DNA of 64,000 bases from a virus. Each line of letters opens with the position of its first letter. Positions within the stretch are counted from its first letter, which is position 1. The stretch lies in the IMG/VR virus record IMGVR_UViG_3300005613_000001, positions 130,279-194,278 of that record, one strand, 5' to 3'. This document shows positions 1 to 64,000 of the stretch, in pieces. Below the pieces are notes generated by a model. It saw only the letters and a program-made list of their open reading frames with translations. It was not told the origin of the DNA and did no database searches. A program made the translations under genes and the position numbers.

Positions 1-141
1 TCCAAATGAAACAACAAGACAAAGGAAACCTATACCAATGTTTAACGTTTCAACTCCAAGCCAACTCTTCACCAAATAAACTGCTAGCACATGGTATCCT
101 ATAGTAATGCCCGCCGCAATTAAATAAACGAAATAATGCAT
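1..141 (-). CDS. Membrane protein, 3' part cut by window edge
   Basis: The 47 visible N-terminal residues are strongly hydrophobic and look like a membrane segment or signal anchor. The start ATG overlaps the stop of the upstream gene (TAATG), so it is probably translationally coupled to the E2-like genes. The C-terminus lies outside the window. Family not recognised. Confidence 0.55.
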   Translation of the reverse strand, partial: MHYFVYLIAAGITIGYHVLAVYLVKSWLGVETLNIGIGFLCLVVSFG

Positions 142-896
142 TACTCCGCCTCCGTGAAAACGTGTCGGCAGCCTATCTTGTACAAAAAATCGGCATACAT
201 CCTAACATTCCTCCCCCTAGCTCGCCTCTTCATTTTACGACAAACTTGTTTCAAATTTAACTTTTGCCACTTGCGGAACCCGGATTCGTCAGCCCAAGGA
301 GGCAACCAGTTATACCAACTCTTAAAATATCGCCACGCTAGAAACATCCCTCTTTGTAAATCATGGTTAAAACCACTCATCCAAAAGTGATCGAATAAGT
401 CCCGACCATCACCTTGATCTCTATAATCATCCCATATATGTCGGGCTGTGCATATATGCCATGCATCATGAATGTTCGGAAGAGGAGGACGATACAAAAG
501 ACTTCGTGTACTTTTAATAGGCTCCGTTGCAAAAGCAACATACAAATGTTGATTCCCCACCCTCGCCATTATCACGTAGGGAAATTGAAGATGGTAAGCT
601 TTATCATAATAATAAATCGTTCGTTTTTGAGGCGGATATTCCCTTATCTCCACAGACATTTTCTTGATTATTGTGCGATAATTTCTAGTTTCCCCTAATG
701 CTCTATCTCTTTCCTTCCGCCTCTTTTTTTCTGCTTTTTCTCTTTCTTTTCTCGCTATTTCCTTTAAGACTTTTTTTAATTTCTTTCTCACGCCCGCTTT
801 GGGACGCCCAATTTTCTTTGCTAGAGCTTCAATACCCATAGTCTCATTATGCTCTAGCAATACCGCCACTTCATCTTTTGTCCATCGTTTAGCCAT
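141..896 (-). CDS. E2-like ubiquitin-conjugating family protein with N-terminal DNA-binding-like domain
   Basis: 251 aa. Residues about 1-45 look like a Myb/HTH-type helical domain (WTKDEVAVLL, IGRPKAGVRKKL), followed by a Lys/Arg/Glu-rich helix (45-65). Residues 82-200 carry the block shared by five proteins of this window: a YPPxKRT segment, LQFPYV (103-108), VAF (120-122), LYRPPLPN (134-141), then a candidate catalytic Cys149 in HIC, and FW...FNHD. The order beta-rich core, PxLPN, Cys matches the E2-like PRTRC protein B pattern. It is coupled to the next paralogue by a 1-base overlap. E2 activity is inferred from motif order, not proven. Confidence 0.6.
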   Translation of the reverse strand: MAKRWTKDEVAVLLEHNETMGIEALAKKIGRPKAGVRKKLKKVLKEIARKEREKAEKKRRKERDRALGETRNYRTIIKKMSVEIREYPPQKRTIYYYDKAYHLQFPYVIMARVGNQHLYVAFATEPIKSTRSLLYRPPLPNIHDAWHICTARHIWDDYRDQGDGRDLFDHFWMSGFNHDLQRGMFLAWRYFKSWYNWLPPWADESGFRKWQKLNLKQVCRKMKRRARGRNVRMYADFLYKIGCRHVFTEAE

Positions 897-1444
897 TATT
901 CATCATCCATAAAATAATGTCGATTTCTTGCCCAATATACTTGTCCGCACTTATAATCTAAAAACCTCTTATATGAAACAACATGCTTGTCGTCTTTGAA
1001 AAACCATAAACGCCTCTTGCTCTGCTGTAATTTCAACACTACAGGTCCAATTTTGAGGCGGGACCAGTTTTTATAACCCCCAAAATATTTCCTTGCAAAA
1101 CGTCGCCCCGCCTCCATATGTTGATTGAATGCTGTTTGCCAAACCAAATCAAAGGGGTGATTGGCATATTCATGCTGCCCGCCTAAACAGAAATGCCAAT
1201 CTCCAACATGTACATTGGGAAGGGCAGGGAAATACAATTCAGTATGAAGGCTTTGAACGGGTTGTGCAGCAAAGGCTATATGTATCCTTTGCTGCTGTGC
1301 TAAAGCAAGAATGACATACGGGAACTGGAGGGTGTATTCTTTATTCCCGATGCGAACTGTGCGACGAGTGGGTTTATATTCCCGCACAGTCAGAGAAGGT
1401 TTAGCAAGTAATCTCCGATAACTTTGATTAGCTTCTATAATCAT
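896..1444 (-). CDS. E2-like ubiquitin-conjugating family protein
   Basis: 182 aa, essentially the bare E2-like core. It has YKPTRRT (23-29), LQFPYV (39-44), IAF, LYFPALPNV (70-78), then Cys86 in HFCLGG at the position equivalent to Cys149 of its neighbour, and later W-x-x-AFNQH. This is the simplest member of the five-protein family and best shows the domain limits. It overlaps the preceding gene by 17 bp and the next one by a single base, so both E2-like genes are probably co-translated. No JAB, E1 or Ubl gene adjoins it here; those are at 42.9-45.3 kb. Confidence 0.6.
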   Translation of the reverse strand: MIIEANQSYRRLLAKPSLTVREYKPTRRTVRIGNKEYTLQFPYVILALAQQQRIHIAFAAQPVQSLHTELYFPALPNVHVGDWHFCLGGQHEYANHPFDLVWQTAFNQHMEAGRRFARKYFGGYKNWSRLKIGPVVLKLQQSKRRLWFFKDDKHVVSYKRFLDYKCGQVYWARNRHYFMDDE

Positions 1445-1970
1445 CCCTGATTTCCTTTATTATTTGTTCTACATCTATACTAACAGGATGGTGTTCTTCA
1501 TTCAACCTCGCTTCCCAACGAGCCTGCTCAAATATCGTATCTAAACTAATATGAAATGACTTAAGAACATCCGTCCAAAATCGTTTTCGCAGTTCAGCCG
1601 GGTGCCAAGGACCATCTGCACCTACATGGACTTTCCGCCTACAATAAGGACAAGGGAAGGTTTTAAATTCTTTAACCTCACCATGTTCGCAATGTGGACA
1701 TATAGGATCGCTCGCCGCAAATCGCTCAGGCACAACAATTAAAAGCTCTTCATAATCATAGCCTAATTTCTTGGCTTGATCCTCTAACGCTTCCCGCTCT
1801 TCCCAATTGTCAAACCAATGCTCCCCAAAATCCTGGTCCCTAGCAAAATAGCGACCAATCCACACTACATCACTCCATTCCGATACCCCAAGCCTCCGAA
1901 CTATATTCGAAAATTCGGGGCGAACTACAAATGCATCCAATTCGTCAATGTAATCAAATACCTTAATCAT
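1428..1970 (-). CDS. Zinc-binding protein of unknown function
   Basis: 180 aa from the ATG at 1970, which overlaps the stop of the upstream gene. The centre holds a CPHC...CPYC zinc ribbon. The N-terminal half is acidic and Trp-rich with no recognised fold. It is co-oriented with the E2-like genes and overlaps one of them by 17 bp, so it may belong to the same operon. Function unknown. Confidence 0.55.
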   Translation of the reverse strand: MIKVFDYIDELDAFVVRPEFSNIVRRLGVSEWSDVVWIGRYFARDQDFGEHWFDNWEEREALEDQAKKLGYDYEELLIVVPERFAASDPICPHCEHGEVKEFKTFPCPYCRRKVHVGADGPWHPAELRKRFWTDVLKSFHISLDTIFEQARWEARLNEEHHPVSIDVEQIIKEIRDDYRS

Positions 1971-2232
1971 CATCAAGCCCATCCCAAGGCAGTTTGAACT
2001 CGCCATCTCGCATCATATCCGCTAATTTTTGAGGCGGCACTTCAAAAGAATCCCCATTGGCCGGGTGAATTGTAAAAGTGTTACGAGTGATTTCAACCGT
2101 TCCCGTAGCACCGTCAAAACCAATTGGCACTACAACAGAATCGTTATCTAAATCAACGTCTTGACTTCTAAATTCAACCTCCCCAGTATTCTCGTTAAAC
2201 CAAACTTCAATATCTGAATCAGGCAAAATCAT
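1963..2232 (-). CDS. Small acidic protein, unknown
   Basis: 89 aa, rich in Asp and beta-forming residues (FRSQDVDLDND, VEITRNTFTI). No recognised domain. Coupled on both sides: 4-bp ATGA overlap with 2229-2615 and 8-bp overlap with 1428-1970. Confidence 0.5.
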   Translation of the reverse strand: MILPDSDIEVWFNENTGEVEFRSQDVDLDNDSVVVPIGFDGATGTVEITRNTFTIHPANGDSFEVPPQKLADMMRDGEFKLPWDGLDDD

Positions 2233-2615
2233 AATTCACCCCACGGGTCTTCTGTTTCTTCCAACTCTTCTCGTATTTCTCTAGTTTGTTGTTCGGTAGA
2301 TACAATTTTACTCGGTTCGCCATTAGCCTCTACTTCATCCTTAACACAAAACACACAGCGAAGTATGGCTCCTACCGGCACACTATCTCTAGTTGAAGGA
2401 GACACCCAAACATCTCTTCCACAACCACCGCAACGACCAACTGTTGAGCCGGAAACTTGTGTTCCACCCATATCTACAGGCATGCACATAACAGTTAGAT
2501 TCTCTTCATTGACACTTTTCTCCATTTCATCATCGGAATAAACTTGAATCGGAACACCCATCGCATCAACGGTGTCGCCCGCCTTAACATCAGGATCAGT
2601 AATTTTCTTCTTCAT
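2229..2615 (-). CDS. Zinc-ribbon protein, unknown
   Basis: 128 aa. A treble-clef or ribbon-like motif CGGC ... CVFC lies around residues 62-90, with acidic ends. It sits in the operon of the two E2-like genes. A binuclear or ribbon zinc domain next to E2-like proteins is suggestive of a partner, but nothing in it is a clear RING motif, so no E3 role is claimed. Confidence 0.5.
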   Translation of the reverse strand: MKKKITDPDVKAGDTVDAMGVPIQVYSDDEMEKSVNEENLTVMCMPVDMGGTQVSGSTVGRCGGCGRDVWVSPSTRDSVPVGAILRCVFCVKDEVEANGEPSKIVSTEQQTREIREELEETEDPWGEL

Positions 2616-2617
2616 CT

Positions 2618-3001
2618 TTACGGTCCATTTGGTGGTTCAAAAACTAAACCCGTATAAATAAATCCGCCTACAAAACCCAAAGTCCAAATAACGCATCCGA
2701 CAACCTTAAGAGAACACATAAAAAAAGGTGATGCTGCTATTAACGATGTTAAAATTGCCCCCAATACCATCGCCATGCACAACACCAAAGAATCCGGTCG
2801 CATTGGTGCTACTTTGTTGCTAACTGTAAGGATGAAACCTATTATGCAGGCTGTGATAAAATAAACCGCCGACCAAATTGAACAGCCTGCCATGTGGTAA
2901 GAACAAATAAAAAAGGGCAAACTAGACATGACAGCAGCGGCTAGACCGCCCATACAACTTAAAAGCCATATCCTTGCCGGTGGGCGTGATTCAGTTCTCA
3001 C
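2618..3001 (-). CDS. Small polytopic membrane protein
   Basis: 127 aa with four hydrophobic segments (about residues 10-30, 42-62, 72-92, 98-118) arranged as two similar halves (PFFICSYHMAGCSIW and PFFMCSLKVVGCVIW). This is an internal duplication of a two-helix unit. Overlaps the Clp-N gene by 4 bp. Function unknown. Confidence 0.55.
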   Translation of the reverse strand: MRTESRPPARIWLLSCMGGLAAAVMSSLPFFICSYHMAGCSIWSAVYFITACIIGFILTVSNKVAPMRPDSLVLCMAMVLGAILTSLIAASPFFMCSLKVVGCVIWTLGFVGGFIYTGLVFEPPNGP

Positions 3002-3924
3002 TTTTTAACTCCTAAATGAATCTTAATCCAACCATCATCATCAATTTCAACGGCATCAAAAACCTTCTTTACCTTATCAACATCAATCGCCTTAACTATC
3101 TCTTCAATCTTCTGAACCGTTTCCTTGTCAAATAAACGAAATATGTCCAGAAGACCTTGTACTTGGGCTTTCTGCTGCGCTACGAGATGCTTGTCAAGTT
3201 CCTCCGGTACAAGTGTTATCAATTTTTCCTTAACCGCCTCATATGTCAATCCAACATCTTTTAAAATTATCTGATGATGGGAAGTTGTCTTTTGACCAGT
3301 TGTGGCATCCCGTTGCGGCCTTAAAAGACCTAAAAGAAGATGCTCGGTGCCCACATAGAGTATCCCACTATCATCAGTAGTTGCTTCCTCCATAGCATAA
3401 TCCATTAGCGTTTTAGCTGCCGGAGATAACGGAATCTTCCCAATAGGGCTAGCCTCCGAGCCCTTCACCATCAATTTCTCTAATCTGCATTCAATGTCTG
3501 CCGGGGATACCTTCATGGATTCCAAAAGCTTAACAGCAACCCCACCACGCTCTCTTACTATTCCAAAAATAATGTGCTCTAAATCAACTTGCATGTGATT
3601 ATAACTACGTGCAACTTGATTGGCTATTGACATCACCTTGCGGGCACGATCAGAAAATCGTTCGTACATACTTGTCTCCCTAAGTTTATTCACACCAGCA
3701 CCGATTTCTTTTCGGTGCGATGGCAGTCCATTCGTAACCGGAAGCACTACACTAAAGGCTCTGTTGCAACGGGAATTGCTACCTTCTACTTTCTCCGTAG
3801 CCTCTTTTTCTACATCGCCAGTTCCACACAAAAAAACATTATTCCCTATGTGGGTAACTACGTCACTTCCACACAAAGGGCAGAATTTTATCCGATGCTT
3901 CTTATAATGCTTCCTCATCTTCAT
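2998..3924 (-). CDS. Stand-alone Clp N-terminal domain protein
   Basis: 308 aa. An N-terminal zinc ribbon (CPLC at 15-18, later Cys33 and Cys53) precedes a double Clp-N repeat: about residues 87-150 (ERFSDRARKVMSIANQ, LEHIIFGIVRE) and 165-205 (LSPAAKTLMDYAMEEA, GTEHLLLGLLR). These match the substrate-receiving N-domain of ClpC/ClpA. No AAA+ domain follows, so it cannot unfold proteins alone. It could be an adaptor, decoy or inhibitor of host ClpC. The C-terminal 70 residues are acidic and helical. First gene of the 1-4 kb operon. Confidence 0.75.
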   Translation of the reverse strand: MKMRKHYKKHRIKFCPLCGSDVVTHIGNNVFLCGTGDVEKEATEKVEGSNSRCNRAFSVVLPVTNGLPSHRKEIGAGVNKLRETSMYERFSDRARKVMSIANQVARSYNHMQVDLEHIIFGIVRERGGVAVKLLESMKVSPADIECRLEKLMVKGSEASPIGKIPLSPAAKTLMDYAMEEATTDDSGILYVGTEHLLLGLLRPQRDATTGQKTTSHHQIILKDVGLTYEAVKEKLITLVPEELDKHLVAQQKAQVQGLLDIFRLFDKETVQKIEEIVKAIDVDKVKKVFDAVEIDDDGWIKIHLGVKK

Positions 3925-4014
3925 TCCTATGCGGCCTGGGACTTGCGGGGTTGCTCACCCACCAGTTGCGCGCAGGGGCTTGCTAGCCAACCCCGCTGGC
4001 TCCCAGAGTCAAAG

Positions 4015-4085
4015 TGCGCCTGGGGGGAATCGAACCCCCACATTCAGCTTGGGAAGCTGACACGCTACCACTACATCACAGGCGC
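4015..4085 (-). tRNA. tRNA-Gly(CCC)
   Basis: Full cloverleaf. Acceptor GCGCCTG pairs with CAGGCGC, anticodon loop TTCCCAA, T-loop TTCGATT. No encoded CCA. It is separated from the next tRNAs by a terminator and has its own sigma70-like promoter at 4105-4132. Confidence 0.9.
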
Positions 4086-4104
4086 AAACGGAGACCCCAT
4101 GACT

Positions 4105-4132
4105 ATTATACCATAGGTTCTCCGTATGTTAA
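4105..4132 (-). promoter_or_regulatory. sigma70-like promoter for tRNA-Gly
   Basis: On the minus strand TTAACA, 16-bp spacer, TATAAT, placed about 20 bp upstream of tRNA-Gly(CCC) and just after the terminator of the upstream cluster. Confidence 0.55.
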
Positions 4133-4169
4133 CGAAGAAGGATTAGTATTAACCAAATTGTCAAAGACC

Positions 4170-4196
4170 AAAAAAACGGGGGGCATTTAGCCCCCC
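4170..4196 (-). terminator. Rho-independent terminator of first tRNA cluster
   Basis: Minus-strand hairpin GGGGGGC-TAAAT-GCCCCCC followed by a seven-T run, immediately after tRNA-Ala(GGC). Confidence 0.8.
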
Positions 4197-4198
4197 AG

Positions 4199-4270
4199 TG
4201 GAGATGGTGGGATTCGAACCCACGACTTCGACACTGCCAGTGTCGCACGCTCCCGCTGCGTCACATCCCC
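4199..4270 (-). tRNA. tRNA-Ala(GGC)
   Basis: Acceptor GGGGATG pairs with CATCTCC, anticodon loop CTGGCAG, canonical T-loop, no CCA encoded. Last gene before the terminator. Confidence 0.9.
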
Positions 4271-4275
4271 ATCAG

Positions 4276-4350
4276 TGGAGGTTACGGGACTCGAACCCGT
4301 GAATCCTCTGCCTTGCAAAAGCAGCGCTCTCCCAACTGAGCTAAACCCCC
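4276..4350 (-). tRNA. tRNA-Ala(TGC)
   Basis: Acceptor GGGGGTT pairs with AACCTCC, anticodon loop TTTGCAA, five bases from tRNA-Ala(GGC). Confidence 0.9.
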
Positions 4351-4354
4351 AAAG

Positions 4355-4452
4355 TAGGACTGGAAGGAATCGAACCTTCTCCTAGAGTTAATCTGACTCT
4401 ACCTTTCGGCCAAGGTTATAAGCCTTGTGTGCTTCCATTACACCACAGTCCC
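4355..4452 (-). tRNA. Non-canonical tRNA, probably Ile(TAT), with about 31-nt variable region
   Basis: Acceptor GGGACTG pairs with CAGTCCT, D-arm GTGTAATGGAAGCAC and T-arm GAAGG-TTCGATT-CCTTC are normal. The anticodon arm CAAGG-CTTATAA-CCTTG gives TAT. About 31 nt then separate it from the T-arm, including a GCCGAAAGGT stretch and a second hairpin (AGAGT-CAGATTA-ACTCT). Total 98 nt. The amino acid identity is uncertain. Confidence 0.6.
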
Positions 4453-4488
4453 TAATGTTACAACTCCCGCATGCAATTCAGAATGACG

Positions 4489-4560
4489 TAGGCGATGTTG
4501 GTTTCGCACCAACGGCCTCTACTGTGTGAAAGTAGCGCTCTTCTCCTGAGCTAATCGCCT
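4489..4560 (-). tRNA. tRNA-Val(CAC), copy 1
   Basis: Acceptor AGGCGAT pairs with ATCGCCT, anticodon loop TTCACAC, T-loop TGCGAAA (unusual second base). Nearly identical to 5458-5529. Its 5' end overlaps the stop codon of 4551-4745. Confidence 0.85.
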
Positions 4561-4745
4561 AAAGTATAATTCTCCCAATCGTTTAATTCTCCAACGGTAT
4601 AATTCTCCCCTATGCTCTTTGCCCACCAAATTCTACATTCAGTACAAACGTATTTATAAACGTAAATAAGCTCTCTCGTCACTTTATCTGTTACGTGTTT
4701 TGTATCTCCGCATTTTGGACAAAGTGGTAATTCTAAAATACTCAT
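4551..4745 (-). CDS. Small zinc-ribbon protein
   Basis: 64 aa from ATG 4745 (longer frames read through a tRNA-like stretch and are rejected). Two CxxC pairs, CPKC (about residues 8-11) and CTEC, form a zinc ribbon. The stop TAG is the conserved U8-A9-G10 of tRNA-Val(CAC), so gene and tRNA overlap by 10 bp. Confidence 0.5.
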   Translation of the reverse strand: MSILELPLCPKCGDTKHVTDKVTRELIYVYKYVCTECRIWWAKSIGENYTVGELNDWENYTLGD

Positions 4746-4747
4746 AG

Positions 4748-4813
4748 CTGACCCACTAGGATTCGAACCTAGACTAAAAGAACCAGTCTGCCGCACCATT
4801 TGGCTTCGCTCCC
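4748..4813 (-). pseudogene. Degenerate tRNA (Arg-TCT-like)
   Basis: T-arm CTAGG-TTCGAAT-CCTAG, D-arm and an anticodon-like arm (GACTG/TAGTC) are present. The two acceptor strands (GGGAGCG and TGGGTCA) do not pair, so it is probably not functional. Confidence 0.5.
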
Positions 4814-4818
4814 ATTCT

Positions 4819-5049
4819 TCACTCTTCAGAACACCCACACCCTTCCATAAATTCATCCCATTCAAAAGGATGAAATTGTTTATTTAGTGCATTAGCAATT
4901 CTATTACACACTCTACTCCACTGGGAATCTGTCAAATCTTGGAGTGTGATTTCTTTTCTGGCTAATGCCAATTCCTCGGCAAACTCATCCAAATTAATTG
5001 GTGTCAGATTTAAGCATTCCGCTAAATCTTCTAAATACAAATTTTCCAT
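4819..5049 (-). CDS. Small acidic helical protein, unknown
   Basis: 76 aa, acidic, predicted all-helical by composition, ending in CGCSEE. The start abuts the stop of a possible small gene (TAAATG). No recognised family. Confidence 0.45.
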   Translation of the reverse strand: MENLYLEDLAECLNLTPINLDEFAEELALARKEITLQDLTDSQWSRVCNRIANALNKQFHPFEWDEFMEGCGCSEE

Positions 5050-5163
5050 TTATTTCTTCTTTTCTACCCACTTAACTCCAGGGTCTATTCCCTGCCGTTC
5101 CAATTCGCGGGCAATTCTCACATCCCTCACTGCCAACTTCTTTTCTTTTTTACATCTAACCAA
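5050..5163 (-). CDS. Possible 37-aa basic peptide
   Basis: TTG start, Lys/Arg-rich sequence ending in KWVEKKK; stop abuts the next start. Only coupling and composition support it. Confidence 0.3.
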   Translation of the reverse strand: MVRCKKEKKLAVRDVRIARELERQGIDPGVKWVEKKK

Positions 5164-5176
5164 AAATTTTTCATAG

Positions 5177-5250
5177 TGGGCCGAACAGGAATTGAACCTG
5201 TGACTTCTTCCATGTCACGGAAGCGCTCTAGCCAACTGAGCTACCGGCCC
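5177..5250 (-). tRNA. tRNA-Val(GAC)
   Basis: Acceptor GGGCCGG pairs with TCGGCCC, anticodon loop GTGACAT, T-loop TTCAATT. Directly downstream of the rRNA-like RNA at 5251-5457. Confidence 0.85.
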
Positions 5251-5457
5251 GTAACGACACGACAAATTTTTTTCGCCTCTTATAAATTGCTCGACCAGTG
5301 CGCTGTTACACCAAAGGGCTTAAGAGGACAGGGTTGCCTCTGCACTTCCGTATATCCCATTCTTTAAATGATGGCTACCTCTAAGCCAACATCCTGGTTG
5401 TCTATGCAATTCGGGCTACTTACCCAATGCGCATGTCTTCCTATTTGCCGTGCCGAG
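5251..5457 (-). ncRNA. RNA mimic of the 23S rRNA GTPase-associated centre (L11-binding domain)
   Basis: Minus-strand positions 5403-5361 read AGACAACCAGGATGTTGGCT followed by TAGAGGTAGCCATCATTT and AAAGA. From memory this matches E. coli 23S rRNA from about nt 1052 to 1088 with two mismatches in 38. A 48-nt insertion follows, and then 5312-5291 reads GTGTAACAGCGCACTGGTCG, matching the second strand of the same domain (GCGTAATAGCTCACTGGTCG) with three mismatches. The closing CCAG/CTGG helix of the domain is kept. The insertion and the 3' flank add a perfect helix, CCTCTTA (5276-5282, + strand) with TAAGAGG (5321-5327). Upstream GGGTAAGTAGCCC (about 5411-5423) is a further hairpin. It sits between two tRNA-Val genes and is probably co-transcribed and released by tRNA processing. 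The ends are estimates. Function inferred: decoy for L11, GTPase factors, or rRNA-targeting enzymes. Confidence 0.75.
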
Positions 5458-5529
5458 TAGGCGATATTGGTTTCGCACCAATGGCCTCCGCTGCGTGAAA
5501 GCGGCGCTCTTCTCCTGAGCTAATCGCCT
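5458..5529 (-). tRNA. tRNA-Val(CAC), copy 2
   Basis: Acceptor AGGCGAT pairs with ATCGCCT, anticodon loop TTCACGC. Near-duplicate of 4489-4560 with the same odd T-loop TGCGAAA. Confidence 0.85.
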
Positions 5530-5533
5530 AAAG

Positions 5534-5604
5534 TTGTCCCGCTAGGATTTGAACCTAGACTAATTGATTCAGAGTCAATCGTGCTGCCGTTACACTACGG
5601 GACA
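5534..5604 (-). tRNA. tRNA-Gln(CTG)
   Basis: Acceptor TGTCCCG pairs with CGGGACA, anticodon loop CTCTGAA, 4-nt variable region. The reading frame of the upstream HNH gene runs 50 bp into it. Confidence 0.9.
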
Positions 5605-6094
5605 ATTCCGCATGTTTTTCTCTATGACACCTACAACAAAGCAAGTCACACTTGTCTAATTCTGACCTGGCCCGCTTTAAATTCCAATTTTTAATTGATT
5701 TAAAGTTAGGATCTTTTTCTTTTGAATCTCTATGATGAAATTCTAGTGCGGCAATACATTTACTATAACCACATACCACGCACTTTCCACCTTTATACCC
5801 CACCATTTCTTGCTTATTTTTCCTTGCTCTCTCAATCAATCGTTGATTGGTGCAAGATTTACAACGCGATTGGAATTCTCCTGTATCTGACCGTCTATAG
5901 AATTCCGATTCATTCTCTTCACCACATGAACACTTTGCAACAAAACGTCTTTTATTATATGGTAAATTATTTGTTGCTAACCCATACTTTCGCAGCCAAT
6001 ACCTTACTTTACATTGAGAAACATTAAAATAATTTGCAATTTCTCTTTGTGACAAACCCTTGTCAATCAGTTGTTTCATTTTTATTTTATCCAT
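5555..6094 (-). CDS. HNH endonuclease with N-terminal HTH
   Basis: 179 aa. A resolvase-like HTH (LIDKGLSQREIANYFNVS, about 9-26) is followed by a CxC/CxxC zinc pair and a GGKCVVCGY...LEFHHRD...CHREKH HNH domain (about 105-160). The last 17 residues are encoded by tRNA-Gln sequence, and the frame stops at a TAG inside that tRNA. This is the family of free-standing homing-type endonucleases found beside tRNAs in this window. The start is fused to a TGTATTAGTATATG promoter-like stretch. Confidence 0.75.
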   Translation of the reverse strand: MDKIKMKQLIDKGLSQREIANYFNVSQCKVRYWLRKYGLATNNLPYNKRRFVAKCSCGEENESEFYRRSDTGEFQSRCKSCTNQRLIERARKNKQEMVGYKGGKCVVCGYSKCIAALEFHHRDSKEKDPNFKSIKNWNLKRARSELDKCDLLCCRCHREKHAELSRSVTAARLTLNQLV

Positions 6095-6128
6095 ATACTA
6101 ATACAGTACGTAGATAAAATAAATTATT

Positions 6129-6143
6129 TGCCAACTGAGCTAG
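6129..6143 (-). pseudogene. tRNA 5' remnant
   Basis: A short CTAGCTCAGTTGGC D-arm sequence without the rest of a tRNA lies between tRNA-Val(TAC) and the HNH gene. It looks like a tRNA broken by insertion of the HNH gene. Confidence 0.4.
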
Positions 6144-6217
6144 TAGGCAGAGCCGGGCTCGAACCGACGACCTTCTGGATGTAAACCAGACGCTCTTCCA
6201 ACCTGAGCTATCCGCCT
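6144..6217 (-). tRNA. tRNA-Val(TAC)
   Basis: Acceptor AGGCGGA pairs with TCTGCCT, anticodon loop TTTACAT. Confidence 0.9.
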
Positions 6218-6223
6218 CTAAAA

Positions 6224-6463
6224 TTAATCTCCTCTAAAATGTTCTATTCTCCCATCTGGGTATTCCAAAATAATTGTATTATCTTTCATATAGGTAATAG
6301 GTTTCCCTACTTTAAACGCCTCAATTTTTGCTTTTAGTCCAACTTGTTCTAATAGTAATTTAGCTTGTGCTTTCTGTATTCTTGCAAGTTCTTCTTCTAA
6401 TTCTTGGATTCTTGCCTCATATTCCACGCTACATTTCGGGCATTCATCGCAAAAATCAGGCAT
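6224..6463 (-). CDS. Coiled-coil protein with zinc-binding N-terminus
   Basis: 79 aa from the ATG at 6463, which overlaps the upstream stop. CDECPKC at the N-terminus is followed by a long Glu/Lys coiled coil and a C-terminal beta-like segment (IILEYPDGRIEHF). Function unknown. Confidence 0.45.
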   Translation of the reverse strand: MPDFCDECPKCSVEYEARIQELEEELARIQKAQAKLLLEQVGLKAKIEAFKVGKPITYMKDNTIILEYPDGRIEHFRGD

Positions 6464-6680
6464 CATTTTCTTCCATTTTAAGAATTCTTGATTCACCACC
6501 TGTTTGACGATCAATTACGACTACTTTTACAACATCATGCCGTTGAGCTACGCCTTTAGCTGTTTCCCTTGCTACCTCGGAATCATTGATATAGTCAATG
6601 ATCGTATCCGGCCCATCCCCAGGATGAACGGCATCAATTCTAAATCTTTCACCACAATCTCTTTTAGGATAAAATGTCAT
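6456..6680 (-). CDS. Small protein, unknown
   Basis: 74 aa with alternating beta/alpha character (FRIDAVH, ARETAKGVAQRHDVVKVVVID), reminiscent of small phage proteins that report a hazard-like value, but not assignable. Overlaps both neighbours. Confidence 0.45.
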   Translation of the reverse strand: MTFYPKRDCGERFRIDAVHPGDGPDTIIDYINDSEVARETAKGVAQRHDVVKVVVIDRQTGGESRILKMEENDA

Positions 6681-6852
6681 TCTTCTCCCTCATTGGTTCT
6701 GCTGAGTACACTTTTTCAGCGAGTGTAGACACTAGAATTCTAGCGGCATCCAATTTTCCATCAGCCGTGACTTGGGTATGCCTAATCTTTTTGTCTTTTT
6801 TAGATTTGTATTTTACTGCAAATCTGGTCCAATTTCTTTTCATGGTTGTCAT
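6664..6852 (-). CDS. Small basic protein, unknown
   Basis: 62 aa, Lys-rich (KYKSKKDKKIRHTQV) with a helical second half. Head of a three-gene coupled set. Similar in pattern to 6456-6680 (AARILVSTLAEKV). Confidence 0.4.
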   Translation of the reverse strand: MTTMKRNWTRFAVKYKSKKDKKIRHTQVTADGKLDAARILVSTLAEKVYSAEPMREKNDILS

Positions 6853-6880
6853 TTTACTAAAACTCTATCTTTAATACAAG

Positions 6881-6951
6881 CACCCCGCCAGGGAGTCGAA
6901 CCCCATCTTACGGTTCCGAAGACCGTCGTGCGTCCATCACACTCGCAGGGC
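6881..6951 (-). tRNA. tRNA-Arg(TCG)
   Basis: Acceptor GCCCTGC pairs with GCGGGGT (one G-T end pair), anticodon loop CTTCGGA, T-loop TTCGACT. Confidence 0.85.
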
Positions 6952-6956
6952 AAAAG

Positions 6957-7030
6957 TACACCCGGCAGGACTCGAACCTGCAACCTTCTGATTCGTAGTC
7001 AGATGCTCTAATCCATTGAGCTACGGGTGC
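6957..7030 (-). tRNA. tRNA-Arg(ACG)
   Basis: Acceptor GCACCCG pairs with CGGGTGT, anticodon loop CTACGAA. A34 would need deamination to inosine by host TadA. Overlaps the 3' end of 7021-7227. Confidence 0.9.
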
Positions 7031-7227
7031 ATTAAACCTATAGTTTCTATTCTCCCACTCTCAAAGTCAATTCTTATCATTTGCCGGAAGCCAATTTTAC
7101 GACCGCAACAAGTGCAATAGAATGGAACTTTCCCATTCTTTGCTTTCCCACGATTAAACAATCGCTTACCTCGCCCATGAAGACGATCTTGGTAACCGTT
7201 ATTGCAGTCGCATTCAAGTATTTTCAT
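7021..7227 (-). CDS. Small zinc-ribbon protein
   Basis: 68 aa with CDC near the N-terminus and CTCCGRK. Basic middle. Its stop TAG is formed by positions 8-10 of tRNA-Arg(ACG). Confidence 0.45.
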   Translation of the reverse strand: MKILECDCNNGYQDRLHGRGKRLFNRGKAKNGKVPFYCTCCGRKIGFRQMIRIDFESGRIETIGLMHP

Positions 7228-7399
7228 TTAATTTCTCAATTATAATCCACATGAACCCTACTTTCAACATAGGATTAATGGTTTCATAGAGTTCATGGAG
7301 GCATTTTAAACAAAGATTTGCTTTACAAACTTGTTTGCCTCCCCAGCTACAAAACACGCAGCTTCTTCTTTACATTCATGTGTATCACATTCAATCATA
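7228..7399 (-). pseudogene. Possible frameshifted small zinc-finger gene
   Basis: Frame 1 from ATG 7399 gives a 30-aa peptide starting MIECDTHECKEEA. A -1 frame beginning at a GTG gives 47 aa with CVFCSW...CLKCLHEL and stops inside the start of the next gene. Joined, the two would form one Cys-rich domain. It could be a pseudogene, programmed frameshift or sequence error. Confidence 0.3.
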
Positions 7400-7400
7400 G

Positions 7401-7473
7401 TACCCCCGGTAGGATTCGAACCTACGTCTGAACAGTTTAGAAAACTGTTGCCTTTCCTCTAGGCTACAGGGGC
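7401..7473 (-). tRNA. tRNA-Arg(TCT)
   Basis: Acceptor GCCCCTG pairs with CGGGGGT, anticodon loop TTTCTAA. Confidence 0.9.
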
Positions 7474-7474
7474 A

Positions 7475-7510
7475 TAAAAAAATCCGCTTCAGGTTTTCCC
7501 TGAGCGGATT
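7475..7510 (-). terminator. Rho-independent terminator
   Basis: Minus-strand hairpin AATCCGCT-CAGG / CCTG-AGCGGATT ending in a seven-T run. Follows the small ORF at 7562-7648. Confidence 0.75.
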
Positions 7511-7561
7511 TGATTATCTTATCGGCTCAGGAACTTCCCGAGCCTTCTTAGGACTCGGAAA

Positions 7562-7648
7562 TTACGTGGCGACCTGCATGGCGCGTACAGCCATCGCTCG
7601 CCTTACGGCTGCTATAGCTCTACGTTCTTGTGCCTGTATAATAGTCAT
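7562..7648 (-). CDS. Possible 28-aa peptide in a promoter-ORF-terminator cassette
   Basis: MTIIQAQERRAIAAV-type Ala/Arg-rich peptide preceded by CGGAG and an ACTATATAG element. A cassette with the same layout lies at 36719-36973. Confidence 0.35.
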   Translation of the reverse strand: MTIIQAQERRAIAAVRRAMAVRAMQVAT

Positions 7649-7793
7649 CTCATAATCTCCGTGTTATCTATATAGTAGTTAAGTTCTAAAAAAAAGAACC
7701 TTGTTTTTGGCCGGGTCAGAGGTCTTCCTGGTTGAGAGGGGGCGTGACCCGGCTGTTGGTGCATCCGGCTGGGTTGTCACCCCGCCTCTTTAG
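7649..7793 (-). ncRNA. Structured leader or small RNA
   Basis: It lies downstream of a sigma70-like promoter and contains an inverted repeat CCGGGTCA/TGACCCGG (7711-7718, 7746-7753) and AAGTTCT/AGAACCTT. No gene is visible in this stretch apart from the small ORF downstream. Confidence 0.35.
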
Positions 7794-7821
7794 ATCATAC
7801 CACAGCGACCCGTCATGTCAA
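7794..7821 (-). promoter_or_regulatory. sigma70-like promoter
   Basis: Minus strand TTGACA, 16-bp spacer, TATGAT, overlapping the 3' end of 7813-8007. Confidence 0.6.
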
Positions 7822-8007
7822 GTAGACGGCTCCGAATTTGTTTGGTTCGGTACAATTCCTTTTTTTTTCTTTGGGGGGTTTGGACATCCACTTTTTGGGG
7901 GGATTTTGTGCCCACTCTCTCGTTATACAAGGATGCTTTGGCATCTTGCGACAAACATGATTCCAACGAAATTTTGCTCCACAGACAGGGCAACGAACCT
8001 TATCCAA
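7813..8007 (-). CDS. Small basic zinc-finger protein
   Basis: 64 aa from a TTG start overlapping the stop of the HNH gene. CPVCGAKFRWNHVC is followed by a Pro/Lys-rich tail. A GTACAATTCC repeat lies within it. Confidence 0.35.
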   Translation of the reverse strand: MDKVRCPVCGAKFRWNHVCRKMPKHPCITREWAQNPPKKWMSKPPKEKKRNCTEPNKFGAVYLT

Positions 8008-8314
8008 GGGTTTCCTCCGATTTCTGTCTTGCTAGCTCTTCGGAAGACCCAATCAACTTGTAAAGCTCTCGGGGCAAAGGGGTTCCTGTCATTTCTACCG
8101 AGTAGTGACACAAATCTTTACAGAGGGTTATCCCATTTTCCTTAACATACCCCCCAAAAGGCATCTCTTCCCTCTCTGTAACGTGGTGAGCATCCATTTT
8201 CTCTTCTACGTCTTCCGGGGTAGCTTGCTCTCCACATAGCTGACAGCGGTATTTGTCTCTTTCGAATACCGATTTTCGGAAGGCGGCTCGGATTTCCTGC
8301 TTTTTCTTCTTCAT
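8000..8314 (-). CDS. HNH endonuclease
   Basis: 104 aa, compact HNH domain: RDKYRCQLCGEQ, then DAHHVTERE, then NGITLCKDLCHYSV. This is the His-Asn-His fold of the phage HNH/McrA group, with two CxxC-like zinc pairs. ATGA overlap with the sulfotransferase upstream. Confidence 0.75.
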   Translation of the reverse strand: MKKKKQEIRAAFRKSVFERDKYRCQLCGEQATPEDVEEKMDAHHVTEREEMPFGGYVKENGITLCKDLCHYSVEMTGTPLPRELYKLIGSSEELARQKSEETLG

Positions 8315-8973
8315 GACTCCATTCTCCTTTTCATCATCATACCATGAAAAGAGCGAGTGGAAAGATCTTCTGAGATTTCCAAGAATGTTTGATAATAGTC
8401 AGATTCCTCTATTGCCTTAAGAGTTCTCGGACTAATTGAACCCTCATTATAATAATATTTAAATCCTTTATTTGAACTTTCTAATACACGCTCTGTCGAT
8501 AAACACTCAACTTGGAACACATCCAAAAGAGTCTGCTTAAGATTAAAAAGGCTAATATAATCAATTTCTTTATAAAACTTAGGTATTTTGTTGCGTGAAT
8601 ACCCCCAAGGGCTATTCAGGTATTCATCTAAAGTATTAAAATCTTTGGCAAATGCCTTTTTGTATTTGTCCCCATATTTTTTTAAGAAGAAATATTCAGA
8701 GCAAAGCTGATCTTTGGGATTTCGCAATACACAAAATGAAGACCAACCCTTTCGTTTGTATAGCCTGAAAACATCTTCAGGCCAACCTAATGAATGATTA
8801 TGAACAAACCCTTCTTCATCCGATAATTTGATAAGTTCTTGCTCGGTCCAATCTCTTTGCATCGATTGCCATGAATTATGGTGAGGAATCGGAACGTGGT
8901 CATAAACACACTTGCAAATAAAAGATCCACCTGTTCTGGGTATATGGATAAATATAATTTTAGAGCGATTCAT
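8311..8973 (-). CDS. Sulfotransferase
   Basis: 220 aa. The N-terminal HIPRTGGSF (about 10-18) is the 5'-phosphosulfate-binding loop, and VLRNPKDQLCSEYF (about 82-95) is the 3'-phosphate-binding motif of the P-loop sulfotransferase superfamily. It would move sulfate from PAPS to a glycan or other acceptor. An APS kinase at 21622-22107 could supply PAPS. It shares a short divergent promoter region with the glycosyltransferase at 8989. Confidence 0.8.
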   Translation of the reverse strand: MNRSKIIFIHIPRTGGSFICKCVYDHVPIPHHNSWQSMQRDWTEQELIKLSDEEGFVHNHSLGWPEDVFRLYKRKGWSSFCVLRNPKDQLCSEYFFLKKYGDKYKKAFAKDFNTLDEYLNSPWGYSRNKIPKFYKEIDYISLFNLKQTLLDVFQVECLSTERVLESSNKGFKYYYNEGSISPRTLKAIEESDYYQTFLEISEDLSTRSFHGMMMKRRMES

Positions 8974-8988
8974 CTCATTTAATATATA
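8974..8988. promoter_or_regulatory. Short divergent AT-rich promoter
   Basis: CTCATTTAATATATA fills the gap between two divergent genes. TATATA ends directly at the GTG start of 8989-9762, so that mRNA could be leaderless. Confidence 0.4.
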
Positions 8989-9762
8989 GTGAAAATATCA
9001 TTTTGCACAGTATCCAAAGATCGTCTGAATTTTCTTCAGCAAACATTGCCTGAGAATATACGGGACAATGAAGATTATGATGTGGAATTTGTAATTTTGA
9101 ATTACAATTCTTCAGATGGGATAGATGATTATATACGGGACTACTGGGGTGCTTTAATAAAAGCAGGAAAGCTATCCTATTTCAAAGAAAGTACCGCCCA
9201 ACATTTTAAACCCGCTCATTCTAGAAATCTTTGCATGCGGCTTGCCAGTGGAGACATTATTTGTAATGTAGACGCAGACAACTTTACAGGTAAGATTTGT
9301 AAATTTATTAATAAAGCATTTGAAAAAAACAAAACAATAATTTGTTCACCTTATATTTTCACAAAACAGGCTTTAGACACACATGGCAGAATAGCCATCA
9401 AGAAAACAGAATGGCTTAGAATAGGAGGATATGATGAATCTCTAATTGGTTGGGGTGGAGAGGATTGGGATTTAATTCGTAGATGTCAGAAGATGGGGTG
9501 GAATATCAACTACTTTCCAAAAGCCAACTTAAATCGCATTCCGCATAATGACAGTGTTAGAGTAGAAAATGTAGATTTTGGATTTGAAGTTTCAGATGCA
9601 ACACAAGCAAAAAAAATGACAGCAAGAAAAAATTACGACACTACTACCGAGAAATTAAAAAAAGGGGAACTTATTGCTAATCCTAAAACATGGGGAGTAG
9701 GAACAGTAACGAAAAACTTCAACGAAATCATCACATTAAAAAACGCTTTGCCTTTTGTTTGA
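8989..9762 (+). CDS. Family 2-type glycosyltransferase
   Basis: 257 aa, GTG start. GT-A fold signals: FCTVSKDRLNFLQQTL at the N-terminus, VDADN (about 97-101) as the DxD metal/nucleotide-sugar motif, and GGYDESLIGWGGEDWDL (about 151-167), the ED acceptor motif of GT2/GT27-like enzymes. First of a set of glycosyltransferases in the 9-18 kb island. The 3' end overlaps the convergent gene by 32 bp. Confidence 0.8.
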   Translation: MKISFCTVSKDRLNFLQQTLPENIRDNEDYDVEFVILNYNSSDGIDDYIRDYWGALIKAGKLSYFKESTAQHFKPAHSRNLCMRLASGDIICNVDADNFTGKICKFINKAFEKNKTIICSPYIFTKQALDTHGRIAIKKTEWLRIGGYDESLIGWGGEDWDLIRRCQKMGWNINYFPKANLNRIPHNDSVRVENVDFGFEVSDATQAKKMTARKNYDTTTEKLKKGELIANPKTWGVGTVTKNFNEIITLKNALPFV

Positions 9763-10585
9763 ATCCCAAATAGCTTTCAAACGACCCATGCTGTAATCTA
9801 TTCGCTTCACAAAAATGGAACCCCTCCTCTTTGCCGGTTACCTCATAATGAACCTTTTCTATCTGTTTAAATCCATGTGTCCAACATTTATATTTTTTGT
9901 CCCAATACACACGATTTACAGCATGAACACATTTTCCTTCAGCAAACACCTGGACAATTTTTTCTTTTGGGATAACAATATGAGGGTGTTGCAAAATAGT
10001 GTAGGTAACCAACCCCTGTTCATCACCGCCTCCATTTAAAACCTTAAAAGCACCTAGCTCTCTCCAATACTTACAAATCTCTTGTTGCATATCATATCCT
10101 GGGGGGTATCCCAAAATGCCAGAATTAAATTTTTCATCTGGGTTAAACAAAAAGAAATATCTACCATGATAAGATGTGTCTTCTTCTAAAACAAGTGTTT
10201 TATCGCTTGCTAAAAATTCATCTATTTCAGAAAATCTTTTCCGAACAATAACATCATTATCTAATATAATCTCATGTGTGTCCATTGCTAATCGAGGCGG
10301 ACAAATTTTCCAAAATGAACCACTTGCCTCTCGCGTCCGGCCAGAAGGGACCATAACTGAATCAAGGGGGAACTCTGACCTTTTTGATAATCTAATTTCA
10401 ATACCATGAATGGCAGCTATTTCTTCAATAAACCGAACACAATGAGACTCTGTAGCATTACTGCAAATCAACCACCGGAAATTATCTTTTCCCAAACAAT
10501 CAATTGCAGAAATAACAGATTCACGTAATGCCAGCAAGCCCTGATGAATTGCATTGCCCATTGTCCAGCGAATTAGTGGTCGCAT
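9731..10585 (-). CDS. Glycosyltransferase-like protein, paralogue of 17751-18464
   Basis: 284 aa. Shares MxPLIRxTxG at the N-terminus and PPRLxxxxHExxxDND (DND as probable DxD motif) with the protein at 17751-18464. GT-A-like by pattern; no named family recognised. The start abuts the radical SAM gene. Confidence 0.6.
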   Translation of the reverse strand: MRPLIRWTMGNAIHQGLLALRESVISAIDCLGKDNFRWLICSNATESHCVRFIEEIAAIHGIEIRLSKRSEFPLDSVMVPSGRTREASGSFWKICPPRLAMDTHEIILDNDVIVRKRFSEIDEFLASDKTLVLEEDTSYHGRYFFLFNPDEKFNSGILGYPPGYDMQQEICKYWRELGAFKVLNGGGDEQGLVTYTILQHPHIVIPKEKIVQVFAEGKCVHAVNRVYWDKKYKCWTHGFKQIEKVHYEVTGKEEGFHFCEANRLQHGSFESYLGFKQKAKRFLM

Positions 10586-11568
10586 TATCTGAATAGCTCC
10601 GGGGGAGTTTTTTTGATAGCTAAGTCTATTAACTCTAACTTGTGTGTAAAGGGCGCATGCTTATCTATATCTCGATAATTAGTTTTAGTAATCAAACTGC
10701 CCTTGTGAATGTATTGAGTTTTCTCCGTAATCTCATCAAACCCTTCTAAATTGCCTTGGAAATTATACCCACAACGATGACAAAAATGTTGCATTTGTTC
10801 TGCTATTTGCTTTGCTGTTTTTTCAAAAGGATTAGAATTTCCGACAGCCCACCCATATTTACCCTCATAAAACATCAAATCCATAGCAGCGGCAACATTG
10901 CACACATACGCTCGCCCCTTATAAATAGCATTCTCACACTGCTGCCACTTGTAACACCTTTTCTTGGCCGCCGACCAACCCTGATTAGCTTGTTGCAAAT
11001 CACAGGGGGCACATAAAGTTGGTATGAACATATCACGAACTTGAGAGTTCTTCAAATCAATACGATATGCCACATTCTTTTCATGGGTATGATAAAATCT
11101 AAATATTTCCCGGTATTTAGCATATCCCGTTTTCGGCAGATTAGGATGATGATATACTTGTCTACTAATATTCTTCTGTGATACTTCTAAATCTACATCT
11201 TTTAATTCACGGACAAATGTACGTCCGTTTGTATAAATCACAAAAGGAATATCAGGATTAGAATAAAGACAATCTAAAATAGCATCAAATTGAGGATGTA
11301 AAGTTGGCTCTCCGCCATATATTAAAACTATTTTATTAGAGGCAGGAAAAGATTTATACTTCCAGTTTTTCCTATAATCCTTAAAAACCTCAATTGCTTT
11401 ATTTAATTCATCTAATGATATAACCCAATTTTTTTTCTTATTAAAATATCCACAAAATTGGTCACAACCTCCACATGACAAAGTGCAGAAATTGAGAACG
11501 TGAATAGCAAACATTTTATTATTCAAATGCACAGTATCGCTATCTCTTTGTGCTTTATGTTTCATCAT
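10585..11568 (-). CDS. Radical SAM protein
   Basis: 327 aa from the coupled ATG at 11568. CTLSCGGC (about 28-35) is the CxxxCxxC motif binding the 4Fe-4S cluster, followed by VLIYGGEPTLHP, the GGE SAM motif. The C-terminal third has extra Cys (CAPCDLQ, CYKWQQCE, CHRCGY) able to bind auxiliary clusters, as in SPASM-type enzymes. It sits in one operon with two further radical SAM genes and three glycosyltransferases, suggesting sugar or peptide modification. Confidence 0.8.
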   Translation of the reverse strand: MMKHKAQRDSDTVHLNNKMFAIHVLNFCTLSCGGCDQFCGYFNKKKNWVISLDELNKAIEVFKDYRKNWKYKSFPASNKIVLIYGGEPTLHPQFDAILDCLYSNPDIPFVIYTNGRTFVRELKDVDLEVSQKNISRQVYHHPNLPKTGYAKYREIFRFYHTHEKNVAYRIDLKNSQVRDMFIPTLCAPCDLQQANQGWSAAKKRCYKWQQCENAIYKGRAYVCNVAAAMDLMFYEGKYGWAVGNSNPFEKTAKQIAEQMQHFCHRCGYNFQGNLEGFDEITEKTQYIHKGSLITKTNYRDIDKHAPFTHKLELIDLAIKKTPPELFR

Positions 11569-12530
11569 AATAAGACTTTCGGGGCAATTGATTTTCTGGC
11601 CCAAAGCAAATCGGACCACTGCTGGGGGGTCATCCAATATTTAGCTGTGGGTAAGAGCATTTCTATCTTTCGTTCCAAAAGTGCATTTCTTCGAAAATAC
11701 TTAGACATAATAGAGGATCGCTCATGGGCTCCTGATAAAAGTAACATCAAGCAACAACCACTACGTAAATTCTCTAAATCACGATGAGTCATCTCAATTC
11801 TTGATAAATCATTATAGATTGTTGGATCATCATGTACTACCATTTCGATAGCTCTAAAATGCACTAGTTGCTTGCCATACTCATAATTTAAATCCCCCGT
11901 CATTGAAATCCAAGGGAACTGTTTGCAAAAACAAAAAAAACTAAATTCAAAAAGCGTGTCAAAAAATGGCTCAGTATCAATGTACTCTCGCACTGTGATA
12001 AGTTGCCTCTTTAGATTTACAGTATAGTGAGACGAGGCTTCCTTGAATAAACTAAAATTATGAGAACCGAATGTGATGTTTTCATCAAGTGCCTTTTTAA
12101 TTACCGATTTAGGCACAAATAATCCACCCTCCCACATTCGAGGGTACAATTTTTTGCGGTTAGAATTAAATATAGCAAGATATTCAGATTCCATATTCAC
12201 CATCAGAGCTTGCTTTTTCAAACATTTATGAATTTGACTTATAGGCTGTTCAGTAAATAAAATATCTTGCTCCATAAACAAAAACACATCAGTCTCATCG
12301 ATAATGTCAGCTAATAACTCATTGGTGTGATCCCAAAAGAAATAGAATTCATCAGGGTTCTTATTTACATTAATTACCTGAAGATCTTCTTCTGATTCTA
12401 TTTTAAACTCTGAAAATGTTTGAACATAAATTTTATAGTCCAGACCTTCCAAAGCCCAGCGTAGATTCGCAAAATGCAAATTCGCCCCCTTATAATGTTG
12501 GGCAATCGTGGTGATTACTGAGACTTTCAT
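11565..12530 (-). CDS. Probable glycosyltransferase
   Basis: 321 aa. MKVSVITTIAQHYKGANLHF start and FLFMEQDILF (a DxD-like segment) suggest a GT-A fold. Overlaps both neighbours by 4 bp. Exact family not recognised. Confidence 0.5.
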   Translation of the reverse strand: MKVSVITTIAQHYKGANLHFANLRWALEGLDYKIYVQTFSEFKIESEEDLQVINVNKNPDEFYFFWDHTNELLADIIDETDVFLFMEQDILFTEQPISQIHKCLKKQALMVNMESEYLAIFNSNRKKLYPRMWEGGLFVPKSVIKKALDENITFGSHNFSLFKEASSHYTVNLKRQLITVREYIDTEPFFDTLFEFSFFCFCKQFPWISMTGDLNYEYGKQLVHFRAIEMVVHDDPTIYNDLSRIEMTHRDLENLRSGCCLMLLLSGAHERSSIMSKYFRRNALLERKIEMLLPTAKYWMTPQQWSDLLWARKSIAPKVLL

Positions 12531-13435
12531 AACAATACCGTTTTAATACTTTTGTATATTGATGAATCTTTAATGGCTTGGATAAAATAATCAATAGAAA
12601 ATTTAGTTTTATCCATTGACCTGAAATACTCTGCCCCCTCTTGAGCCTTGGTAACTAGAATTTCTGCTTCGTCTAAAGAATTAAAAAACAATGGATATTC
12701 CTTTCCCAAATATTCTTCTAGTGCGGGCATCCTTCTAACCACTAATGGCGTGTTTGTCATAATGCATTCTAAAACAACATTACAGGCGGCCACATCATAG
12801 AAATCTAAAAACACAATAGAACTTACCAACAAAAAATCATATTCTGCATTTGACAAAGATGAAACAAATTCAACAGAATCACTTGCAGCATATTGAAGCA
12901 TTTCTTTATAATCAGCCTGATTCCGAAGGACTTTCACCATTACTTTTTTAAATCTAGGGGGGAGCTTCAAATCAAGAAATGAGTGATATTTTCGCATGTG
13001 CTGCCCAATAAATATAACTCTATTATCACACTTTTTATATTCTGCAAACTTAGGGCAAGGATGATAGATGGTTTCAACAGGCACTACAGTATGCTTCTGT
13101 AAAAAATCCCTGGTGTAATTACAAAGCGTAAAAATGCCTTGACATTTAGAAAGAGCGCGATGAAATCGTGGTTGTTTCACTAGCTGTTCTAATGAATAAA
13201 TTACTTCAGGTCTATATTTATGTGGATATTCTTTTGGATAAGAAATCACATTATGAATAAAGCCCGTCCAAGGATAGATGATTTCATGTTCCCTAATTAA
13301 TCCATCTACCCAAGAGTAAAAATCTAAGCCATAACCTGTGTGTAGATGTTCTACTATTCCTTTGGAAACATAAATCCATCCATTGCGATGCCCTTTGCAT
13401 AAATCAGCATGGGGGATGAATTTTATTTTCTTCAT
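12527..13435 (-). CDS. GT-B glycosyltransferase (group 1-like)
   Basis: 302 aa. IYHPCPKF, VIFIGQHMRKYHSF and a C-terminal AACNVVLECIMTNTPLVVRR segment match the GT-B C-domain, where the Glu contacts the nucleotide-sugar. Tightly coupled to its neighbours. Confidence 0.65.
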   Translation of the reverse strand: MKKIKFIPHADLCKGHRNGWIYVSKGIVEHLHTGYGLDFYSWVDGLIREHEIIYPWTGFIHNVISYPKEYPHKYRPEVIYSLEQLVKQPRFHRALSKCQGIFTLCNYTRDFLQKHTVVPVETIYHPCPKFAEYKKCDNRVIFIGQHMRKYHSFLDLKLPPRFKKVMVKVLRNQADYKEMLQYAASDSVEFVSSLSNAEYDFLLVSSIVFLDFYDVAACNVVLECIMTNTPLVVRRMPALEEYLGKEYPLFFNSLDEAEILVTKAQEGAEYFRSMDKTKFSIDYFIQAIKDSSIYKSIKTVLL

Positions 13436-14580
13436 TTCTTTGGGATGTCTTCTTTTTTCTTATAAAAGACATGAGGCTTATAAGGCTGATTCTGGTCATT
13501 GCCGATTCGATATTTATAAACATCATGATCCGTTGCAAGACGGGATCGCACTCCATGTTGTGGATTTTTCTGGTTCTTCCATTTTTCTTGACTATATTCC
13601 ACTACTACCTCATCTAAATTAACAACATCTAAGTCATCTGAGGGGATATAAGCCTCCGCATTTCTAAGAGGACATGGCAATTGTTCCCGAGGCACATATT
13701 CTACAACCTGGGGGCAAATCTCACAAAAAGGCACTTCTTCTTGTTCCCAGAAAAAATCGTGTTTTTCTTGATAAGAGGCATCCAGGGACAGAGGCTTATA
13801 CGCCTCCATATATTTATCATATTCAGGACTTACCACTTCAGGATGAGTTTTTTTAAGAGTATAAATATAAGCAATGCTTGGACATTTCCAAATCATATTT
13901 TCATATATTTGGTATGACTTGATATCACATGCTGTCCAACTCTTCTTTGCATCTCCCTCTGCATGTGGATGGATTATGCCGTCTTCATCAACTTTATGAA
14001 TGATTTCCCACCCTTCTGCATAAAGTTCAGCCCAATCAACCTTCACCCCTTTCTTCTGCCATTTCCTTGCCAACTTTAATGGTTCACTATATGCTGCTAA
14101 ATACTCTTTAGATTGGGAATGAATCGTAATTTTCAAAACCACATCATTATCATATAGAACTTTATCTAAATTTGGATGTTTATGCAGTTGAAAGCCAGTA
14201 CAAGTTAATCGAATATGCGCATTCGGCCAATATCTTCGCGTCATCTTAAGCACATCTTTTAGATCACGATGCAAGGTGGGTTCTCCTCCTAAAATATTAA
14301 TAAATGGAGCAAAGAAAGCATACCGAGGTTTCTCTGCCCACTTTTTAAATGCAGGGGTATCTTTCATAGTGTCCACATTCCAATCCCGATCAGGCAAAGG
14401 AACTGGCTCTATCCATTTACTCCAAGAACTGCACCATTCCTCCATTTGTTCCATTGTTAAAAATCTCGTTTGCCTCCAATTATTGTAATGCAGGCATCCC
14501 ACACATGAAAGATTACAGGCATGGGTTACACAAAGTTCCAGGGGCCTACAAACTTGTACTTTAGGATATGAACTTAACAT
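13432..14580 (-). CDS. Radical SAM protein with C-terminal Cys cluster
   Basis: 382 aa. CVTHACNLSCVGCLHY (about 12-27) holds CxxxCxxC, and INILGGEPTLHRDL is the GGE motif. Late Cys residues (CPSIAY, CEICPQ, CPLR) suggest a SPASM-like region. It closely resembles 14590-15378 (shared DWAELYAEGWE/LWAELQTEGWR segments), so this is a duplicated enzyme pair. Confidence 0.8.
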   Translation of the reverse strand: MLSSYPKVQVCRPLELCVTHACNLSCVGCLHYNNWRQTRFLTMEQMEEWCSSWSKWIEPVPLPDRDWNVDTMKDTPAFKKWAEKPRYAFFAPFINILGGEPTLHRDLKDVLKMTRRYWPNAHIRLTCTGFQLHKHPNLDKVLYDNDVVLKITIHSQSKEYLAAYSEPLKLARKWQKKGVKVDWAELYAEGWEIIHKVDEDGIIHPHAEGDAKKSWTACDIKSYQIYENMIWKCPSIAYIYTLKKTHPEVVSPEYDKYMEAYKPLSLDASYQEKHDFFWEQEEVPFCEICPQVVEYVPREQLPCPLRNAEAYIPSDDLDVVNLDEVVVEYSQEKWKNQKNPQHGVRSRLATDHDVYKYRIGNDQNQPYKPHVFYKKKEDIPKK

Positions 14581-14589
14581 ATTATTTCC

Positions 14590-15378
14590 TCATTGGGGAG
14601 AACCCCTTTTAATATAATTGGTTTTTGCAGGGCACATCCCACATATAAACTCTTCTTCACGTTGGAAAAATTCCACTTTATCTTTAAAAGAACTATCCAA
14701 ACTTAGTGGCTCCCACTGTAAATACGGCAACCACTCATCCCCCATTTTATACTTCGCATATTGCATACTTAAATAAGCTATTTGTGGACATTTCCAAATT
14801 TTACCATCCACTATTTGATAACACCGACAAGGACACGCTTCCCAAGAAGACCGAGGGCTTTTATCATCAAAAGGCAGCATATCACTACCTGTGCCCTTAT
14901 AATTCTTCCGCCAACCCTCCGTCTGAAGCTCGGCCCACAATACTTCTAGCCCTCTTTTTTGCCATGTTTTAACCGTCTCTAAATTTTTACCTACTTGCCG
15001 GAGATATTTTGAATCATCACTATGAACTGCTACCTTTAATTTAATGTCATATTCAAATAATACGCACTCCAAATCAAGGTGTTTATGTAAAAAAAATGCA
15101 TTTGTTGTAAATAAGAAATCTCCAGGGAAGTACATACGGCACTTTTTAAGAATTTCACACAAATCATTATGCAAAGTGGGTTCCCCACCTAACACACTAA
15201 AAAAATCAGGGTTGACAATTTTACTCCAAGGACTCAACCATTTATCCACTTGTTGTAGTGAAATAGACCAATTGTGCTTCTGGTCGGAGAAATGCGAACA
15301 GCCATCGCAGGCTAAGTTGCAATTGTAAATAATGGCAAGCTCAAGTGGGCGAGGCACATCAATCTTAATATTCATCAT
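14590..15378 (-). CDS. Radical SAM protein
   Basis: 262 aa from ATG 15378. CNLACDGC binds the cluster; FFSVLGGEPTLHNDL is the SAM motif; CPCRCYQ, CPQIAY and CGMC are C-terminal Cys motifs. First gene of the six-gene minus-strand operon ending at 9731. The start is fused to a TATATATACGAGTATG promoter-like stretch shared with the divergent gene at 15397. Confidence 0.8.
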   Translation of the reverse strand: MMNIKIDVPRPLELAIIYNCNLACDGCSHFSDQKHNWSISLQQVDKWLSPWSKIVNPDFFSVLGGEPTLHNDLCEILKKCRMYFPGDFLFTTNAFFLHKHLDLECVLFEYDIKLKVAVHSDDSKYLRQVGKNLETVKTWQKRGLEVLWAELQTEGWRKNYKGTGSDMLPFDDKSPRSSWEACPCRCYQIVDGKIWKCPQIAYLSMQYAKYKMGDEWLPYLQWEPLSLDSSFKDKVEFFQREEEFICGMCPAKTNYIKRGSPQ

Positions 15379-15396
15379 ACTCGTATATATATTAGG
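15379..15396. promoter_or_regulatory. Short divergent AT-rich promoter
   Basis: TACTCGTATATATATTAG separates divergent operons with only 18 bp, so both mRNAs would have almost no leader. Confidence 0.4.
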
Positions 15397-16014
15397 ATGA
15401 TTTTTGGAATTGGACTTCAAAAGACCGGACTCACCAGCTTGAGATTCGCACTCAAAAAACTAGGATTCCGCACCCGCCAGTTTCCTAGAGATTTAGAAAT
15501 GTTTCAATTGCTAATTTCAGGGAATTATCAAATTCCACTATTTAACCGTTATGATGCCGTCATGGACTTGCCCATTCCCGTTTTCTATCCCCAATTTGAT
15601 AAAGAATACCCAAATAGCAAATTTATTCTAACAATAAGAAAAAGAAATGAATGGTTAGATTCTATCAAAAGAAACTTCCAATGGCAAAATAATCAATTTC
15701 CAAACTTTAGAAATCAAAGCAAATCATATAAAATAGAATATGCAAATTATGTTGATTTATGCACTTATGGATGTGTTTATTTCAACGAAAAAAGATTTAA
15801 TTACGTTTATGAAACCCATTTTAAAAATACCCTAAGATATTTCCGTGACAGGCCAAACGACCTGTTAGTGATGGATGTTTGCGGGGGTGATGGATGGGAT
15901 ATATTATGCCCATTCCTTGACAAACAAAAACCCAAAGAAGACTTCCCACATGAAAATAAATGGAAAGATAGATTAAAATTAGCAAAAAACGATAAAAGGA
16001 AATATCATTTATGA
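15397..16014 (+). CDS. Sulfotransferase
   Basis: 205 aa. GIGLQKTGLTSLRFAL is the 5'-phosphosulfate loop, KFILTIRKRNEWLDSI the 3'-phosphate motif. Closest in pattern to 27239-27751, sharing GxxKTGxxSLxxAL and the late DGWDxLCxF segment. First gene of a plus-strand operon with a methyltransferase and two glycosyltransferases. Confidence 0.75.
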   Translation: MIFGIGLQKTGLTSLRFALKKLGFRTRQFPRDLEMFQLLISGNYQIPLFNRYDAVMDLPIPVFYPQFDKEYPNSKFILTIRKRNEWLDSIKRNFQWQNNQFPNFRNQSKSYKIEYANYVDLCTYGCVYFNEKRFNYVYETHFKNTLRYFRDRPNDLLVMDVCGGDGWDILCPFLDKQKPKEDFPHENKWKDRLKLAKNDKRKYHL

Positions 16015-16754
16015 ATCAAAAAAGTCACAAATGGAAAAGTAAATGGTCTATTAATAAATATCCACCAACACAAACCGACCTTCCACTCTATCATTATGGC
16101 ACACATAAAGAACCTGATTCGTCAATGTGGTGCGCCTCTCTATCTGACCCAATTGGCAATAAATTCAAAGAAGGAATGAAATTGTTAGATTATGGGTGTG
16201 GCTGTGGAAGATACTTTAATTTCCTGACCACTAAACTCAAGAACTTCACCTATTATGGACTCGAACCCAAAGGCTCTAAACTCCCCACCATAGAACAATG
16301 TCTTAAATACTTCGGAAATGACCAACGCGCTGAATTTGGATATATCGGAAGTGACACAGAATGCAAAGCAATAGAAAAGGCTGAAGTAGTAATTGCCGGA
16401 AGCGTCTTTACGCACCTACTTTGGCCTCGCTTTGAAGAAATATCTGATTCCCTACTGCCTATAATAAAAAGAGGCGGAACATTTAGTTTTTCTGTGTACA
16501 TAGCCCCAAAATATATGATACAAGAAACAGATTTGCTAGATAAAAGAAAAAACCCTCCAAGAACCGCATATGGTCTAGATTGCTATTTCAGAGTATTTTA
16601 TACTAATGAGTTAATAAAAAATTATGCTCAAACAAGAAATGTAGAAATAAAATTAAAAGAAGCACACCCTAGAGACTCAGAAGGACAACAATATGAACCA
16701 ACTCACCGCCATGAAATATTCCTAATGAATAAGGTAGCAAAAATTCATGATTAA
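16011..16754 (+). CDS. SAM-dependent methyltransferase (class I)
   Basis: 247 aa. KLLDYGCGCGRYFNFL (about 55-70) is motif I; AGSVFTHLLW and SFSVYI fit later motifs. ATGA overlap with the sulfotransferase. Probably methylates a sugar made by this island. Confidence 0.75.
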   Translation: MNQKSHKWKSKWSINKYPPTQTDLPLYHYGTHKEPDSSMWCASLSDPIGNKFKEGMKLLDYGCGCGRYFNFLTTKLKNFTYYGLEPKGSKLPTIEQCLKYFGNDQRAEFGYIGSDTECKAIEKAEVVIAGSVFTHLLWPRFEEISDSLLPIIKRGGTFSFSVYIAPKYMIQETDLLDKRKNPPRTAYGLDCYFRVFYTNELIKNYAQTRNVEIKLKEAHPRDSEGQQYEPTHRHEIFLMNKVAKIHD

Positions 16755-17754
16755 AGCCATCCATCTCGCTGACTACTTGTATTCATATGGAGGAGGGGAA
16801 CACCTCTTAAGAGATTTAATCAATACATCTAAAGAAATGGAATTTACCTGCATCAACTTAAAGAAATCCAAAACTGGATATAAAATGCCCGTGCCAGTTT
16901 TGGATATATCAGAGATTAACCCCACTACAATTGAAGCCGATGTTATGTTCTTCTGGGGATATGTAGGGAAAAGTCCGCGACTCTTCAAACGTATTCCAAT
17001 CAAAATAAAAATAGGCGTAAGCGACTTTCAAACAAACTGGATAACTGCTGGAAATGATTTAGCTACCCACGCTATCGCAATCTCTGAAAGTACAAAAAAG
17101 GCTATGAAATTTCCAGGGGAATGTAGAGTCATTCACGCAGGGGTAGATTTTTCAAAACACAAAATTATTGTACATCGAAATAAAATTCGTGAAGCATTAG
17201 GATTCAACCCTAGCGACTTTTTAGTAGGGCAATTCTGCCGGATGGAAAAATTTAAAAACTTCGAGGCAACCATAGAATCCATTGCCCCAATGCAAAATAA
17301 CGTGAAGCTATTAATAATTGGCACCGGGCCTAACCTGTGTAATGTGCTAGAATTGTGTGAAAAAAAACTACACGGGCGATATCGATATATAAATTATGTA
17401 GACATTCAACAGTTGGGCACATACTTCAACTGTCTTGATGCCTTCTGTCTTCCTTCGCGGGGAGAAGGTTTTGCAAGAGTTCAATGGGAATCAATGTTTT
17501 TTGGTATTCCCTTTATAGGAACGCCCGTAGGGGCTGTGCCTGATATTATAAAACATAAAATCAATGGCTTTATCGTGAAAGACAATGAAGATATTCGCAA
17601 TGCTATTACAAGCCTGATGAATAAAACTTACTGGGAAACCATTTCAAGCAATGCTAAACTTTGTGCAAACACTAAGGGTCCAATGCAAATTGCCTCCTCT
17701 AAAATTGTTCAATTCATTAAGGAGATACAAAAAAGGAAAACAATTTTATTATGA
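16747..17754 (+). CDS. GT-B glycosyltransferase (group 1/GT4-like)
   Basis: 335 aa. YSYGGGEHLLRDL at the N-terminus, CRMEKFKNFEATIESI, and CLPSRGEGFARVQWESMFFG with the ExxxxxE-like motif followed by GTPVGAVPDII, all typical of GT4. Overlaps both neighbours. Confidence 0.8.
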   Translation: MIKAIHLADYLYSYGGGEHLLRDLINTSKEMEFTCINLKKSKTGYKMPVPVLDISEINPTTIEADVMFFWGYVGKSPRLFKRIPIKIKIGVSDFQTNWITAGNDLATHAIAISESTKKAMKFPGECRVIHAGVDFSKHKIIVHRNKIREALGFNPSDFLVGQFCRMEKFKNFEATIESIAPMQNNVKLLIIGTGPNLCNVLELCEKKLHGRYRYINYVDIQQLGTYFNCLDAFCLPSRGEGFARVQWESMFFGIPFIGTPVGAVPDIIKHKINGFIVKDNEDIRNAITSLMNKTYWETISSNAKLCANTKGPMQIASSKIVQFIKEIQKRKTILL

Positions 17755-18464
17755 AACCTCTAATACGATTTACATTAGGCCCAGTTAAATCATGGGGATT
17801 GCGAATTCTAAGAAAAAGCCTAAACAACTTAAAAGAACTCTATAAAGAGTGTGATTTTATCGTCTGTTATAATCAGATTGACCGTAATAAATTATCATTT
17901 CTAGAGGGTGTAGAATTATACGACCAGAATGATTTTAAAAAAAGCGACAATAAACCAAAATTAGAAGCGTGGAAATTATACCCACCTAGATTACGACTAA
18001 ACGCACATGAATTGGTAATAGATAACGACCTTTTAATTCAAGGGCGGGTGCCAGAAATTGACAGATTTTTAAAAGAACATAACACATTATTATTACAAGG
18101 CACAGGAATAAAGCGATATTATGGAAAATATGATCCACTAATCCCAGAAGGATATGTAATCAACAGTGGCATATATGGAATGCCACCCGATTTTGACTTT
18201 GCTTCATTAGTTAAACAATTTCAATTTGGAGAATGGATGCAAGATAGAGAAAACGGACTCTTTGATGACCAAGGTATAATTGCCGCCTCTTTATTAAATA
18301 AAGATACAATAATTATACCAAAAACATCTATCTTTAATTGCCCTAAAATAACAAAAACTACTATTCCTATAGTCAAAGGTTATCATTTTATTGGCGCAAA
18401 CAGAGGGGAACATTGGGCTTGGAATGAATATTGTATAAGCGGATTTAGAAAAATCTACTTATAA
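17751..18464 (+). CDS. Glycosyltransferase-like protein, paralogue of 9731-10585
   Basis: 237 aa. MKPLIRFTLG start, PPRLRLNAHELVIDND with the DND metal-binding candidate, and NSGIYGMPPDFD matching NSGILGYPPGYD of the paralogue. Last gene of the plus-strand operon; convergent overlap of 6 bp with 18459-19364. Confidence 0.6.
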   Translation: MKPLIRFTLGPVKSWGLRILRKSLNNLKELYKECDFIVCYNQIDRNKLSFLEGVELYDQNDFKKSDNKPKLEAWKLYPPRLRLNAHELVIDNDLLIQGRVPEIDRFLKEHNTLLLQGTGIKRYYGKYDPLIPEGYVINSGIYGMPPDFDFASLVKQFQFGEWMQDRENGLFDDQGIIAASLLNKDTIIIPKTSIFNCPKITKTTIPIVKGYHFIGANRGEHWAWNEYCISGFRKIYL

Positions 18465-19364
18465 TTTAAATCTTTCAAGCACTTCTTTAATTTCCCTCAA
18501 AGCTTGTGTAGCCGCATCTGGATTAACTACACACTTATCCAAACTGCCATAGTGGTGTTCAAGACACTGCAAAAGGAGTGCTTTAATTTTACCCTCGTCT
18601 GGACTATGGGGCACCGGACTTGGCTCTCTGTTGTAAAGTTCTTCTAAGTGTTTCTCTTTAACATTAAACCAATTGCGGATTTCCTCCTCGGGAACTTCGC
18701 CACGACGAACGGCTTTCATGTGTTCTCTAGCACGGCGCAAATCTAAATCACCATCACTTAGAATTTGCTCACATTCATCTAAGAGGCGGACTACGTGATA
18801 TGCAAATTTAACATCATATCCAAATTTCTCCCGAAGCTCTTTACGTTTGCCCTCGGGGTTCTTGCTTCTCATTTTATGAAGCTGGCTGTACGCATATCCC
18901 TTAAACTTCTGCCAGCACCCTTTGTGTAAGAACATACGGCGATTTTCTCGCACCATATTACCCACTTGAGTAATGTGCAAAACACATTCTTGTGGAGTAA
19001 AGAGCGAATCAACCATATTGGGGTTGTTTTCCATGCATAATTGGAAAAACTTCACAATATTATAAATTGACAGATCATAATTGCGACCTTTACCAGCAAG
19101 ATCATCTTCCACCATGATATGATGTTGTTGATATTGATGGAATCGCTTTTTTTGCCTCCCAAATTCCATAATCTCCCCTGCTAAGTGAGGGAAAACTACT
19201 TCCTTAGGTGGTATTGCAAAACCATACACATCCATATCAGACGTATCGCTAGATACACCATAGGCTACCGACCCCATAATTGTTTCATAGTGAACATTCG
19301 TAGGGAGAAATGAAGGGGGCGCAATTAATCCCCGGTCTGTAAGCTTTTGTACTACGCTAGGCAT
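18459..19364 (-). CDS. Nucleotidyltransferase (DNA polymerase beta superfamily)
   Basis: 301 aa. MGSVAYGVSSDTSDMDVYGF (about 30-49) is the GS...DxD nucleotidyltransferase signature. The rest is helical and basic. It resembles phage-encoded YcgL/COG3541-type nucleotidyltransferases. The target is unknown; it is not a CCA-adding enzyme by motif, although none of the tRNAs here encodes CCA. Confidence 0.75.
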   Translation of the reverse strand: MPSVVQKLTDRGLIAPPSFLPTNVHYETIMGSVAYGVSSDTSDMDVYGFAIPPKEVVFPHLAGEIMEFGRQKKRFHQYQQHHIMVEDDLAGKGRNYDLSIYNIVKFFQLCMENNPNMVDSLFTPQECVLHITQVGNMVRENRRMFLHKGCWQKFKGYAYSQLHKMRSKNPEGKRKELREKFGYDVKFAYHVVRLLDECEQILSDGDLDLRRAREHMKAVRRGEVPEEEIRNWFNVKEKHLEELYNREPSPVPHSPDEGKIKALLLQCLEHHYGSLDKCVVNPDAATQALREIKEVLERFKL

Positions 19365-19380
19365 TTTAACTTCCTTTGTT

Positions 19381-20190
19381 CTAATGAATTTTAGACAATC
19401 TAAGTTGCCTTTTTATCTCGCCTGGACAATCTGTTATTATTCCATCTACACCTAAAGAAACAACCTTTTCAAGATCATCCGTTGAATTAACTGTCCACGC
19501 ATATAATTTCATATCATATTGGCGAACCTCTTCAACAAGTGATACATTTAACCTCTCTACCTTACAAGAGATACCCAAAGCTCCCACTTCCTTACATTGG
19601 CGAATCATAAGGGATCTTTTAAGAACTTTAATTTCCTTTGGGTCGTCAGTTCTAAAAACAACAGGCTCATCTTCTTCCTCGTAATGATTCAATAGACCCC
19701 TCACCCAAATAACATCAATACCTAATCTCTTTCTTACCTCTCTTACAATGGGCAACTGAAATGACGTAATTATTATTTGATCTTCTGATATCTTTGATCT
19801 AGCTATATCTTTCTTTAATTGTTCTATTATATCATCTTCACATTTTATTTCAATAAATATTCGCCTACCTTTTGGTATCATATCCAAAGTTTCAAGAAGG
19901 GTTGGAATTTTCTCCCCAGCCCACGAAGGGATTGGCTCTTTCCAAGCTCCTACATCAGCTTTTTTTAATTCATCTAAAGTCTTTTTTGCCACCTTCCACT
20001 CCCTGCCACTACCTGTTCTCCACAACGTCGCATCATGAATCACAACAAGGTGACCATCCTTACTTTGGCGTATATCTATTTCTAGCGCATCGGCATCTTC
20101 ATCCCACGCCTTTTTAAACGCTGCTATGGTGTTTTCAGGAGCTTCCAGAGATGACCCTCGGTGGGCTATGACTTCTATTTCTTCATTCAT
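19381..20190 (-). CDS. Glycerophosphodiester phosphodiesterase
   Basis: 269 aa. IAHRGSSLEAPENTIAAF (HRG...ENT), EIDIRQSKDGHLVVIHDATL (ExD and HD) and IFIEIK are the metal and catalytic residues of the GDPD TIM barrel. It hydrolyses glycerophosphodiesters such as lipid head groups or teichoic-type polymers. The start is fused to a TAATATATTATTAG promoter-like stretch. Confidence 0.85.
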   Translation of the reverse strand: MNEEIEVIAHRGSSLEAPENTIAAFKKAWDEDADALEIDIRQSKDGHLVVIHDATLWRTGSGREWKVAKKTLDELKKADVGAWKEPIPSWAGEKIPTLLETLDMIPKGRRIFIEIKCEDDIIEQLKKDIARSKISEDQIIITSFQLPIVREVRKRLGIDVIWVRGLLNHYEEEDEPVVFRTDDPKEIKVLKRSLMIRQCKEVGALGISCKVERLNVSLVEEVRQYDMKLYAWTVNSTDDLEKVVSLGVDGIITDCPGEIKRQLRLSKIH

Positions 20191-20280
20191 CTAATAATAT
20201 ATTAGTTTCTACAAGAGGGTTTTAAATAGGGTAATAAGAATATATACCATATAAGGAACATAAGCTTTCAGGAGGAAATT

Positions 20281-20565
20281 ATGAAATCTTCAGCTTCATT
20301 ACTTTGGCTAATTGGTGGCCTTTTTGTTGCTTTCTTATTTATAAACACCATTGGCGGCTGTAGGGCTTATATGTCACCTTGGCGTTTTTTCCAGCCAAGA
20401 GTTCAAGTGCATCACACAACACCATCAGTAGGTGTTCATTTCAGCCCCAGCCACAGATCATGGTGGAATCCATTCCGCCATTCAGATCATAGAAGGCATG
20501 ATTATTACAATCGCGGGCATGGTCATAATCGTCATGGTCACGGCCATCACGGACATCGGAGGTAA
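20281..20565 (+). CDS. Small His-rich lipoprotein-like protein
   Basis: 94 aa. An N-terminal hydrophobic segment ends in IGGC (possible lipobox, Cys about 27), and the tail is extremely His/Gly/Arg-rich, suggesting metal or nucleic acid binding outside the membrane. Strong AGGAGG-type site upstream. The N-terminus is paralogous to the next gene. Confidence 0.6.
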   Translation: MKSSASLLWLIGGLFVAFLFINTIGGCRAYMSPWRFFQPRVQVHHTTPSVGVHFSPSHRSWWNPFRHSDHRRHDYYNRGHGHNRHGHGHHGHRR

Positions 20566-20566
20566 T

Positions 20567-21235
20567 ATGAAAATAGCAGCTTCATTTGTTTGGTTAGTGC
20601 TGGGTCTGGTTGGAGCCTTTATACTCGTTGGTTGGCTAGGTTGTGGCAGAGCCCTTAATTCTTGGAGGGCTCCCGATCCACAACCAATAATCCACCCGCC
20701 AGTTCGGACTCAACCAATTCATCAGCCGCCCCCTGTTTATCGTAATACAAATCCATTCAATCGATTTGATAGGAACGATCATCCATATCATGATCGGCGT
20801 TATGATGAATATATGAGGCGAAAGCATGGTGATAATTGGTATCGAGAAAATCACCGATACGATCCAGATTATAAATATTACTATGACTATAGAAATGCGG
20901 ATAGGCACAAACCAAAACCAGATTTAAAAAAACCAGAACGGCCAGAACCGAATTTTAAAAAGCCGGAAGCCCGTCCTGAGCCACGACCTGAACCCCGTCC
21001 AGAACTGAAGCCAGATAAATCAAAACCAGATTTTGATAAAGGTCGCGGGCATGGACACGATAATGATAGGCACGATCACGATAAACATAGACATCGCCAA
21101 GATGAGCCGCTTTCAGACGGCCCAAAGCCTCCCTCGGGGGCGGGCGATGCCACACAGGGGTTTGACCCATCCAACCCCCACGGACCTAGCAACCACCGAT
21201 ATCCTTGGCAACCAAGGGTGGGATTGCAGAGATAA
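20567..21235 (+). CDS. Lipoprotein-like protein with Pro/Lys/Glu repeats
   Basis: 222 aa. Starts MKIAASFVWLVLGLVGAF...GC, clearly related to the preceding protein. The body is Pro/Tyr/Arg-rich. Residues about 105-150 carry PEPRPEPRPEL-like repeats, and the tail is His/Asp-rich. Probably secreted or anchored and extended. GGAGG lies 5 bp before the start. Ends at a strong terminator. Confidence 0.6.
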   Translation: MKIAASFVWLVLGLVGAFILVGWLGCGRALNSWRAPDPQPIIHPPVRTQPIHQPPPVYRNTNPFNRFDRNDHPYHDRRYDEYMRRKHGDNWYRENHRYDPDYKYYYDYRNADRHKPKPDLKKPERPEPNFKKPEARPEPRPEPRPELKPDKSKPDFDKGRGHGHDNDRHDHDKHRHRQDEPLSDGPKPPSGAGDATQGFDPSNPHGPSNHRYPWQPRVGLQR

Positions 21236-21265
21236 AAGAACCCTGCCCATAGGCAGGGTTCTTTT
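21234..21265. terminator. Bidirectional terminator
   Basis: AAAAGAACCCTGCC-CATA-GGCAGGGTTCTTTT, a perfect 14-bp stem with A and T runs on both sides between convergent genes. Confidence 0.85.
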
Positions 21266-21290
21266 ATGACCTATTTCGCGGCATATAGGT

Positions 21291-21473
21291 TCACGGCAAT
21301 TCATCCCATCGCTTGAATGCCGCCTCTAATTTTCTATCAATTGGCCGCTTGCCAAAAGCGATAAGAGAGCGAATTTCATCAAATCGCACCACTTCAAAGC
21401 ACTCAGAGCAATGAAGATGATCTGATTCCGCCTCAAATTTTTTGTTTTTACAACTTGGGCATTCAAGATTCAT
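21291..21473 (-). CDS. Small zinc-ribbon protein
   Basis: 60 aa from ATG 21473. CPSC and CSEC pairs form a TFIIB-like zinc ribbon. The start overlaps the stop of 21463-21618. Confidence 0.55.
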   Translation of the reverse strand: MNLECPSCKNKKFEAESDHLHCSECFEVVRFDEIRSLIAFGKRPIDRKLEAAFKRWDELP

Positions 21474-21618
21474 CGTTCTCGTATTCCTCTTGTAAAGCAT
21501 CCATTACGATGCAGGCGGCGATTCCCGAAGCAAAAGAACCATCTTCATGACGGATTTCAAAGGGAGACTCACACTCTACAACCCAACCATAATGTTCCAA
21601 AATAATTTCTTCTCGCAT
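21463..21618 (-). CDS. Small acidic protein, unknown
   Basis: 51 aa, starting MREEIILEHYGWVVECE and ending in a Glu-rich helix. Sits in a coupled chain between the APS kinase and a zinc-ribbon gene. Confidence 0.45.
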   Translation of the reverse strand: MREEIILEHYGWVVECESPFEIRHEDGSFASGIAACIVMDALQEEYENDES

Positions 21619-21621
21619 AGT

Positions 21622-22107
21622 TTAGCTCCACAGCTTAGCTCTAGCTACATTCAATATTATTTCAACACATTCGTCAATAGTATTCTGGTCCGTTTCAACC
21701 ACAATATCGGGATTCACCGGGGGGTCAAAGGGAGCATCATATCCCGTAAATCCCTTAATTTCCCCAGCTTTAGCCTTTGCGTACATACCCTTTACATCTC
21801 TCTCAGAGCAAACTTCCACGGGGCACTTCACATAGACCATGATATCAACGTCTAGCTTCTTCCTGACTTCTTCCGATGGTGACACGAAAGAGCAAAAAAC
21901 GTTAGTGTATTTGCCGAGCATTTTGGCAAGATAACCCACTCTCAAAAGATGCCTCTCTCGCTCTTCGGGTGAGAAACCAATCCCTTTAGAAAAATCACTA
22001 TTTCGTAAAACATCACCGTCTAAAAGCTCACCGCCCATACGTTTTACTAATATTTCTGCTAAAGTAGTTTTTCCACTACAAGGAAGTCCAGTTAGCCAAA
22101 TTATCAT
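21622..22107 (-). CDS. cysC: Adenylylsulfate (APS) kinase
   Basis: 161 aa, near full length for the minimal CysC family. WLTGLPCSGKTTLA (about 4-17) is the Walker A loop; LLDGDVLRN is the APS-binding DGD motif; VKGMYAKAKAGEIKGFTG is the lid/KGxYxxA segment followed by FDPPVNPD. It phosphorylates APS to PAPS, the sulfate donor of sulfotransferases. Five such enzymes are encoded in this window, so the pathway is locally complete except for ATP sulfurylase. Confidence 0.85.
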   Translation of the reverse strand: MIIWLTGLPCSGKTTLAEILVKRMGGELLDGDVLRNSDFSKGIGFSPEERERHLLRVGYLAKMLGKYTNVFCSFVSPSEEVRKKLDVDIMVYVKCPVEVCSERDVKGMYAKAKAGEIKGFTGYDAPFDPPVNPDIVVETDQNTIDECVEIILNVARAKLWS

Positions 22108-22116
22108 ATCTCTCCT

Positions 22117-22338
22117 TTATACTGGGAATTGAATCCCATCACCCATTTCAATAGGAATAATACCATCATGCATTAAAGGCATCTGAGCCTGCATTGTAAT
22201 AACAAGCATCTTACCAGAATTCTGCTCTATTCTATCTAAAAAATAGCCTTCATCTGCTCGTTGATTCAACACCTGACTTAAATCACTCGCCTCAGTTATT
22301 ATATCTACCTTATAAACATTATCTTTTTCTTCGCTCAT
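22117..22338 (-). CDS. Small protein, unknown
   Basis: 73 aa from ATG 22338. Alpha/beta pattern (YKVDIITEASDLSQVLNQRADEGYFLDRIE) resembling small proteins of the DUF4177 type. Coupled to the kinase gene. Confidence 0.45.
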   Translation of the reverse strand: MSEEKDNVYKVDIITEASDLSQVLNQRADEGYFLDRIEQNSGKMLVITMQAQMPLMHDGIIPIEMGDGIQFPV

Positions 22339-22534
22339 TGCTATCTCCTTCCCCAATATCATAGCTAGAATCTTTTAAAAAATCAAGTGGGTAGATAGGA
22401 GATGCCCCTGGCGGCAGTTCTTGAATATCAAAGATTTTATTTGCTATATCGGTATGATTAATTGGAAATCTACACCCGCCCAAACACCATGCCCACGCCA
22501 TAGCTTCTTCTTCACTCATCTTTTCCGAACTCAT
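22319..22534 (-). CDS. Small protein, unknown
   Basis: 71 aa, acidic start (MSSEKMSEEEAMAWAWC), no recognised domain. Overlaps both neighbours, so part of a coupled string. Confidence 0.4.
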   Translation of the reverse strand: MSSEKMSEEEAMAWAWCLGGCRFPINHTDIANKIFDIQELPPGASPIYPLDFLKDSSYDIGEGDSNERRKR

Positions 22535-22751
22535 ATCCCAAAACCTCTATTTCTTTGTGGCAATCTTCCGCCACCCTATCCCTCGTTTCCTCATCATAAA
22601 ACGTTGAATAATGGGGGCGGTCAATTTTATTTAACACAGGAAGGGCCAAACGGGGAACCTCAATTCTATCACAAATCTCATCAAAACTAGCCTGTAAGTT
22701 TTCAAAGCGGCCTATGAAATCAACCGCTATATTGCCTCCTTTATCAATCAC
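22512..22751 (-). pseudogene. C-terminal remnant of a sulfotransferase
   Basis: 79 aa from a GTG. VDFIGRFENLQASFDEICDR and NKIDRPHYSTFYDEETRDRV match the C-terminus of family 2 sulfotransferases (FIGRFE, Y-x-x-FYDEETR). The PAPS-binding half is absent, so it is either a relic or a domain reused without catalysis. Confidence 0.55.
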
Positions 22752-22882
22752 CCGATCAAACCAGGAAGGTAGCGGACCCCCACAGGAAGCTTCATTTTAC
22801 GACAAAATTGTTGTAAAATGAGCGTAGGACTGTTATAGGCATGTACTTTTACTTCTACTGATCTTAAGGCTGATGTGTTCAT
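22748..22882 (-). CDS. Possible 44-aa peptide
   Basis: MNTSALRSVEVKVHAY-type peptide whose stop overlaps the GTG of the sulfotransferase remnant. The remnant's own frame is closed upstream by TAA, so this is not simply its N-terminus. Confidence 0.3.
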   Translation of the reverse strand: MNTSALRSVEVKVHAYNSPTLILQQFCRKMKLPVGVRYLPGLIG

Positions 22883-22913
22883 TTTCTTCTCTTTTTCTTT
22901 CAATCTAATTAGC

Positions 22914-23234
22914 TTACTTTCCACCAATTTTTAGCAGAATAAATCCAATTCCTACAAAAAAAGTCCCCACCCATTGATATGTCGTAAATTTAGCAGCCGA
23001 ACCCATAATCAACAGTGTCCCATAGAAGGTAAAATAAATAATCAGATCATAAAGCAGACCATCAAATATTAGATTCTTTGAATACCGAGCTATAATCGGC
23101 CACAACCCCAAGAAATTACACCCATAGAGGATAATTACCCATTTCCACTCATCGCTCTCATTTGCGTATTTTGATATTACACCAACAAAGATGTACAAAA
23201 ATATCGCAGTAATAACCCAAAATGCGTAAAACAT
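22914..23234 (-). CDS. Small multidrug/EamA-like membrane protein
   Basis: 106 aa, four hydrophobic segments (about 3-22, 32-48, 56-78, 86-103). The C-terminal YQWVGTFFVGIGFILLK resembles the last helix of small DMT/EamA-type transporters. Confidence 0.5.
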   Translation of the reverse strand: MFYAFWVITAIFLYIFVGVISKYANESDEWKWVIILYGCNFLGLWPIIARYSKNLIFDGLLYDLIIYFTFYGTLLIMGSAAKFTTYQWVGTFFVGIGFILLKIGGK

Positions 23235-23247
23235 ACCCTAATAGAGT

Positions 23248-23276
23248 TTGCAATAACGCAAAAGAAATGCTATAAT
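23248..23276 (+). promoter_or_regulatory. Strong sigma70-like promoter
   Basis: TTGCAA, 17-bp spacer, TATAAT on the plus strand. Drives the small RNA at about 23283. Confidence 0.7.
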
Positions 23277-23282
23277 GATATC

Positions 23283-23390
23283 ACTGGACCCAGAACATTG
23301 CCTTGCCCTTATGTTTTGGGTTTCCTCACTTGTCGTGAGGAATTACTGGCCCGTGCCCCTTTCCCCCAATGGGGGAAAGGGGCTTTTTTA
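23283..23390 (+). ncRNA. Candidate small RNA, antisense to a glycosyltransferase 3' end
   Basis: It runs about 108 nt from the predicted start to the U-run of the terminator. A hairpin TCCTCAC-TTGT-CGTGAGGA (23322-23340) precedes the terminator. No reading frame of note. Its second half lies opposite the last codons of 23326-24066. Confidence 0.6.
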
Positions 23391-24066
23391 ATTTAGGCAA
23401 TTCGGACAAATGAGAGAATGCTACAGTAACAATCTTCTTGCCAATCCACGGGTAATGTTCTCGTAAATTTGCTCTCGATGGGGCTCGGGCAACAAAAGTA
23501 CGCCTATTTCTCTTGCGATGTAAATGCCAAGCATGAATTGAAGAAGCAGGATTTTGCAAGTTGTAACCAAACTTCTCTGCAAGGTCCGCTATTACGTGGT
23601 CACAAAAGTCTATACCTAAACTAACATTCTTGGCAAACACCTTTATAGGTGTATCAAAAATCCAAGCATCCCCGGCTCCAACCTTTCTCTTGTGAAAATC
23701 GGGGTGCTGTGACGGGCTACATTCCGTGCGAGTAAGATGTATGAATACCCCTTTTAAATCGTACCTATTTAATGCCCTGAGTGACTTATCAAAGTAAATA
23801 TCACCATTTGCTATAATTGCTCTCCCAGTTTCATTATTCGCTAATTCAAACATTTCGCCATAATTAGGACGCATCTTACAAGATACAACCTCTACTTGTG
23901 GTAGTAAGTCTTTAAATTCAACTGCAATGTCTTCCGTTTCCAAAAATAAAAAAACCTTCTTGATAAAAGGATTATCTATATTTCTTCTAAGACATTCAAC
24001 ATATTCCCTGGTCCTATCACAAGGCTTTGCTTTAAAAGTGGTTAATAAATTGTATTTATATCTCAT
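23326..24066 (-). CDS. Glycosyltransferase-like protein
   Basis: 246 aa. MRYKYNLLTTFKAKPCDRTREYVECLRRNIDNP and GRAIIANGDIYFD (DIYFD as DxD-like) suggest a GT-A enzyme acting on a cell-surface glycan. Its last 20-odd residues are antisense to the small-RNA terminator; the true stop may be original, with the RNA placed over it. Confidence 0.55.
   Translation of the reverse strand: MRYKYNLLTTFKAKPCDRTREYVECLRRNIDNPFIKKVFLFLETEDIAVEFKDLLPQVEVVSCKMRPNYGEMFELANNETGRAIIANGDIYFDKSLRALNRYDLKGVFIHLTRTECSPSQHPDFHKRKVGAGDAWIFDTPIKVFAKNVSLGIDFCDHVIADLAEKFGYNLQNPASSIHAWHLHRKRNRRTFVARAPSRANLREHYPWIGKKIVTVAFSHLSELPKLKKPLSPIGGKGHGPVIPHDK
23355..23389 (+). terminator. Rho-independent terminator of the small RNA
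   Basis: GCCCCTTTCCCCC-AAT-GGGGGAAAGGGGC, a perfect 13-bp stem followed by six T on the plus strand. Confidence 0.85.
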
Positions 24067-24096
24067 TTTTCCGCCCTCAGTATTTATATTAGTATA

Positions 24097-24753
24097 ATGG
24101 CTTATTTACTATCATTCCCCCGGTGTGGCAATACTTGGGTGACAAAAATGCTTTTTAATTACTGTTGTGAAGTCTATAATCACGACAAAATTGATATACA
24201 AATGGGGAAAGGGCAAAGAAAAAGAAGAAAGAAAGGGGCACTCAACTATTTAGCAGTTGGAGATTTCTCATGGTGTGAATTCTACTCACATTGCATGACC
24301 TTCCATTGCCCCGAAGAAAGAAAAATACCAATACAAAAACATCATGATCTTGGCATATTCGATAAAAGGTTGAGAATTCTAAATTATGACCCAAATGATA
24401 AATATGTCATATTAATTAGAAACCCTATTCACTCCATAATTTCTTGGTATGAACTATACACAAAAAAAGACCCCTGGGAACCATTCGCCAGGAGTCGGGC
24501 AAAGTTTTGGAATAATTTTACAAAAAAATGGGTTCTACCCAAATATGAAAATGCTCTATATTTACACTACGAAACCCTAGTCAAAAACACAAATCCTCAA
24601 TTAAAAAAAATTATCAATTTTGTGGGTTTGCCATTAAAAACTAAATACCTCCAATTCTCGCCCCATGATCATATTAGAACCCTAGATGGCTCATATGATA
24701 CAAGAGAAATAGAAGATATAACAAAAAAACTCTATTCTAAAGTTGCTCCTTGA
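24097..24753 (+). CDS. Sulfotransferase
   Basis: 218 aa. LLSFPRCGNTWVTKML (about 4-19) is the PAPS 5'-loop; KYVILIRNPIHSIISWYEL (about 107-125) carries the 3'-phosphate Arg and Ser. NALYLHYETLVKN fits the conserved core. Preceded by TATTTATATTAGTATAATG with hardly any leader. Convergent overlap of 17 bp with 24737-24949. Confidence 0.8.
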   Translation: MAYLLSFPRCGNTWVTKMLFNYCCEVYNHDKIDIQMGKGQRKRRKKGALNYLAVGDFSWCEFYSHCMTFHCPEERKIPIQKHHDLGIFDKRLRILNYDPNDKYVILIRNPIHSIISWYELYTKKDPWEPFARSRAKFWNNFTKKWVLPKYENALYLHYETLVKNTNPQLKKIINFVGLPLKTKYLQFSPHDHIRTLDGSYDTREIEDITKKLYSKVAP

Positions 24754-24949
24754 AATCTAAATCAGACTTCTTTTCAGAATGAGTCTTCTCTTTAAACCAC
24801 TTTCTTGGATTACCACAAGCCGCACAAGAGCACTGTGCCAAGTGGTCGCCCAAATGCTCCGCTAATTCGGGACGCATCCAATGAAAAACTCTACGCGCCT
24901 GCATCTTCTTACGACGCTTGTGCTTACGACGCTCTGCTCTCTTAGACAT
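24737..24949 (-). CDS. Small basic CxxCGNPR protein
   Basis: 70 aa from ATG 24949. The N-terminus is very basic (KRAERRKHKRRKKMQARR), then LGDHLAQCSCAACGNPRKWF. I have seen the CSCxxCGNPRK block in small mobile-element proteins; function unknown. Confidence 0.55.
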   Translation of the reverse strand: MSKRAERRKHKRRKKMQARRVFHWMRPELAEHLGDHLAQCSCAACGNPRKWFKEKTHSEKKSDLDFKEQL

Positions 24950-25047
24950 GATCGATTCTCCTTGTTGGGGGTCGGCCCCTCTTGTTGGGAATGATCGATC
25001 ATTTTCGTGATAGTTCATTTCTATATCTACCTTTACTACATAAAATT

Positions 25048-25776
25048 ATGAAACGTGCCATCTTCGTACACGCACTGCATAAAAGTGCAACAATGTTCTT
25101 GTATAAGTTTTTTAAACACTACGCTAAACAAGCTAGAATTAAATATTATTCGCCTAATAATGAAAAAGTCAACAAATTAGATGACCTAAATGAAAATGAA
25201 ACCAACTTTTGCTGCTGCCCTGTTAGACAATTTGCCAAACACTATCAAGGTCATACATATAAAGAAATTACTAAGTTAGTCCTAAATTATAATTCTCCTG
25301 AAACCTATAGAATATATCATATCAGAGATCCTAGAGATCTGCTTGTGTCACAATACTTCAGCGTGGCTTATATTCATGCACTGCACGAAAAACTTACAGT
25401 AGAACAGCGAGAAAAATATCAAAAAATGACCGTAGATGACTTCTGTATGAAATGGGCGGACCAGACGCTTGAAAGATATGAAAGTATTTTTACTGTGACC
25501 GCTAAACGTAAATTAATTGTAAAATACGAACAAATGGTATTGGACTACCCTAAATGGCTCTCTAAAATCGCCTCTTTTTTATCAATTCCTCCAGAAATAA
25601 AACGTGATCTTAGAAGAAAATTTAAAAGAGAATTTATACCGCCCATTAAAGAACGAATGAAACACAAACGTAAAATGATCCCCGGTGACTATAAAGAAAA
25701 ATTAAAACCCTCTACCATAAAACAACTTGACTCTAAGTTCAGTCAAATTTTAGAGGCGTTCTATCCAAATACTTGA
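25048..25776 (+). CDS. Sulfotransferase
   Basis: 242 aa from ATG 25048. FVHALHKSATMFLYKFF is a variant PAPS loop (HKSAT); YRIYHIRDPRDLLVSQYFS is the 3'-phosphate motif. ERKLIVKYEQMVLDY-like core (IVKYEQMV) is conserved. Very Lys-rich C-terminus. Confidence 0.75.
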   Translation: MKRAIFVHALHKSATMFLYKFFKHYAKQARIKYYSPNNEKVNKLDDLNENETNFCCCPVRQFAKHYQGHTYKEITKLVLNYNSPETYRIYHIRDPRDLLVSQYFSVAYIHALHEKLTVEQREKYQKMTVDDFCMKWADQTLERYESIFTVTAKRKLIVKYEQMVLDYPKWLSKIASFLSIPPEIKRDLRRKFKREFIPPIKERMKHKRKMIPGDYKEKLKPSTIKQLDSKFSQILEAFYPNT

Positions 25777-25863
25777 GGCGAGAACCCATCTTCCTGGCCG
25801 CCTCTGTCACCGCCAAGTGGGTGCGATTAAAAGCCGCACCACAGAGCGGTCGCTACCATCTAG
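25777..25863. ncRNA. Structured element next to tRNA-Pro(CGG)
   Basis: Read on the minus strand it closes by CCGCTCTGT/ACAGAGGCGG with one bulge, and contains GGTGCGG-CTTTTAA-TCGCACC. The latter looks like a Lys-TTT anticodon arm. No normal D- or T-arm. May be a tRNA-derived RNA. Confidence 0.35.
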
Positions 25864-25937
25864 TCGGGGTGAAAGGATTTGAACCTTCGACCTTCTGCTC
25901 CCGAAGCAGACGCGCTCCCAGGCTGCGCTACACCCCG
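25864..25937 (-). tRNA. tRNA-Pro(CGG)
   Basis: Acceptor CGGGGTG pairs with CACCCCG, anticodon loop TTCGGGA. Its GTGTAG supplies the stop of the upstream HNH gene. Confidence 0.9.
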
Positions 25938-26383
25938 TAATGTATTTCTCCGTGGCAGTTTTTACAAATTAATATGCATTTATCTAACTCTTTTTTAACT
26001 CTTTCAAAAGACCATCGCCGCATCTTTCTCCAATTTGGGTCTTTTTTATCTGGGTCTTTATGGTGGAAGTCAAGAGAACCCAAACAATTATTGTACCCAC
26101 ACTTTTCGCATCTGCCACCTTTGTATTCAACGAACTTCTTTTTATTCTTCCTAAACCTTTCTAATTGATACCGCTTTCGACATTTTTTACACTCAGAATA
26201 CCTACCAGGATGAAACATTTCTTTTTTCGTTTCTCCACACTTACAATTATGTTTTCTCCCAGTGGCTAAATTATGTTTCCCGAGCCAATATCTAACTGAA
26301 GTTTGTGATTTGTTCGTAATCTTAGCTATTTGACGTGTCGAATAGCCTTGTTCGGTAAGTTCTATTAATTGTTGCTTGTCCAT
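25928..26383 (-). CDS. HNH endonuclease with N-terminal HTH
   Basis: 151 aa from ATG 26383. LIELTEQGYSTRQIAKITNKS is an HTH, CKCGETKKE...CKKC a zinc pair, GGRCEKCGYNNCLGSLDFHHKD...CKNCHGEIH the HNH core. Close paralogue of 5555-6094. It ends with a TAG formed by tRNA-Pro(CGG). TATAATAGT runs directly into the ATG. Confidence 0.75.
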   Translation of the reverse strand: MDKQQLIELTEQGYSTRQIAKITNKSQTSVRYWLGKHNLATGRKHNCKCGETKKEMFHPGRYSECKKCRKRYQLERFRKNKKKFVEYKGGRCEKCGYNNCLGSLDFHHKDPDKKDPNWRKMRRWSFERVKKELDKCILICKNCHGEIHYGV

Positions 26384-26444
26384 ACTATTATATAGTACGG
26401 ACAAGCTCATTTTGGATAAATAAAATCAACCAATTTGAACTAAG

Positions 26445-26477
26445 ATCGCCACCCGCTCCCACAGGAGCAGGTGGCGA
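26445..26477 (-). terminator. Strong hairpin after 26484-26801
   Basis: ATCGCCACC and GGTGGCGAT with CGCTCC/GGAGC form a long stem just past the gene end; the U-run is weak. Confidence 0.5.
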
Positions 26478-26483
26478 TTTGGA

Positions 26484-26801
26484 TTATCCTAGCAATTCCT
26501 TTGCCTTAGACAGAATCGTTCCGTTAATTCTAATGTCATGGACATCATCCTTCTCCCTTAACAACTCTTCCACGGTAATGATGGAACACCCAGTTTCCCA
26601 GGAATCCATCGGCCCGTAGCAGGAGCAATGACCTAAATCCTTTACCCAGACTCTTCCATCCTTCCCTAGAGCAACAGCCTGTCCAGATCCGTCATAGCAC
26701 CCAATCTCGTAGTCGTGAATTAACCACTCAAAATCAGCATCCGATACTTCATTTAAGTCCCAATCACACAACTCATCACCTAACTGATAAATCTTCATCA
26801 T
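26484..26801 (-). CDS. Acidic protein, unknown
   Basis: 105 aa, Asp/Trp-rich (CDWDLNEVSDADFEWLIHDYE), with CSC and a CYDGSGQAVALGKDGRVWVKDLGH beta region. No family recognised. It is monocistronic with a terminator-like hairpin. Confidence 0.5.
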   Translation of the reverse strand: MMKIYQLGDELCDWDLNEVSDADFEWLIHDYEIGCYDGSGQAVALGKDGRVWVKDLGHCSCYGPMDSWETGCSIITVEELLREKDDVHDIRINGTILSKAKELLG

Positions 26802-26871
26802 AGTACCTCCAATTAAAGGGTTGAAACATCTGAGTTTCTAACGGCCCATCAATTGAGGCTACAAATTAGAT

Positions 26872-27003
26872 TTATCTTCCTCCATCCCAATCCGAATGCA
26901 AATCGGGAAAATCACTCATTGTTACTCCTGTGCCTTCATCTACATCTTTATCAGAAAAAGCATAGGAAAATAATTTGCACAAATCTTTCAACCATCTAAA
27001 CAT
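26872..27003 (-). CDS. Small protein, unknown
   Basis: 43 aa, amphipathic N-terminal helix (MFRWLKDLCKLFSYAF) and acidic tail. Lies just downstream of tRNA-Thr(CGT). Confidence 0.4.
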   Translation of the reverse strand: MFRWLKDLCKLFSYAFSDKDVDEGTGVTMSDFPDLHSDWDGGR

Positions 27004-27005
27004 AG

Positions 27006-27079
27006 AGCTACCAGTGGGATTCGAACCCACGGCCTCTTGTTTACGAAACAAGCGCTCTGGCCGACTGAGCTATGGTAGC
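27006..27079 (-). tRNA. tRNA-Thr(CGT)
   Basis: Acceptor GCTACCA pairs with TGGTAGC, anticodon loop TTCGTAA. Confidence 0.9.
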
Positions 27080-27178
27080 AATCTATTCTACACGACATTC
27101 ATCTAATCGCCCTAAATCTCTTAGTCGAACCTGCCAAATCCAAGAATTAATTTTAACGTCTTTTATTTCTTGGATTTA

Positions 27179-27253
27179 CGAGAGCGACGGGACTTGAACC
27201 CGCAATCCCCAGCGTGACAGGCTGGTGCGTTAAACCAATTACGCTACGCCCCC
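27179..27253 (-). tRNA. tRNA-Asp(GTC), copy 1
   Basis: Acceptor GGGGGCG pairs with CGCTCTC using two G-T pairs, anticodon loop CTGTCAC. Overlaps the end of the sulfotransferase gene by 15 bp. Confidence 0.88.
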
Positions 27254-27751
27254 TTTAACATATAATTTAGGGAAAGGCACATCAGGAATCGGCAGAGAGA
27301 AAAAATCGCACAGCTTATCCCAACCATCGCCCTCAATTATATTCATTCTCAATAGCGGCTTATCTTGAAAAAAATCAGCCACCGCTGGGTAATGACTATT
27401 ATATATTCTTACCCATTTCTTAAAATCAACCTTTAACCAATTCCCCTTATAGTTTTTTTTGTTTCTGTTTCGTTTTACATGACCCTCTCTGCTTCTAAGC
27501 CAACTTCGCAACTCACGCTCTGTTAAAATAAATTTAGCACCAGGAAACTTCCTGTGTAGCTCTCTAAAGTGGAAAGGAAGGTTGCCATCAAGATACGCAT
27601 TAACCCTCTTTGTTCCAAAATCTAAATTTTCTAATAAAGCATTGTTTTTATGTTCATCATGTTGTGGTGTCCACCCCAATATTCTAAGTGCCGCACTCAA
27701 AGAATGCGTACCTGTTTTATTCAAGCCTATACAAAATACAAGAGGTTTCAT
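27239..27751 (-). CDS. Sulfotransferase
   Basis: 170 aa. FCIGLNKTGTHSLSAALRIL (about 6-25) is the PAPS loop; KFILTERELRSWLRS the 3'-phosphate region; GDGWDKLCDFF matches 15397-16014. The last codons and the TAA stop lie inside tRNA-Asp. Confidence 0.75.
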   Translation of the reverse strand: MKPLVFCIGLNKTGTHSLSAALRILGWTPQHDEHKNNALLENLDFGTKRVNAYLDGNLPFHFRELHRKFPGAKFILTERELRSWLRSREGHVKRNRNKKNYKGNWLKVDFKKWVRIYNSHYPAVADFFQDKPLLRMNIIEGDGWDKLCDFFSLPIPDVPFPKLYVKGGVA

Positions 27752-27756
27752 CTAAG

Positions 27757-27827
27757 AAGCCCCGCCTGGAATCGAACCAGATTCTTGAGGACCAAAACCT
27801 CATGTGATACCAATATACTACAGGGCC
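27757..27827 (-). tRNA. tRNA-Gln(TTG), copy 1
   Basis: Acceptor GGCCCTG pairs with CGGGGCT, anticodon loop TTTTGGT. Confidence 0.87.
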
Positions 27828-27831
27828 AAAG

Positions 27832-27900
27832 TGGAGGTAAAGGGAGTTGAACCCTTCGTCCGTCTGTGCGAGAGACAGCGCCTACCCGTAGAGTACCCCC
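27832..27900 (-). tRNA. tRNA-Ala(CGC)
   Basis: Acceptor GGGGGTA pairs with TACCTCC, anticodon loop CTCGCAC, T-loop TTCAACT. The D-arm is somewhat irregular. Confidence 0.75.
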
Positions 27901-27907
27901 TACTTAG

Positions 27908-27981
27908 AGCTACCGGAGGGATTTGAACCCTCGGCCTCTTCATTACCAATGAAGCGCTCTGGCCTACTGAGCTACGGTAGC
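27908..27981 (-). tRNA. tRNA-Thr(GGT)
   Basis: Acceptor GCTACCG pairs with CGGTAGC, anticodon loop TTGGTAA. Confidence 0.9.
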
Positions 27982-27987
27982 TTCTCT

Positions 27988-28593
27988 TTATCTTCTCCCA
28001 GATGTTAATTGTTCCATAAAGGTTTTAAATGGGGCTCTGTAAAACGTAGGAGCCTTATTCATTATTTCATATAACTTCTCTAAAGTCAATTCAGACCACT
28101 TGTTAGCAGTCATTCTTTGACCATAATCAGAAAAGCCTCTGAATTCACTCTGCCAAAACTTCGTGACCATTGCATCTAAATCTAATTTAGGTTGCCAGTA
28201 GCAATGATCCCAGTCCAAACAGCACGGTCCAAATATCTTTTGGTCAAAATGAGCCGGGAAAGGCATACGACTAAGCGTTGCTTCCATAAGCTCTTCCTTG
28301 CTCAATTCCGACAAATCCTCAAAAGCATATCCGCCATATAAATATCCTCCCTCTCTATACGGCTGGAATGCAAACACCAAATGAGGAAATTGAACATATA
28401 TGTGCTTCTTCTGGTTATAAACAGTTCTCCTTTTCGGTGGATACAATCTTACTTCATGACCATCCTGCACCAGCAAAATCTTGTACTCAGGATCGCTTTT
28501 TGCGAAATCACTCTTCTTTACGGCCTTCTTTCGTGGTTTTCGTGTTCGTGGAGTTCGCTTCTTTGCACTTTTAACAGCTTCGCTCATTTCCAA
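27988..28593 (-). CDS. E2-like ubiquitin-conjugating family protein
   Basis: 201 aa. A basic N-terminal tail (KKRTPRTRKPRKKAVKK) precedes the shared core: YPPKRRT (51-57), VQFPHLVFAF (67-76), GGYAF, then MPFPAHFD replacing the usual LPN, and Cys124-Cys125 at the catalytic position, followed by FWQSEF. It lies alone among tRNAs. It is the most divergent of the five E2-like proteins and has tandem Cys. Confidence 0.55.
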   Translation of the reverse strand: MEMSEAVKSAKKRTPRTRKPRKKAVKKSDFAKSDPEYKILLVQDGHEVRLYPPKRRTVYNQKKHIYVQFPHLVFAFQPYREGGYLYGGYAFEDLSELSKEELMEATLSRMPFPAHFDQKIFGPCCLDWDHCYWQPKLDLDAMVTKFWQSEFRGFSDYGQRMTANKWSELTLEKLYEIMNKAPTFYRAPFKTFMEQLTSGRR

Positions 28594-28630
28594 AACTCCT
28601 TTTCAATTCAATACACTCAGGCTATACCAA

Positions 28631-28715
28631 ATACAACGTCAGGATTCGAACCTGAACTTCTGGCTCCAATTCGCTTATGCTTTAGCCAGCGTGCTACCAT
28701 TACACTACAATCGTA
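28631..28715 (-). tRNA. Non-canonical tRNA with about 20-nt anticodon loop
   Basis: T-arm TCAGG-TTCGAAT-CCTGA and D-arm GTGTAATGGTAGCAC are normal. The anticodon stem CTGGC/GCCAG encloses 20 nt instead of 7. The acceptor TACGATTG/CGTTGTA pairs only with a bulge. Anticodon undetermined; an inserted stretch or decay is possible. Confidence 0.5.
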
Positions 28716-28904
28716 CCGCTTTCAGAACGCTACTGAAATCTAACTACTCAAACTAACTACTAACTATGGACTATTGAGTATTGACCTGTCCAGGCCCTTC
28801 CCCTGGCTCACGGTTTTTATAGCCTAAGCGAATGTTATCAATACCTTTCATCCATAGGGTTCATTAACTCTTTCATCAAATTATTTCACGAACCTACTCA
28901 CAAG
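28716..28904. other. Intergenic stretch without recognised gene
   Basis: Contains one CCAGGGG...CCTGG inverted repeat. No tRNA, convincing ORF or promoter was seen. Confidence 0.4.
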
Positions 28905-28992
28905 CTCTGCGGGCTGGACTCGAACCAGCGATGGGGCTTTCGCCACTCCTGATTAACAGTCAGGCTCCTGCTACCAACTCGGATACCGCAGA
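28905..28992 (-). tRNA. tRNA-Asn(GTT) with long variable arm
   Basis: Acceptor TCTGCGG pairs with CCGCAGA, anticodon arm CCTGA-CTGTTAA-TCAGG. An 18-nt variable region contains a GGC-GAAA-GCC hairpin. 88 nt in total, unlike the normal tRNA-Asn at 30689. Confidence 0.8.
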
Positions 28993-28997
28993 TTAAG

Positions 28998-29071
28998 CGA
29001 CGGTGACGGGAATCGAACCCGCGCCCTCTTCCGTGACAGGGAAGCGCTCTTACTCTCTGAGCTACACCGCC
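28998..29071 (-). tRNA. tRNA-Asp(GTC), copy 2
   Basis: Acceptor GGCGGTG pairs with CACCGTC, anticodon loop CTGTCAC. Different body from copy 1. Confidence 0.9.
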
Positions 29072-29076
29072 TCAAT

Positions 29077-29451
29077 TTATTTTACACTTCTTCCTTTTAC
29101 CTTCCCAGTTTTTGGTTTCTTGGCATCTTCAACCATTTTCTTAAAAGCATCTACTTCCTTTGTTGCCTCTTCGATTGTAACCTCATGACCGTAATTGCTT
29201 CCAAAATCACAAGATTCACAACCACTGTTGGCGTAATCATCTACATCAATCTTATCTGTGCCAAACAACTCAGATAATGCCTTCAACTTCCCAAAACTCA
29301 AACGTGGGGCTTCATACATGGCACCCCATTTAATTACAAGAGTACCATCAGTCCGCACCGAATACTCAAGATATGGCTTTGACCACTCTCTATCATCAGC
29401 AAGGATTTCCTCAATCCTGTGGCCGATCCATCTTGTCTTTTCTTTTTTCAA
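29077..29451 (-). CDS. Unknown protein
   Basis: 124 aa, mixed alpha/beta, with a CESC pair in an acidic segment (DDYANSGCESCDFG) and a basic tail. Overlaps the next gene by 41 bp. No family recognised. Confidence 0.5.
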   Translation of the reverse strand: MKKEKTRWIGHRIEEILADDREWSKPYLEYSVRTDGTLVIKWGAMYEAPRLSFGKLKALSELFGTDKIDVDDYANSGCESCDFGSNYGHEVTIEEATKEVDAFKKMVEDAKKPKTGKVKGRSVK

Positions 29452-30136
29452 TTTTTTCTTCTAACTTTCTTGCGTGTTCTGCTTTTTGTTCTTCTAATTG
29501 TTGTGCTGCGGCCTCTCTATCCGCTTTAGCTTCATCAAAATCCTTGAACAAAAGATTTCCTATTTGGAATCTGTCAATCGTCTCCAATCTGCCTTTCTCA
29601 TCCTTATAGCACAACTCTTGTTCCGTTTCATGCACTACCTCAACATAGGAACCTTCTTCTGCCTGTCTGCCACCCCACAATAGGAACAACTTCTTACCCA
29701 CGAAAGAATCATTCTCATCTAATTCCGTTTCTATCCCACGACGTTCAAAGAATTGTGGCATATCTTTTGTAGATAAAGCCGTTTTTCGTTCATAATGCAC
29801 TTGCTCTATCTTTGTTAATTTACCATCAACGAAAGTCGCCTCAAAAGTTACAGACTCAGCATCTTCACCATCATAAGTGTATTCTCCTACTGGACCGCAT
29901 GCAGATATTGTGCTTCCATAAAATTCCACTACACCTGTGAAATTATCATAATTATCTGCTATGTTTGAAAACGGCCACTTGGTATCATCTCTCGCTTCTT
30001 CATCAAGCGTACCGTCCGCTGTTATGATTATAGTTGCTAAGGTGCAACCAAAATCCTTAGTTTGATATTCACCTACTAACTCCACCGGCTCGCCAGGAAG
30101 AGGATAGTCGCATCTTAAATAATCAAACATTCCCAT
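29411..30136 (-). CDS. Conserved-type phage protein (MGMFDYLRC start)
   Basis: 241 aa. The MGMFDYLRCDYPLPGE opening is one I know from hypothetical phage and bacterial proteins of unknown role. The middle is beta-rich, and the C-terminal 50 residues are a Lys/Glu coiled coil. 14-bp overlap with the upstream gene. Confidence 0.6.
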   Translation of the reverse strand: MGMFDYLRCDYPLPGEPVELVGEYQTKDFGCTLATIIITADGTLDEEARDDTKWPFSNIADNYDNFTGVVEFYGSTISACGPVGEYTYDGEDAESVTFEATFVDGKLTKIEQVHYERKTALSTKDMPQFFERRGIETELDENDSFVGKKLFLLWGGRQAEEGSYVEVVHETEQELCYKDEKGRLETIDRFQIGNLLFKDFDEAKADREAAAQQLEEQKAEHARKLEEKIEKRKDKMDRPQD

Positions 30137-30395
30137 CTAGTTGCTCCATTTTTCTCGTAATAATTGAGTAATCTTTATCATCCTTCGCCTTTTTGACAGA
30201 TACATGAACATTGCCTACTAAAAATTCAACAGGTTCAACCTCATTAACTTTGACTCGACCTAAAGCTAATTCATCAGTTCCTTCAGCTATTTCCTTTCTT
30301 AATTTTCTACTCTCTATAGAAAGTGATGCAACTTCCTCACCAATCTGTATGAACCGCTTAACCTTCTCAATGAATTCAGCCTTGTCCATCTTCAT
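30123..30395 (-). CDS. Small coiled-coil protein
   Basis: 90 aa: helical first half (FIEKVKRFIQIGEEVASLSIESRKLRKEI) then a beta-hairpin-like half. Unknown function; head of a three-gene run. Confidence 0.5.
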   Translation of the reverse strand: MKMDKAEFIEKVKRFIQIGEEVASLSIESRKLRKEIAEGTDELALGRVKVNEVEPVEFLVGNVHVSVKKAKDDKDYSIITRKMEQLDGNV

Positions 30396-30405
30396 TTCCT
30401 TTCAG

Positions 30406-30477
30406 AGCTACCGGAGGGATTTGAACCCACAACATTCACATTACAAATGTGACGCTCTGCCATTGAGCTACGGTAGC
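30406..30477 (-). tRNA. tRNA-Thr(TGT)
   Basis: Acceptor GCTACCG pairs with CGGTAGC, anticodon loop TTTGTAA. One T-stem mismatch. Confidence 0.88.
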
Positions 30478-30590
30478 AATTGCGGTTAATCTTTTGGCTT
30501 AGATCGTGCTGCCATCACTGGTTGTCAAAAGCCGCAACCTATCAGAATGATAGTTTTGACAACCACCAAAAAACCGCCGCAATTGGCATT
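30478..30590 (-). ncRNA. Structured RNA between tRNAs
   Basis: Three nested helices: CAATTGCGG (30477-30485) with CCGCAATTG (30577-30585), GGTTGTCAAAA (30520-30530) with TTTTGACAACC (30554-30564), and CTATCA/TGATAG with a GAA loop. A GTGATGGCAGCAC D-arm-like stretch lies in the loop. Unknown function. Confidence 0.5.
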
Positions 30591-30598
30591 TTATCAAG

Positions 30599-30674
30599 CT
30601 GCGAGGGTAGGAATCGAACCTACGAACCCCTGGTTCAAAGCCAGGTATTTCTTACCAACAGAAACTACCTCGCA
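30599..30674 (-). tRNA. tRNA-Gln(TTG), copy 2
   Basis: Acceptor TGCGAGG pairs with CCTCGCA, anticodon loop CTTTGAA, D-stem TTTC/GAAA. Confidence 0.85.
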
Positions 30675-30688
30675 AAATTTAATTTTAG

Positions 30689-30763
30689 AGGCTGGTCTGG
30701 GATTTGAACCCAGGACAATCTGATTAACAGTCAGACGCTCTAACCGGACTGAGCTAACCAGCC
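30689..30763 (-). tRNA. tRNA-Asn(GTT), normal form
   Basis: Acceptor GGCTGGT pairs with ACCAGCC, anticodon loop CTGTTAA, short variable loop. Its GGTTAG supplies the stop codon of the upstream glycosyltransferase. Confidence 0.9.
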
Positions 30764-31518
30764 ACCATAAATTCTTTTCTCACTTTTTCTGGAGGTTTTC
30801 TCCAATCCAACTTTATTTTTCCCGCTCTCAACTTACTTTGGTGACCAAAATTCACACTATAGTTGTCATCATGCAAACACCACATGGTACTTCTAAATGG
30901 AATTCTTGCAGGGTTAAAAAGTTTATGAACCTGATGCCTTCCCAACCAACTTACGGCCCACTCAAAATCATTCATATTACTTTTAACATAAGAAGCCTTA
31001 ACGGCAACTGTGCTTCCACAATGAAGGTTTAAATCATCGTTCGGAACCATCTTTCCCGTTTGCGTGTTTAAAATATATCCTCTATTTGAAATTACAACTC
31101 TTTTTTGTCGTTTCATCAAATCTCCTACAAGGCGATTTGATATTAAATCATCTGCATCCATCATGAAAAAATACTTTGGGTCCATCTCCAATGCAGCTTC
31201 TACTGTTAATAACCTCTTTTTAGCCTTATCTACATTATGTTCTCTGGTTATTGCCTGCCAGTGAGACAAGCTTGTTTCTTCCAATGGTGCGATATAGGGT
31301 TGAGGATGCGAAATTGGATCTGTGCCCATTTCCAAAATCGTCACCTTTTCATGGTCTATATCATCGTCCAAAGGCAACTTCTTGTTTGCACCAACAAAAA
31401 TATGAAACCTATCATCCCTGCTGTTGCAAACACTTCTAATTGTATTGTTTAATAATCTCCAAATTTCTGCGTAGTTGCAGTTCTCAGGGTGTTTTACTGG
31501 AATTACAAAAGCTATCAT
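30754..31518 (-). CDS. GT2-like glycosyltransferase
   Basis: 254 aa. MIAFVIPVKHPENCNYAEIW start, LTVEAALEMDPKYFFMMDADDLISNRL with the DADD metal motif, GSTVAVKASYV. GT-A fold by pattern. Ends with TAG inside tRNA-Asn(GTT). Confidence 0.65.
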   Translation of the reverse strand: MIAFVIPVKHPENCNYAEIWRLLNNTIRSVCNSRDDRFHIFVGANKKLPLDDDIDHEKVTILEMGTDPISHPQPYIAPLEETSLSHWQAITREHNVDKAKKRLLTVEAALEMDPKYFFMMDADDLISNRLVGDLMKRQKRVVISNRGYILNTQTGKMVPNDDLNLHCGSTVAVKASYVKSNMNDFEWAVSWLGRHQVHKLFNPARIPFRSTMWCLHDDNYSVNFGHQSKLRAGKIKLDWRKPPEKVRKEFMVAG

Positions 31519-31540
31519 TTTTCTTTCTGGTTAAAGTAAG

Positions 31541-31622
31541 TAGGGCCGGTGGGTAACGCTCCCACATTGCGGTTTCCCGCCCTGATTAAGAGTCAGGTGC
31601 ATTGCTTGTCTGCCACGACCCC
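31541..31622 (-). tRNA. tRNA-Lys(CTT) with long variable arm
   Basis: Acceptor GGGGTCG pairs with CGGCCCT, anticodon arm CCTGA-CTCTTAA-TCAGG, variable arm hairpin GCGG-GAAA-CCGC. T-loop AGCGTTA is non-standard. Body shared with 32829-32909. Confidence 0.75.
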
Positions 31623-31627
31623 AAATT

Positions 31628-32200
31628 TTATTCTCCTGCTTGTTCTAAAATCTTCTTTGCCTTTTCAATTTCCTTAGCCTTCTTCTTTTCCGCTCGCTTC
31701 TTAGCCGCTTCGGCCCTCTTTGCCTTTTCCCTCTTCAATCTTGCCACTTCAGCATCATAAACCTTCTTCTGCTTTGCCGTAAACAACTTCTTAAGGGAAG
31801 GCTTCGTCATAGCCTGTACAATTTGTACATTTTCATCGGCTAATGCTCGTATCGTATTCTCCCGCATTCTGGTTACATCAACCTCACTTGGAGAACCCCA
31901 ACTATTTCGTCTCCTGTCTATGTAATAAAACTTCTTCCCCGCCACCAGCTTTTCTTCACGATCTTGGATAGCCTTCTTATCCACCCAGCCAAGTGAAGCA
32001 AGCAAATTCAAAACAAACTCATTCTTTTCCTCAATCGCCTTCCTAATTAAAGCAGCCACTTCGCCTTGAGTTTCATAGTTCCCTATCAAATCAACTAAAC
32101 TAACTTCTTGCACGGTGACTTCAGGATCATAGGAACCATAATCATCAGCACCCTCACAATAATGTTCTTCCGTACTAACCAAAATTAACTTACGTGACAT
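31628..32200 (-). CDS. Unknown protein with Lys/Ala-rich C-terminal helix
   Basis: 190 aa. The first 110 residues are mixed alpha/beta (KKFYYIDRRRNSWGSPSEVDVTRM); the last 60 form a highly charged helix (KREKAKRAEAAKKRAEKKKAK). Could bind RNA or ribosomes. Overlaps the HNH gene by 11 bp. Confidence 0.5.
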   Translation of the reverse strand: MSRKLILVSTEEHYCEGADDYGSYDPEVTVQEVSLVDLIGNYETQGEVAALIRKAIEEKNEFVLNLLASLGWVDKKAIQDREEKLVAGKKFYYIDRRRNSWGSPSEVDVTRMRENTIRALADENVQIVQAMTKPSLKKLFTAKQKKVYDAEVARLKREKAKRAEAAKKRAEKKKAKEIEKAKKILEQAGE

Positions 32201-32684
32201 TTCTGTTCCTCAAACATTCATATAGTGATTGTTCTTCACTATCAGTAGGGGTCACCAGAGCTTTATCCTCTATAATCAAAACTTTTGCATGTATCTTTCT
32301 ATGGCAATTAGAACAAACACAAATGCATTTCTTGATTTCTTCAATTAGTTTTTCAATACTCTTCTTAGCTACCCACGCCGATATGTTATCATTTTTATCA
32401 TTTACATGGTGGAAATCAAGACAACAGGGTTCCGTTTCTCCACAAAAACAACACCCTTCCCTCTTTTTTATTTCCTCAACTACTAATCTTATTTTTTGTT
32501 TCTTAATCCTGTTGTATTCTGTACTTTTGTGCAAAACCACATCGCGGTTGGTTTTGTAATATTCCTTGGCATTTTGGATAGCACAAATCTTACAGTATGA
32601 GTGTAATCCATCCTTCTTGCCAGGACTTTTATGAAACTCCTCAATGCTTTTTTCTTTGTTACATCTTTTACATCGCTTAACCAT
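32190..32684 (-). CDS. HNH endonuclease
   Basis: 164 aa. N-terminal zinc motif CKRCNKEKSIEEFHKS...CKIC, typical of phage HNH proteins, then GCCFCGETEPCCLDFHHVN...CSNCHRKIH. TATAAT and AGGAGG precede the start. Confidence 0.75.
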   Translation of the reverse strand: MVKRCKRCNKEKSIEEFHKSPGKKDGLHSYCKICAIQNAKEYYKTNRDVVLHKSTEYNRIKKQKIRLVVEEIKKREGCCFCGETEPCCLDFHHVNDKNDNISAWVAKKSIEKLIEEIKKCICVCSNCHRKIHAKVLIIEDKALVTPTDSEEQSLYECLRNRNVT

Positions 32685-32748
32685 AATAACCTCCTAAGTT
32701 ATTATAGTTAAGCTAGATTAAAATTCCCTCTATTTTTTTAAACCAAAG

Positions 32749-32822
32749 TGAGCCCAGCGAGACTCGAACTCGCAGTCTACGGATTAAAAGTCCGTTGCAT
32801 TAGCCTATTATGCTATGGGCTC
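32749..32822 (-). tRNA. tRNA-Lys(TTT), normal form
   Basis: Acceptor GAGCCCA pairs with TGGGCTC, anticodon loop CTTTTAA, short variable loop. Confidence 0.9.
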
Positions 32823-32828
32823 AATCAG

Positions 32829-32909
32829 TAGGGCCGGTGAGATTCGAACTCACATTGTCCTTTCGGACCCAGATTAAAAGTCTGGAGCATCCCTATCTGC
32901 CACGACCCC
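32829..32909 (-). tRNA. tRNA-Lys(TTT) with long variable arm
   Basis: Acceptor GGGGTCG pairs with CGGCCCT, anticodon loop CTTTTAA, variable arm hairpin GTCC-GAAA-GGAC, normal T-loop. Paralogue of 31541-31622. Confidence 0.8.
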
Positions 32910-32978
32910 TTCAATATTGGGGTCTGCGTTTCAATCTGTAAGGGTCACGAATCATTTTTAATTCTCCTGTTATTAAAG

Positions 32979-33053
32979 TCGGGGTGAAAGGATTTGAACC
33001 TTCGGCCCCTGGTCCCCCAGACCAGTGCTCTATCCAGGCTGAGCTACACCCCG
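32979..33053 (-). tRNA. tRNA-Pro(GGG)
   Basis: Acceptor CGGGGTG pairs with CACCCCG, anticodon loop CTGGGGG. Confidence 0.9.
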
Positions 33054-33137
33054 TAGTAGAGCGTGCTGCCATTACACTACCGCCGCCTTCCGGCACCGGA
33101 CGGGAATCGAACCCGCACTTCTCCATTGGACTACTGG
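33054..33137 (-). tRNA. Candidate circularly permuted tRNA, possibly Gly(TCC)
   Basis: In minus-strand order: CCAA-TGGAG (3' half of an anticodon arm), AAGT, T-arm GCGGG-TTCGATT-CCCGT, acceptor CCGGTGCC, tetraloop GGAA, acceptor GGCGGCGG, TA, D-arm GTGTAATGGCAGCAC, then CTCTA (5' half of the anticodon stem). CTCTA pairs with TGGAG, and the outer flanks CTAC/GTAG also pair. The acceptor helix has one mismatch. It could instead be two tRNA fragments. Confidence 0.45.
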
Positions 33138-33181
33138 AAATAAATTTCCAGGCGAGAATTGAACCCGCACTTACTTCCAAG
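33138..33181 (-). pseudogene. Isolated T-arm plus hairpin
   Basis: GCGGG-TTCAATT-CTCGC is followed by a perfect CTGGAAA-TTTA-TTTCCAG hairpin. Same T-arm-then-hairpin order as the permuted candidates but without a recognisable D-arm. Confidence 0.35.
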
Positions 33182-33266
33182 AGACGATGGTGGGATTCGA
33201 ACCCACGCGGAGCTAATGCTCGACAGTTTTGCAGACTGTTGCCTTCAACCACTCGGCCACATCGTC
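33182..33266 (-). tRNA. tRNA-Cys(GCA) with long variable arm
   Basis: Acceptor GACGATG pairs with CATCGTC, anticodon arm ACAGT-CTGCAAA-ACTGT, variable hairpin GAGC-ATTA-GCTC. The D-arm GGCCGAGTGGTTGAAGGC is Ser/Leu-like. Confidence 0.8.
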
Positions 33267-33350
33267 ATACAGAGAGCGTGCTACCCTTAACACCACCCCC
33301 GCCTTACGGCGGTGACGGGATTCGAACCCGTACTTCTCTCTTTCTCACTT
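33267..33350 (-). tRNA. Second candidate circularly permuted tRNA
   Basis: Same order as 33054-33137: GAGAG, AAGT, T-arm ACGGG-TTCGAAT-CCCGT, CACCGCC, tetraloop GTAA, GGCGGGGG, TG, D-arm GTGTTAAGGGTAGCAC, CTCTC. Halves of the anticodon stem (CTCTC/GAGAG) lie at opposite ends. Anticodon unclear (GAG possible). Confidence 0.4.
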
Positions 33351-33356
33351 TTAAGT

Positions 33357-33428
33357 CGGAATGCCTGGAATCGAACCAGAACCTCTTGCTTATCAGGCAA
33401 ACGTGCAGAAACCACTACACCACATTCC
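33357..33428 (-). tRNA. tRNA-Ile(GAT), copy 1
   Basis: Acceptor GGAATGT pairs with GCATTCC, anticodon loop CTGATAA. Its GTGTAG ends the upstream HNH gene. Confidence 0.88.
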
Positions 33429-33999
33429 GATGTTCCTTTCGGTGACAATTCGTACAAAGAACTTCACACTTGTCTATTTCCTCTTTCAAATAATCCAAAG
33501 AATGACCTGATGCTAAAAGGTACGCAATTGTAAACCTTTTGTCTTCAAGATGATGAAATTCTAAACATCTAGAGTCGTCTTCACTACAAGCTTTACATTT
33601 GGACAATTTGATAAAATCAATAAACCATCTTCTTTTTTTAATTCTCCTTTCTCCAAAATTTCTCCAATTTGATCCATCTTCTATAATTAAAGGCTCATGT
33701 CTCTTTCGGTGACAATTACCACAAATAACTTCACACTTGCTTATCTCTATTTGAAGTTTTTCTATTGTGGTAGCATTCCGTATAAGCTGACTAACTGTGT
33801 TCGATTTTCCATTTACATGATGAAAGTCCAAACAAATCTTATCATCTATTCCACACTCACAACACCTTGTCTTAAGAGAATAAACATACTCATTGTTTCT
33901 TCGCCTCCGACTTTTTATTCCTTCTCTGTATTTGTCTTTGTTTTTTAAATAGTGTTTCTTTTGAGCCTCTTTTTGTCTTTGTTTGTCTTTATAGGGCAT
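33415..33999 (-). CDS. Tandem double HNH endonuclease
   Basis: 194 aa with two HNH units: CCECGIDDKICLDFHHVN...CGNCHRKRH (about 45-98) and CKACSEDDSRCLEFHHLE...CTNCHRKEH (about 133-190). A basic N-terminal helix. AGGAGG precedes the start downstream of TATAATAG. Stop TAG lies inside tRNA-Ile(GAT). Confidence 0.75.
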   Translation of the reverse strand: MPYKDKQRQKEAQKKHYLKNKDKYREGIKSRRRRNNEYVYSLKTRCCECGIDDKICLDFHHVNGKSNTVSQLIRNATTIEKLQIEISKCEVICGNCHRKRHEPLIIEDGSNWRNFGERRIKKRRWFIDFIKLSKCKACSEDDSRCLEFHHLEDKRFTIAYLLASGHSLDYLKEEIDKCEVLCTNCHRKEHRNVV

Positions 34000-34056
34000 A
34001 TTGAACCTCCTCTATTATATAGAGTAAGGTTCAATACATTTTACCACCCTTTTTAG

Positions 34057-34132
34057 GGTGGCAGAGCGGAATCGAACCGCCGCCAACCTCGTTCACAGCG
34101 AGGCTCAGGAAACCAACACCTGATCCTGCCAC
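34057..34132 (-). tRNA. tRNA-His(GTG)
   Basis: Acceptor GTGGCAG pairs with CTGCCAC, discriminator C, anticodon loop CTGTGAA. The base before G1 is T, so a G-1 is not encoded. A CCACCC/GGGTGG inverted repeat adjoins it at 34043-34060. Confidence 0.85.
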
Positions 34133-34134
34133 AG

Positions 34135-34209
34135 TGGGAATACTTGGATTCGAACCAAGGGCCTCATCCTTATCAGGGATGCGCTCTAAACCGACTGAGC
34201 TATATTCCC
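34135..34209 (-). tRNA. tRNA-Ile(GAT), copy 2
   Basis: Acceptor GGGAATA pairs with TATTCCC, anticodon loop CTGATAA. Confidence 0.9.
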
Positions 34210-34231
34210 AGTTTTAATTCCTCCTTTTAAG

Positions 34232-34308
34232 TCGGGGCGAAAAGATTCGAACTTTCGGCCTCCTGGTCCCAAACCAGGCGCTCTTAAACCAGGCTGAGCT
34301 ACGCCCCG
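34232..34308 (-). tRNA. tRNA-Pro(TGG)
   Basis: Acceptor CGGGGCG pairs with CGCCCCG, anticodon loop TTTGGGA. Confidence 0.9.
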
Positions 34309-34320
34309 GTGGAGCCACCA

Positions 34321-34776
34321 TCAGGCAGCATGCTTTTCCCTCAGGTGGCATAATTGTTTTTTATATTTTTCGCTGTGTTCTCTAACAGCCTCTTTTCCTT
34401 TTTTAGTTAAATGCCAATATCGGTATCCTCTATTTCTAGGGCCAAACTCGCCCCCTTCTTTTTCATACAGCCAACCGAACTCCATCATCAATTTAAATTT
34501 AGTTTCAGGAACTTTTATTCCACTTGCCGTATAGGCGGTTGCATTTCTCCTTCCATCGGGTCGTTCTACAATGCAACCCCAGTACAATTCTCGTTCCGCA
34601 ACCGTCGCCTCTTTTTCTTTTGCTAGGTGGCCCCAATTTTGTTTGAAGCCCCAACTCATTTTATAACGAGGCGGCAATTTCTTTCGTACAACAACAGGCG
34701 TTAAGGCTTCCAAAACATCCCACAGAGTAGGAATATGTTTATGTTTTTTGCCACACCGTTTTTGTACTCTTTTCAA
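34321..34776 (-). CDS. Winged-helix-like protein, unknown
   Basis: 151 aa. The C-terminal half (FKLMMEFGWLYEKEGG...YRYWHLTKKGKEAVREH) reads like a winged helix as found in phage DNA-binding proteins. The N-terminus is very basic. ATGA overlap with 34773-34907. Confidence 0.5.
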   Translation of the reverse strand: MKRVQKRCGKKHKHIPTLWDVLEALTPVVVRKKLPPRYKMSWGFKQNWGHLAKEKEATVAERELYWGCIVERPDGRRNATAYTASGIKVPETKFKLMMEFGWLYEKEGGEFGPRNRGYRYWHLTKKGKEAVREHSEKYKKQLCHLREKHAA

Positions 34777-34907
34777 GGTTCGGTCTCCTTTTCTTCTTTT
34801 ATAAAAACTTTACCACACCACTTACATCTGAATTCGTTACAATCACATTCACAAAAAACGAATTCATTATCCCCACATGAGGGGCAAATCGGTTCTTCTT
34901 TTTTCAT
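34773..34907 (-). CDS. Small zinc-ribbon protein
   Basis: 44 aa from ATG 34907. CPSC, CEC and CKWC pairs in a compact ribbon, acidic tail. Coupled to the winged-helix gene. Confidence 0.5.
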   Translation of the reverse strand: MKKEEPICPSCGDNEFVFCECDCNEFRCKWCGKVFIKEEKETEP

Positions 34908-34922
34908 TTCATCCTTTCTGAG

Positions 34923-34994
34923 AGCGGCTAGTCGGAATTGAACCGAACTCTTCCAGCTTGGCAAGCTAGCGTGCAACCATTACACCTTAGCCGC
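34923..34994 (-). tRNA. tRNA-Gly(GCC)
   Basis: Acceptor GCGGCTA pairs with TAGCCGC, anticodon loop TTGCCAA. One T-stem mismatch. Confidence 0.88.
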
Positions 34995-35000
34995 TTAAAG

Positions 35001-35070
35001 CAGGTGCGGAGTGATTCGAACACTCTCTTCTGGTTTTGGAGACCAGAGCTACTCCCAGGCAGTCGCACCT
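35001..35070 (-). tRNA. tRNA-Trp(CCA)
   Basis: Acceptor AGGTGCG pairs with CGCACCT, anticodon loop CTCCAAA. First bases lie in the stop codon of the upstream ORF. Confidence 0.88.
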
Positions 35071-35253
35071 ATTTCTGTCTCATTTTTTCATACCAAATTT
35101 CTTTTTCAATTGCTTCTGTTGGCATTACCATTCCACATCGAGAACATTTAAAAGGGGCAAACTTAACCCCTGCATATACTTACAAAGTTTGCAATAATGC
35201 CCACCTGTAAATCTCCAAATCGGCTGTTCTCTTTCTTTTTTTTTCCATACCAA
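35069..35253 (-). pseudogene. Frameshifted small zinc-finger gene
   Basis: One frame gives WRFTGGHYCKLCKYMQG, then at a run of four G a -1 shift gives VKFAPFKCSRCGMVMP and a Glu/Lys tail ending with TAG. Joined, the two CxxC pairs make a full zinc ribbon. It could be a homopolymer error, decay or programmed frameshift. Confidence 0.4.
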
Positions 35254-35260
35254 CTCATAG

Positions 35261-35333
35261 TGACCCGGAAGGGAATCGAACCCTCGTATCCCTGGCTGAG
35301 AACCAGGGTGCCTAACCAACACAGCACCGGGCC
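35261..35333 (-). tRNA. tRNA-Glu(CTC)
   Basis: Acceptor GGCCCGG pairs with CCGGGTC, anticodon loop TTCTCAG. Confidence 0.88.
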
Positions 35334-35339
35334 GCGCTC

Positions 35340-35412
35340 TACGGATTGAAGCAAGGCAGTTGCGTCCAACTCGCACTCTCTTATTTATAGGGAGCTTAGA
35401 CCCCCATCCGTA
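35340..35412 (-). ncRNA. tRNA-sized structured RNA
   Basis: Perfect 7-bp closing helix TACGGAT/ATCCGTA, total 73 nt, with GGG...CCC near the 5' end and GTTG-GACG-CAAC. There is no T-loop consensus. A decayed or highly divergent tRNA is possible. Confidence 0.4.
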
Positions 35413-35415
35413 AAG

Positions 35416-35486
35416 AGCGGGTGAAGGGTGTCGAACCCTCGTCAACAGGTTGGAAACCTGTGGCTCTACCGTTGAGCTACACCCGC
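35416..35486 (-). tRNA. tRNA-Gly(TCC)
   Basis: Acceptor GCGGGTG pairs with CACCCGC, anticodon loop TTTCCAA. Its GTGTAG ends the upstream HNH gene. Confidence 0.9.
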
Positions 35487-35878
35487 CAATGTTTTTTGGC
35501 ATGGCAATTTGCACACAAAGGAGTACATTTTTCAATCTCTTTCAATACTCTTTGTTTGCATCCTGACATTACCAAGCGTGATACAGTCTCCTCTTTATCA
35601 TCCTCATTATGGTGAAATTGGATGCATGCAGGATGGTTTTCTCCGCATTCTGCACATTTAAATCTAACTTTATAATCCTTCCACCAACCCCTAAAACTCT
35701 TCCTCCAAACTGCTGCTTTGCCAATGTACTTTTTCTTATTCGCTAAGTAGTGCTGCCGACGATATGCTCTTTGGCAATCAATACATTGACTCTGCAACCC
35801 ATCTGAAGCTCGTTTTCTACTCTTGAAACAACTACGTGGGAGATTTTTTTTACACCCACAACATTTTTTAGTATCCAT
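35477..35878 (-). CDS. HNH endonuclease
   Basis: 133 aa from ATG 35878. CCGCKKNLPRSCF...CIDC zinc motif, then RFKCAECGENHPACIQFHHNE...CANCHAKKH. Same family as 32190-32684. Stop TAG lies in tRNA-Gly(TCC). ACTATATATTGGTATG runs into the start codon. Confidence 0.75.
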   Translation of the reverse strand: MDTKKCCGCKKNLPRSCFKSRKRASDGLQSQCIDCQRAYRRQHYLANKKKYIGKAAVWRKSFRGWWKDYKVRFKCAECGENHPACIQFHHNEDDKEETVSRLVMSGCKQRVLKEIEKCTPLCANCHAKKHWRV

Positions 35879-35935
35879 ACCAATATATAGTGTTTCCAAC
35901 CGGATTTTTGTTTGGAAACCTCATAAATTTCCAAG

Positions 35936-36024
35936 TGACGCTGACGGGAATCGAACCCGTGTGGTTATAATAACCTTCAGGTTGAAAGCCTGAATACCCT
36001 TTAGCCAACAGAGTGCCCAGCGCC
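35936..36024 (-). tRNA. tRNA-Glu(TTC) with long variable arm
   Basis: Acceptor GGCGCTG pairs with CAGCGTC, anticodon arm TCAGG-CTTTCAA-CCTGA, variable hairpin GGTTA-TTA-TAACC. 89 nt. Confidence 0.78.
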
Positions 36025-36027
36025 TCA

Positions 36028-36447
36028 TTAATATAATTTTAAATCTCCTGTTACTTTGTCAATTTTCTCTGCATCATCTGGTCCGATTGCGATACAAGTT
36101 GGTGTTGGAACTCCATCAAATTCGGTTTTCCCACTATCAACGATCAATTCACAAACGAGCCCTTCATCTTCTGCTTTCTGTTTAACTTCCATCAATTCTT
36201 CTTCGCTATTCACTCTAACGGTGACTTTAGCGAAGCTATTTTTTATCCATTCAATTTCTTGTTCGCTTAGATGTAGAACATCCAGAAGTTTTACTGTTCC
36301 TGCCCAGGGCAGAGGATGTTTTTGATCTAATTCTTTTCTAATTCTGTTTGATAAAAAGGCCATTGAGGCATGAGACCCTTGGGCAATTTCTTTACCCCGC
36401 CTCATTTTTAAATCTTTACGAATTACAATGACCTGTTTTACTGGCAT
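36028..36447 (-). CDS. pth2: Peptidyl-tRNA hydrolase, Pth2 family
   Basis: 139 aa. KQVIVIRKDLKMRRGKEIAQGSHASMAF (the KxxxGKxxAQxxHA core of Pth2), later VRVNSEEELMEVKQKAEDEG, VCELIVDSGKTEF, TPTCIAIGPDDAEKIDKVTGDLKLY with conserved GPD and TG. It releases peptides from peptidyl-tRNA dropped by ribosomes. Pth2 is typical of archaea and eukaryotes and occurs in some large phages; bacterial hosts normally use Pth1. It fits the translation theme of the tRNA array. Confidence 0.85.
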   Translation of the reverse strand: MPVKQVIVIRKDLKMRRGKEIAQGSHASMAFLSNRIRKELDQKHPLPWAGTVKLLDVLHLSEQEIEWIKNSFAKVTVRVNSEEELMEVKQKAEDEGLVCELIVDSGKTEFDGVPTPTCIAIGPDDAEKIDKVTGDLKLY

Positions 36448-36644
36448 TTGTATTGTTTTTTTCTATGTCTTTTCCATGTGAAGTGGTGATCGTCGCTTCT
36501 TAGCAAATCTTCCCAAGCACAGGGAAGGCTTGCTTGACTTCTTTTGGCACGAATTTTCACTTCGTAGCCATCTACTGTAATTTGCGATCTTTTACCATTC
36601 ACCCTTCGTTCTTGCGTAGTACGAGGATTTCTTAACCATCCCAT
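36438..36644 (-). CDS. Small basic protein, unknown
   Basis: 68 aa, Arg/Lys-rich (MGWLRNPRTTQERRVNGKRSQ), 10-bp overlap with pth2. May bind nucleic acid; family not recognised. Confidence 0.45.
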   Translation of the reverse strand: MGWLRNPRTTQERRVNGKRSQITVDGYEVKIRAKRSQASLPCAWEDLLRSDDHHFTWKRHRKKQYKCQ

Positions 36645-36718
36645 TTTGATTCTCCATAAGTTTGAGTTACTTATGAAAAATCATCCTTTTCAAAAATCCA
36701 AAACATGTTTTCTCCAAT

Positions 36719-36743
36719 AAAAAAACCCGCTTCCTGAGCGGGT
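36719..36743 (-). terminator. Rho-independent terminator
   Basis: Minus-strand CCCGCT/AGCGGG hairpin then a seven-T run. Resembles the terminator at 7475-7510; both lie downstream of GGCTCAGG-type repeats and a small ORF. Confidence 0.75.
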
Positions 36744-36796
36744 TTATGTTCCGGCTCAGGCTTGGACCTGAACCGATCTATTTTGTTCGGTTCAGA

Positions 36797-36925
36797 TCAG
36801 GGCGCTGGGGCATTATCTTCATGTCCTGTACGCCCATTTGTTTCGCCTTGTTTTGGCGTAATGGTAGCGCACGGGCACGTAATGCCTTGCCAACAAACCT
36901 GATTTTTTTGAACCGATACTAACAT
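36797..36925 (-). CDS. Possible 42-aa peptide in a promoter-ORF-terminator cassette
   Basis: MLVSVQKNQVCWQGITCPCA-type peptide behind GGAG and the promoter at 36945-36973. Layout parallels 7475-7670. Confidence 0.3.
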   Translation of the reverse strand: MLVSVQKNQVCWQGITCPCATITPKQGETNGRTGHEDNAPAP

Positions 36926-36944
36926 GATTTTCTCCGTTACTTAT

Positions 36945-36973
36945 ATAGTAACAACTCTTCATTTTTTTGTCAA
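36945..36973 (-). promoter_or_regulatory. sigma70-like promoter
   Basis: TTGACA, 17-bp spacer, TACTAT on the minus strand upstream of the 42-aa ORF. Confidence 0.6.
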
Positions 36974-36986
36974 GTTAAATCAAAAA

Positions 36987-37073
36987 GCGCTGGGGCTTGG
37001 AATCGAACCAAGCGTTTTTACCGGCTGCCCATTATAGACATGAGGTAGTGTTCTACCATTGAACTACCCAACA
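36987..37073 (-). tRNA. Non-canonical tRNA, loop reads CTA (possible amber suppressor)
   Basis: T-arm GCTTGG-TTCGATT-CCAAGC and D-arm GTTCAATGGTAGAAC are clear; acceptor TGTTGGG pairs with CCCAGCG. The anticodon region CTACC-T-CAT-GTCTATA-ATG-GGCAG is longer than normal. Loop GTCTATA reads CTA; alternatively CAT with an insertion. Confidence 0.5.
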
Positions 37074-37074
37074 G

Positions 37075-37146
37075 TGGTCGGAGCGGGAATTGAACCACGC
37101 ATCTCCCTCTTTAATGGAGGGCGTTCTAGCGTTGAACTATCCAACC
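37075..37146 (-). tRNA. tRNA with loop CATTAAA (TTA, possible ochre suppressor)
   Basis: Acceptor GGTTGGA pairs with TCCGACC, anticodon stem CCCTC/GAGGG. Loop positions 34-36 are TTA but position 33 is A, not T. The T-stem has a bulge. Neighbour of the CTA candidate with a similar D-arm. Confidence 0.55.
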
Positions 37147-37298
37147 ATAACCCTGTCGGGGTCGCAGGGCTTAAAACCCATTTTGACGATCCAACAGGGA
37201 ACAAATAGTGAGAGTAAGAGGTTTAGTTCCTTTACTGGCGTTCAGGAATCTAACCTGCCAGGCCCTACTCTCCAATTTGGACTACACACAACGCAACT
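37147..37298 (-). pseudogene. tRNA-like remnants
   Basis: CCTGTTGG/CCGACAGG (about 37150-37198) closes a 47-nt mini element. A second element (about 37238-37294) has a T-loop-like CAGG-TTAGATT-CCTG and a TCCAAATTGGA hairpin but no anticodon arm. Confidence 0.35.
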
Positions 37299-37372
37299 TT
37301 TGGTCACAAAGTACCGGGTCGCTTTGCGTCCCAGATCTTTGCTTAGGGGTCGCTTTGCGTCCCCCGACCAAA
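37299..37372. repeat. Paired hairpins with 17-bp direct repeat
   Basis: GGGTCGCTTTGCGTCCC occurs at 37316-37332 and 37347-37363 (31-bp period). Each copy is a hairpin, and both are enclosed by TTTGGTC (37299-37305) and GACCAAA (37366-37372). Confidence 0.6.
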
Positions 37373-37373
37373 G

Positions 37374-37444
37374 TGGCAAGAGTAGGTATCGCGCCTACCT
37401 AAGCCGAACTTATGAGGCTCGGCGGGTCACTTGACCATCTTGCT
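37374..37444 (-). tRNA. tRNA-Met(CAT)
   Basis: Anticodon arm CGAGC-CTCATAA-GTTCG, acceptor GCAAGA with TCTTGC, T-stem GTAGG/CCTAC with unusual loop CGCGATA. The D-arm GGTC-AAGT-GACC lacks the GG of a normal D-loop. Confidence 0.65.
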
Positions 37445-37627
37445 ATATTGTGCAGACCCGCTACTAGCTCTCGCTAGCCTACCCTAAAGGCCGAACTGCA
37501 CACAGGTTGCCAACCTATCCCTGATGTTGGCTTTAATGTCGTCAGGGCGACAATTCTCTACGGTACAATTCCTTTTTTTTGTGTCGGCTGCTACACGCTG
37601 TTTTTTTGTTTTTGACAGCAGGGCAAG
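37445..37627. other. Intergenic stretch without recognised gene
   Basis: Contains GCCAAC/GTTGGC and TGTCG/CGACA hairpins and one GTACAATTCC repeat (37562-37571), but no clear gene. Confidence 0.4.
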
Positions 37628-37701
37628 TGGCGGGAACAGGATTCGAACCTGCGACCTCAAGGTTATGAGCCTTGCGAGCTACCGGGCTGCTCCATCCCGC
37701 G
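37628..37701 (-). tRNA. Initiator tRNA-fMet(CAT)
   Basis: Starts CGCGGGATGGAGCAG with D-arm GAGCAGCCCGGTAGCTC, as in bacterial initiators. Anticodon arm CAAGG-CTCATAA-CCTTG. Position 1 (C) is unpaired with 72 (C), the formylation/initiator hallmark. The third G-C pair of the usual GGG/CCC run is an A-T. First gene of the array, directly behind a consensus promoter. Confidence 0.8.
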
Positions 37702-37742
37702 TCATTGGATACTTATATAGTAGTTTGTCTCTCACTTTTCTC

Positions 37743-37770
37743 ATTATAACATGGAAATTTGTAATGTCAA
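37743..37770 (-). promoter_or_regulatory. Consensus sigma70 promoter of the tRNA array
   Basis: TTGACA, 16-bp spacer, TATAAT on the minus strand about 40 bp before tRNA-fMet. The -35 box overlaps the stop codon of 37767-37988. Confidence 0.75.
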
Positions 37771-37988
37771 GCAACCTTGAAATTTTCGTCCAGACTCGCT
37801 CGGGGATTCCAGGTGGTCCGAAATTGCCCCTCCTCTGGGGGATCTAATGCATTCCCAAATAAAATGTTGCCTGTCATTACCACAAATTGCCAAAATTCTT
37901 CTTGGGTGGTGTCGTCGGGCAATTGTGCCCTAATCCGCCTCAACTCCCTCTTTTGGGGGTCGGGATGAAGTGGAACTGTTACTTCCAT
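37767..37988 (-). CDS. Small protein, unknown
   Basis: 73 aa from ATG 37988: MEVTVPLHPDPQKRELRRIR then a helical, hydrophobic stretch. The 20-bp inverted repeat at 38027-38111 lies just upstream. Confidence 0.45.
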   Translation of the reverse strand: MEVTVPLHPDPQKRELRRIRAQLPDDTTQEEFWQFVVMTGNILFGNALDPPEEGQFRTTWNPRASLDENFKVA

Positions 37989-38026
37989 TGACACCACTCC
38001 GACTGAGAGGTTCACGTACAATTCCA

Positions 38027-38111
38027 AAATGCGCACTGTAATGCGCTTTCAATAGAATTCTACGCCATAGAACCACAGAATTACACCAAATGCGCATTAC
38101 AGTGCGCATTT
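38027..38111. repeat. Perfect 20-bp inverted repeat with 45-bp spacer
   Basis: AAATGCGCACTGTAATGCGC at 38027-38046 and its exact reverse complement at 38092-38111. It lies between two minus-strand genes. Confidence 0.85.
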
Positions 38112-38265
38112 AAAAACAACCGCCCTGGATGGGTTGGGTCTCGTCGTTTAGTAATACCCACCCAGGGCGGTCCAGAGCCAAATTAAGCCGCTGCCCGTCT
38201 TCGGGATGGGCGAAGCGGCAATCCAAGAACTCTACGCCGTTCCCGTTCTGCTCGGGCATTAACAT
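38110..38265 (-). CDS. Small protein, unknown
   Basis: 51 aa from an internal ATG, overlapping the end of 38183-38518 in another frame. Ends in QPIQGGCF. An ACCGCCCTGG/CCAGGGCGGT hairpin inside its 3' end followed by TTGTTTTTAA may terminate transcription. Confidence 0.35.
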   Translation of the reverse strand: MLMPEQNGNGVEFLDCRFAHPEDGQRLNLALDRPGWVLLNDETQPIQGGCF

Positions 38266-38518
38266 GCTCTCGGGCATATTGACGGGCAGGAACGGTTTGA
38301 CCATCTCGCCAATCGGAAATCCGAATTCCGTTACGACAAAGATAACTGGCGATGCATGCACGCTCTTTATCTGTAACACGCTCAATCGGTTTTCCAAACA
38401 CCAATGAAGCGATAAACTTGTGTGAAAAGCCGCCGAACTTGGCGAGGTTTTCTGCCTTCCACTTTTTAATGTCGTCTAATCGCTTCACTCTACGCCGTCT
38501 ACGCGGTCGTCTAGCCAT
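38183..38518 (-). CDS. Basic protein, unknown
   Basis: 111 aa with Arg-rich ends (MARRPRRRRRVKRL and RPSRRRAAA) and a central helical domain (HKFIASLVFGKPIERVTDKERACIASYL). Probably DNA- or RNA-binding. Confidence 0.5.
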   Translation of the reverse strand: MARRPRRRRRVKRLDDIKKWKAENLAKFGGFSHKFIASLVFGKPIERVTDKERACIASYLCRNGIRISDWRDGQTVPARQYAREHVNARAERERRRVLGLPLRPSRRRAAA

Positions 38519-38684
38519 GTTCCTTCTCTTTGGTTAGAGGGCTAAGGCACTTAACAACTTTGTATCCGTGCCCATTTTGGAAACTCTTCTTTTTTTGTGC
38601 CCAGTGTGTAGCACAAAACACTAATGTCTTTTTCGTGTTTTGCACCACAACACTAGCCAAGTCTCCACATTTCATACACCGCAT
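38511..38684 (-). CDS. Small zinc-binding protein
   Basis: 57 aa from ATG 38684. CMKCGDLASVV...VFCATHW gives a C-x2-C and C-x2-H zinc set. Coupled to both neighbours. Confidence 0.5.
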   Translation of the reverse strand: MRCMKCGDLASVVVQNTKKTLVFCATHWAQKKKSFQNGHGYKVVKCLSPLTKEKEHG

Positions 38685-38685
38685 T

Positions 38686-39192
38686 TTAAAGCAATGCGGC
38701 AATAACCGCAGTGAGTCTCTGATTCTGCCGTCGCAGTTCTTCCAATTCCCATTCCATGCGGGTCATTGGTACTGCTTCTTGAGGAATATCCTCTTGAGTT
38801 TGACGTTTGCGGTATTTCCTCTTCTTTTGAGCCACAACAGCAGTAGCTCCCGAAAACTTACGACGGATATCGTAAAACTGGGAGCCTGTAATAGTAATTC
38901 CCTTCTTAGCCAATGTGGCCTTAGCTTTCTCAAATGAAATATCCGGGTTCTTTTGAAGAAGCGTCCGAATCCAATCGGCTTTATTCTTCGTCTTCTTGCC
39001 AGTTGTCTTCTTGGCAGTCGTCTTCTTCGTCTTAGTGTTGTTCATCCGTCCCTTGGTGTCATAGAAAGACTGGGAAGTTGCCTTCACTCCCATTTTCTTA
39101 GCTTCAGCGATTGCCTCTTTAGCCGAAATCGTCGGCGTCTTGGCAAGGATCACACGAAACGCTTCAGCCGCACTCTTGAACTTCGTAGCCAT
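38686..39192 (-). CDS. Two-repeat basic nucleoid-like protein
   Basis: 168 aa. Two copies of one helical unit: residues 5-50 (TPTISAKEAIAEAKKMGVKATSQSFYDTKGR) and 70-112 (NPDISFEKAKATLAKKGITITGSQFYDIRRK). They are joined by a Lys/Thr linker (KTKKTTAKKTTGKKTK) like a histone H1 tail. The C-terminus is a short coiled coil. I associate this repeat with Planctomycetes and their viruses, but that is from memory. Preceded by a sigma70-like promoter. Confidence 0.6.
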   Translation of the reverse strand: MATKFKSAAEAFRVILAKTPTISAKEAIAEAKKMGVKATSQSFYDTKGRMNNTKTKKTTAKKTTGKKTKNKADWIRTLLQKNPDISFEKAKATLAKKGITITGSQFYDIRRKFSGATAVVAQKKRKYRKRQTQEDIPQEAVPMTRMEWELEELRRQNQRLTAVIAALL

Positions 39193-39238
39193 GTGTCAAC
39201 TCCTAAATAAGTTGTTCGGGGGGTACGCTCCTATCCCC

Positions 39239-39266
39239 ATCATACCATAGGAAAAGGGAATGTAAA
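39239..39266 (-). promoter_or_regulatory. sigma70-like promoter
   Basis: TTTACA, 16-bp spacer, TATGAT on the minus strand upstream of 38686-39192. Confidence 0.6.
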
Positions 39267-39287
39267 CCACGTAACTCTCTTAAGGGT

Positions 39288-40361
39288 ATGAGGTTCATTC
39301 CATATCTGGGCAACAAACGCAAGCTCATAGACCCCATCCTAAAGGCGATAGGACAGCAGGGCAAGGTCTTGGACCTGTTCTCGGGGAGTGGGGTTGTCAG
39401 CTATCATCTGCGAAAGCGAGGGGCTGTCGTCCATGCCAATGATACCGCCTCTTATTCTTATCATATTAATAAGACATACTTGGGAAGAATTGACCGCTCC
39501 GAACAGTTTTCCCAATATATAAACTGGCTTAATAAATTTAGTGAAAATCCCAGAGAAAGATACTTTTCTAGATATTACAGTGAGAATCCAGACGCTTCAA
39601 AGGAAAGAATATACTACACAGCGAGAAATGGAGCATTCATAGATTTCATTCTTCAACAAGTGTGGGCCAGAACTTGGATTCAAAAAATATTTGAACATTC
39701 CAACACCTGGGAATCTCCTGTTTTGTGTGATTTACTTTACCAAATGTGTACTCACGCAAACACTTCTGGCGTATTCAAATCTTGGCATAAGAAATTTGCA
39801 GGAGAGAAACGATTTGAGGGGGTTCACAAGAGAGTGCATAAATCCAATCTTAAGCGTATTACGACACCTATTAAACTTGAAGTGCCTACGATACCGGAAG
39901 GTCCAGAAGGTCAAGCATTCCAATACGATGCAATAGAATTCTTTGATCGGGTGGATGATGAATACGACGCAATTTATATTGACCCGCCGTACAATACCCA
40001 CCAGTATTCTGCTAATTATCACCTATTAGAACAAGCCTGCCGCCCCTTTGAAAGAAGATATATACCAACTGACGATCAGGTGAGTGGGATTCAACCGGAC
40101 TTATACAAATCCCCATATTGCAGCAAAAAGAAGTTCCACAAGACTTTTGTTGCTCTTTTTGATAAAATTAAAGACCGAACCAATCGCCTCGTAGTCTCCT
40201 ACAACTCAAAAGGCTTTCTGGGCCAACAGGAGATTAAAAATCTATTAGGGGAAAGGTTTAATGAGGTTTCAGTCCAAGAGATAGATTACTTTAATTATAG
40301 AGGCGGCAGGGCGGCTAAGGAGCCTGTTAAGGAGCTATTGTTCATTGCGGAGAATTCATGA
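39288..40361 (+). CDS. D12-class DNA N6-adenine methyltransferase
   Basis: 357 aa. MRFIPYLGNKRKLIDPIL (N-terminal GNK motif), KVLDLFSGSGVVSYHL (motif I, SAM) and DAIYIDPPYNTHQYS (motif IV, DPPY, about 228-242). This is the order of Dam/DpnM-type alpha enzymes. It methylates adenine in a short site, maybe against host restriction. ATGA overlap with the next gene. Its target is not readable here. Confidence 0.85.
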   Translation: MRFIPYLGNKRKLIDPILKAIGQQGKVLDLFSGSGVVSYHLRKRGAVVHANDTASYSYHINKTYLGRIDRSEQFSQYINWLNKFSENPRERYFSRYYSENPDASKERIYYTARNGAFIDFILQQVWARTWIQKIFEHSNTWESPVLCDLLYQMCTHANTSGVFKSWHKKFAGEKRFEGVHKRVHKSNLKRITTPIKLEVPTIPEGPEGQAFQYDAIEFFDRVDDEYDAIYIDPPYNTHQYSANYHLLEQACRPFERRYIPTDDQVSGIQPDLYKSPYCSKKKFHKTFVALFDKIKDRTNRLVVSYNSKGFLGQQEIKNLLGERFNEVSVQEIDYFNYRGGRAAKEPVKELLFIAENS

Positions 40362-41104
40362 ACGTTGTTTGCTTTTTTGAAAATATAATTCATTCACGCA
40401 TAGGCAAAGACGCAGACAAACTAATCAGTTTGTGGGAAGAATCGTGGAGTCGGTGGGGGTGGAACCCTATTGTGGCGGGAATAAAACACGCAAAACAGCA
40501 TCCGATGTATGATGCCTTTAACGATACATCTTCTCCACTCTACACTTATTCAACTAACAACCCTAAACACTTGAGGCTTTGTTACTTGAGATGGCTAGCG
40601 TATCATTCTTTTGGATGCACCTGGGCAGATTTGGATGTAATGAACTATGGTGTTACACCGGCTATGATGCCAAAGCTCTCAGATTTGCCAATATATTTTT
40701 CTAAGTCTGGTTGTTGCGGTCATTCCAATAAAAAGGGGTACTCCAAGATTATAAAAAATCTTTCTAGATTTTTAGATGAAAAAACAACGCAAAACTTTAT
40801 AATCGATAACGAACAACACACCAACGACATGAGGTTATCAGCTAGAACACGCGAAGATTTTTACCCGCCCCAGTATATTAATAATCCAGACAATAAATTG
40901 AGTTGTACTGATTTCTACAAAGACAATGGGGATTATTTATTGGTGCATTACCACGGGCGATTATATCACATTAATTTAGTAATTCAAGAGCATCCAGAGT
41001 ACACAAACCGCCTCAAATTTATTCAAAGGGTCATAAAAGGCTTAGGCAAGAAGCCAAGCAGGGCAAGAATAATACAGGCTATTCGTCCTGTTGCAACTCT
41101 TTAA
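40358..41104 (+). CDS. Glycosyltransferase-like protein
   Basis: 248 aa. LRLCYLRWLAYHSFGCTWADLDVMNYG carries a DLD motif as in capsular-sugar GT-A enzymes. Coupled to the methyltransferase gene, so it might glycosylate modified DNA or a surface target. Convergent 26-bp overlap with 41079-41288. Confidence 0.55.
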   Translation: MNVVCFFENIIHSRIGKDADKLISLWEESWSRWGWNPIVAGIKHAKQHPMYDAFNDTSSPLYTYSTNNPKHLRLCYLRWLAYHSFGCTWADLDVMNYGVTPAMMPKLSDLPIYFSKSGCCGHSNKKGYSKIIKNLSRFLDEKTTQNFIIDNEQHTNDMRLSARTREDFYPPQYINNPDNKLSCTDFYKDNGDYLLVHYHGRLYHINLVIQEHPEYTNRLKFIQRVIKGLGKKPSRARIIQAIRPVATL

Positions 41105-41288
41105 TCATAAAGAACAACTCTTCATCAGATTCAGGCATATCCCAACCTTTTTTTTCCATTTCCTCCCGAATTATGGCAAATGCCCGTTGCCGACTCTCAA
41201 CTACCTCCGATTCGGTCATTTCAATTCCCATGTCATGCAAATATCGCATTGCACGACGATTATGCTCAACACTAAATGGCTTCATCAT
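41079..41288 (-). CDS. Small helical protein, unknown
   Basis: 69 aa from ATG 41288, overlapping the upstream stop. Helical, with MTESEVVESRQRAFAIIREEMEKKG. No family recognised. Confidence 0.45.
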   Translation of the reverse strand: MMKPFSVEHNRRAMRYLHDMGIEMTESEVVESRQRAFAIIREEMEKKGWDMPESDEELFFMIKELQQDE

Positions 41289-41484
41289 CAAACCAATTCC
41301 ATTCAAATCGTTCATCGGTAAGGTTCTTGCCATCATCGGCGTATGAATAACACGCCATCGCTCCATAATCTCCACAGTAGCTTCGTGCTTCCTCATCATC
41401 TTCACAGACAACTAGCACACTAGCTTCATCTGTACTCATCCCATCACACGCTCTGCTATCGTAGAGAATGTATTTTCTTTTCAT
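41272..41484 (-). CDS. Small acidic protein, unknown
   Basis: 70 aa, beta-rich and acidic (YILYDSRACDGMSTDEASVLVVCEDDEEARSYC). Overlaps both neighbours. Confidence 0.45.
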   Translation of the reverse strand: MKRKYILYDSRACDGMSTDEASVLVVCEDDEEARSYCGDYGAMACYSYADDGKNLTDERFEWNWFDDEAI

Positions 41485-41740
41485 ACCAGATTTCGGTCCC
41501 TATTGGTACATCCAATTTGGCAATTCCTTTAAGGATCACAGCAAAACGATGTTCCTTTGGTGGTGGCGTTTGGAATTGCGGTGAAATTAATGCTGTTGCT
41601 TCAATGTCATGATCGCCTGGACGCTTGAGAATAACCACAATCTCAGAGGGTAGTTCAAAATCAATCAGCGGACCAGGAGTAACAATCAATCCTCGTCCCT
41701 GTATATCGAACACATCATCAACGGTCATAAGCCTATACAT
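41456..41740 (-). CDS. Small beta-rich protein, unknown
   Basis: 94 aa from ATG 41740. DVFDIQGRGLIVTPGPLIDF and AVILKGIAKLDVPIGTEIWYEK read like an EF-Tu/translation-factor-style beta barrel, though not assignable. Confidence 0.45.
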   Translation of the reverse strand: MYRLMTVDDVFDIQGRGLIVTPGPLIDFELPSEIVVILKRPGDHDIEATALISPQFQTPPPKEHRFAVILKGIAKLDVPIGTEIWYEKKIHSLR

Positions 41741-41912
41741 TATTTGCACACTTAGGACACAAAGGGGCAGCATAGGGGCTAGGACCAGAAGGTGTAGCTT
41801 GTGCTATGGGAAACATAACTTCACATTCTATGCATTTTATATTATCTCCCTCGCACATTTTCTCCAATTTGGCTTCACCCATTTCGTGAAAATCAGGAAG
41901 ATGTTCATTCAT
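41733..41912 (-). CDS. Small zinc-ribbon protein
   Basis: 59 aa. CIEC and CPKC pairs 25 residues apart with a Pro/Ala-rich loop. Stop overlaps the next start. Confidence 0.5.
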   Translation of the reverse strand: MNEHLPDFHEMGEAKLEKMCEGDNIKCIECEVMFPIAQATPSGPSPYAAPLCPKCANNV

Positions 41913-42123
41913 AGTAATGCCAAACTTCGTGGTTAACGGGACTAATATGCTGTGCGTATGCTGTTATATTAATCACTTCTACAGATGAAGCAAACTCAGC
42001 AATAGCATCATAATAAGCCCCCCAATCAATATCAGCGCCAGCACCAGGAATGAATTTTCCAAATCCCTTAGCTTTTTTTAAATAATTATGGGGGCGAAAC
42101 ACTTTCACACCAACTTGTCTCAT
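41905..42123 (-). CDS. Small protein, unknown
   Basis: 72 aa, MRQVGVKVFRPHNYLKKAKG start. No recognised domain; abuts the next gene. Confidence 0.4.
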   Translation of the reverse strand: MRQVGVKVFRPHNYLKKAKGFGKFIPGAGADIDWGAYYDAIAEFASSVEVINITAYAQHISPVNHEVWHYYE

Positions 42124-42368
42124 TATATTTCCTCACATCCTTGAATTTCCAAGAAGGGTTCATGCCCTTCACCATCAAACTCTTCCACAATATCATCTAA
42201 CATCATGCTGAATTTTGCTTTTGCTAGTATTTCAGCATCGGGACCATCTCTTGCTTTGAAATCATCGCTAAAGATAATAGGCTCTCCTTTTTCCCTGCTA
42301 CCTAAACCTTGACCATTGCATTCCTCGCAACTACACTTAAACTCGGCATGGACTCTGAATGTCTTCAT
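42123..42368 (-). CDS. Small Cys-containing protein
   Basis: 81 aa. CSCEECNGQGLGSR resembles a single DnaJ-type CxxCxGxG zinc half; the rest is acidic. Confidence 0.45.
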   Translation of the reverse strand: MKTFRVHAEFKCSCEECNGQGLGSREKGEPIIFSDDFKARDGPDAEILAKAKFSMMLDDIVEEFDGEGHEPFLEIQGCEEI

Positions 42369-42400
42369 GGGGAAGTCCGATGGCCTTTCTATGGAGGATA

Positions 42401-42631
42401 CTACACAAAATCCGATGCATCAAACTCAGACATTCTTCGGATCATTACCGCAAGTTCATCATTAGGCCACCAACTTGGAAGATCACTCCAATAGCCAGTT
42501 GTTGGCTTAAATTCACCACCAAATTGCAAGTGGGCTTGCTGTAGCAATATTGTGGCAGCAGCAAGAGTATAAGGCCCAAACACTTTTGGACCACCATCAT
42601 ACGGCTTTGTGACGATTACGTAATCCATCAT
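42401..42631 (-). CDS. Small protein, unknown
   Basis: 76 aa (MMDYVIVTKPYDGGPKVFGPYTLAAATIL). ATGA overlap with csrA, so probably in the Ubl operon's tail. Confidence 0.4.
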   Translation of the reverse strand: MMDYVIVTKPYDGGPKVFGPYTLAAATILLQQAHLQFGGEFKPTTGYWSDLPSWWPNDELAVMIRRMSEFDASDFV

Positions 42632-42807
42632 TCATCCTTCTTGTAGATTGCATCAAATACTTCCTTGCGATGCACAGGAACCTCCTTCGGGGCTTCAACG
42701 CCCAATCTCACTTTGTCTCCGCGTACCTCTACAACTGTAATCACAACAGGGTTGTCTTTGTCGCCAATGATGATACTCTCATTTTTCTTGCGACTTAAAA
42801 CAATCAT
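42628..42807 (-). CDS. csrA: Carbon storage regulator CsrA
   Basis: 59 aa, full family length, from ATG 42807 behind AGGAG. MIVLSRKKNESIIIGD, VVEVRGDKVRLGVEAPKEVPVHRKEV contain the RNA-binding strands (VxLGxxAPxxxxVxRxEV). CsrA dimers bind GGA motifs in mRNA leaders and block or aid translation. A phage copy could reprogram host mRNA use. A strong hairpin separates it from the Ubl gene. Confidence 0.92.
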   Translation of the reverse strand: MIVLSRKKNESIIIGDKDNPVVITVVEVRGDKVRLGVEAPKEVPVHRKEVFDAIYKKDE

Positions 42808-42838
42808 GATGAAACTCCTAAAAGGTAAACGCATATAA

Positions 42839-42870
42839 GCCCCAATCCTTCCGAATGGAAGGATTGGGGC
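42839..42870 (-). terminator. Strong intercistronic hairpin
   Basis: GCCCCAATCCTTCC-GAAT-GGAAGGATTGGGGC, a perfect 14-bp stem between Ubl and csrA. The U-run is weak (TTATAT), so partial termination or mRNA stabilisation. Confidence 0.6.
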
Positions 42871-42893
42871 AACGAAAGAAACGAAAGGTTGGC

Positions 42894-43220
42894 TTAGCCC
42901 TTTTGACCAGCAACCTTCACAAACTCCAGAGTATCATGCTCTTGGAGAATGTAGTTGCCATCAACCAACTCGCCATTCACGCGAGCTTGGGCGTCTTCAG
43001 GGATATTGAGAACGTGCTTCAATTCTCCCCGAACGGTCACTACATCGTGACCGGAAATACTTAAGGTTTGTGCTTCAGCCCCATAAAGGACTTCTACGTT
43101 ACCGAGCGCCTTATCGATCTTTTCCTTTGAAGCGGAAACATCGGGCGCGTTCCCTGCCCCACCGCTTGGCTTTTGCTGAGCAGCTTGCTTGGGCTTTTCC
43201 TTTTGAACTTGCTTCGCCAT
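42894..43220 (-). CDS. Ubiquitin-like modifier (ThiS/MoaD/PRTRC-C-like beta-grasp)
   Basis: 108 aa. A flexible Lys/Gln/Gly-rich N-terminal tail (1-30) precedes a beta-grasp-like domain (about 42-105). Its pattern VEVLYG, QTLSISG, VRGELKHVLNIPEDAQARVNGELVDGNYILQEHDTLEFVKV is typical of ThiS/Ubl folds, with the VNGELV turn and D-TLEF strand before the tail. It ends GQKG rather than GG; the terminal Gly would be adenylated by the E1 encoded next door. This is the substrate tag of the cassette. Ubl identity rests on fold pattern and context. Confidence 0.75.
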   Translation of the reverse strand: MAKQVQKEKPKQAAQQKPSGGAGNAPDVSASKEKIDKALGNVEVLYGAEAQTLSISGHDVVTVRGELKHVLNIPEDAQARVNGELVDGNYILQEHDTLEFVKVAGQKG

Positions 43221-43252
43221 TTAAACTCTCCTTGTGATAGAAACAACCAACC

Positions 43253-43939
43253 TTACGATCTTTTACGAGTGTTAGACTTATTAGCTAGAACATCAAGATA
43301 CGCCTCATCGTACTCTATCTCACCTTCAAGGTACGCATAAAACGCATTCAACATTCCGGCTGCAATGTAGTTGTTGGCGATCAAAAGCTGTGGTTCACTC
43401 ACAACTTCAACGTCACAACCACCCTCACGCTCTTCAATGTCTGCCGGACTTTCATCTTCGGGCTCTTCAATTTCAGGATGATATTCATTTGCAATTGGAA
43501 GGGTTAGGTTTTCCCCATCTTTGCGAATATGAACCTGAACGTTTCCGTCAATGTAGTCGTTTCCACCCGAAATCACAACCACATTATCCAACTCTTCACA
43601 ATGGTCGGATACCAACTTGCGAGTGGCATGATTATCCACACACGAAAAGATAAGATCACCTTCCCTCAAAAGCATGATGATGTTATCTTGGTCGATATAA
43701 GTGGGGTGCGACCGGAAGAAAATAGAGGGGAATTCTTTCTCCAACACCTTCGCGGTTACTTCCGCTTTATTCCCCAATTCATCGAAGGCTTGTCGGTCAC
43801 GATTCTTTTCTTCGTAAGTATCTCCATCAATAAGAGAAATTTCCGTGTCCTGTAACTCAGGATGGTAATTCAAAAACCTACAAAGCGTATCAAGTAAGCG
43901 ACCGGCAATCCCGCCGCAACCAATCACCCGTATTTTCAT
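43253..43939 (-). CDS. E1-like ThiF-family activating enzyme
   Basis: 228 aa. VIGCGGIAGRLLD (5-17) is the ATP-binding glycine motif; DGDTYEEKNRDRQ (38-50) matches the DxDxxxxxNxxRQ signature; FSCVDNHATRKLV (98-110) is the conserved Asp/Asn strand; Cys175 in GGCDVEVVSEPQ is the candidate thioester Cys. It would adenylate and load the Ubl. The ATGA overlap with the JAB gene couples their translation. Confidence 0.85.
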   Translation of the reverse strand: MKIRVIGCGGIAGRLLDTLCRFLNYHPELQDTEISLIDGDTYEEKNRDRQAFDELGNKAEVTAKVLEKEFPSIFFRSHPTYIDQDNIIMLLREGDLIFSCVDNHATRKLVSDHCEELDNVVVISGGNDYIDGNVQVHIRKDGENLTLPIANEYHPEIEEPEDESPADIEEREGGCDVEVVSEPQLLIANNYIAAGMLNAFYAYLEGEIEYDEAYLDVLANKSNTRKRS

Positions 43940-45285
43940 GCTTTACTCCCTTCATCATTAGGCTCCGAATCCGGCAATGCATCTTTCTGCGAAGCAAGAC
44001 CATATCCATCCACCTTAATATTTTCTTCGGTGTCTTCTTCGCCTTCTTCGCCTTCCCAAACATCATCACCCATTTGGGCATTTCGTTCTTGCTCTTCGGC
44101 AGCTTCAAGTTCGGACTCTTTTACCCAAACACCACCGGCTGTTTGCATATAAGTTTCGCCACCCGTATCTTCATCATCGTCTTCAATATCCTGATGAAGT
44201 ACCGTGCCGCCACTACGACTGCCTTGACCAAAGCCAAAACCTCCATAGTTTTGCCAAACTTTTTTTGAGACTTTGGGCAACCAATGAGCATCCATGTGGG
44301 CTTCCATTTCGGCCTTCATGGTCTGCAATTGTTCGGCTGTAAAGTCAAAGTCGTAGTAGTTTTGGTAACCACTGGAAATGTAGTAGCTCTTCTTGGCTTT
44401 AGCATCACCAATGCGAACCATATTCAACGCAACATTTTCACAATCTACCTCTTCCCGGTAGTCATTCAACACCAAAGAAGATGCAACCGAAAAATGTTCG
44501 TCAGTAACGTGGCCCAAGGTTAAATGCACACCATCAAAACTGGCTTCATCACCTGTATCTGTGCCAGAGTGGAACGCATTAAAACTGGGGTGGGAGTGAA
44601 TAGTGCCGACATTCATAAAACCGGCATTAGCCAATTCAAGCATAGCTTGATCCGGCTGTCCCCACTGGTTTTGTTCAGCCGCCGTCAAATTGGCGGGAGC
44701 ATTAAGTTTGCCACTAGGACTCTTAACATAGAATCTGCGGTCGTATGAAATAGAACCGCCACTCACTTCCTGCTTTGGACAATGCAAAGCATATTGCTTC
44801 GTTTCGGGATTAAAGGCAATGATAACAACACCTTCTGCCTTGTGTGCCCGATAAACTTTGCGGAAGAACAGCAATGCCCGATAAATGATTTCACCTGGCA
44901 ACTTGGGCAGCATCATGTTGATATACGGTTCAACAGCATAAAGCCCTTGATAGTTGCCTTCATCATCATCTTCGAACTTTTCACCAGTAAGAGGATCGAT
45001 GAGAGTCAAATCTTCTTCATTCTCATCATCATCCTTCTTCCAGTAGCTATAAGTAGGTTTTGTTTCGGTTTTTGAACCCTTTAGATAGACAGGCCCATCC
45101 GGTGTGTCAATACAATATCCCACTTTCACCATACCGGGAACGTCTTTCACTGGCATGGCAATTAGACCCTCAAACAGCCCAACGTCCTTGCGGACAAAGG
45201 CACCATTCGCAGCGATCACGAAATATGTCCCCCGTTCGGGGAATTCCACACCATCTTTAGCTACTATAACCGGATAGATTCCCAT
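43936..45285 (-). CDS. JAB/JAMM metalloprotease (deubiquitinase-like, PRTRC-A-like)
   Basis: 449 aa. A novel N-terminal region (1-140) precedes a JAB domain: Glu151 in AEGVVIIAF, then GTIHSHPSFNAFHSGTD with His230, His232, Ser240 and Asp243 exactly fitting HxHx7Sx2D. The C-terminal 100 residues are acidic and low complexity. JAMM enzymes cleave isopeptide bonds or mature the Ubl. Since the Ubl ends GQKG, any maturation would be at or beyond the C-terminal Gly or on conjugates. Confidence 0.88.
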   Translation of the reverse strand: MGIYPVIVAKDGVEFPERGTYFVIAANGAFVRKDVGLFEGLIAMPVKDVPGMVKVGYCIDTPDGPVYLKGSKTETKPTYSYWKKDDDENEEDLTLIDPLTGEKFEDDDEGNYQGLYAVEPYINMMLPKLPGEIIYRALLFFRKVYRAHKAEGVVIIAFNPETKQYALHCPKQEVSGGSISYDRRFYVKSPSGKLNAPANLTAAEQNQWGQPDQAMLELANAGFMNVGTIHSHPSFNAFHSGTDTGDEASFDGVHLTLGHVTDEHFSVASSLVLNDYREEVDCENVALNMVRIGDAKAKKSYYISSGYQNYYDFDFTAEQLQTMKAEMEAHMDAHWLPKVSKKVWQNYGGFGFGQGSRSGGTVLHQDIEDDDEDTGGETYMQTAGGVWVKESELEAAEEQERNAQMGDDVWEGEEGEEDTEENIKVDGYGLASQKDALPDSEPNDEGSKA

Positions 45286-45370
45286 ACCATTTTCCTTCTG
45301 TTAGTGTTGTTGCTGTCTATCCTAATCTTACCATGAATTCCAAGAGTGGAAAAAATTTAGGCGGGATTTC

Positions 45371-46591
45371 TCAATAATCGTAGTATTTCTTCTTCAAGAC
45401 ATAGCGGAAGGCGTCATACCCGTACAGGTCAGCCCCGTACAATTCCTTTTTTTCTTCATTGGGGGGCGGGTCTTGCGCACAGCTAGCTAAAAGCTTCTCA
45501 TATTCCAGCCGTTTGGCCTCAGCGGCGCGGGTGGCTTTTTCGTATCTTTTCTGTTCTACTTCTGCGGCTTCCCGAGCCGATTTTAAAAGATCTTTCTCGC
45601 TGTCAAGGGCTTGATCGTATCTCTGTTGCATAACCGCCCGAACATCATCGTGCATTTGTGGGATGATAGCCCGAAGCACATCCAGAACATGCCCCTCAAT
45701 TATAGCTTTTTCGTTTATTCGCGTGCTCTCTAGACCGTCGAAACACTGCATTACCTGACTTTGAATCTTATCAGAATAAAAGGCAACCGCCTGTTGGGTT
45801 AAAAAGTCTCTTTCCCCAACATTTAAGTCAACATAATCCCTCAAGGCCCGTTCTGTGTTATGCCAAATATCTCCCAAAACAAACAAAGAATTCTTTGCTG
45901 TCTTTCTTTCCCATTTCTTTAGAGTCAATCCTTTTGGCGTATACTTTTGAAAGGCATAAACTGCATCAGTATTAAACGGTCTCGCCCAGAATTCTGCAAT
46001 TGTTTTATTCACCACTTCACAAAGACTATCACCAGTCGGAGGAAAACCTGCCCCCATACAAACATGCATGGTTCCTGAATCCATGATGTTAGGCAAATTG
46101 GCGAAGTACAAATCGTCATTAAGCGATTGTAGTGGCTTAGTTCTATACGCTACTTGAAGGAGGACTACTTCATTGTGATAAGTGACAGTAAAAATAAAAA
46201 CAACATAAGGAAAAGACAACCTGTATGCCGTCTTACTACTATCAATACAATTTTCCTCTACAAACCTCTCAGAAAAACTAACTGTGCGAACCTGAGGCTT
46301 CTGCTCTACTATAAGCGTATACTTCCCCTTATGATTTTCACAGAAAAACTTAGTGCCATCGGGAACAATAAAATTGTTTGTTTTTTGCTCAACCCACCTG
46401 GCAATATTTAATTCTATAGTTTTAGCCACATGCTCGCTAAGCTCGCCAATTGCACCCAAAGTATCATTGGCTGCCTGTATAGCTGTTTTTTGTGATATTT
46501 GAGAGACTGTGGACTGAACGATAGAAGGCACTAATTCTTTAACTAGCGCCTTCACCCGAGAGTCAGACAAATATTTATGTGGTCTTACCAT
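45371..46591 (-). CDS. E2-like protein, long form
   Basis: 406 aa. A helical N-terminal region (1-75) and an E2-like core: QKPQVRTVSF (98-107), YRLSFPYVVFIF (123-134), QVAYRTKPLQSL, LYFANLPNIMD (161-171), Cys178 in HVCMG, and FWARPFNTD. The C-terminal half is a long charged coiled coil (about 300-375) and a Tyr-rich tail. Coupled to the next E2-like gene by a 7-bp overlap. Likely conjugation enzyme of the cassette; one of the pair may be regulatory. Confidence 0.65.
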   Translation of the reverse strand: MVRPHKYLSDSRVKALVKELVPSIVQSTVSQISQKTAIQAANDTLGAIGELSEHVAKTIELNIARWVEQKTNNFIVPDGTKFFCENHKGKYTLIVEQKPQVRTVSFSERFVEENCIDSSKTAYRLSFPYVVFIFTVTYHNEVVLLQVAYRTKPLQSLNDDLYFANLPNIMDSGTMHVCMGAGFPPTGDSLCEVVNKTIAEFWARPFNTDAVYAFQKYTPKGLTLKKWERKTAKNSLFVLGDIWHNTERALRDYVDLNVGERDFLTQQAVAFYSDKIQSQVMQCFDGLESTRINEKAIIEGHVLDVLRAIIPQMHDDVRAVMQQRYDQALDSEKDLLKSAREAAEVEQKRYEKATRAAEAKRLEYEKLLASCAQDPPPNEEKKELYGADLYGYDAFRYVLKKKYYDY

Positions 46592-47676
46592 ACATCATTC
46601 TCGCTATAGCTGTTGCTGTACAGCAGTTCTTTCTGCTTCGACTTCTTCTTTTTCTTATCACCGCCTCTAGTTTTTTCTGCTTCTCTTAAAATTCCACAAC
46701 AAGCCTCATAAAGCTTGTCATAAAGGCGATTCCTGAAACAGCTAACGGCATTACGGTCAGCAGCAGAAGCCGCCTCTTGATTAGAAAGATCACCAATCAA
46801 TCTTCTCAATGCATTTGAAGCTTCTGTGACAGCCGAATCAACAATTGGACCCACTCTCATTTTTAAATCTTGAGAAGTGTCGTATGCCATTGCCATAACA
46901 TCGTGGAGCGTTGATCTGTGTTGCCAGTTTTTATTCACAATAAAAAGAGGGTCTTTTTCACTCTCAGAGGCCCAAGCGGCAAGATTTCTCAATCTTTCAT
47001 CCGACCTAGCTTCAGCATAAAAATTGTCATGAATATCATTATTAAAAGTAGAACCCCAAAATCCCTCAATAATTGAATTTCCAATGGTAGAAAGTGACCA
47101 ATCTTCTTGGGGAATTCGGTCAAGGGGTGCATAAACGGCATCTCGCCCAACACAGCAAACAAAATTGGCATCAATATTGGGAAGATTCGGTCTATAAAGT
47201 GAACTAGCAAGTGTTTTCAGTGGAATCCTACCGTAAGCCACTTGAAGACTGCGAGGATAGATTCGCCCCTGTTCCCTTTTAAGCCACATTAGAAACACAA
47301 CATATGGAAAAGCAAGCCGATAGTACCCATTGCCTAATTCGCATTCAAATTTAACTGTTCTAACAACAGGCTTTTGCTCTACGACAAGCAATTTCATATC
47401 CCCGATAGTTTTAAGGAGACGGGTGCCTTCGGGGACCACTTCAAGAACATTGTTTGTTTCTTCCCAATCATTACAAAACCGCAGAAGCCCATCACTCAAC
47501 CTACCCTTGAAACCATTAACAATACTTTCCGCAATATTTGAGACTTCTACATGCACCCTTTGGGAAAGGCTAGACATCGAAACTTTAAGAGCTTCGGCAA
47601 TAACATCTTTCATCTGCCGTGACGTTAGTAGATCTGTAACTTTGCGATCAACTAGGCTGTAATCTGCATCCCGCAT
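46585..47676 (-). CDS. E2-like protein, long form, paralogue of previous
   Basis: 363 aa. Same layout: helical N-terminus (1-70), KPVVRTVKF (102-110), YRLAFPYVVFLMW (119-131), QVAYGRIPLKTL, LYRPNLPNID (160-169), Cys174-Cys175 in VCCVG, FWGSTFNND. A C-terminal helix ends in KKKKSKQKELLYS. The N-terminal homology of the two long forms shows duplication within the operon. The start overlaps the sigma factor gene by 29 bp. Confidence 0.65.
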   Translation of the reverse strand: MRDADYSLVDRKVTDLLTSRQMKDVIAEALKVSMSSLSQRVHVEVSNIAESIVNGFKGRLSDGLLRFCNDWEETNNVLEVVPEGTRLLKTIGDMKLLVVEQKPVVRTVKFECELGNGYYRLAFPYVVFLMWLKREQGRIYPRSLQVAYGRIPLKTLASSLYRPNLPNIDANFVCCVGRDAVYAPLDRIPQEDWSLSTIGNSIIEGFWGSTFNNDIHDNFYAEARSDERLRNLAAWASESEKDPLFIVNKNWQHRSTLHDVMAMAYDTSQDLKMRVGPIVDSAVTEASNALRRLIGDLSNQEAASAADRNAVSCFRNRLYDKLYEACCGILREAEKTRGGDKKKKKSKQKELLYSNSYSENDVW

Positions 47677-48220
47677 GTCTCTTCCTTGCCTTTGATTTTA
47701 ATTTAGCAATCGCTCTCGTAATCCTTTGATTCACCCGGCCTCTTGTCACTCCATGTCTTTCCCCGACCATCTTCATACTCAATCGTTCCAAATAATACTC
47801 CAACAGCATTTGACGATCTAATTGTTCATAAGATTTTTCTAATTCAACTCCCAATATCCAACTCAACGCTTCATTATCTTCAAAGAGGCGAGCAGTATCC
47901 TCATCTAGTATTTCAATTTCATCACCACGAACTTCAGGAAACCTACCCCTTTCACGAAGTCCTTGCCACACTGCATTTCTTATACAAGCCGTAGCATAAG
48001 TAGAAAATTGGGTGCCTTTGCTGTGCTTGAAAGTATCGAGAGCTTGAGTTAGCCCCAAAAGGGCATCAGAATATTCTTCAGAATCTTTAACAGAACCTTT
48101 GACCTTACAATATTTTAAAACATAGTCAAAGGCTAACCCAAGGTGGTCTTCTATATTGAGCACATCTTCTTTAATGCACTCAACCTTGGGGACTTCCAAC
48201 AACTCAGAAGGAGGAGTCAA
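47648..48220 (-). CDS. RNA polymerase sigma-70 family factor
   Basis: 190 aa. Region 2: DALLGLTQALDTFKHSKGTQFSTYATACIRNAVWQGLR (about 50-88), the classic 2.2-2.4 helix set. Region 4: LSMKMVGERHGVTRGRVNQRITRAIAKLK, a HTH (about 148-176). Regions 1 and 3 are missing or reduced, as in ECF-like or phage late sigma factors. It lies at the head of the Ubl cassette and may direct the AT-rich promoters seen in this window. Confidence 0.82.
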   Translation of the reverse strand: MTPPSELLEVPKVECIKEDVLNIEDHLGLAFDYVLKYCKVKGSVKDSEEYSDALLGLTQALDTFKHSKGTQFSTYATACIRNAVWQGLRERGRFPEVRGDEIEILDEDTARLFEDNEALSWILGVELEKSYEQLDRQMLLEYYLERLSMKMVGERHGVTRGRVNQRITRAIAKLKSKARKRHAGCRLQPS

Positions 48221-48305
48221 TTTAGTTTCTCAACGCTGGGTGCCTTAGTGTTGTAAAGGCACAAAATAAACGCAAAACATGGTCAAAAAACGATTTTTGA
48301 TATTC

Positions 48306-48539
48306 TTATCTCTCGCGGTAGGTTATCCGTCCCTTAGAGAGATCATACGGAGAAAGCTCCACAGTCACCTTATCTCCTGGCGTGATACGGATATAATTCT
48401 TCCTCATCTTGCCGCATAATGTTGCCAGTACGGTGATGTTTTTCTCGCTTTCTTCTACCTGAAGTTCAACACGAAATGTGGTATTAGGCAACGCCTCAGT
48501 AACCACTCCATGTGCTTCAATTCCCTTTTCTTTTGCCAT
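48306..48539 (-). CDS. infA: Translation initiation factor IF-1
   Basis: 77 aa from ATG 48539. [61 protein letters not shown] matches bacterial InfA along its full length (GxVxExLPNxxFRVxL, [33 protein letters not shown]). IF-1 binds the 30S A site during initiation. A phage IF-1 is unusual, and an initiator tRNA is encoded in the same window. Confidence 0.93.
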
Positions 48540-49344
48540 TTTCCCCCTTTTTCCCATGATGATCTACAGCTTGCCCACTTTGACCATCCATAAATCCTTT
48601 GAGTTCTTCAAAAGACCACGGAGTATAACCGTAACCTAATCGGGCTCTATAATCAATACCAATATCTACCATTTTTGCATTCGGCAAATGTTCCTCTCGC
48701 CAATGTTCAAAATTGCCGTGAGAATGACCATAGCAATGCCAAACGCCTCGGTGAGATTTATCCCACACTGCATGTGCTGTGTGAGTTATCAGTATTTTCT
48801 GCCCTTCCCATCTTATCGTCACCGTATCGTGGAAAGACCGAATCAACAGTTCTAGGAAGCGGCGGTCTGTAGTCTCTTTTTCATGCCTTTGCCACTGCTC
48901 CAAAGCAGACTCTTGAGAAACCTCCCCACCCAAAACCTTTTCCAATAAATCTTTATGGAAACGATCAGGACGCATTAAATGCCGCATATCCTTATCGTGG
49001 TTACCCCAAACAATATGGATATTGCGGCAAACAATCCTATCCAATAGATGCTTTAAACGCCAAACCGATCCAAAGATAATGTCGCCAGCGATCCAAAGAT
49101 CGTCATTCTCTCCTACAACAGCATTTGTATTATCAATAATGCTGCTATTCATCCGATCCACAGTCTCACGACTGTATCGGAGTGATCTTACTGCATCATA
49201 CTCTACTTCTCCCTGCTGATACAATTGTTCCATTTGCAGGAAATTTTGCCGCTCACCTTCATTCATAAACTCTAAACGGCGGCAATAAGTCAAAATCCTC
49301 GCATGATCAAGGTGCCAATCTGCGGTAAAAAACGGTCTTCCCAT
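48517..49344 (-). CDS. Calcineurin-like metallophosphoesterase
   Basis: 275 aa. [10 protein letters not shown] (DxH), [10 protein letters not shown] (GD), [11 protein letters not shown] (GNHD), ITHTAHAVW and YGHSHGN (GHxH) are the five metal-binding motifs. Similar to phosphatase/nuclease domains in phages. Overlaps the IF-1 start by 23 bp. Confidence 0.85.
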
Positions 49345-49423
49345 CTTCCCTAACTCTCTTTCTCACAATACTTTCCATCAAATTAACCTTCATTGAACCC
49401 TCTGGTACAATTCCCTTTTTCTC

Positions 49424-49451
49424 ATTATATCATGGAAATGTTTGAAGTAAA
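49424..49451 (-). promoter_or_regulatory. sigma70-like promoter with downstream GGAATTGTAC element
   Basis: TTTACT, 16-bp spacer, TATAAT on the minus strand upstream of the phosphoesterase/IF-1/sigma/Ubl gene run. The GTACAATTCC repeat begins about 11 bp beyond the -10 box and could be an operator. Confidence 0.55.
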
Positions 49452-49452
49452 T

Positions 49453-49484
49453 GGGTTCGCCCCCCACTATTGGGGGGCGAACCC
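49453..49484 (-). terminator. Strong terminator-like hairpin
   Basis: GGGTTCGCCCCCCA-CTAT-TGGGGGGCGAACCC just after the dehydratase gene. No U-run, yet the stem is 14 bp and separates two transcription units. Confidence 0.6.
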
Positions 49485-49488
49485 TATG

Positions 49489-50595
49489 TTAAACGGCCCA
49501 ATGGGGGTTATCCAGTGTCCATTTCACCACCTGATTAATGCTGTCCTCAAAGGTGATCGGCATTTTCCAGCCGAGCCCCTTCATCTTCGCATCATCAAGA
49601 GCGTAACGGCGATCATAACCCTTACGAGCCGATTCAGAGGGAACTAATTTATATTTAAGTTCTTTACCCATAAATTTTGCAATCATTTGGGCCAACTCAA
49701 GGTTATCCAATTCAACGTCACCACAAACATTATATCTGTCTGGACGTTCGGCACCATCCTTATACATTGCCGGAGAGAACTGGGAAAGAAAAACAAAGGC
49801 ATCGGCATGGTTCTTAGCGTGTAGATAATACCTAGCCCCAATAGAAGTTGTGCCATCATCATTCAAATCTGCATATACCGGCATTTCTTGATCTAATGCC
49901 ACTTTCTGAATGATCTTCGGCAAAAACTTCTCAGGGTCTTGCCATTCACCAAAATTATTCATTGTGTTTGTAATCACTACTGGCACATCATAAGTTCGCC
50001 AATAAGCAATCGCCATCGCCTCCTGCGCCGCCTTGCTGGCTGCATATGGATTTGAAGGCATAATTACATCCCATTCATGGTGCGCCTGATCTGGCTTGGC
50101 TTCTCCATACACTTCATCCGTTGAAACTTGGAAAAATATCTTGGGTTTAATCTTACGAGCGAATTCCAGCATGTTGATGGACAACTCATAATTATTCCTC
50201 AAACAATGAACAGGATCGGTCGTAGACCTCTCTACAGCACTATCACTCGCCATGTTGATAATATAATCAATTGGCTTTTCCACAACCTGCCCATTTTCAA
50301 ACCTTCGCTCTAAAATCTGGTTTTCTAGCTGCTGATCTATAGGAGCGATTAAATCGTGATAGTAATTTTTGAGGCGGGTGTTCATCTGGTTCAATGCATC
50401 AATATGTTTCCGCCCCTTTAATTTATAACATTTTCGTTTGTAGTTCTCTAAAGCATCATTCAAACGAGTGTATGTGCCTTTGTGGCGAAACGAATCAAGA
50501 CCAATGATTTCCCAATCAGTATTGAATAGAAAGTAGTCTACACAATGGGAACCTATAAACCCCGCATGTCCGGTAAGAAGAACTCGCTTAGGCAT
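49489..50595 (-). CDS. rmlB: dTDP-glucose 4,6-dehydratase-like SDR enzyme
   Basis: 368 aa from ATG 50595. VLLTGHAGFIGSHCVDYFL (NAD-binding GxxGxxG), VSTDEVYGEAK, NPYAASKAAQEAMAIAYWRTYDVPVVITNTMNNFGEWQ with the YxxxK catalytic pair, and a C-terminal substrate domain. It would make a 4-keto-6-deoxy nucleotide sugar for the many glycosyltransferases here. Exact sugar specificity unknown. Confidence 0.82.
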   Translation of the reverse strand: MPKRVLLTGHAGFIGSHCVDYFLFNTDWEIIGLDSFRHKGTYTRLNDALENYKRKCYKLKGRKHIDALNQMNTRLKNYYHDLIAPIDQQLENQILERRFENGQVVEKPIDYIINMASDSAVERSTTDPVHCLRNNYELSINMLEFARKIKPKIFFQVSTDEVYGEAKPDQAHHEWDVIMPSNPYAASKAAQEAMAIAYWRTYDVPVVITNTMNNFGEWQDPEKFLPKIIQKVALDQEMPVYADLNDDGTTSIGARYYLHAKNHADAFVFLSQFSPAMYKDGAERPDRYNVCGDVELDNLELAQMIAKFMGKELKYKLVPSESARKGYDRRYALDDAKMKGLGWKMPITFEDSINQVVKWTLDNPHWAV

Positions 50596-50597
50596 TT

Positions 50598-51122
50598 TTA
50601 TCTCCAATGGAAGTGATAGTTGTATCTTGAATATGGTTGATAATACGGACGATGATAATACGGACGATATTGATATGGCAACGTGTAGGGATAAAACCAT
50701 GCATGTTGTTTTGTGACTCTTTGATTAGACATTTCCCTTTGTTTTAATATTTGCTGTATTCGCATGTCTTGTGCCTTGCGAAAAGATTCATGAGCCATTT
50801 GAGCTTGAGCAACCTTCACCTTATAAACATCAAGAAACATCCTCGCCTCGGTATTGCTCATACCTTCAAATTCTGCCTTCTTTTCCTGATAGTCCGCCTC
50901 AGTAAAATCTTTTCTAACGCGGAATTCATAGGCCAACCGAGATAAGTACCAATTTTTCTCCGTTTGAAGGGTAGCATCAAGAGCGGTGTCCGCCACCTCC
51001 TCCGTTTCCTCCTCCATTGGCATTTCTATAACAACAGGCGGGGGAGGATCAACCCAATCCATTGTAAACCCCATATGAAGATCACCCACAATAAACGCTG
51101 ATAATATAAATAGACTATTCAT
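50598..51122 (-). CDS. Secreted Tyr-rich protein
   Basis: 174 aa with a hydrophobic N-terminus that could be a signal peptide (MNSLFILSAFIVGDL), a helical middle, and a C-terminus rich in Tyr/Pro/His (about 140-174). Unknown role, possibly structural or surface. Confidence 0.5.
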   Translation of the reverse strand: MNSLFILSAFIVGDLHMGFTMDWVDPPPPVVIEMPMEEETEEVADTALDATLQTEKNWYLSRLAYEFRVRKDFTEADYQEKKAEFEGMSNTEARMFLDVYKVKVAQAQMAHESFRKAQDMRIQQILKQREMSNQRVTKQHAWFYPYTLPYQYRPYYHRPYYQPYSRYNYHFHWR

Positions 51123-51125
51123 TTT

Positions 51126-51728
51126 CTAACCCCATAATGTTCCTAAATTAACATAGTTAAAAGGAGATTTCTCTTGCTCTGGTAGCACCAATGCAATTTT
51201 GATATCGTCCTCTTTTTTGCCTCTAAACGTACCGACCCAACCCCTTTCACGATCTCCAACAAACTTATTAAAACCAAGCAAAAATCGCATAACAGCCATC
51301 TTGGTTTCTCTTACATACCACACAGATTGCAGGGATTCATCATAATTTGTGGAATCCACATAATTCATTCCTGCTCGGAGGAGGACCGTCAACAAAGAAC
51401 GCCTTATCTTACAGCCTCTCCAAAACTCGGACGGTTCAATCCATAAAATATCTTCTCTATTTGTTGGATTGAATTTTGAATAATCCCAAGGCTGCGTCAG
51501 GCTTTCAAAGTTCAAAACCTGTTCTGTTTTATGAATGAACTCTGCGACGGTTTGGCTATTACCCTTATGATTGAAATAAAACCCGCCTACTGTCTCATCT
51601 ATCTGTTTCTCAAAAGTATCTCTACACTTCTCCCAGTGTTCGCCCCCCTCCAAATAATAACACCCAGGATGAGGAGCAAAACTCGGGGACTTGTGCTTTC
51701 TAATTGGACCAAATAACGTTTTTTTCAT
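51126..51728 (-). CDS. Unknown protein
   Basis: 200 aa from ATG 51728. WEKCRDTFEKQIDETVGGFYFNHKG and EPSEFWRGCKIRRSLLTVLLRAG segments; no recognised domain. ATGA overlap with the upstream gene. WxxGCKxRR...LLRAG resembles segments of phage proteins adjoining amidoligase-type genes. Confidence 0.45.
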   Translation of the reverse strand: MKKTLFGPIRKHKSPSFAPHPGCYYLEGGEHWEKCRDTFEKQIDETVGGFYFNHKGNSQTVAEFIHKTEQVLNFESLTQPWDYSKFNPTNREDILWIEPSEFWRGCKIRRSLLTVLLRAGMNYVDSTNYDESLQSVWYVRETKMAVMRFLLGFNKFVGDRERGWVGTFRGKKEDDIKIALVLPEQEKSPFNYVNLGTLWG

Positions 51729-52285
51729 GTTAGTTTTATAATCCAATCACAGTAATTGTTTAAAACATCATTACGCCAAATTAAAATGTCAGAGTGTTGA
51801 TCCCACAAACAATCAGACAGCCTACTAATAATCTTGTTTCTTTCTCGCTTCGGAGTTTGGCGATCAACGCTTTTAAAAAGTTCATGTGTTAATTCGCCCT
51901 TTTGAGCAAACCAACCATCTAAACTGTAAAGAACCATCTCCCACGTTTTATCCGATAATTCATTTTTGGACACCATCTTAGGCTTCCCTATTTCCTTTGC
52001 CCAACTCAACAAAAAATCTTCATACTCATCGTAGCAAAGCGATTCCGATGCTAAAAAATTAAAAAAACGGTTTCCACTTCTATAGCTGTGCTTGTAACCA
52101 TTATGATAAAGAGAAAAACAAGCAATAACATACTCTTGAGGATTGTTCCTTACATTGACTCTTTTGATGGTAACAAAAAACCATTTATGCGAATCGTGAT
52201 TTTCAAGAATCAAATATCCGAGGCGGGGACAACCAACCAGAGGTTGCCTACAAAATCTTCGCGCATATTCCTCATGTAAGAACAT
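51725..52285 (-). CDS. Unknown protein
   Basis: 186 aa, aromatic-rich (CPRLGYLILENHDSHKWFFVTIKRV). No family recognised. Coupled to the next gene. Confidence 0.45.
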   Translation of the reverse strand: MFLHEEYARRFCRQPLVGCPRLGYLILENHDSHKWFFVTIKRVNVRNNPQEYVIACFSLYHNGYKHSYRSGNRFFNFLASESLCYDEYEDFLLSWAKEIGKPKMVSKNELSDKTWEMVLYSLDGWFAQKGELTHELFKSVDRQTPKRERNKIISRLSDCLWDQHSDILIWRNDVLNNYCDWIIKLT

Positions 52286-52290
52286 TTAAT

Positions 52291-53448
52291 TTAATCTAAA
52301 TTAGGCAGGTAGGAGTTTCGCACTTTGACTTTTTCAGGCGGTTCTTCATTATCGTAAGTCGGCCAACTCTTAGAAATTGGAAGCTCATCATCTTCTACAT
52401 CATCCCAACTTCCCTTAACCGGCGAAGTGTCTTCTACTTCATTAACCCTCTCAACCAAGTCAGTCAGAGAGCTAAAACCGCCCTCTGTTGCGGGTTCAGA
52501 CTCAGGCTCGGGGGTGGGTTCCGGCTCGGGTTCCGGGGTCGGCTCGGGTGTGGGCTCGGGTTCCACTTCCACTTTGGGAGCAGTCGTAGGATTGGTGAAG
52601 ATATCAGAAGTTTTCCCTTCTTCCATTCCTCCTTCTTCCGGCAATTCAGAAACCTGACCTTCCTCTAAATCAGAAACCTGACCTTCTTCTAAATCAGGAA
52701 TGGGAATAAGTTTCTGCTCTGCCGTTCTTTCAACCAAATCTTCTTTCGGAAGGTCAGAAGTGCCACCCTCATCCCTAATGCGATATGAAATCAATCTATC
52801 TTTATCTCTCTCTGTAAAGGCTCTTCCCCCCGAATAATCTAAAGTTATCCATTTTACGCTCCCATCATCCCTAACCCACTCATAAGCTAGAGGAATACGA
52901 CCATTGATGATAGGAATAAAAACTTTCCTTCCCGAACTAAGCTCTACGGCAACCTTAAATTGTTCTTTAATTTCACCAGTGTTTACCAACTTCAAAGTGG
53001 GGTAGGCTTCATGATCTTCAGTTGATTTAAATTTAATAACCTTACCAACATAATTGCTATTATACAAAATAGCATCTTGATAATCACACACAACAGTATT
53101 TCCAACAATTATAACAGTAGGAATGAAACCATTAATGACAGGAACACGATACTGTTTTCCGTTTGATAATTCCACTTTCACTTGAAACTGTGTTTTAATA
53201 CGACCTATATTTCTAAACTCTACCCTTAGAGGCTTTTTTGCTTTATAGGTAGATAAATTAGTTGAGCAACTACTCTCGCAACGACTCCAATTTGTTCTTG
53301 TCCAAAACATTCGCCAGCCGCCGCTAGAATAATTAGACCCGAAGGCTCTTTGTGCATTGCTAATCGTGTAATCGGCTTCACACTGCCCTATGAAAAACAC
53401 CAACGAACATACTGCTAGTACAAAACTTCGTATAAACATTTCTTTCAT
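52291..53448 (-). CDS. Secreted protein with two SLA/SHD1-like repeats and PEPTPEP linker
   Basis: 385 aa from ATG 53448, signal peptide about 1-22 (FVLAVCSLVFFIGQCEA). Two related segments (about 75-115 and 145-190) share TQFQVKVELSNGKQYRVPVINGFIP and EQFKVAVELSSGRKVFIPIING. A Pro/Glu repeat linker (about 285-315) and an acidic tail follow. Repeat plus linker suggests an exported, extended protein. Confidence 0.5.
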   Translation of the reverse strand: MKEMFIRSFVLAVCSLVFFIGQCEADYTISNAQRAFGSNYSSGGWRMFWTRTNWSRCESSCSTNLSTYKAKKPLRVEFRNIGRIKTQFQVKVELSNGKQYRVPVINGFIPTVIIVGNTVVCDYQDAILYNSNYVGKVIKFKSTEDHEAYPTLKLVNTGEIKEQFKVAVELSSGRKVFIPIINGRIPLAYEWVRDDGSVKWITLDYSGGRAFTERDKDRLISYRIRDEGGTSDLPKEDLVERTAEQKLIPIPDLEEGQVSDLEEGQVSELPEEGGMEEGKTSDIFTNPTTAPKVEVEPEPTPEPTPEPEPEPTPEPESEPATEGGFSSLTDLVERVNEVEDTSPVKGSWDDVEDDELPISKSWPTYDNEEPPEKVKVRNSYLPNLD

Positions 53449-53461
53449 CCCTTGCTTGCAA

Positions 53462-53677
53462 TTAATTTTCAAAACTTTCAACTAAAAACATGTCGTCCGC
53501 ATGGACCCATCTATGCTCACTCTCACTCCAAGTAACAGGGTATGCCTCGGGAAAAGAATCCAAAATATCAAACAAATGCCCATCATTTTTTGCATGATCT
53601 ACTGATCTTTGAAAAATCAATGGATGGATATTGGGATACCTCTCCCTAATCGCACACACTGTCTTATCTGTTACCAT
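53462..53677 (-). CDS. Small protein, unknown
   Basis: 71 aa from ATG 53677. Helical N-terminus (MVTDKTVCAIRERYPNIHPLIFQRSVDHAKNDG). No domain recognised. Confidence 0.4.
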   Translation of the reverse strand: MVTDKTVCAIRERYPNIHPLIFQRSVDHAKNDGHLFDILDSFPEAYPVTWSESEHRWVHADDMFLVESFEN

Positions 53678-53684
53678 TGTTTTA

Positions 53685-53969
53685 TTATAGTTTATCGCCT
53701 GAGAAACTTCGGCCCTTAGAGCGCAATCTCCACCACCTAAAGATAGCCAAAAAGACAACGCCACCAATAATGCCCATAAAAACGCCAGATGACGAAAAAG
53801 CCATACCCCGCCCCAATAAATAATTTACTAGACCACCGATATAACTTCCAGCAATACCAATGCCAATAGTAGGCAAAAAACCTACTGGATCATCACCAGG
53901 ATGGAGACATTTAGAAATAATCCCAACAACCAAACCGTATATTACCCAAATAAAAATGCCAATCATCAA
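53685..53969 (-). CDS. GlsB/YeaQ/YmgE-like membrane protein
   Basis: 94 aa with three hydrophobic helices and the GxxxGxxSKxxxPGDDPxGFLPTIxxGIxGSYIGG pattern of this stress-associated membrane family. Usual family length about 85 aa. Confidence 0.75.
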   Translation of the reverse strand: MMIGIFIWVIYGLVVGIISKCLHPGDDPVGFLPTIGIGIAGSYIGGLVNYLLGRGMAFSSSGVFMGIIGGVVFLAIFRWWRLRSKGRSFSGDKL

Positions 53970-54649
53970 ATCCTCCTGTTTTCTGTAATGAATTTACAAA
54001 GGGTTAAAAAATAATTTTGATCCAAATTCCACTTCATAACATTAACATCCTTGTGTACCCATTGAATATTTCCCTCTACATATCCTTTAGAAGAATCAAT
54101 TCTATCTAAAGATGCTATAAATCCCTGTTCTACTTTATCCGGCATTGGTATATCAATCCCTGACAAGGCACACTTCTCATTTTGCAACTGATAAACTTTC
54201 CAAGCATAATTAATAGATATACTAAACTCCAATGATCCACTTTTTCTTCTTAATGCATTCGCTTTTAATCTTTTCCAATATGTTCCACTTAACTTACCAC
54301 ACCCCTTCCAAGAACAGCTTCTCTCCCCCGTCATTGCACAACTACCACACATTTGCGACTTACCATTCAATAAATGCGATTCTCTAATTTTTTGTTTATT
54401 GCCACACTCGCATTTACAAAGCCACAATACCCTACCTTGTTCTGCCTCTTGTGGCTCAATCACACTCCACTTTCCAAACCTTTTACCTTGTATATCCTTA
54501 AACTTCTTTATCCTCTTAGTATACTTTCTACTAATACCTAGTTTTTTTAAATGCCTTTGAAGAGTGGTTTTTGCTACTCCATTTTTATCAGCCGATTTAA
54601 CAATTGATAAACCACATTCATAATCTTTTATTGCTTGTTTAATACTCAT
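53966..54649 (-). CDS. HNH homing-type endonuclease
   Basis: 227 aa. An N-terminal HTH-like region (SADKNGVAKTTLQRHLKKLGISRKY), a CKCECGNKQK...CGSC zinc part, and the HNH-like CALSGIDIPMPD...ASLDRIDSSKGYVEGNIQWVHKDVNVMKW, well known in phage homing endonucleases. Not adjacent to a tRNA, unlike the others. Confidence 0.75.
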   Translation of the reverse strand: MSIKQAIKDYECGLSIVKSADKNGVAKTTLQRHLKKLGISRKYTKRIKKFKDIQGKRFGKWSVIEPQEAEQGRVLWLCKCECGNKQKIRESHLLNGKSQMCGSCAMTGERSCSWKGCGKLSGTYWKRLKANALRRKSGSLEFSISINYAWKVYQLQNEKCALSGIDIPMPDKVEQGFIASLDRIDSSKGYVEGNIQWVHKDVNVMKWNLDQNYFLTLCKFITENRRI

Positions 54650-54697
54650 ATTCATATATACCCACGAACAATCCATTTTACCTCACAATAATCCAAT

Positions 54698-55591
54698 TTA
54701 TTTTGGTTTTATGTCTAAATAAGAGTCTGGGGTTTTAGAATTTAAAATATCAGCATTCAAATCTTTCATATAACGAAGATAACTCGCATCAAATTGCGAA
54801 TACCCATTAAATCCAATTCGTCGCAATACTCCATCTGGATCGCTGCTAGATTTCATAAACTCATGCAACACATCCTGCCCAAATTCTTTTCTTATCAACA
54901 AACACAACGCTAAGCTTTGTGTATCAAATAATTCCTTTTCTTCTTTACTTAGCTTCATATAGCCATCCTCATCCATAGCAAACATAGCTTTACTGAAAAA
55001 CAACTCTTTATGTTCTCGCAGCATAGCCAATTGGGTGCGTATTAATGGAACGGTGTTATTGAGTCTTGATACACCTCGATAAACCCAAGTTCTTAATCTC
55101 AATCCATGTTTCTGGTCAAACTCACTTAAACATGGTGTCGTAAGACATTCAGGAACTACCTCTGATGGTGAGTCATCTAAAAGCAGCCAAACAGCCGACA
55201 TTGTTATTTTATTAGACTCCTTTCTCACTTCTGCCCTTGAATCCTCTATTCTAAATAACTTTTTCATTAAGGTTTTTGTTGGAACGCAAATCACCCGACA
55301 TTCCGAAGAAAAATCAACATTTGGGAATCCCCACCTTTTCATAACCCAGGTCTTAATTTTCTCAATGTTCCGAGCCATAAAAAGACCTTGATCTTCTTCC
55401 AACGCCAAAACTGTGAAATTCTCCGTTGTCCAACGATGCCATTCCAGATCCTTAATTTCAGGATCATCGAAACCCCAATCTTCCATTTTCTCCGTGCCAT
55501 GATAAACCACGGGTTCTGGAAATGCCTCCTGCGCCTGCGTGGCGGTTACCATAACCACCATAAGAATTAAAGCGCTCGCTACCTTAAACAT
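54698..55591 (-). CDS. Secreted protein, unknown
   Basis: 297 aa with a signal peptide (MFKVASALILMVVMVTATQAQ). Middle part (FTVLALEEDQGLFMARNIEKIKTWVMKRWGFPN) resembles peptidase-MA-like proteins, but no HExxH is present. Overlaps the amidoligase gene by 13 bp. Confidence 0.5.
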   Translation of the reverse strand: MFKVASALILMVVMVTATQAQEAFPEPVVYHGTEKMEDWGFDDPEIKDLEWHRWTTENFTVLALEEDQGLFMARNIEKIKTWVMKRWGFPNVDFSSECRVICVPTKTLMKKLFRIEDSRAEVRKESNKITMSAVWLLLDDSPSEVVPECLTTPCLSEFDQKHGLRLRTWVYRGVSRLNNTVPLIRTQLAMLREHKELFFSKAMFAMDEDGYMKLSKEEKELFDTQSLALCLLIRKEFGQDVLHEFMKSSSDPDGVLRRIGFNGYSQFDASYLRYMKDLNADILNSKTPDSYLDIKPK

Positions 55592-56550
55592 TTTCTCTCT
55601 CCCATTGTACAGGTTTCTAATAGTTTCTTAGCTGAAATTTGAATCTTTCGATTGGTGGCATGTAAGGCTAGTCTTTTTAAAAACCAAACCTTAGCATTAT
55701 ATAGAGTTCTGCTTAGTATATAAAAATTACTCGAATTTGACAAGCCTAAAATATTTAATGTAGTTTCAACATCAACACACTTTAAGTTTCTAGGCATCGT
55801 TAATGTTTCATAATTATCAACAAAAGATACAAAAAGTTGCACCCAATTTTTAATACACTCTCCATCTAAAGTGCCTTCAGGAAATCTGAATTCTATTGTA
55901 CTTCGATCAAAAGTCTTACGCCGACGACTGCGGGCGTAATTCACTAAGTTTAACGCTACCTGTTTTTGATTATTTTCATGAATTGATATGTCAGTAGGGC
56001 AGATGATTTTCCAAAACTCTAATGGATCATACCGCCTCAATAAACTTAACTTCTTCATCTTAGAACCAACGAGCGGACTGCAATAACTTGTGATTCTCCG
56101 ATCAGGGGCGATACATTGCATCATTACATTTTCAATTTTAAACCAATTGGCTAAAAGGACACCAATCTGTTCCGGTTCAAAATCTCCCACACCCACATGA
56201 ACGTGCAAGCCACAGTTATCGTTGATCGTCAATCCACGCCGCCTCAAATGATTTGCAATTTTCCCAATGTGCTGCAAATCTTGGTAGCCGGAGGCTTTGT
56301 ATGATGCGACTTCCCATCCATGATCAAAATACTTTCCAAGGGGACCACAGGTGGCATCATATTTAACATGCCAAAAATCGTTATTTAAAGATTGTGCCCA
56401 ACCATTGCCGCTGCTGGGTACACGAACTGATTTAAAAGAAACCTCTTTTATAAAAGAGGCGATGTCCTTGCGGGGGACTTCGGGGCCAACTTCTAGTTCC
56501 ACCCCAAAACTACGGTTGCTAGAAAACCGCTTATACTGAATAGCATGCAT
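55579..56550 (-). CDS. Amidoligase-family protein (COOH-NH2 ligase)
   Basis: 323 aa. FGVELEVGPEV (about 15-25) and WHVKYDATCG, GWEVASYKASG, NCGLHVHVGVGDF, STIEFRFPEGTL reproduce the GxExE ... D ... G-E-S ... HxH ... E-R pattern of the glutamine-synthetase-like amidoligase_2 family, which joins amino groups to carboxyls. It could modify peptides or proteins. Whether it acts with the Ubl cassette 8 kb away is unknown. Confidence 0.78.
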   Translation of the reverse strand: MHAIQYKRFSSNRSFGVELEVGPEVPRKDIASFIKEVSFKSVRVPSSGNGWAQSLNNDFWHVKYDATCGPLGKYFDHGWEVASYKASGYQDLQHIGKIANHLRRRGLTINDNCGLHVHVGVGDFEPEQIGVLLANWFKIENVMMQCIAPDRRITSYCSPLVGSKMKKLSLLRRYDPLEFWKIICPTDISIHENNQKQVALNLVNYARSRRRKTFDRSTIEFRFPEGTLDGECIKNWVQLFVSFVDNYETLTMPRNLKCVDVETTLNILGLSNSSNFYILSRTLYNAKVWFLKRLALHATNRKIQISAKKLLETCTMGERKCLR

Positions 56551-56599
56551 TTTAAGGCTCCCTCCTCAAAAATAACTAATATACGGAAAAAAATCAAGA

Positions 56600-56818
56600 T
56601 TAAGTTTCTTGAACAAATTCCGTGTTTCCCACATCCACCAGACCATCATCTGGTCCAAACCTTCGTCCCTTCGGGGGTTCCGGTGGGGGCATTGATGTAA
56701 GAATGCTGTATAGGTCTCCTATGCCCTCAGTATTCCTAACAACAAGCGCTCCAATCATAATGATTGAAAGCAAATTTAAAACACACAATATCAAAATAAT
56801 TACAATTAAAGTTATCAT
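56600..56818 (-). CDS. Single-pass membrane protein
   Basis: 72 aa, one N-terminal transmembrane helix (ITLIVIILILCVLNLLSIIMIGALVV) and a cytoplasmic or periplasmic Pro-rich tail. Confidence 0.5.
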   Translation of the reverse strand: MITLIVIILILCVLNLLSIIMIGALVVRNTEGIGDLYSILTSMPPPEPPKGRRFGPDDGLVDVGNTEFVQET

Positions 56819-56833
56819 AAAATTAAAATAGTA

Positions 56834-58267
56834 TCAAGTAAGTAAAACATCCTTGGGTATAATTTGGCTAATATCCAACCTCGGCGTGGCAGACCCAACA
56901 CCCTGCTGGGAAATTTCTATCTTTAAATACGGATCAAGTAGCCACTCAGGAGATTTAAATAAACCGATATTATCGAAACACACATTAAGTTGTCCATTAA
57001 TATTTGAGGCGGTGGTTGTCTCTATAATTGCATGAGTTTCAGTATTCAACATAAAACTGAAGACCAAATTCAATCCTGGGGGGCATACCTCTTCTGGAAT
57101 AAATGCCATCAAAATCCTTGTGTCGAAATCCTCACCTGTTGTAATATTTTTCCTCTTGATGTATACACTGAACTTCCACACTTCAACGCCTAATTCCGTA
57201 GTGCCACTTCGCCTCACTTCTCCGACATCTACACCACCAACATCAGTTACACAGGCCCATTCAATCAAAATGGTCCAAGTTTCGGTGGAATTCCCATCCT
57301 CTCCCACTCCGCTATAATGTTGATTAACTTGCCATGACTCATTCCCAGCGTTGTAAATTAAATTCATCACACTAGAAATTTGAAGTCCATTTCTTGTTAA
57401 AAATTGCGATAGTTTATTTGTATCCTCTAAGTTGTGCCTTGCTTGAACAACCACAGGAACCAATTCGCATTCACAAGCTTCCCGAACTACTGCTGTTGAT
57501 TCCTCTAGATCTTCACCATCATCATCTTGGAACACAGCCTGCAAATCGCTATATTGAGTATAAAATGCCACATTGCTTACAAACTCACCAAGATATACAG
57601 TGGCATCCGATTCCCCTTCTGCATCAATTTCTATATCAATAATTTCATCTTGAGTGTAACCACTAGAAGAAAATTCGCCCGGTGATGAAATTTCAATATC
57701 GCCAAATTCATCCATTCCAAAAGACCACTCAACAGTAGTCACTATTCCCCATTCGGTGACTACATCACCTGTGAGAACGAACGGGAGACATTCAGGCACT
57801 TGTTGCAATACGTGCGGGTCGTTGCCTGGGAACACTTCAATATAAGTTCCACATCCGTCAAACTCATCTTGATCTTTTGTGAGCGCGGGTTGGGTATATC
57901 GGACAATTCTACCGACATTAAATACTTCTCTATTCTCACGATAAAACTCAGTAAATCCTCTATCTACAAGCTTCTCACAAAGCTCTTTAAGAGAACACGC
58001 CATGACTACTACAATTTGCTTTCTGTAACAATCTAATGCAGCATTCTCATGATCGTAGTAAAGAGGATACCAACCATTCTCGCCCCAAATTATACAACGA
58101 AACTTTTGGCATATACTTTCAACCTGCCAGTAGTACGGAATGCATTCACCCACATTATAAACAAATTCCTTCTCAATGGTGAATTCATGTGAATTTAACG
58201 AGCCGGATGAGGAATGAGCCCCACCAGTTTCAGCACCGCCCGTTGGATATTCTGTATATGTAGCCAT
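56834..58267 (-). CDS. Large Cys-rich beta protein, probable virion or surface protein
   Basis: 477 aa. Ser/Gly-rich start, then beta-rich, acidic sequence with about a dozen Cys and many Asp/Glu. It ends IPKDVLLT. No enzyme motif. Size and composition fit a structural or fibre component, but this is inference. Confidence 0.5.
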   Translation of the reverse strand: MATYTEYPTGGAETGGAHSSSGSLNSHEFTIEKEFVYNVGECIPYYWQVESICQKFRCIIWGENGWYPLYYDHENAALDCYRKQIVVVMACSLKELCEKLVDRGFTEFYRENREVFNVGRIVRYTQPALTKDQDEFDGCGTYIEVFPGNDPHVLQQVPECLPFVLTGDVVTEWGIVTTVEWSFGMDEFGDIEISSPGEFSSSGYTQDEIIDIEIDAEGESDATVYLGEFVSNVAFYTQYSDLQAVFQDDDGEDLEESTAVVREACECELVPVVVQARHNLEDTNKLSQFLTRNGLQISSVMNLIYNAGNESWQVNQHYSGVGEDGNSTETWTILIEWACVTDVGGVDVGEVRRSGTTELGVEVWKFSVYIKRKNITTGEDFDTRILMAFIPEEVCPPGLNLVFSFMLNTETHAIIETTTASNINGQLNVCFDNIGLFKSPEWLLDPYLKIEISQQGVGSATPRLDISQIIPKDVLLT

Positions 58268-58314
58268 CCCTTTATATATGGGAAATATATGTGGAAAACG
58301 TTATTTGAATATTT

Positions 58315-58968
58315 TTACGCTTCCAATCTTTTTAAAATGTCAGATACCAATGGATGTCTTACAATGGAATCTTCTCCAAAACGAATAACACCCACACCAG
58401 GCAAGGTCTCAATCCTATGGACTACATCAACAAGAGCTACATTTCCATTAGTGTGAATGTCGCTTTGTTTTGGATCGCCCGTAATAATGATTTTGCTATT
58501 CTGCCCAAATCGGGTAAGAAACAATTTTAATTGTGAGGGAGTGGCATTCTGAGCCTCATCAAAAATGCAGACTGAGTTATCAAAAGTACGCCCTCGCATA
58601 TAAGCAATGGGGGCCACTTCCACATACGTATTCACAAAATTGTCAAAACTCTCCTGCCCAGAGCCAACAAGCTTCTGTACGCAGTCAAATACAGGGAGAA
58701 TATATGGATTTATCTTTTCTTCAAATGTCCCTGGAAGATAGCCAAGACTTTCGCCAGATTCTACGATTGGTCGGGTTAAAACCATCTTTCTTTTGGTCTT
58801 ATCCAGAATCTCAGCAATGGCAAATGCCGCAGCTAAATGTGTTTTTCCAGTCCCGGCAGGGCCTAGCATTGCTATAATATCATGTTCTTTATAAACAGAA
58901 TAAGCAAGTTTTTGAGCAGAATTAAGAAAGTTTATGTGAAATTGTCCGTTAGTTTTTTTCCGCGCCAT
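58315..58968 (-). CDS. phoH: PhoH-family ATPase
   Basis: 217 aa. IAMLGPAGTGKTHLAAAFAIAE (Walker A, about 32-53), RPIVESGESLGYLPGTFEEK, FDEAQNATPSQLKLFLTRFG (Walker B), KIIITGDPKQSD complete the PhoH ATPase core. Widespread in phages, with a proposed role in phosphate stress or RNA handling. A TATATAC promoter-like box lies upstream. Confidence 0.92.
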   Translation of the reverse strand: MARKKTNGQFHINFLNSAQKLAYSVYKEHDIIAMLGPAGTGKTHLAAAFAIAEILDKTKRKMVLTRPIVESGESLGYLPGTFEEKINPYILPVFDCVQKLVGSGQESFDNFVNTYVEVAPIAYMRGRTFDNSVCIFDEAQNATPSQLKLFLTRFGQNSKIIITGDPKQSDIHTNGNVALVDVVHRIETLPGVGVIRFGEDSIVRHPLVSDILKRLEA

Positions 58969-59045
58969 ATGAAATCAATCCTTCTACCCTGTATATAGAC
59001 ATGGCGTATTTCAATATTTCAGATTCTAAGGCTAAATAAATTATA

Positions 59046-59489
59046 ATGCAATTTAGAACCTTTTTAATAGAGTCAGAGAGTGACTATAAGGAAGAGTTGA
59101 AAAAAACGATATCTAAAATTCCTAAAGCTCATGCTGCGCTTATTAAGGGTTTTAAATACATTTTCCAAGGAACAAATACTTTAAAAAATGACGGGGAACA
59201 TGTAGGTCTCATAGATCAAAAAAACAAAAAAATCGTTATTGCATCTCCTTGGAATTACGGCAGAGAATACACACTTTTACACGAAATAGGTCATTTAGTA
59301 TATGAAAACTTCATGACAGATGAATTGAAAAAGCAATGGAAACGGATTGTAGAAAGGACTAAAGATAAGCAAAACCAAGGAGCGGAAGAGCTATTTTGTA
59401 TGGCATATGCTAACACATACGCCAAAAATAAAATTGAAATTCACTCCCACGGCGAATGGGAGCAATTTATTAAAAAATTGCCTAAATGA
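59046..59489 (+). CDS. Zincin-like metallopeptidase
   Basis: 147 aa. YTLLHEIGHLVYENF holds HExxH (His at about 82 and 86), and EELFCMAYANTYA could give the third ligand. The MQFRTFLIES start resembles phage structural proteins beginning with MKFxxYL. The start lies directly after TATA. Confidence 0.65.
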   Translation: MQFRTFLIESESDYKEELKKTISKIPKAHAALIKGFKYIFQGTNTLKNDGEHVGLIDQKNKKIVIASPWNYGREYTLLHEIGHLVYENFMTDELKKQWKRIVERTKDKQNQGAEELFCMAYANTYAKNKIEIHSHGEWEQFIKKLPK

Positions 59490-59515
59490 CATAGATACTG
59501 AAAAAGAGGATAAGA

Positions 59516-59920
59516 ATGGGCATTCGATATAAACTTAAAAGCGAAGCTGATAGAATTGATTACCTCCCCCCCCACGGACCAGGATCACAAGGAAGACAAG
59601 AGGCGGCTAATGTCGCTGATTATACCGTGGACTTCTTACTCCAAAAAAGACTGCGCACGGTCGTAAAACGAAAATCAGGAGAATTAATCCAAGAAGACGA
59701 TTCCCGAGAAGGAGAATACGTTAAAGATACCTATTTCGTAGCCGCCTCCATACCCGATGGAACTGCTGACAATAAGCCTGAGCATGTCACATTGAGACGA
59801 CCTGTTGGTGCTTTTGATGTGAATGTTATTCTTTTCGTAGAAGACGGCGAGGGTCCAGTCGTGAGCATGATGATGATGGCACCTACAAATGCTACATTGA
59901 TTCCATTCTGGTCGTTTTAA
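59516..59920 (+). CDS. Unknown, possible virion protein
   Basis: 134 aa. Polar N-terminus, beta-rich C-terminus. Follows the zincin gene on the plus strand; AGGAT precedes the start. No family recognised. Confidence 0.45.
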   Translation: MGIRYKLKSEADRIDYLPPHGPGSQGRQEAANVADYTVDFLLQKRLRTVVKRKSGELIQEDDSREGEYVKDTYFVAASIPDGTADNKPEHVTLRRPVGAFDVNVILFVEDGEGPVVSMMMMAPTNATLIPFWSF

Positions 59921-60663
59921 ACACCTGCTGTTAATTGCTGGGCATCTCGAAGCAATCCCGGTATTGTAACCATAGCTTGTTCGCTTAATCTCTCATATTC
60001 ATTAATATCAAGAGAAAATATCTTATAATGATGACAAACAGGATTTCGCATAATCTGGGGCTTCCACCCACGATTTTGTGCCCTGACCGTCATAATAAAA
60101 TTACCTCCAATTTGAGGTAGCTCTTTGGGATAAGGACCAATATCATCCCAAGTCTTGCGAGTGACCAATAAGCAATATTCCTGAATGAAATCTACTTTCT
60201 GGTTTTGCATATAATAAGACTGCAACTCAACACCCACCATTCCTGAATCCTGAGCCTCTGAAACATTAATTAATAAATCAATCCAGGCAGGATTAGTAAT
60301 TACCACATCGCAATGTAAGAAAAGAAAATAATTAGAACCTTTATCTGCTTGCTCAATCCCCTTGTTGATGGCCGGACCCCAGTATAAATTTTCTTCATTC
60401 CTAACAATCTTAATTCCATCATCTTCAATTTCATCCAAGAAATCCTGTGTTTCTTGACCAGATCCATTGTCAACTACTATAATCTCATAATTATTATTAC
60501 TGCTAGTGACTGCTATGGATTGCAAACATATATTTAAATATTCAGGTCTATCCTTGTGTACTACAATAACTGAAATTTGCTCTTCACTTCCATCTGCTGT
60601 CATATTAAAAGACAACTCCGGCCTCTCGCCCTCTAGGGGATTGTGTGGTGTAATATTTGCCAT
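59917..60663 (-). CDS. Family 2 glycosyltransferase
   Basis: 248 aa. ISVIVVHKDRPEYLNICLQS, IIVVDNGSGQETQDFL, NKGIEQADKGSNYFLFLHCDVVITN give the GT2 core, with LHCDV in place of DxD. Rhamnosyltransferase-like. 4-bp convergent overlap. Confidence 0.82.
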   Translation of the reverse strand: MANITPHNPLEGERPELSFNMTADGSEEQISVIVVHKDRPEYLNICLQSIAVTSSNNNYEIIVVDNGSGQETQDFLDEIEDDGIKIVRNEENLYWGPAINKGIEQADKGSNYFLFLHCDVVITNPAWIDLLINVSEAQDSGMVGVELQSYYMQNQKVDFIQEYCLLVTRKTWDDIGPYPKELPQIGGNFIMTVRAQNRGWKPQIMRNPVCHHYKIFSLDINEYERLSEQAMVTIPGLLRDAQQLTAGV

Positions 60664-60665
60664 AT

Positions 60666-60899
60666 TTAATTCTCAATATCTATTTCATGTACTCCAACTT
60701 GACATACGCACTTAATCGTCTTGCCCTCAGAAGTAATAATATTTTCTTCAAATTGCTCTCTGGATAATTTATTCACAAACTTCTCAGCCCGTGCTTTGTC
60801 CATAAAAACTCTCTCAAATCTAATTCCAACGTGATCTAGAAGCGCAGAAGGCCCATCTATTTCCCTAGAAACCGTAACCACTGCCCATGCCTTTTTCAT
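60666..60899 (-). CDS. Small protein, unknown
   Basis: 77 aa, alpha/beta (VRFERVFMDKARAEKFVNKLSREQFEENIITSEG). ATGA overlap with the next gene. Confidence 0.4.
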   Translation of the reverse strand: MKKAWAVVTVSREIDGPSALLDHVGIRFERVFMDKARAEKFVNKLSREQFEENIITSEGKTIKCVCQVGVHEIDIEN

Positions 60900-61201
60900 C
60901 TATTTTCCTCCCGCCTCTGTTTAGCAATGCGACTCAATTGAGCTTTCACTAACTGCTTATAACGTGGCAATACGCCGTGCGGATATTTAGAAATCGTTTT
61001 TATTAATTCTTGTGTCGTGTACTCATCATACTCTTGTTCTTCAATCCATCCGATTACAGATTTCAAAGTAACCTCAACACCACGGCTCCTACTTTTAGAT
61101 TTGGTATCTTGAGAGGCGGCTTTACTCTCTTGAATCATTTGTCGCATATTACTGGCCCTGTCCTGCGACACTTGTGTATCAAAATTTAGCTTTTCTGGCA
61201 T
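60896..61201 (-). CDS. Small basic helical protein, unknown
   Basis: 101 aa. Ser/Lys-rich middle, then a helical domain (YTTQELIKTISKYPHGVLPRYKQLV). Overlaps both neighbours. Confidence 0.4.
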   Translation of the reverse strand: MPEKLNFDTQVSQDRASNMRQMIQESKAASQDTKSKSRSRGVEVTLKSVIGWIEEQEYDEYTTQELIKTISKYPHGVLPRYKQLVKAQLSRIAKQRREENR

Positions 61202-61527
61202 TGTGCCCTTTCTTCTTTAAATTGCTCTACAACTTCCGGTGGAACCTCAGGAATCGCTACATCATGTCCGAAACTTCGCCATCGAAGAAACTCAAGCGTT
61301 TTACTCTTCAGCTTTTCTAAATGAGGAAAATCACCCTGGAAATCAATCTGCTGTGTCTCGTAATCTATGTATCCCGTGACTAACGTTGAGACTCCATCTA
61401 TTTCACAAGTCACCCTAATAGGGATCACATTAGCTACATGAACAATTTTAACTTCAGAGTCATCATCGTCAGGAACAGGAACCGCCTCCATTTCTTCTAC
61501 ATACTTAAAGCGAGTATCCTCTGACAT
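61186..61527 (-). CDS. Small protein, unknown
   Basis: 113 aa, acidic N-terminus, central beta strands (VIPIRVTCEIDGVSTLVTGYIDYETQQIDF). No family recognised. Confidence 0.4.
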   Translation of the reverse strand: MSEDTRFKYVEEMEAVPVPDDDDSEVKIVHVANVIPIRVTCEIDGVSTLVTGYIDYETQQIDFQGDFPHLEKLKSKTLEFLRWRSFGHDVAIPEVPPEVVEQFKEERAQCQKS

Positions 61528-61579
61528 TATTGAACTCCAATAGACTAAATAGGTTGTGAAATTAGTATAGTAACTGCAT

Positions 61580-62008
61580 ATGTTAAAATTTAAAGAATAC
61601 CTTCGGCAAGTGGAAATGAACGTACCAGGAAAACACCTGGATTACGCACAAGGAGCCATAGGTCCAAGCCACAACACGGGAAGTGAAACCGGAGCTAGCG
61701 ATACATATGGCAACAGAACACTATCAAGCCAAGATTTAATAGTCAAAGGCGTGCCACATGAAACGATTGTGGGTCGCGTTTCAATGATTGACCCATCTAA
61801 AACCCCAATCTATATACAGGTAGCCAATGACCGGGGTGTAGTTTTAGCTCATATTAAAATACCCGAACGAGATTTAAATATGAGACTTACAGGGGTGCCG
61901 TCAAGATTAGAAGATATAAAAGGTAAGCGAATAAGAATCGTCCTTCAGCGAAGTCAGGAAGATACGTCCAAAACCTTTACGAAAATAGCTTGGGGACAAA
62001 TTTATTGA
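61580..62008 (+). CDS. Possible virion-associated protein
   Basis: 142 aa. MLKFKEYLRQVEMNVPGKHL is like the N-terminus of prohead or core proteins of T4-like phages; beta-rich C-terminus. TTAGTATAGTA lies upstream of the start. Function inferred only. Confidence 0.45.
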   Translation: MLKFKEYLRQVEMNVPGKHLDYAQGAIGPSHNTGSETGASDTYGNRTLSSQDLIVKGVPHETIVGRVSMIDPSKTPIYIQVANDRGVVLAHIKIPERDLNMRLTGVPSRLEDIKGKRIRIVLQRSQEDTSKTFTKIAWGQIY

Positions 62009-62214
62009 GGCCGATTGTGAAACGTGGTCACCGGAACCTTGTCAGGATCAAGACCAGGACCATACGGTGAGGGGCAATAATCTTTAGATAGCTTATCGAT
62101 CACACGATCAGCAACCTTATCTACTACAAAATCACCCACGATCATCAATCCCATAATGACAGCGAATGCACCCACAACTATTAATAACACCTGCTTACTC
62201 TTTAAGTTTTTCAT
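62002..62214 (-). CDS. Single-pass membrane protein
   Basis: 70 aa. One hydrophobic helix (VLLIVVGAFAVIMGLMIVGDFVV) near the N-terminus, polar tail. Confidence 0.45.
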   Translation of the reverse strand: MKNLKSKQVLLIVVGAFAVIMGLMIVGDFVVDKVADRVIDKLSKDYCPSPYGPGLDPDKVPVTTFHNRPQ

Positions 62215-62270
62215 TCCAATTCTCCTAACTGGTTTATAGTAGTATTTATTTTATCATAATAAGTTTTAAC

Positions 62271-63227
62271 TTACAATAGGGCTAATTTTTTCAATAGAGA
62301 CTCATGCTCTTCAGTAAGTTTATCAGGTATCAATAGATTTAAAGACACAAATAAATCGCCACGCCCCTTTTTCCCTTTCAATCCCAATCCATTTAATTTA
62401 AATTTATTCATAATGCCAGTGCGGGGCGGTATCCAAAATTTCGTTTTTTGTCCATTTATTGTTGTCACTTCCATATGAGTGCCAAAAATTAAGTCCGTGT
62501 ATTTCACTTCTTTTTCACAATGTAGATTTAATCCACTTCTGGTAAATTCATTGTGTGGTTTCACCCTCACATGAATGAATAGGTCGCCATTTTGAGACGG
62601 TCCTGGCTGTCCTTCTCCCGAAAGTGCCATTAATTGATTGTTTTCAATGCCCGGAGGAATCTTCACATCTAATGAAGTGACTTCTGATCCACACCGACCT
62701 GAGCCGTTACACTCCACACATTTATTTTTAGGGATCTTCCCCATTCCATTACAAAATGAACATCTAGCAAAAAATTTAAAAGGGGCGTTATGATATTCTT
62801 GTTGTCCCGACCCTTTACAAACCTCACAGGGCACTAAATCAGCAAACCCTTTTCCGCCACACTCAACACAAGCCTGCATCTTTCTAAAAGACACAGACTT
62901 AGTACACCCGTGGAATACATCTTCCAGAGTTACCGTAACATCGGTATGAACATCATTCCCACGGTTCTTTCTAAAGAAATCACCACCAAAAACACTGAAG
63001 GGATCAAAAAAACCGCGAGATGCATGACCCCGATGGTCATACACCGCACGTTTTTCTTCATTACCCAAAACCTCATAGGCTTGAGCTACTTGTTTGAATT
63101 TATCTGCTGCCTTGGGATCATCATGATTGGTGTCAGGATGAAACTCTCTGGCTTTATTCCGATAGGCAGCATTAATTTCTTCAGGCGTGGCACCTTTAGG
63201 AACGTCTAATATCTCATAGAAATCCAT
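62271..63227 (-). CDS. dnaJ: DnaJ co-chaperone
   Basis: 318 aa, a short full-type DnaJ. J-domain with REFHPDTNHDD (HPD at about 31-33), short Gly/Phe linker, four CxxCxGxG zinc motifs (CVECGGKG, CEVCKGSG, CSFCNGMG, CVECNGSG at about 118-180), and the C-terminal substrate domain. No DnaK is in the window, so it would use host Hsp70. Abuts the GroES-like gene. Confidence 0.92.
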   Translation of the reverse strand: MDFYEILDVPKGATPEEINAAYRNKAREFHPDTNHDDPKAADKFKQVAQAYEVLGNEEKRAVYDHRGHASRGFFDPFSVFGGDFFRKNRGNDVHTDVTVTLEDVFHGCTKSVSFRKMQACVECGGKGFADLVPCEVCKGSGQQEYHNAPFKFFARCSFCNGMGKIPKNKCVECNGSGRCGSEVTSLDVKIPPGIENNQLMALSGEGQPGPSQNGDLFIHVRVKPHNEFTRSGLNLHCEKEVKYTDLIFGTHMEVTTINGQKTKFWIPPRTGIMNKFKLNGLGLKGKKGRGDLFVSLNLLIPDKLTEEHESLLKKLALL

Positions 63228-63529
63228 TATTCCTCAAGAACAGCCTTTACCGAATTGGGCTCAATTGTACCGATTTGTCGCTCTGAATCGTTAAACTTTG
63301 GGGCCTCTACAAAACCACCAGAAAGCATAATGCGATTCCCCACATCAAATCCCCACTCCTCGGGCTTAACTCTCGGACCCATCGCCAAAATGTAGGCTTG
63401 TGGGGTGTCCATTACATCCTGGTTATCTACCAAATGCAACTTAGTACCAAGAACCTCATCCTTATTCAAAATCTCAACTAAAACCTGACTGCCTACAGGG
63501 GCTACACCAGTTATCTTAGGTACACTCAT
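63227..63529 (-). CDS. groES: GroES-like co-chaperonin
   Basis: 100 aa. APVGSQVLVEILNKDEVLGTKLHL, QAYILAMGPRVKPEEWGFDVGNRIMLSGG (mobile loop region and beta barrel), NSVKAVLEE end. Similar to phage co-chaperonins such as T4 gp31 that help fold capsid protein with host GroEL. Stop and start of dnaJ overlap. Confidence 0.8.
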   Translation of the reverse strand: MSVPKITGVAPVGSQVLVEILNKDEVLGTKLHLVDNQDVMDTPQAYILAMGPRVKPEEWGFDVGNRIMLSGGFVEAPKFNDSERQIGTIEPNSVKAVLEE

Positions 63530-63543
63530 CTTTCTCTCCTTTG

Positions 63544-63807
63544 TTAAGAATCACTCCAAAAATTATTTGCATGGTCATAAACTACGTTGTTATTAGCCAC
63601 AACATAGTCATTGTTAAGCGTAACATCATTCGCTCCAACAGTAGTAGTAATATAACTGCTAATTTGCTTATCTACTTTGTCTGCCAACTGGTCTTCAATT
63701 ACAGACTCCACAATGGACTCTGCCAAATCAAACGGACTAGACGCTCCCAAATGATACACTTCTAACAATAAAGACTTCAATTCTTCTCTGCTTAATCTAT
63801 AATTCAT
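63544..63807 (-). CDS. Small protein, unknown
   Basis: 87 aa, helical first half then Asn/Val-rich repeats (TLNNDYVVANNNVVYDHANN). ATGA overlap with the gene entering from the right edge. Confidence 0.45.
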   Translation of the reverse strand: MNYRLSREELKSLLLEVYHLGASSPFDLAESIVESVIEDQLADKVDKQISSYITTTVGANDVTLNNDYVVANNNVVYDHANNFWSDS

Positions 63808-64000
63808 AAAATAACACCTAAAAATTCCAAATCTGACCTGCGTAAAATTTCCAAATTTATATCAGGATTCGATTTGTATATGCACTCAAACTTTTCTTTT
63901 TGTAAATTAAAATGGTACTCATTTTTTATATCAACATAAGCATCCCACTCGTATATGTAAAAATCGGGATAATACAACCTACTACTTTCATGTATATCCA
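63804..64000 (-). CDS. Partial protein, nuclease-like C-terminus
   Basis: 65 visible residues. LYYPDFYIYEWDAYVDIKNEY carries PD...(D)xK spacing as in VSR-like or PD-(D/E)XK homing nucleases. The N-terminus is outside the window. Confidence 0.5.
   Translation of the reverse strand, partial: DIHESSRLYYPDFYIYEWDAYVDIKNEYHFNLQKEKFECIYKSNPDINLEILRRSDLEFLGVIL

Follow-up and report, generated by a model that had tools for sequence, protein, structure and literature searches.

The window (the whole 64,000-nucleotide stretch of DNA analysed) belongs to a viral record of 527 kb that codes for a phage terminase (TerL; phrog_2, 9e-45) and carries 40 tRNA genes; the phage genome is genuine. On its minus strand, positions 42894-47676 contain a five-gene cassette in the order E2b-E2a-JAB-E1-Ubl, named after two E2-like proteins, a JAB/JAMM metalloprotease, an E1-like activating enzyme and a ubiquitin-like protein (Ubl). 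A preliminary description of this DNA presented the five genes as adjacent and overlapping. Its ORFs, positions and strand were right, but two of the four junctions are gaps: E2b and E2a overlap by 7 nt and JAB and E1 by 4 nt, whereas 85 nt separate E2a from JAB and 32 nt separate E1 from Ubl, so that neighbouring genes do not all overlap. Directly upstream of E2b lies a sigma-70-type factor gene (47648..48220, minus strand; Sigma70_r2/r4 at about 3e-9 to 4e-9), whose stop overlaps the E2b start by 29 nt, an arrangement matched in locus L001 (L001_5595_6170). A CsrA-like regulator gene (42628..42834, minus strand; PF02599, 79.9 bits) directly follows the cassette, and L001 likewise has a CsrA-like gene downstream of the Ubl gene.

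The Ubl (108 aa; 42894..43220, minus strand) has a disordered N-terminus, a predicted beta-grasp domain at about residues 41-102 and a C-terminal AGQKG. Its AlphaFold2 model is a beta-grasp with a pLDDT of 92-95 across residues 41-100, which in the PDB matches a TGS domain, MoaD-type and ubiquitin-type structures best; the ThiS and TGS matches in Pfam are both sub-threshold. The GxKG terminus is found in 38 of 39 distinct Ubl relatives, and several Ubls carry short residues past it (C, SL, NI, DG or DRKGC), suggesting a maturation job for a JAB. The E1 (228 aa; 43253..43939, minus strand) is a ThiF-fold activating enzyme (PF00899, 2e-16; 60.1 bits, cut-off 28.1) that contains GCGG and aligns with MoeB (1jw9) and ThiF. 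Its invariant columns comprise the adenylation residues D38, N46, R49, K58 and D102 and a candidate thioester cysteine, Cys175, which is invariant in ten relatives. Where measurable, dN/dS is 0.02-0.08 for the E1 and 0.04-0.07 for the Ubl, and both are under strong purifying selection. The JAB protein (449 aa; 43936..45285, minus strand) has an acidic C-terminal tail and, at residues 230-243, the site HSHPSFNAFHSGTD, which fits HxHx7Sx2D exactly. It scores 25.7 bits in a genome scan and 24.8 bits in a protein scan against Prok-JAB (PF14464, cut-off 25), and the JAMM site is kept in 43 of 47 viral relatives. The preliminary description was thus borne out for these three proteins, which it had read as a beta-grasp Ubl ending in Gly, a ThiF-type E1 with GCGG and a candidate Cys175, and a JAB protease with an exact HxHx7Sx2D.

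A Ubl and an E1 of this kind could also belong to a sulfur carrier system, in which the Ubl would be ThiS/MoaD-like, the E1 would make its thiocarboxylate and the pathway would modify tRNA or a cofactor. The TGS/ThiS and MoaD-type matches of the Ubl, the alignment of the E1 with MoeB and ThiF and the 40 tRNA genes are in line with this, but neither a rhodanese domain nor a cysteine desulfurase was seen among the cassette genes, Ubl-E1 comes with JAB and E2-like genes nearly everywhere, the E2 set is expanded, and the polyprotein Ubl of the cultured relative KLEB27-3 (see below) fits a modifier and not a carrier; we regard this explanation as improbable. A Ub-like protein and a JAB peptidase are, in turn, paired in lambdoid tail clusters (PMC1779556), and the Ubl could be a processed tail or capsid factor, as in that lambda tail-assembly pair. 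The TAPI/TAPK proteins of lambda and T1, although they also represent a phage Ub-like protein and JAB peptidase, occur without E1/E2, lie in a tail gene cluster and include an NlpC/P60 fusion, whereas here E1 and E2-like genes accompany the Ubl, the flanking genes code for a sigma factor, CsrA, RNA polymerase or an AAA+ protein and are not tail genes, and the terminase is about 260 kb distant. A role in virion assembly is, therefore, very improbable.

E2a (406 aa; 45371..46591, minus strand) is a member of the E2 family alignments (A2/A4), with LPN at 166, Cys178 and a helical C-terminal extension. E2b (363 aa; 46585..47676, minus strand) has LPN at 165 and Cys174/175, of which Cys175 is the conserved one; its AlphaFold2 model contains a confident core (about residues 81-265) flanked by helical N- and C-terminal regions, and P82, P103, P124, N167 and C175 are invariant in a 27-sequence alignment. 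Across the family, the catalytic position is occupied by Cys in 96 of 96 distinct sequences, aligned with the Cys of PRTRC B, and Asn is kept in 99%; in 58 sequences the Asn-to-Cys spacing is 8 residues. Eukaryotic HPN...C E2s share this 8-residue spacing. The family profile matches PRTRC B / Prok-E2_D, hhalign gives 96-97% to PRTRC B and, for the remaining five PRTRC proteins, less than 1%, and a reverse search with the family on PRTRC plasmids finds the PRTRC B gene. E2a and E2b themselves score under the Prok-E2_D (PF14460) cut-off of 25 bits, which is exceeded only by another copy in the window (141-896, 31.3 bits) and by the cassette E2 of virus G016 (34.9 bits); none of 14 control genomes has a match. 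As for structure, the core of E2b is confident, but Foldseek with the full-length model against the PDB returned nothing at E<=0.001 and no UBC fold among the top 50, the top matches resembling noise from long helices. Against viral models it retrieved only uncharacterised phage proteins, and hmmsearch with alignment A2 against PDB sequences had no match. When viral contigs were scanned with E2b alone, no relatives emerged; an E1 scan and profiles were required.

The preliminary description counted two E2-like proteins with LPN...C. Their motifs and cysteines are as it described, but they are not the only two, since the phage of the window has one E1 but no fewer than 14 E2-like genes that carry the Cys. 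E2-profile matches occur at 15 places in this phage, compared with at most one per record in ten other plasmid and phage records. Three of these genes lie in the window beyond the cassette, all on the minus strand. The first (141..896; 251 aa, Cys149) is the copy over the Prok-E2_D cut-off, and its N-terminal part resembles a D5-like transcriptional regulator (phrog_323, 3.7e-8, residues 3-101). The second (896..1444; 182 aa, Cys86) matches the A2 and A4 profiles with E-values of 4e-14 and 3e-41, and is sub-threshold for Prok-E2_D (15.3 bits). The third (27988..28593; 201 aa, Cys124/125; A4 profile, E 1e-13) sits within the tRNA array and has a Lys-rich N-terminus. The extra E2-like proteins differ in their N- and C-terminal extensions (HTH-like, histone-H1-like, Lys-rich or helical), and the Asn is lost in the most divergent copies. 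As far as the literature searched shows, so large a set of E2-like genes in one phage is new. Because the extensions that resemble histones or HTH regions point to DNA binding, because Foldseek gave no UBC fold for E2b and because the cassette members score under the Prok-E2_D cut-off, these proteins might instead be a family of phage paralogues that share a conserved Cys but serve some other purpose, perhaps structural or in binding nucleic acids, so that only the E1-Ubl-JAB core would be a Ubl system. This is unlikely in view of the two members over that cut-off and the clean control genomes, the specificity for PRTRC B in hhalign and in the reverse search, and the Cys kept without exception.

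About 50 viral loci retain JAB-E1-Ubl plus an E2-like gene. The recurrence of this order, together with the catalytic residues kept, indicates that the cassette is not a chance assembly. A Cdc48/p97-like AAA+ gene follows the Ubl gene in 28 related loci, and in 14 others the cassette adjoins phage RNA polymerase genes. No Cdc48-like gene was found next to the window's own cassette; an AAA+ gene by an E2-like triplet (G000 3490-5100), considered as a Cdc48 candidate, reads by eye as RuvB/clamp-loader-like and was not counted. RNA polymerase beta' was found neither in G000 nor in seven of the eight relatives tested. A nucleotide search of INPHARED with 20 kb gave no match. A cultured relative is Bacillus phage vB_BauM_KLEB27-3 (OM634661), with the cassette at gp194-gp199. 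It resembles the window in having a phage-borne Ubl, E2-like protein, JAB (already annotated with a PRTRC_A domain) and E1, but it has a single E2-like gene and a four-repeat polyUbl, and is nearer to PRTRC than the window cassette. The polyubiquitin-like gp199 consists of four 57-aa Ubl units, each ending in AGVKG; the second and third repeats have the same protein sequence, yet the DNA of the repeats is only 79-84% identical. This protein scores 61 bits against PRTRC_C (cut-off 45.95), and gp194 scores 107.3 bits against PRTRC ThiF (cut-off 144.75); gp197 and gp198 have no homology with PRTRC F and E.

Among known kinds, the PRTRC plasmid cassette (NCBIfam TIGR03734-03742) comes nearest; its components have their counterparts in the operon type 6d described by Iyer et al. 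2006 (PMC1779556). The phage cassette has the same order, B(E2)-A(JAB)-ThiF(E1), with profile homology of all three: profile-profile comparison gives 99.6% for E1 with PRTRC ThiF, 98.8% for JAB with A and 96.6% for E2 with B. In addition, most PRTRC C proteins end in GxKG or similar, some with residues past KG. Against the curated models, however, the scores stay under the cut-offs: the best NCBIfam match of the E1 is PRTRC_ThiF, at 54.4 bits (cut-off 144.75), and the JAB matches PRTRC_A at 5e-6 and 26.3 bits (TIGR03735, cut-off 101.8). The cassette E2s have no match to PRTRC B (TIGR03737, cut-off 131.45), for which the window copy at 141-896 reaches 18.3 bits and L046 29.4 bits. The window Ubl has no match to the PRTRC C model (TIGR03738, cut-off 45.95), which only KLEB27-3 gp199 passes, and a direct profile-profile comparison of the two gives 1.5%, which is not significant; the window Ubl is tied to PRTRC C only via gp199, which reaches 69% to the phage Ubls. 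In the E1 tree, the phage E1s form one clade (100/98) and PRTRC ThiF another (100/99). The phage Ubl gene is usually relocated downstream of E1, the number of E2-like genes is one in PRTRC but can reach fourteen or more in phages, and the phage cassettes adjoin sigma factor, RNA polymerase or Cdc48-like genes. Iyer et al. (PMC1779556) describe a downstream His in the E2-like family of type 6d; the phage family does not conserve it but keeps a nearby Asp. No PRTRC ParB, E or F was found adjoining the phage cassette; the best ParB match (38.9 bits, cut-off 278.6) is about 95 kb off, and sub-cut-off matches also occur in 9 of 14 control genomes. The resemblance to PRTRC noted in the preliminary description therefore stands for gene order, profile homology and the curated models on relatives, but not for the PRTRC cut-offs, the window Ubl or the E1 clade; the sub-cut-off scores and the separate clade argue for a new phage variant and not a PRTRC system.

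Bil and type II CBASS fight phages with components of the same kinds, E1, E2 and a deconjugase (PMC10097602, PMC11354881), and Bil has a Ubl too, so that the cassette could serve in counter-defence, competing with or stripping these host Ubl-based systems; the preliminary description had suggested interference with host defence, next to a tagging of host or virion proteins. Both are bacterial defences, however, and in CBASS E1 and E2 form one fused protein, whose target is the cyclase of the system. The E1 matches the PADLOC E1-E2 model weakly (2e-5), but E1 and E2 are separate genes here and not an E1-E2 fusion like Cap2 of type II CBASS, none of the five cassette proteins has a CD-NTase match in PADLOC, no specific likeness to CBASS was found past the common E1 fold, and no Bil profile was recognised among the results from the profile libraries used. 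A full E1-Ubl pair under purifying selection with 14 E2-like genes also exceeds the need of a decoy or deconjugase, and counter-defence has a low probability.

We favour, with a probability of about 0.72, a phage-encoded Ubl conjugation pathway of PRTRC-related ancestry, in which a single E1/Ubl relay would be used by many E2-like adaptors. The gene set and order, catalytic residues, purifying selection, beta-grasp fold and profile homology support it, as do the short Ubl tails, the KLEB27-3 polyUbl, the expanded E2 set and the Cdc48-like gene of the 28 loci. Weighing against it are the lack of UBC matches for E2b in Foldseek and for A2 in hmmsearch, the cassette E2 scores under the Prok-E2_D cut-off, the unconserved downstream His, the Asn lost in the most divergent copies and the failure to find a Cdc48-like gene next to the window's own cassette. 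We infer a thioester relay. The GxKG end of the Ubl would be exposed directly or by JAB trimming of a short tail, and in KLEB27-3 a polyprotein of four Ubls would be cut to release GxKG ends. The E1 would adenylate the terminal glycine of the Ubl and then load the Ubl on Cys175, from which an E2-like protein would take it over on its conserved Cys and attach it to target-protein amines as isopeptide conjugates, an attachment that the JAB protein would undo. The additional, variously extended E2-like proteins would most likely be substrate adaptors using one E1 and Ubl, and the likeliest targets during takeover would be proteins of transcription, the nucleoid and translation, whether from the host or the phage. 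The Cdc48/p97-like AAA+ protein of related phages suggests that tagged complexes may be pulled apart by such a segregase.

Prokaryotic ubiquitin-type conjugation is known chiefly from bacterial defence systems and PRTRC-type plasmid cassettes, and in phages from the Ubl-JAB pair in tail assembly. A literature search (subscription papers and preprints being outside its scope) found no paper describing a phage Ubl-conjugation cassette. The Cdc48/p97-like neighbour in 28 loci, the RNA polymerase neighbour in 14 others and the KLEB27-3 polyubiquitin-like protein are new. A broader proposal, for which the odds seem to us evenly balanced, is that huge phages possess a full Ubl network of their own, with one Ubl, one E1 and at least a dozen E2-type adaptors tagging many host and phage proteins, reversal by the JAMM protease, coupling in other lineages to a Cdc48/p97-like segregase or phage RNA polymerase, and, in the cultured KLEB27-3, a viral polyubiquitin. 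If true, a ubiquitin-type network whose E2s have diversified would be on record for the first time from a prokaryotic virus, and a many-E2 phage pathway would mean that Ubl networks diversified outside eukaryotes, serving viral takeover. The Cdc48-like gene adjoining viral Ubl-conjugation genes mirrors the eukaryotic ubiquitin-Cdc48 pathway. This type of cassette was predicted in 2006, and the cultured KLEB27-3, with its polyubiquitin-like gene, makes its function testable in a Bacillus host. The cassette is also present in three MAG loci (L052-L054; Moranbacteria, Parcubacteria and Woesearchaeota bins), which are likely binned phage contigs.

The window covers bases 130279-194278 of an IMG/VR virus record (527,112 bp, possibly incomplete), in which a gene for the large subunit of a terminase is present (phrog_2, 9e-45). 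On the minus strand of the window, the order of transcription is a sigma factor (48220-47648), E2b (47676-46585), E2a (46591-45371), JAB (45285-43936), E1 (43939-43253), Ubl (43220-42894) and CsrA (42834-42628). The five genes from E2b to Ubl had been reported as adjacent and overlapping in the preliminary description, whose coordinates are correct, but of the four junctions only E2b/E2a and JAB/E1 show an overlap.

E1 belongs to the ThiF-fold enzymes, scoring 60.1 bits in Pfam (cut-off 28.1); of the NCBIfam models PRTRC_ThiF comes closest, with 54.4 bits, under the cut-off of 144.75. MoeB aligns with the N-terminal half of E1, and D38-G39-D40, N46, R49, Q50, K58, D102 and C175 are invariant columns in ten relatives. 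JAB contains HSHPSFNAFHSGTD and has PRTRC_A as its best NCBIfam model; the Prok-JAB cut-off was passed in the genome scan (25.7 bits) and narrowly missed in the protein scan (24.8). The AlphaFold2 model of Ubl contains a beta-grasp domain (residues 41-100, pLDDT blocks of 92-95), with PDB matches at E < 1e-3 of the TGS, MoaD and ubiquitin types.

On their own, E2a and E2b give no informative Pfam match, and E2-like relatives match Prok-E2_D below threshold; the cut-off of this model (25 bits) is exceeded by a further E2-like copy in the window (141-896, 31.3 bits) and by an E2 in the cassette of another virus (34.9 bits), and the model has no match in 14 control genomes. The cassette E2 profile matches PRTRC B with 96.6% probability (E 7e-10) and each of the other five PRTRC proteins with less than 0.1%. 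When ten plasmid and phage records were searched with the phage E2 profile, each gave at most one match, and in both PRTRC plasmids matched it falls within the PRTRC B gene. The Cys is kept in all 96 distinct E2-like sequences and the Asn in 99% of them, 58 having it eight residues before the Cys, the same spacing as in eukaryotic E2s. The AlphaFold2 model of E2b has a confident core, but no UBC structure was among its Foldseek matches, so that a UBC fold is no more than a candidate for these proteins. For the type-6d E2-like family, Iyer et al. (PMC1779556) note a His that is conserved downstream of the Cys; near that position the phage family has an Asp (95% conserved) in its stead.

The predicted function of the phage cassette is Ubl conjugation like that of PRTRC-type systems (type 6d, PMC1779556). 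The cassette is kept apart from the PRTRC systems, because it falls short of the models for PRTRC A, B, C, ThiF and ParB and because the phage E1s form a clade separate from PRTRC ThiF. Such a system goes unmentioned in the jumbo- and huge-phage reviews within the literature searched. The most likely course of events is that Ubl would be matured by JAB, adenylated by E1 and bound to it as a putative thioester, handed on to the Cys of an E2-like protein and conjugated to lysines, a step that JAB could reverse. Gene neighbours and DNA-binding-like extensions point to transcription, nucleoid and translation proteins as candidate targets.

Bacillus phage vB_BauM_KLEB27-3 (216,671 bp), a relative available in culture, has a PRTRC-like order in gp199-gp194: a polyUbl, two proteins of no assigned family, an E2-like protein, a JAB (annotated PRTRC_A domain) and ThiF. 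Its gp199 exceeds the PRTRC_C cut-off (61 vs 45.95 bits) and is composed of four Ubl repeats of 57 aa, each ending in AGVKG; these junctions fix the mature end as ...KG, which is also how the window Ubl ends. The second and third repeats have the same protein sequence although the repeats' DNA differs at 16-21% of bases, so selection acts on the amino acids, as it does in eukaryotic polyubiquitin. The KLEB27-3 E1 (99.5% to PRTRC ThiF, 99.7% to the megaphage E1s) bridges both groups.

Scanning with E1 gave 49 loci in viral sequences and six in genome bins, although the independent viruses are fewer because many loci are near-duplicates. Nearly every viral locus has JAB next to E1 and a Ubl directly downstream; in L029, L046, L050 and L052 Ubl lies upstream of E2-JAB-E1, the PRTRC order. 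In 38 of 39 distinct relatives the Ubl tail consists of GxKG followed by 0-5 residues, and dN/dS in close pairs, where computable, is 0.02-0.08 for E1 and 0.04-0.07 for Ubl, those of JAB and E2 being higher. Cassettes also occur on contigs assigned to genome bins of Moranbacteria, Parcubacteria and Woesearchaeota (L052, L053 with two copies, and L054), likely phage contigs placed in cellular bins.

Three genomic settings were found. The window and locus L001 have the sigma factor upstream and CsrA downstream. In 14 loci (L002-L004, L019-L028, L054), the genes for phage RNA polymerase beta' and beta lie a few kb downstream, and most of these loci have SMC/Rad50-like, metallophosphoesterase and radical-SAM genes on the upstream side; many encode, just downstream of Ubl and near E1, another ThiF-like protein that lacks the catalytic Cys motif, possibly an inactive partner of the kind known from heterodimeric E1s. 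In 28 loci (L005-L014, L030-L044, L048, L049, L051), Ubl is followed by a gene for an AAA+ protein (best PDB matches Cdc48/p97, 1.5e-54; best NCBIfam model CDC48, 5e-33, under its cut-off), usually with another tandem pair of E2-like genes beyond.

The E2 profile matches 15 places in the window's phage; 14 of the ORFs retain the Cys, and one is a 51-aa fragment. There is only one cassette-type E1; a second, ordinary ThiF-family protein (L074, 218386-219120 of the whole record, G000; 152 bits) lacks the HPE...C motif. Such an imbalance, one E1 and one Ubl against many E2s, would be expected if it is the E2s that choose the substrates. The N-terminus of the 141-896 copy resembles a D5-like regulator, the L083 and L088 copies have histone-H1-like Lys/Ala tails (in L088 1521-2546, G000 309520-310545, a long repeat tail after the E2-like core), and further copies have Lys-rich N-termini. 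Another pair of dispersed copies has a ParB-like protein about 4 kb away (L096 1943-3229, G000 about 78-79 kb), whose match to PRTRC ParB is no more than generic.

The window also carries 40 tRNA genes in two arrays (4014-37701); at 36987-37147, suppressor-like calls with the anticodons CUA (labelled Pyl) and UUA (labelled Stop) lie next to each other. TAG is rare among the stop codons of 45 sampled ORFs (4, with 21 TAA and 20 TGA). Other genes encode translation initiation factor IF-1 (48306-48557, 82 bits), a nucleotide-sugar epimerase/dehydratase (49489-50700, phrog_540 5e-72) and, ~8 kb from the cassette, an amidoligase-like protein (55579-56550, phrog_2443 5e-21), another possible peptide- or protein-tagging enzyme.
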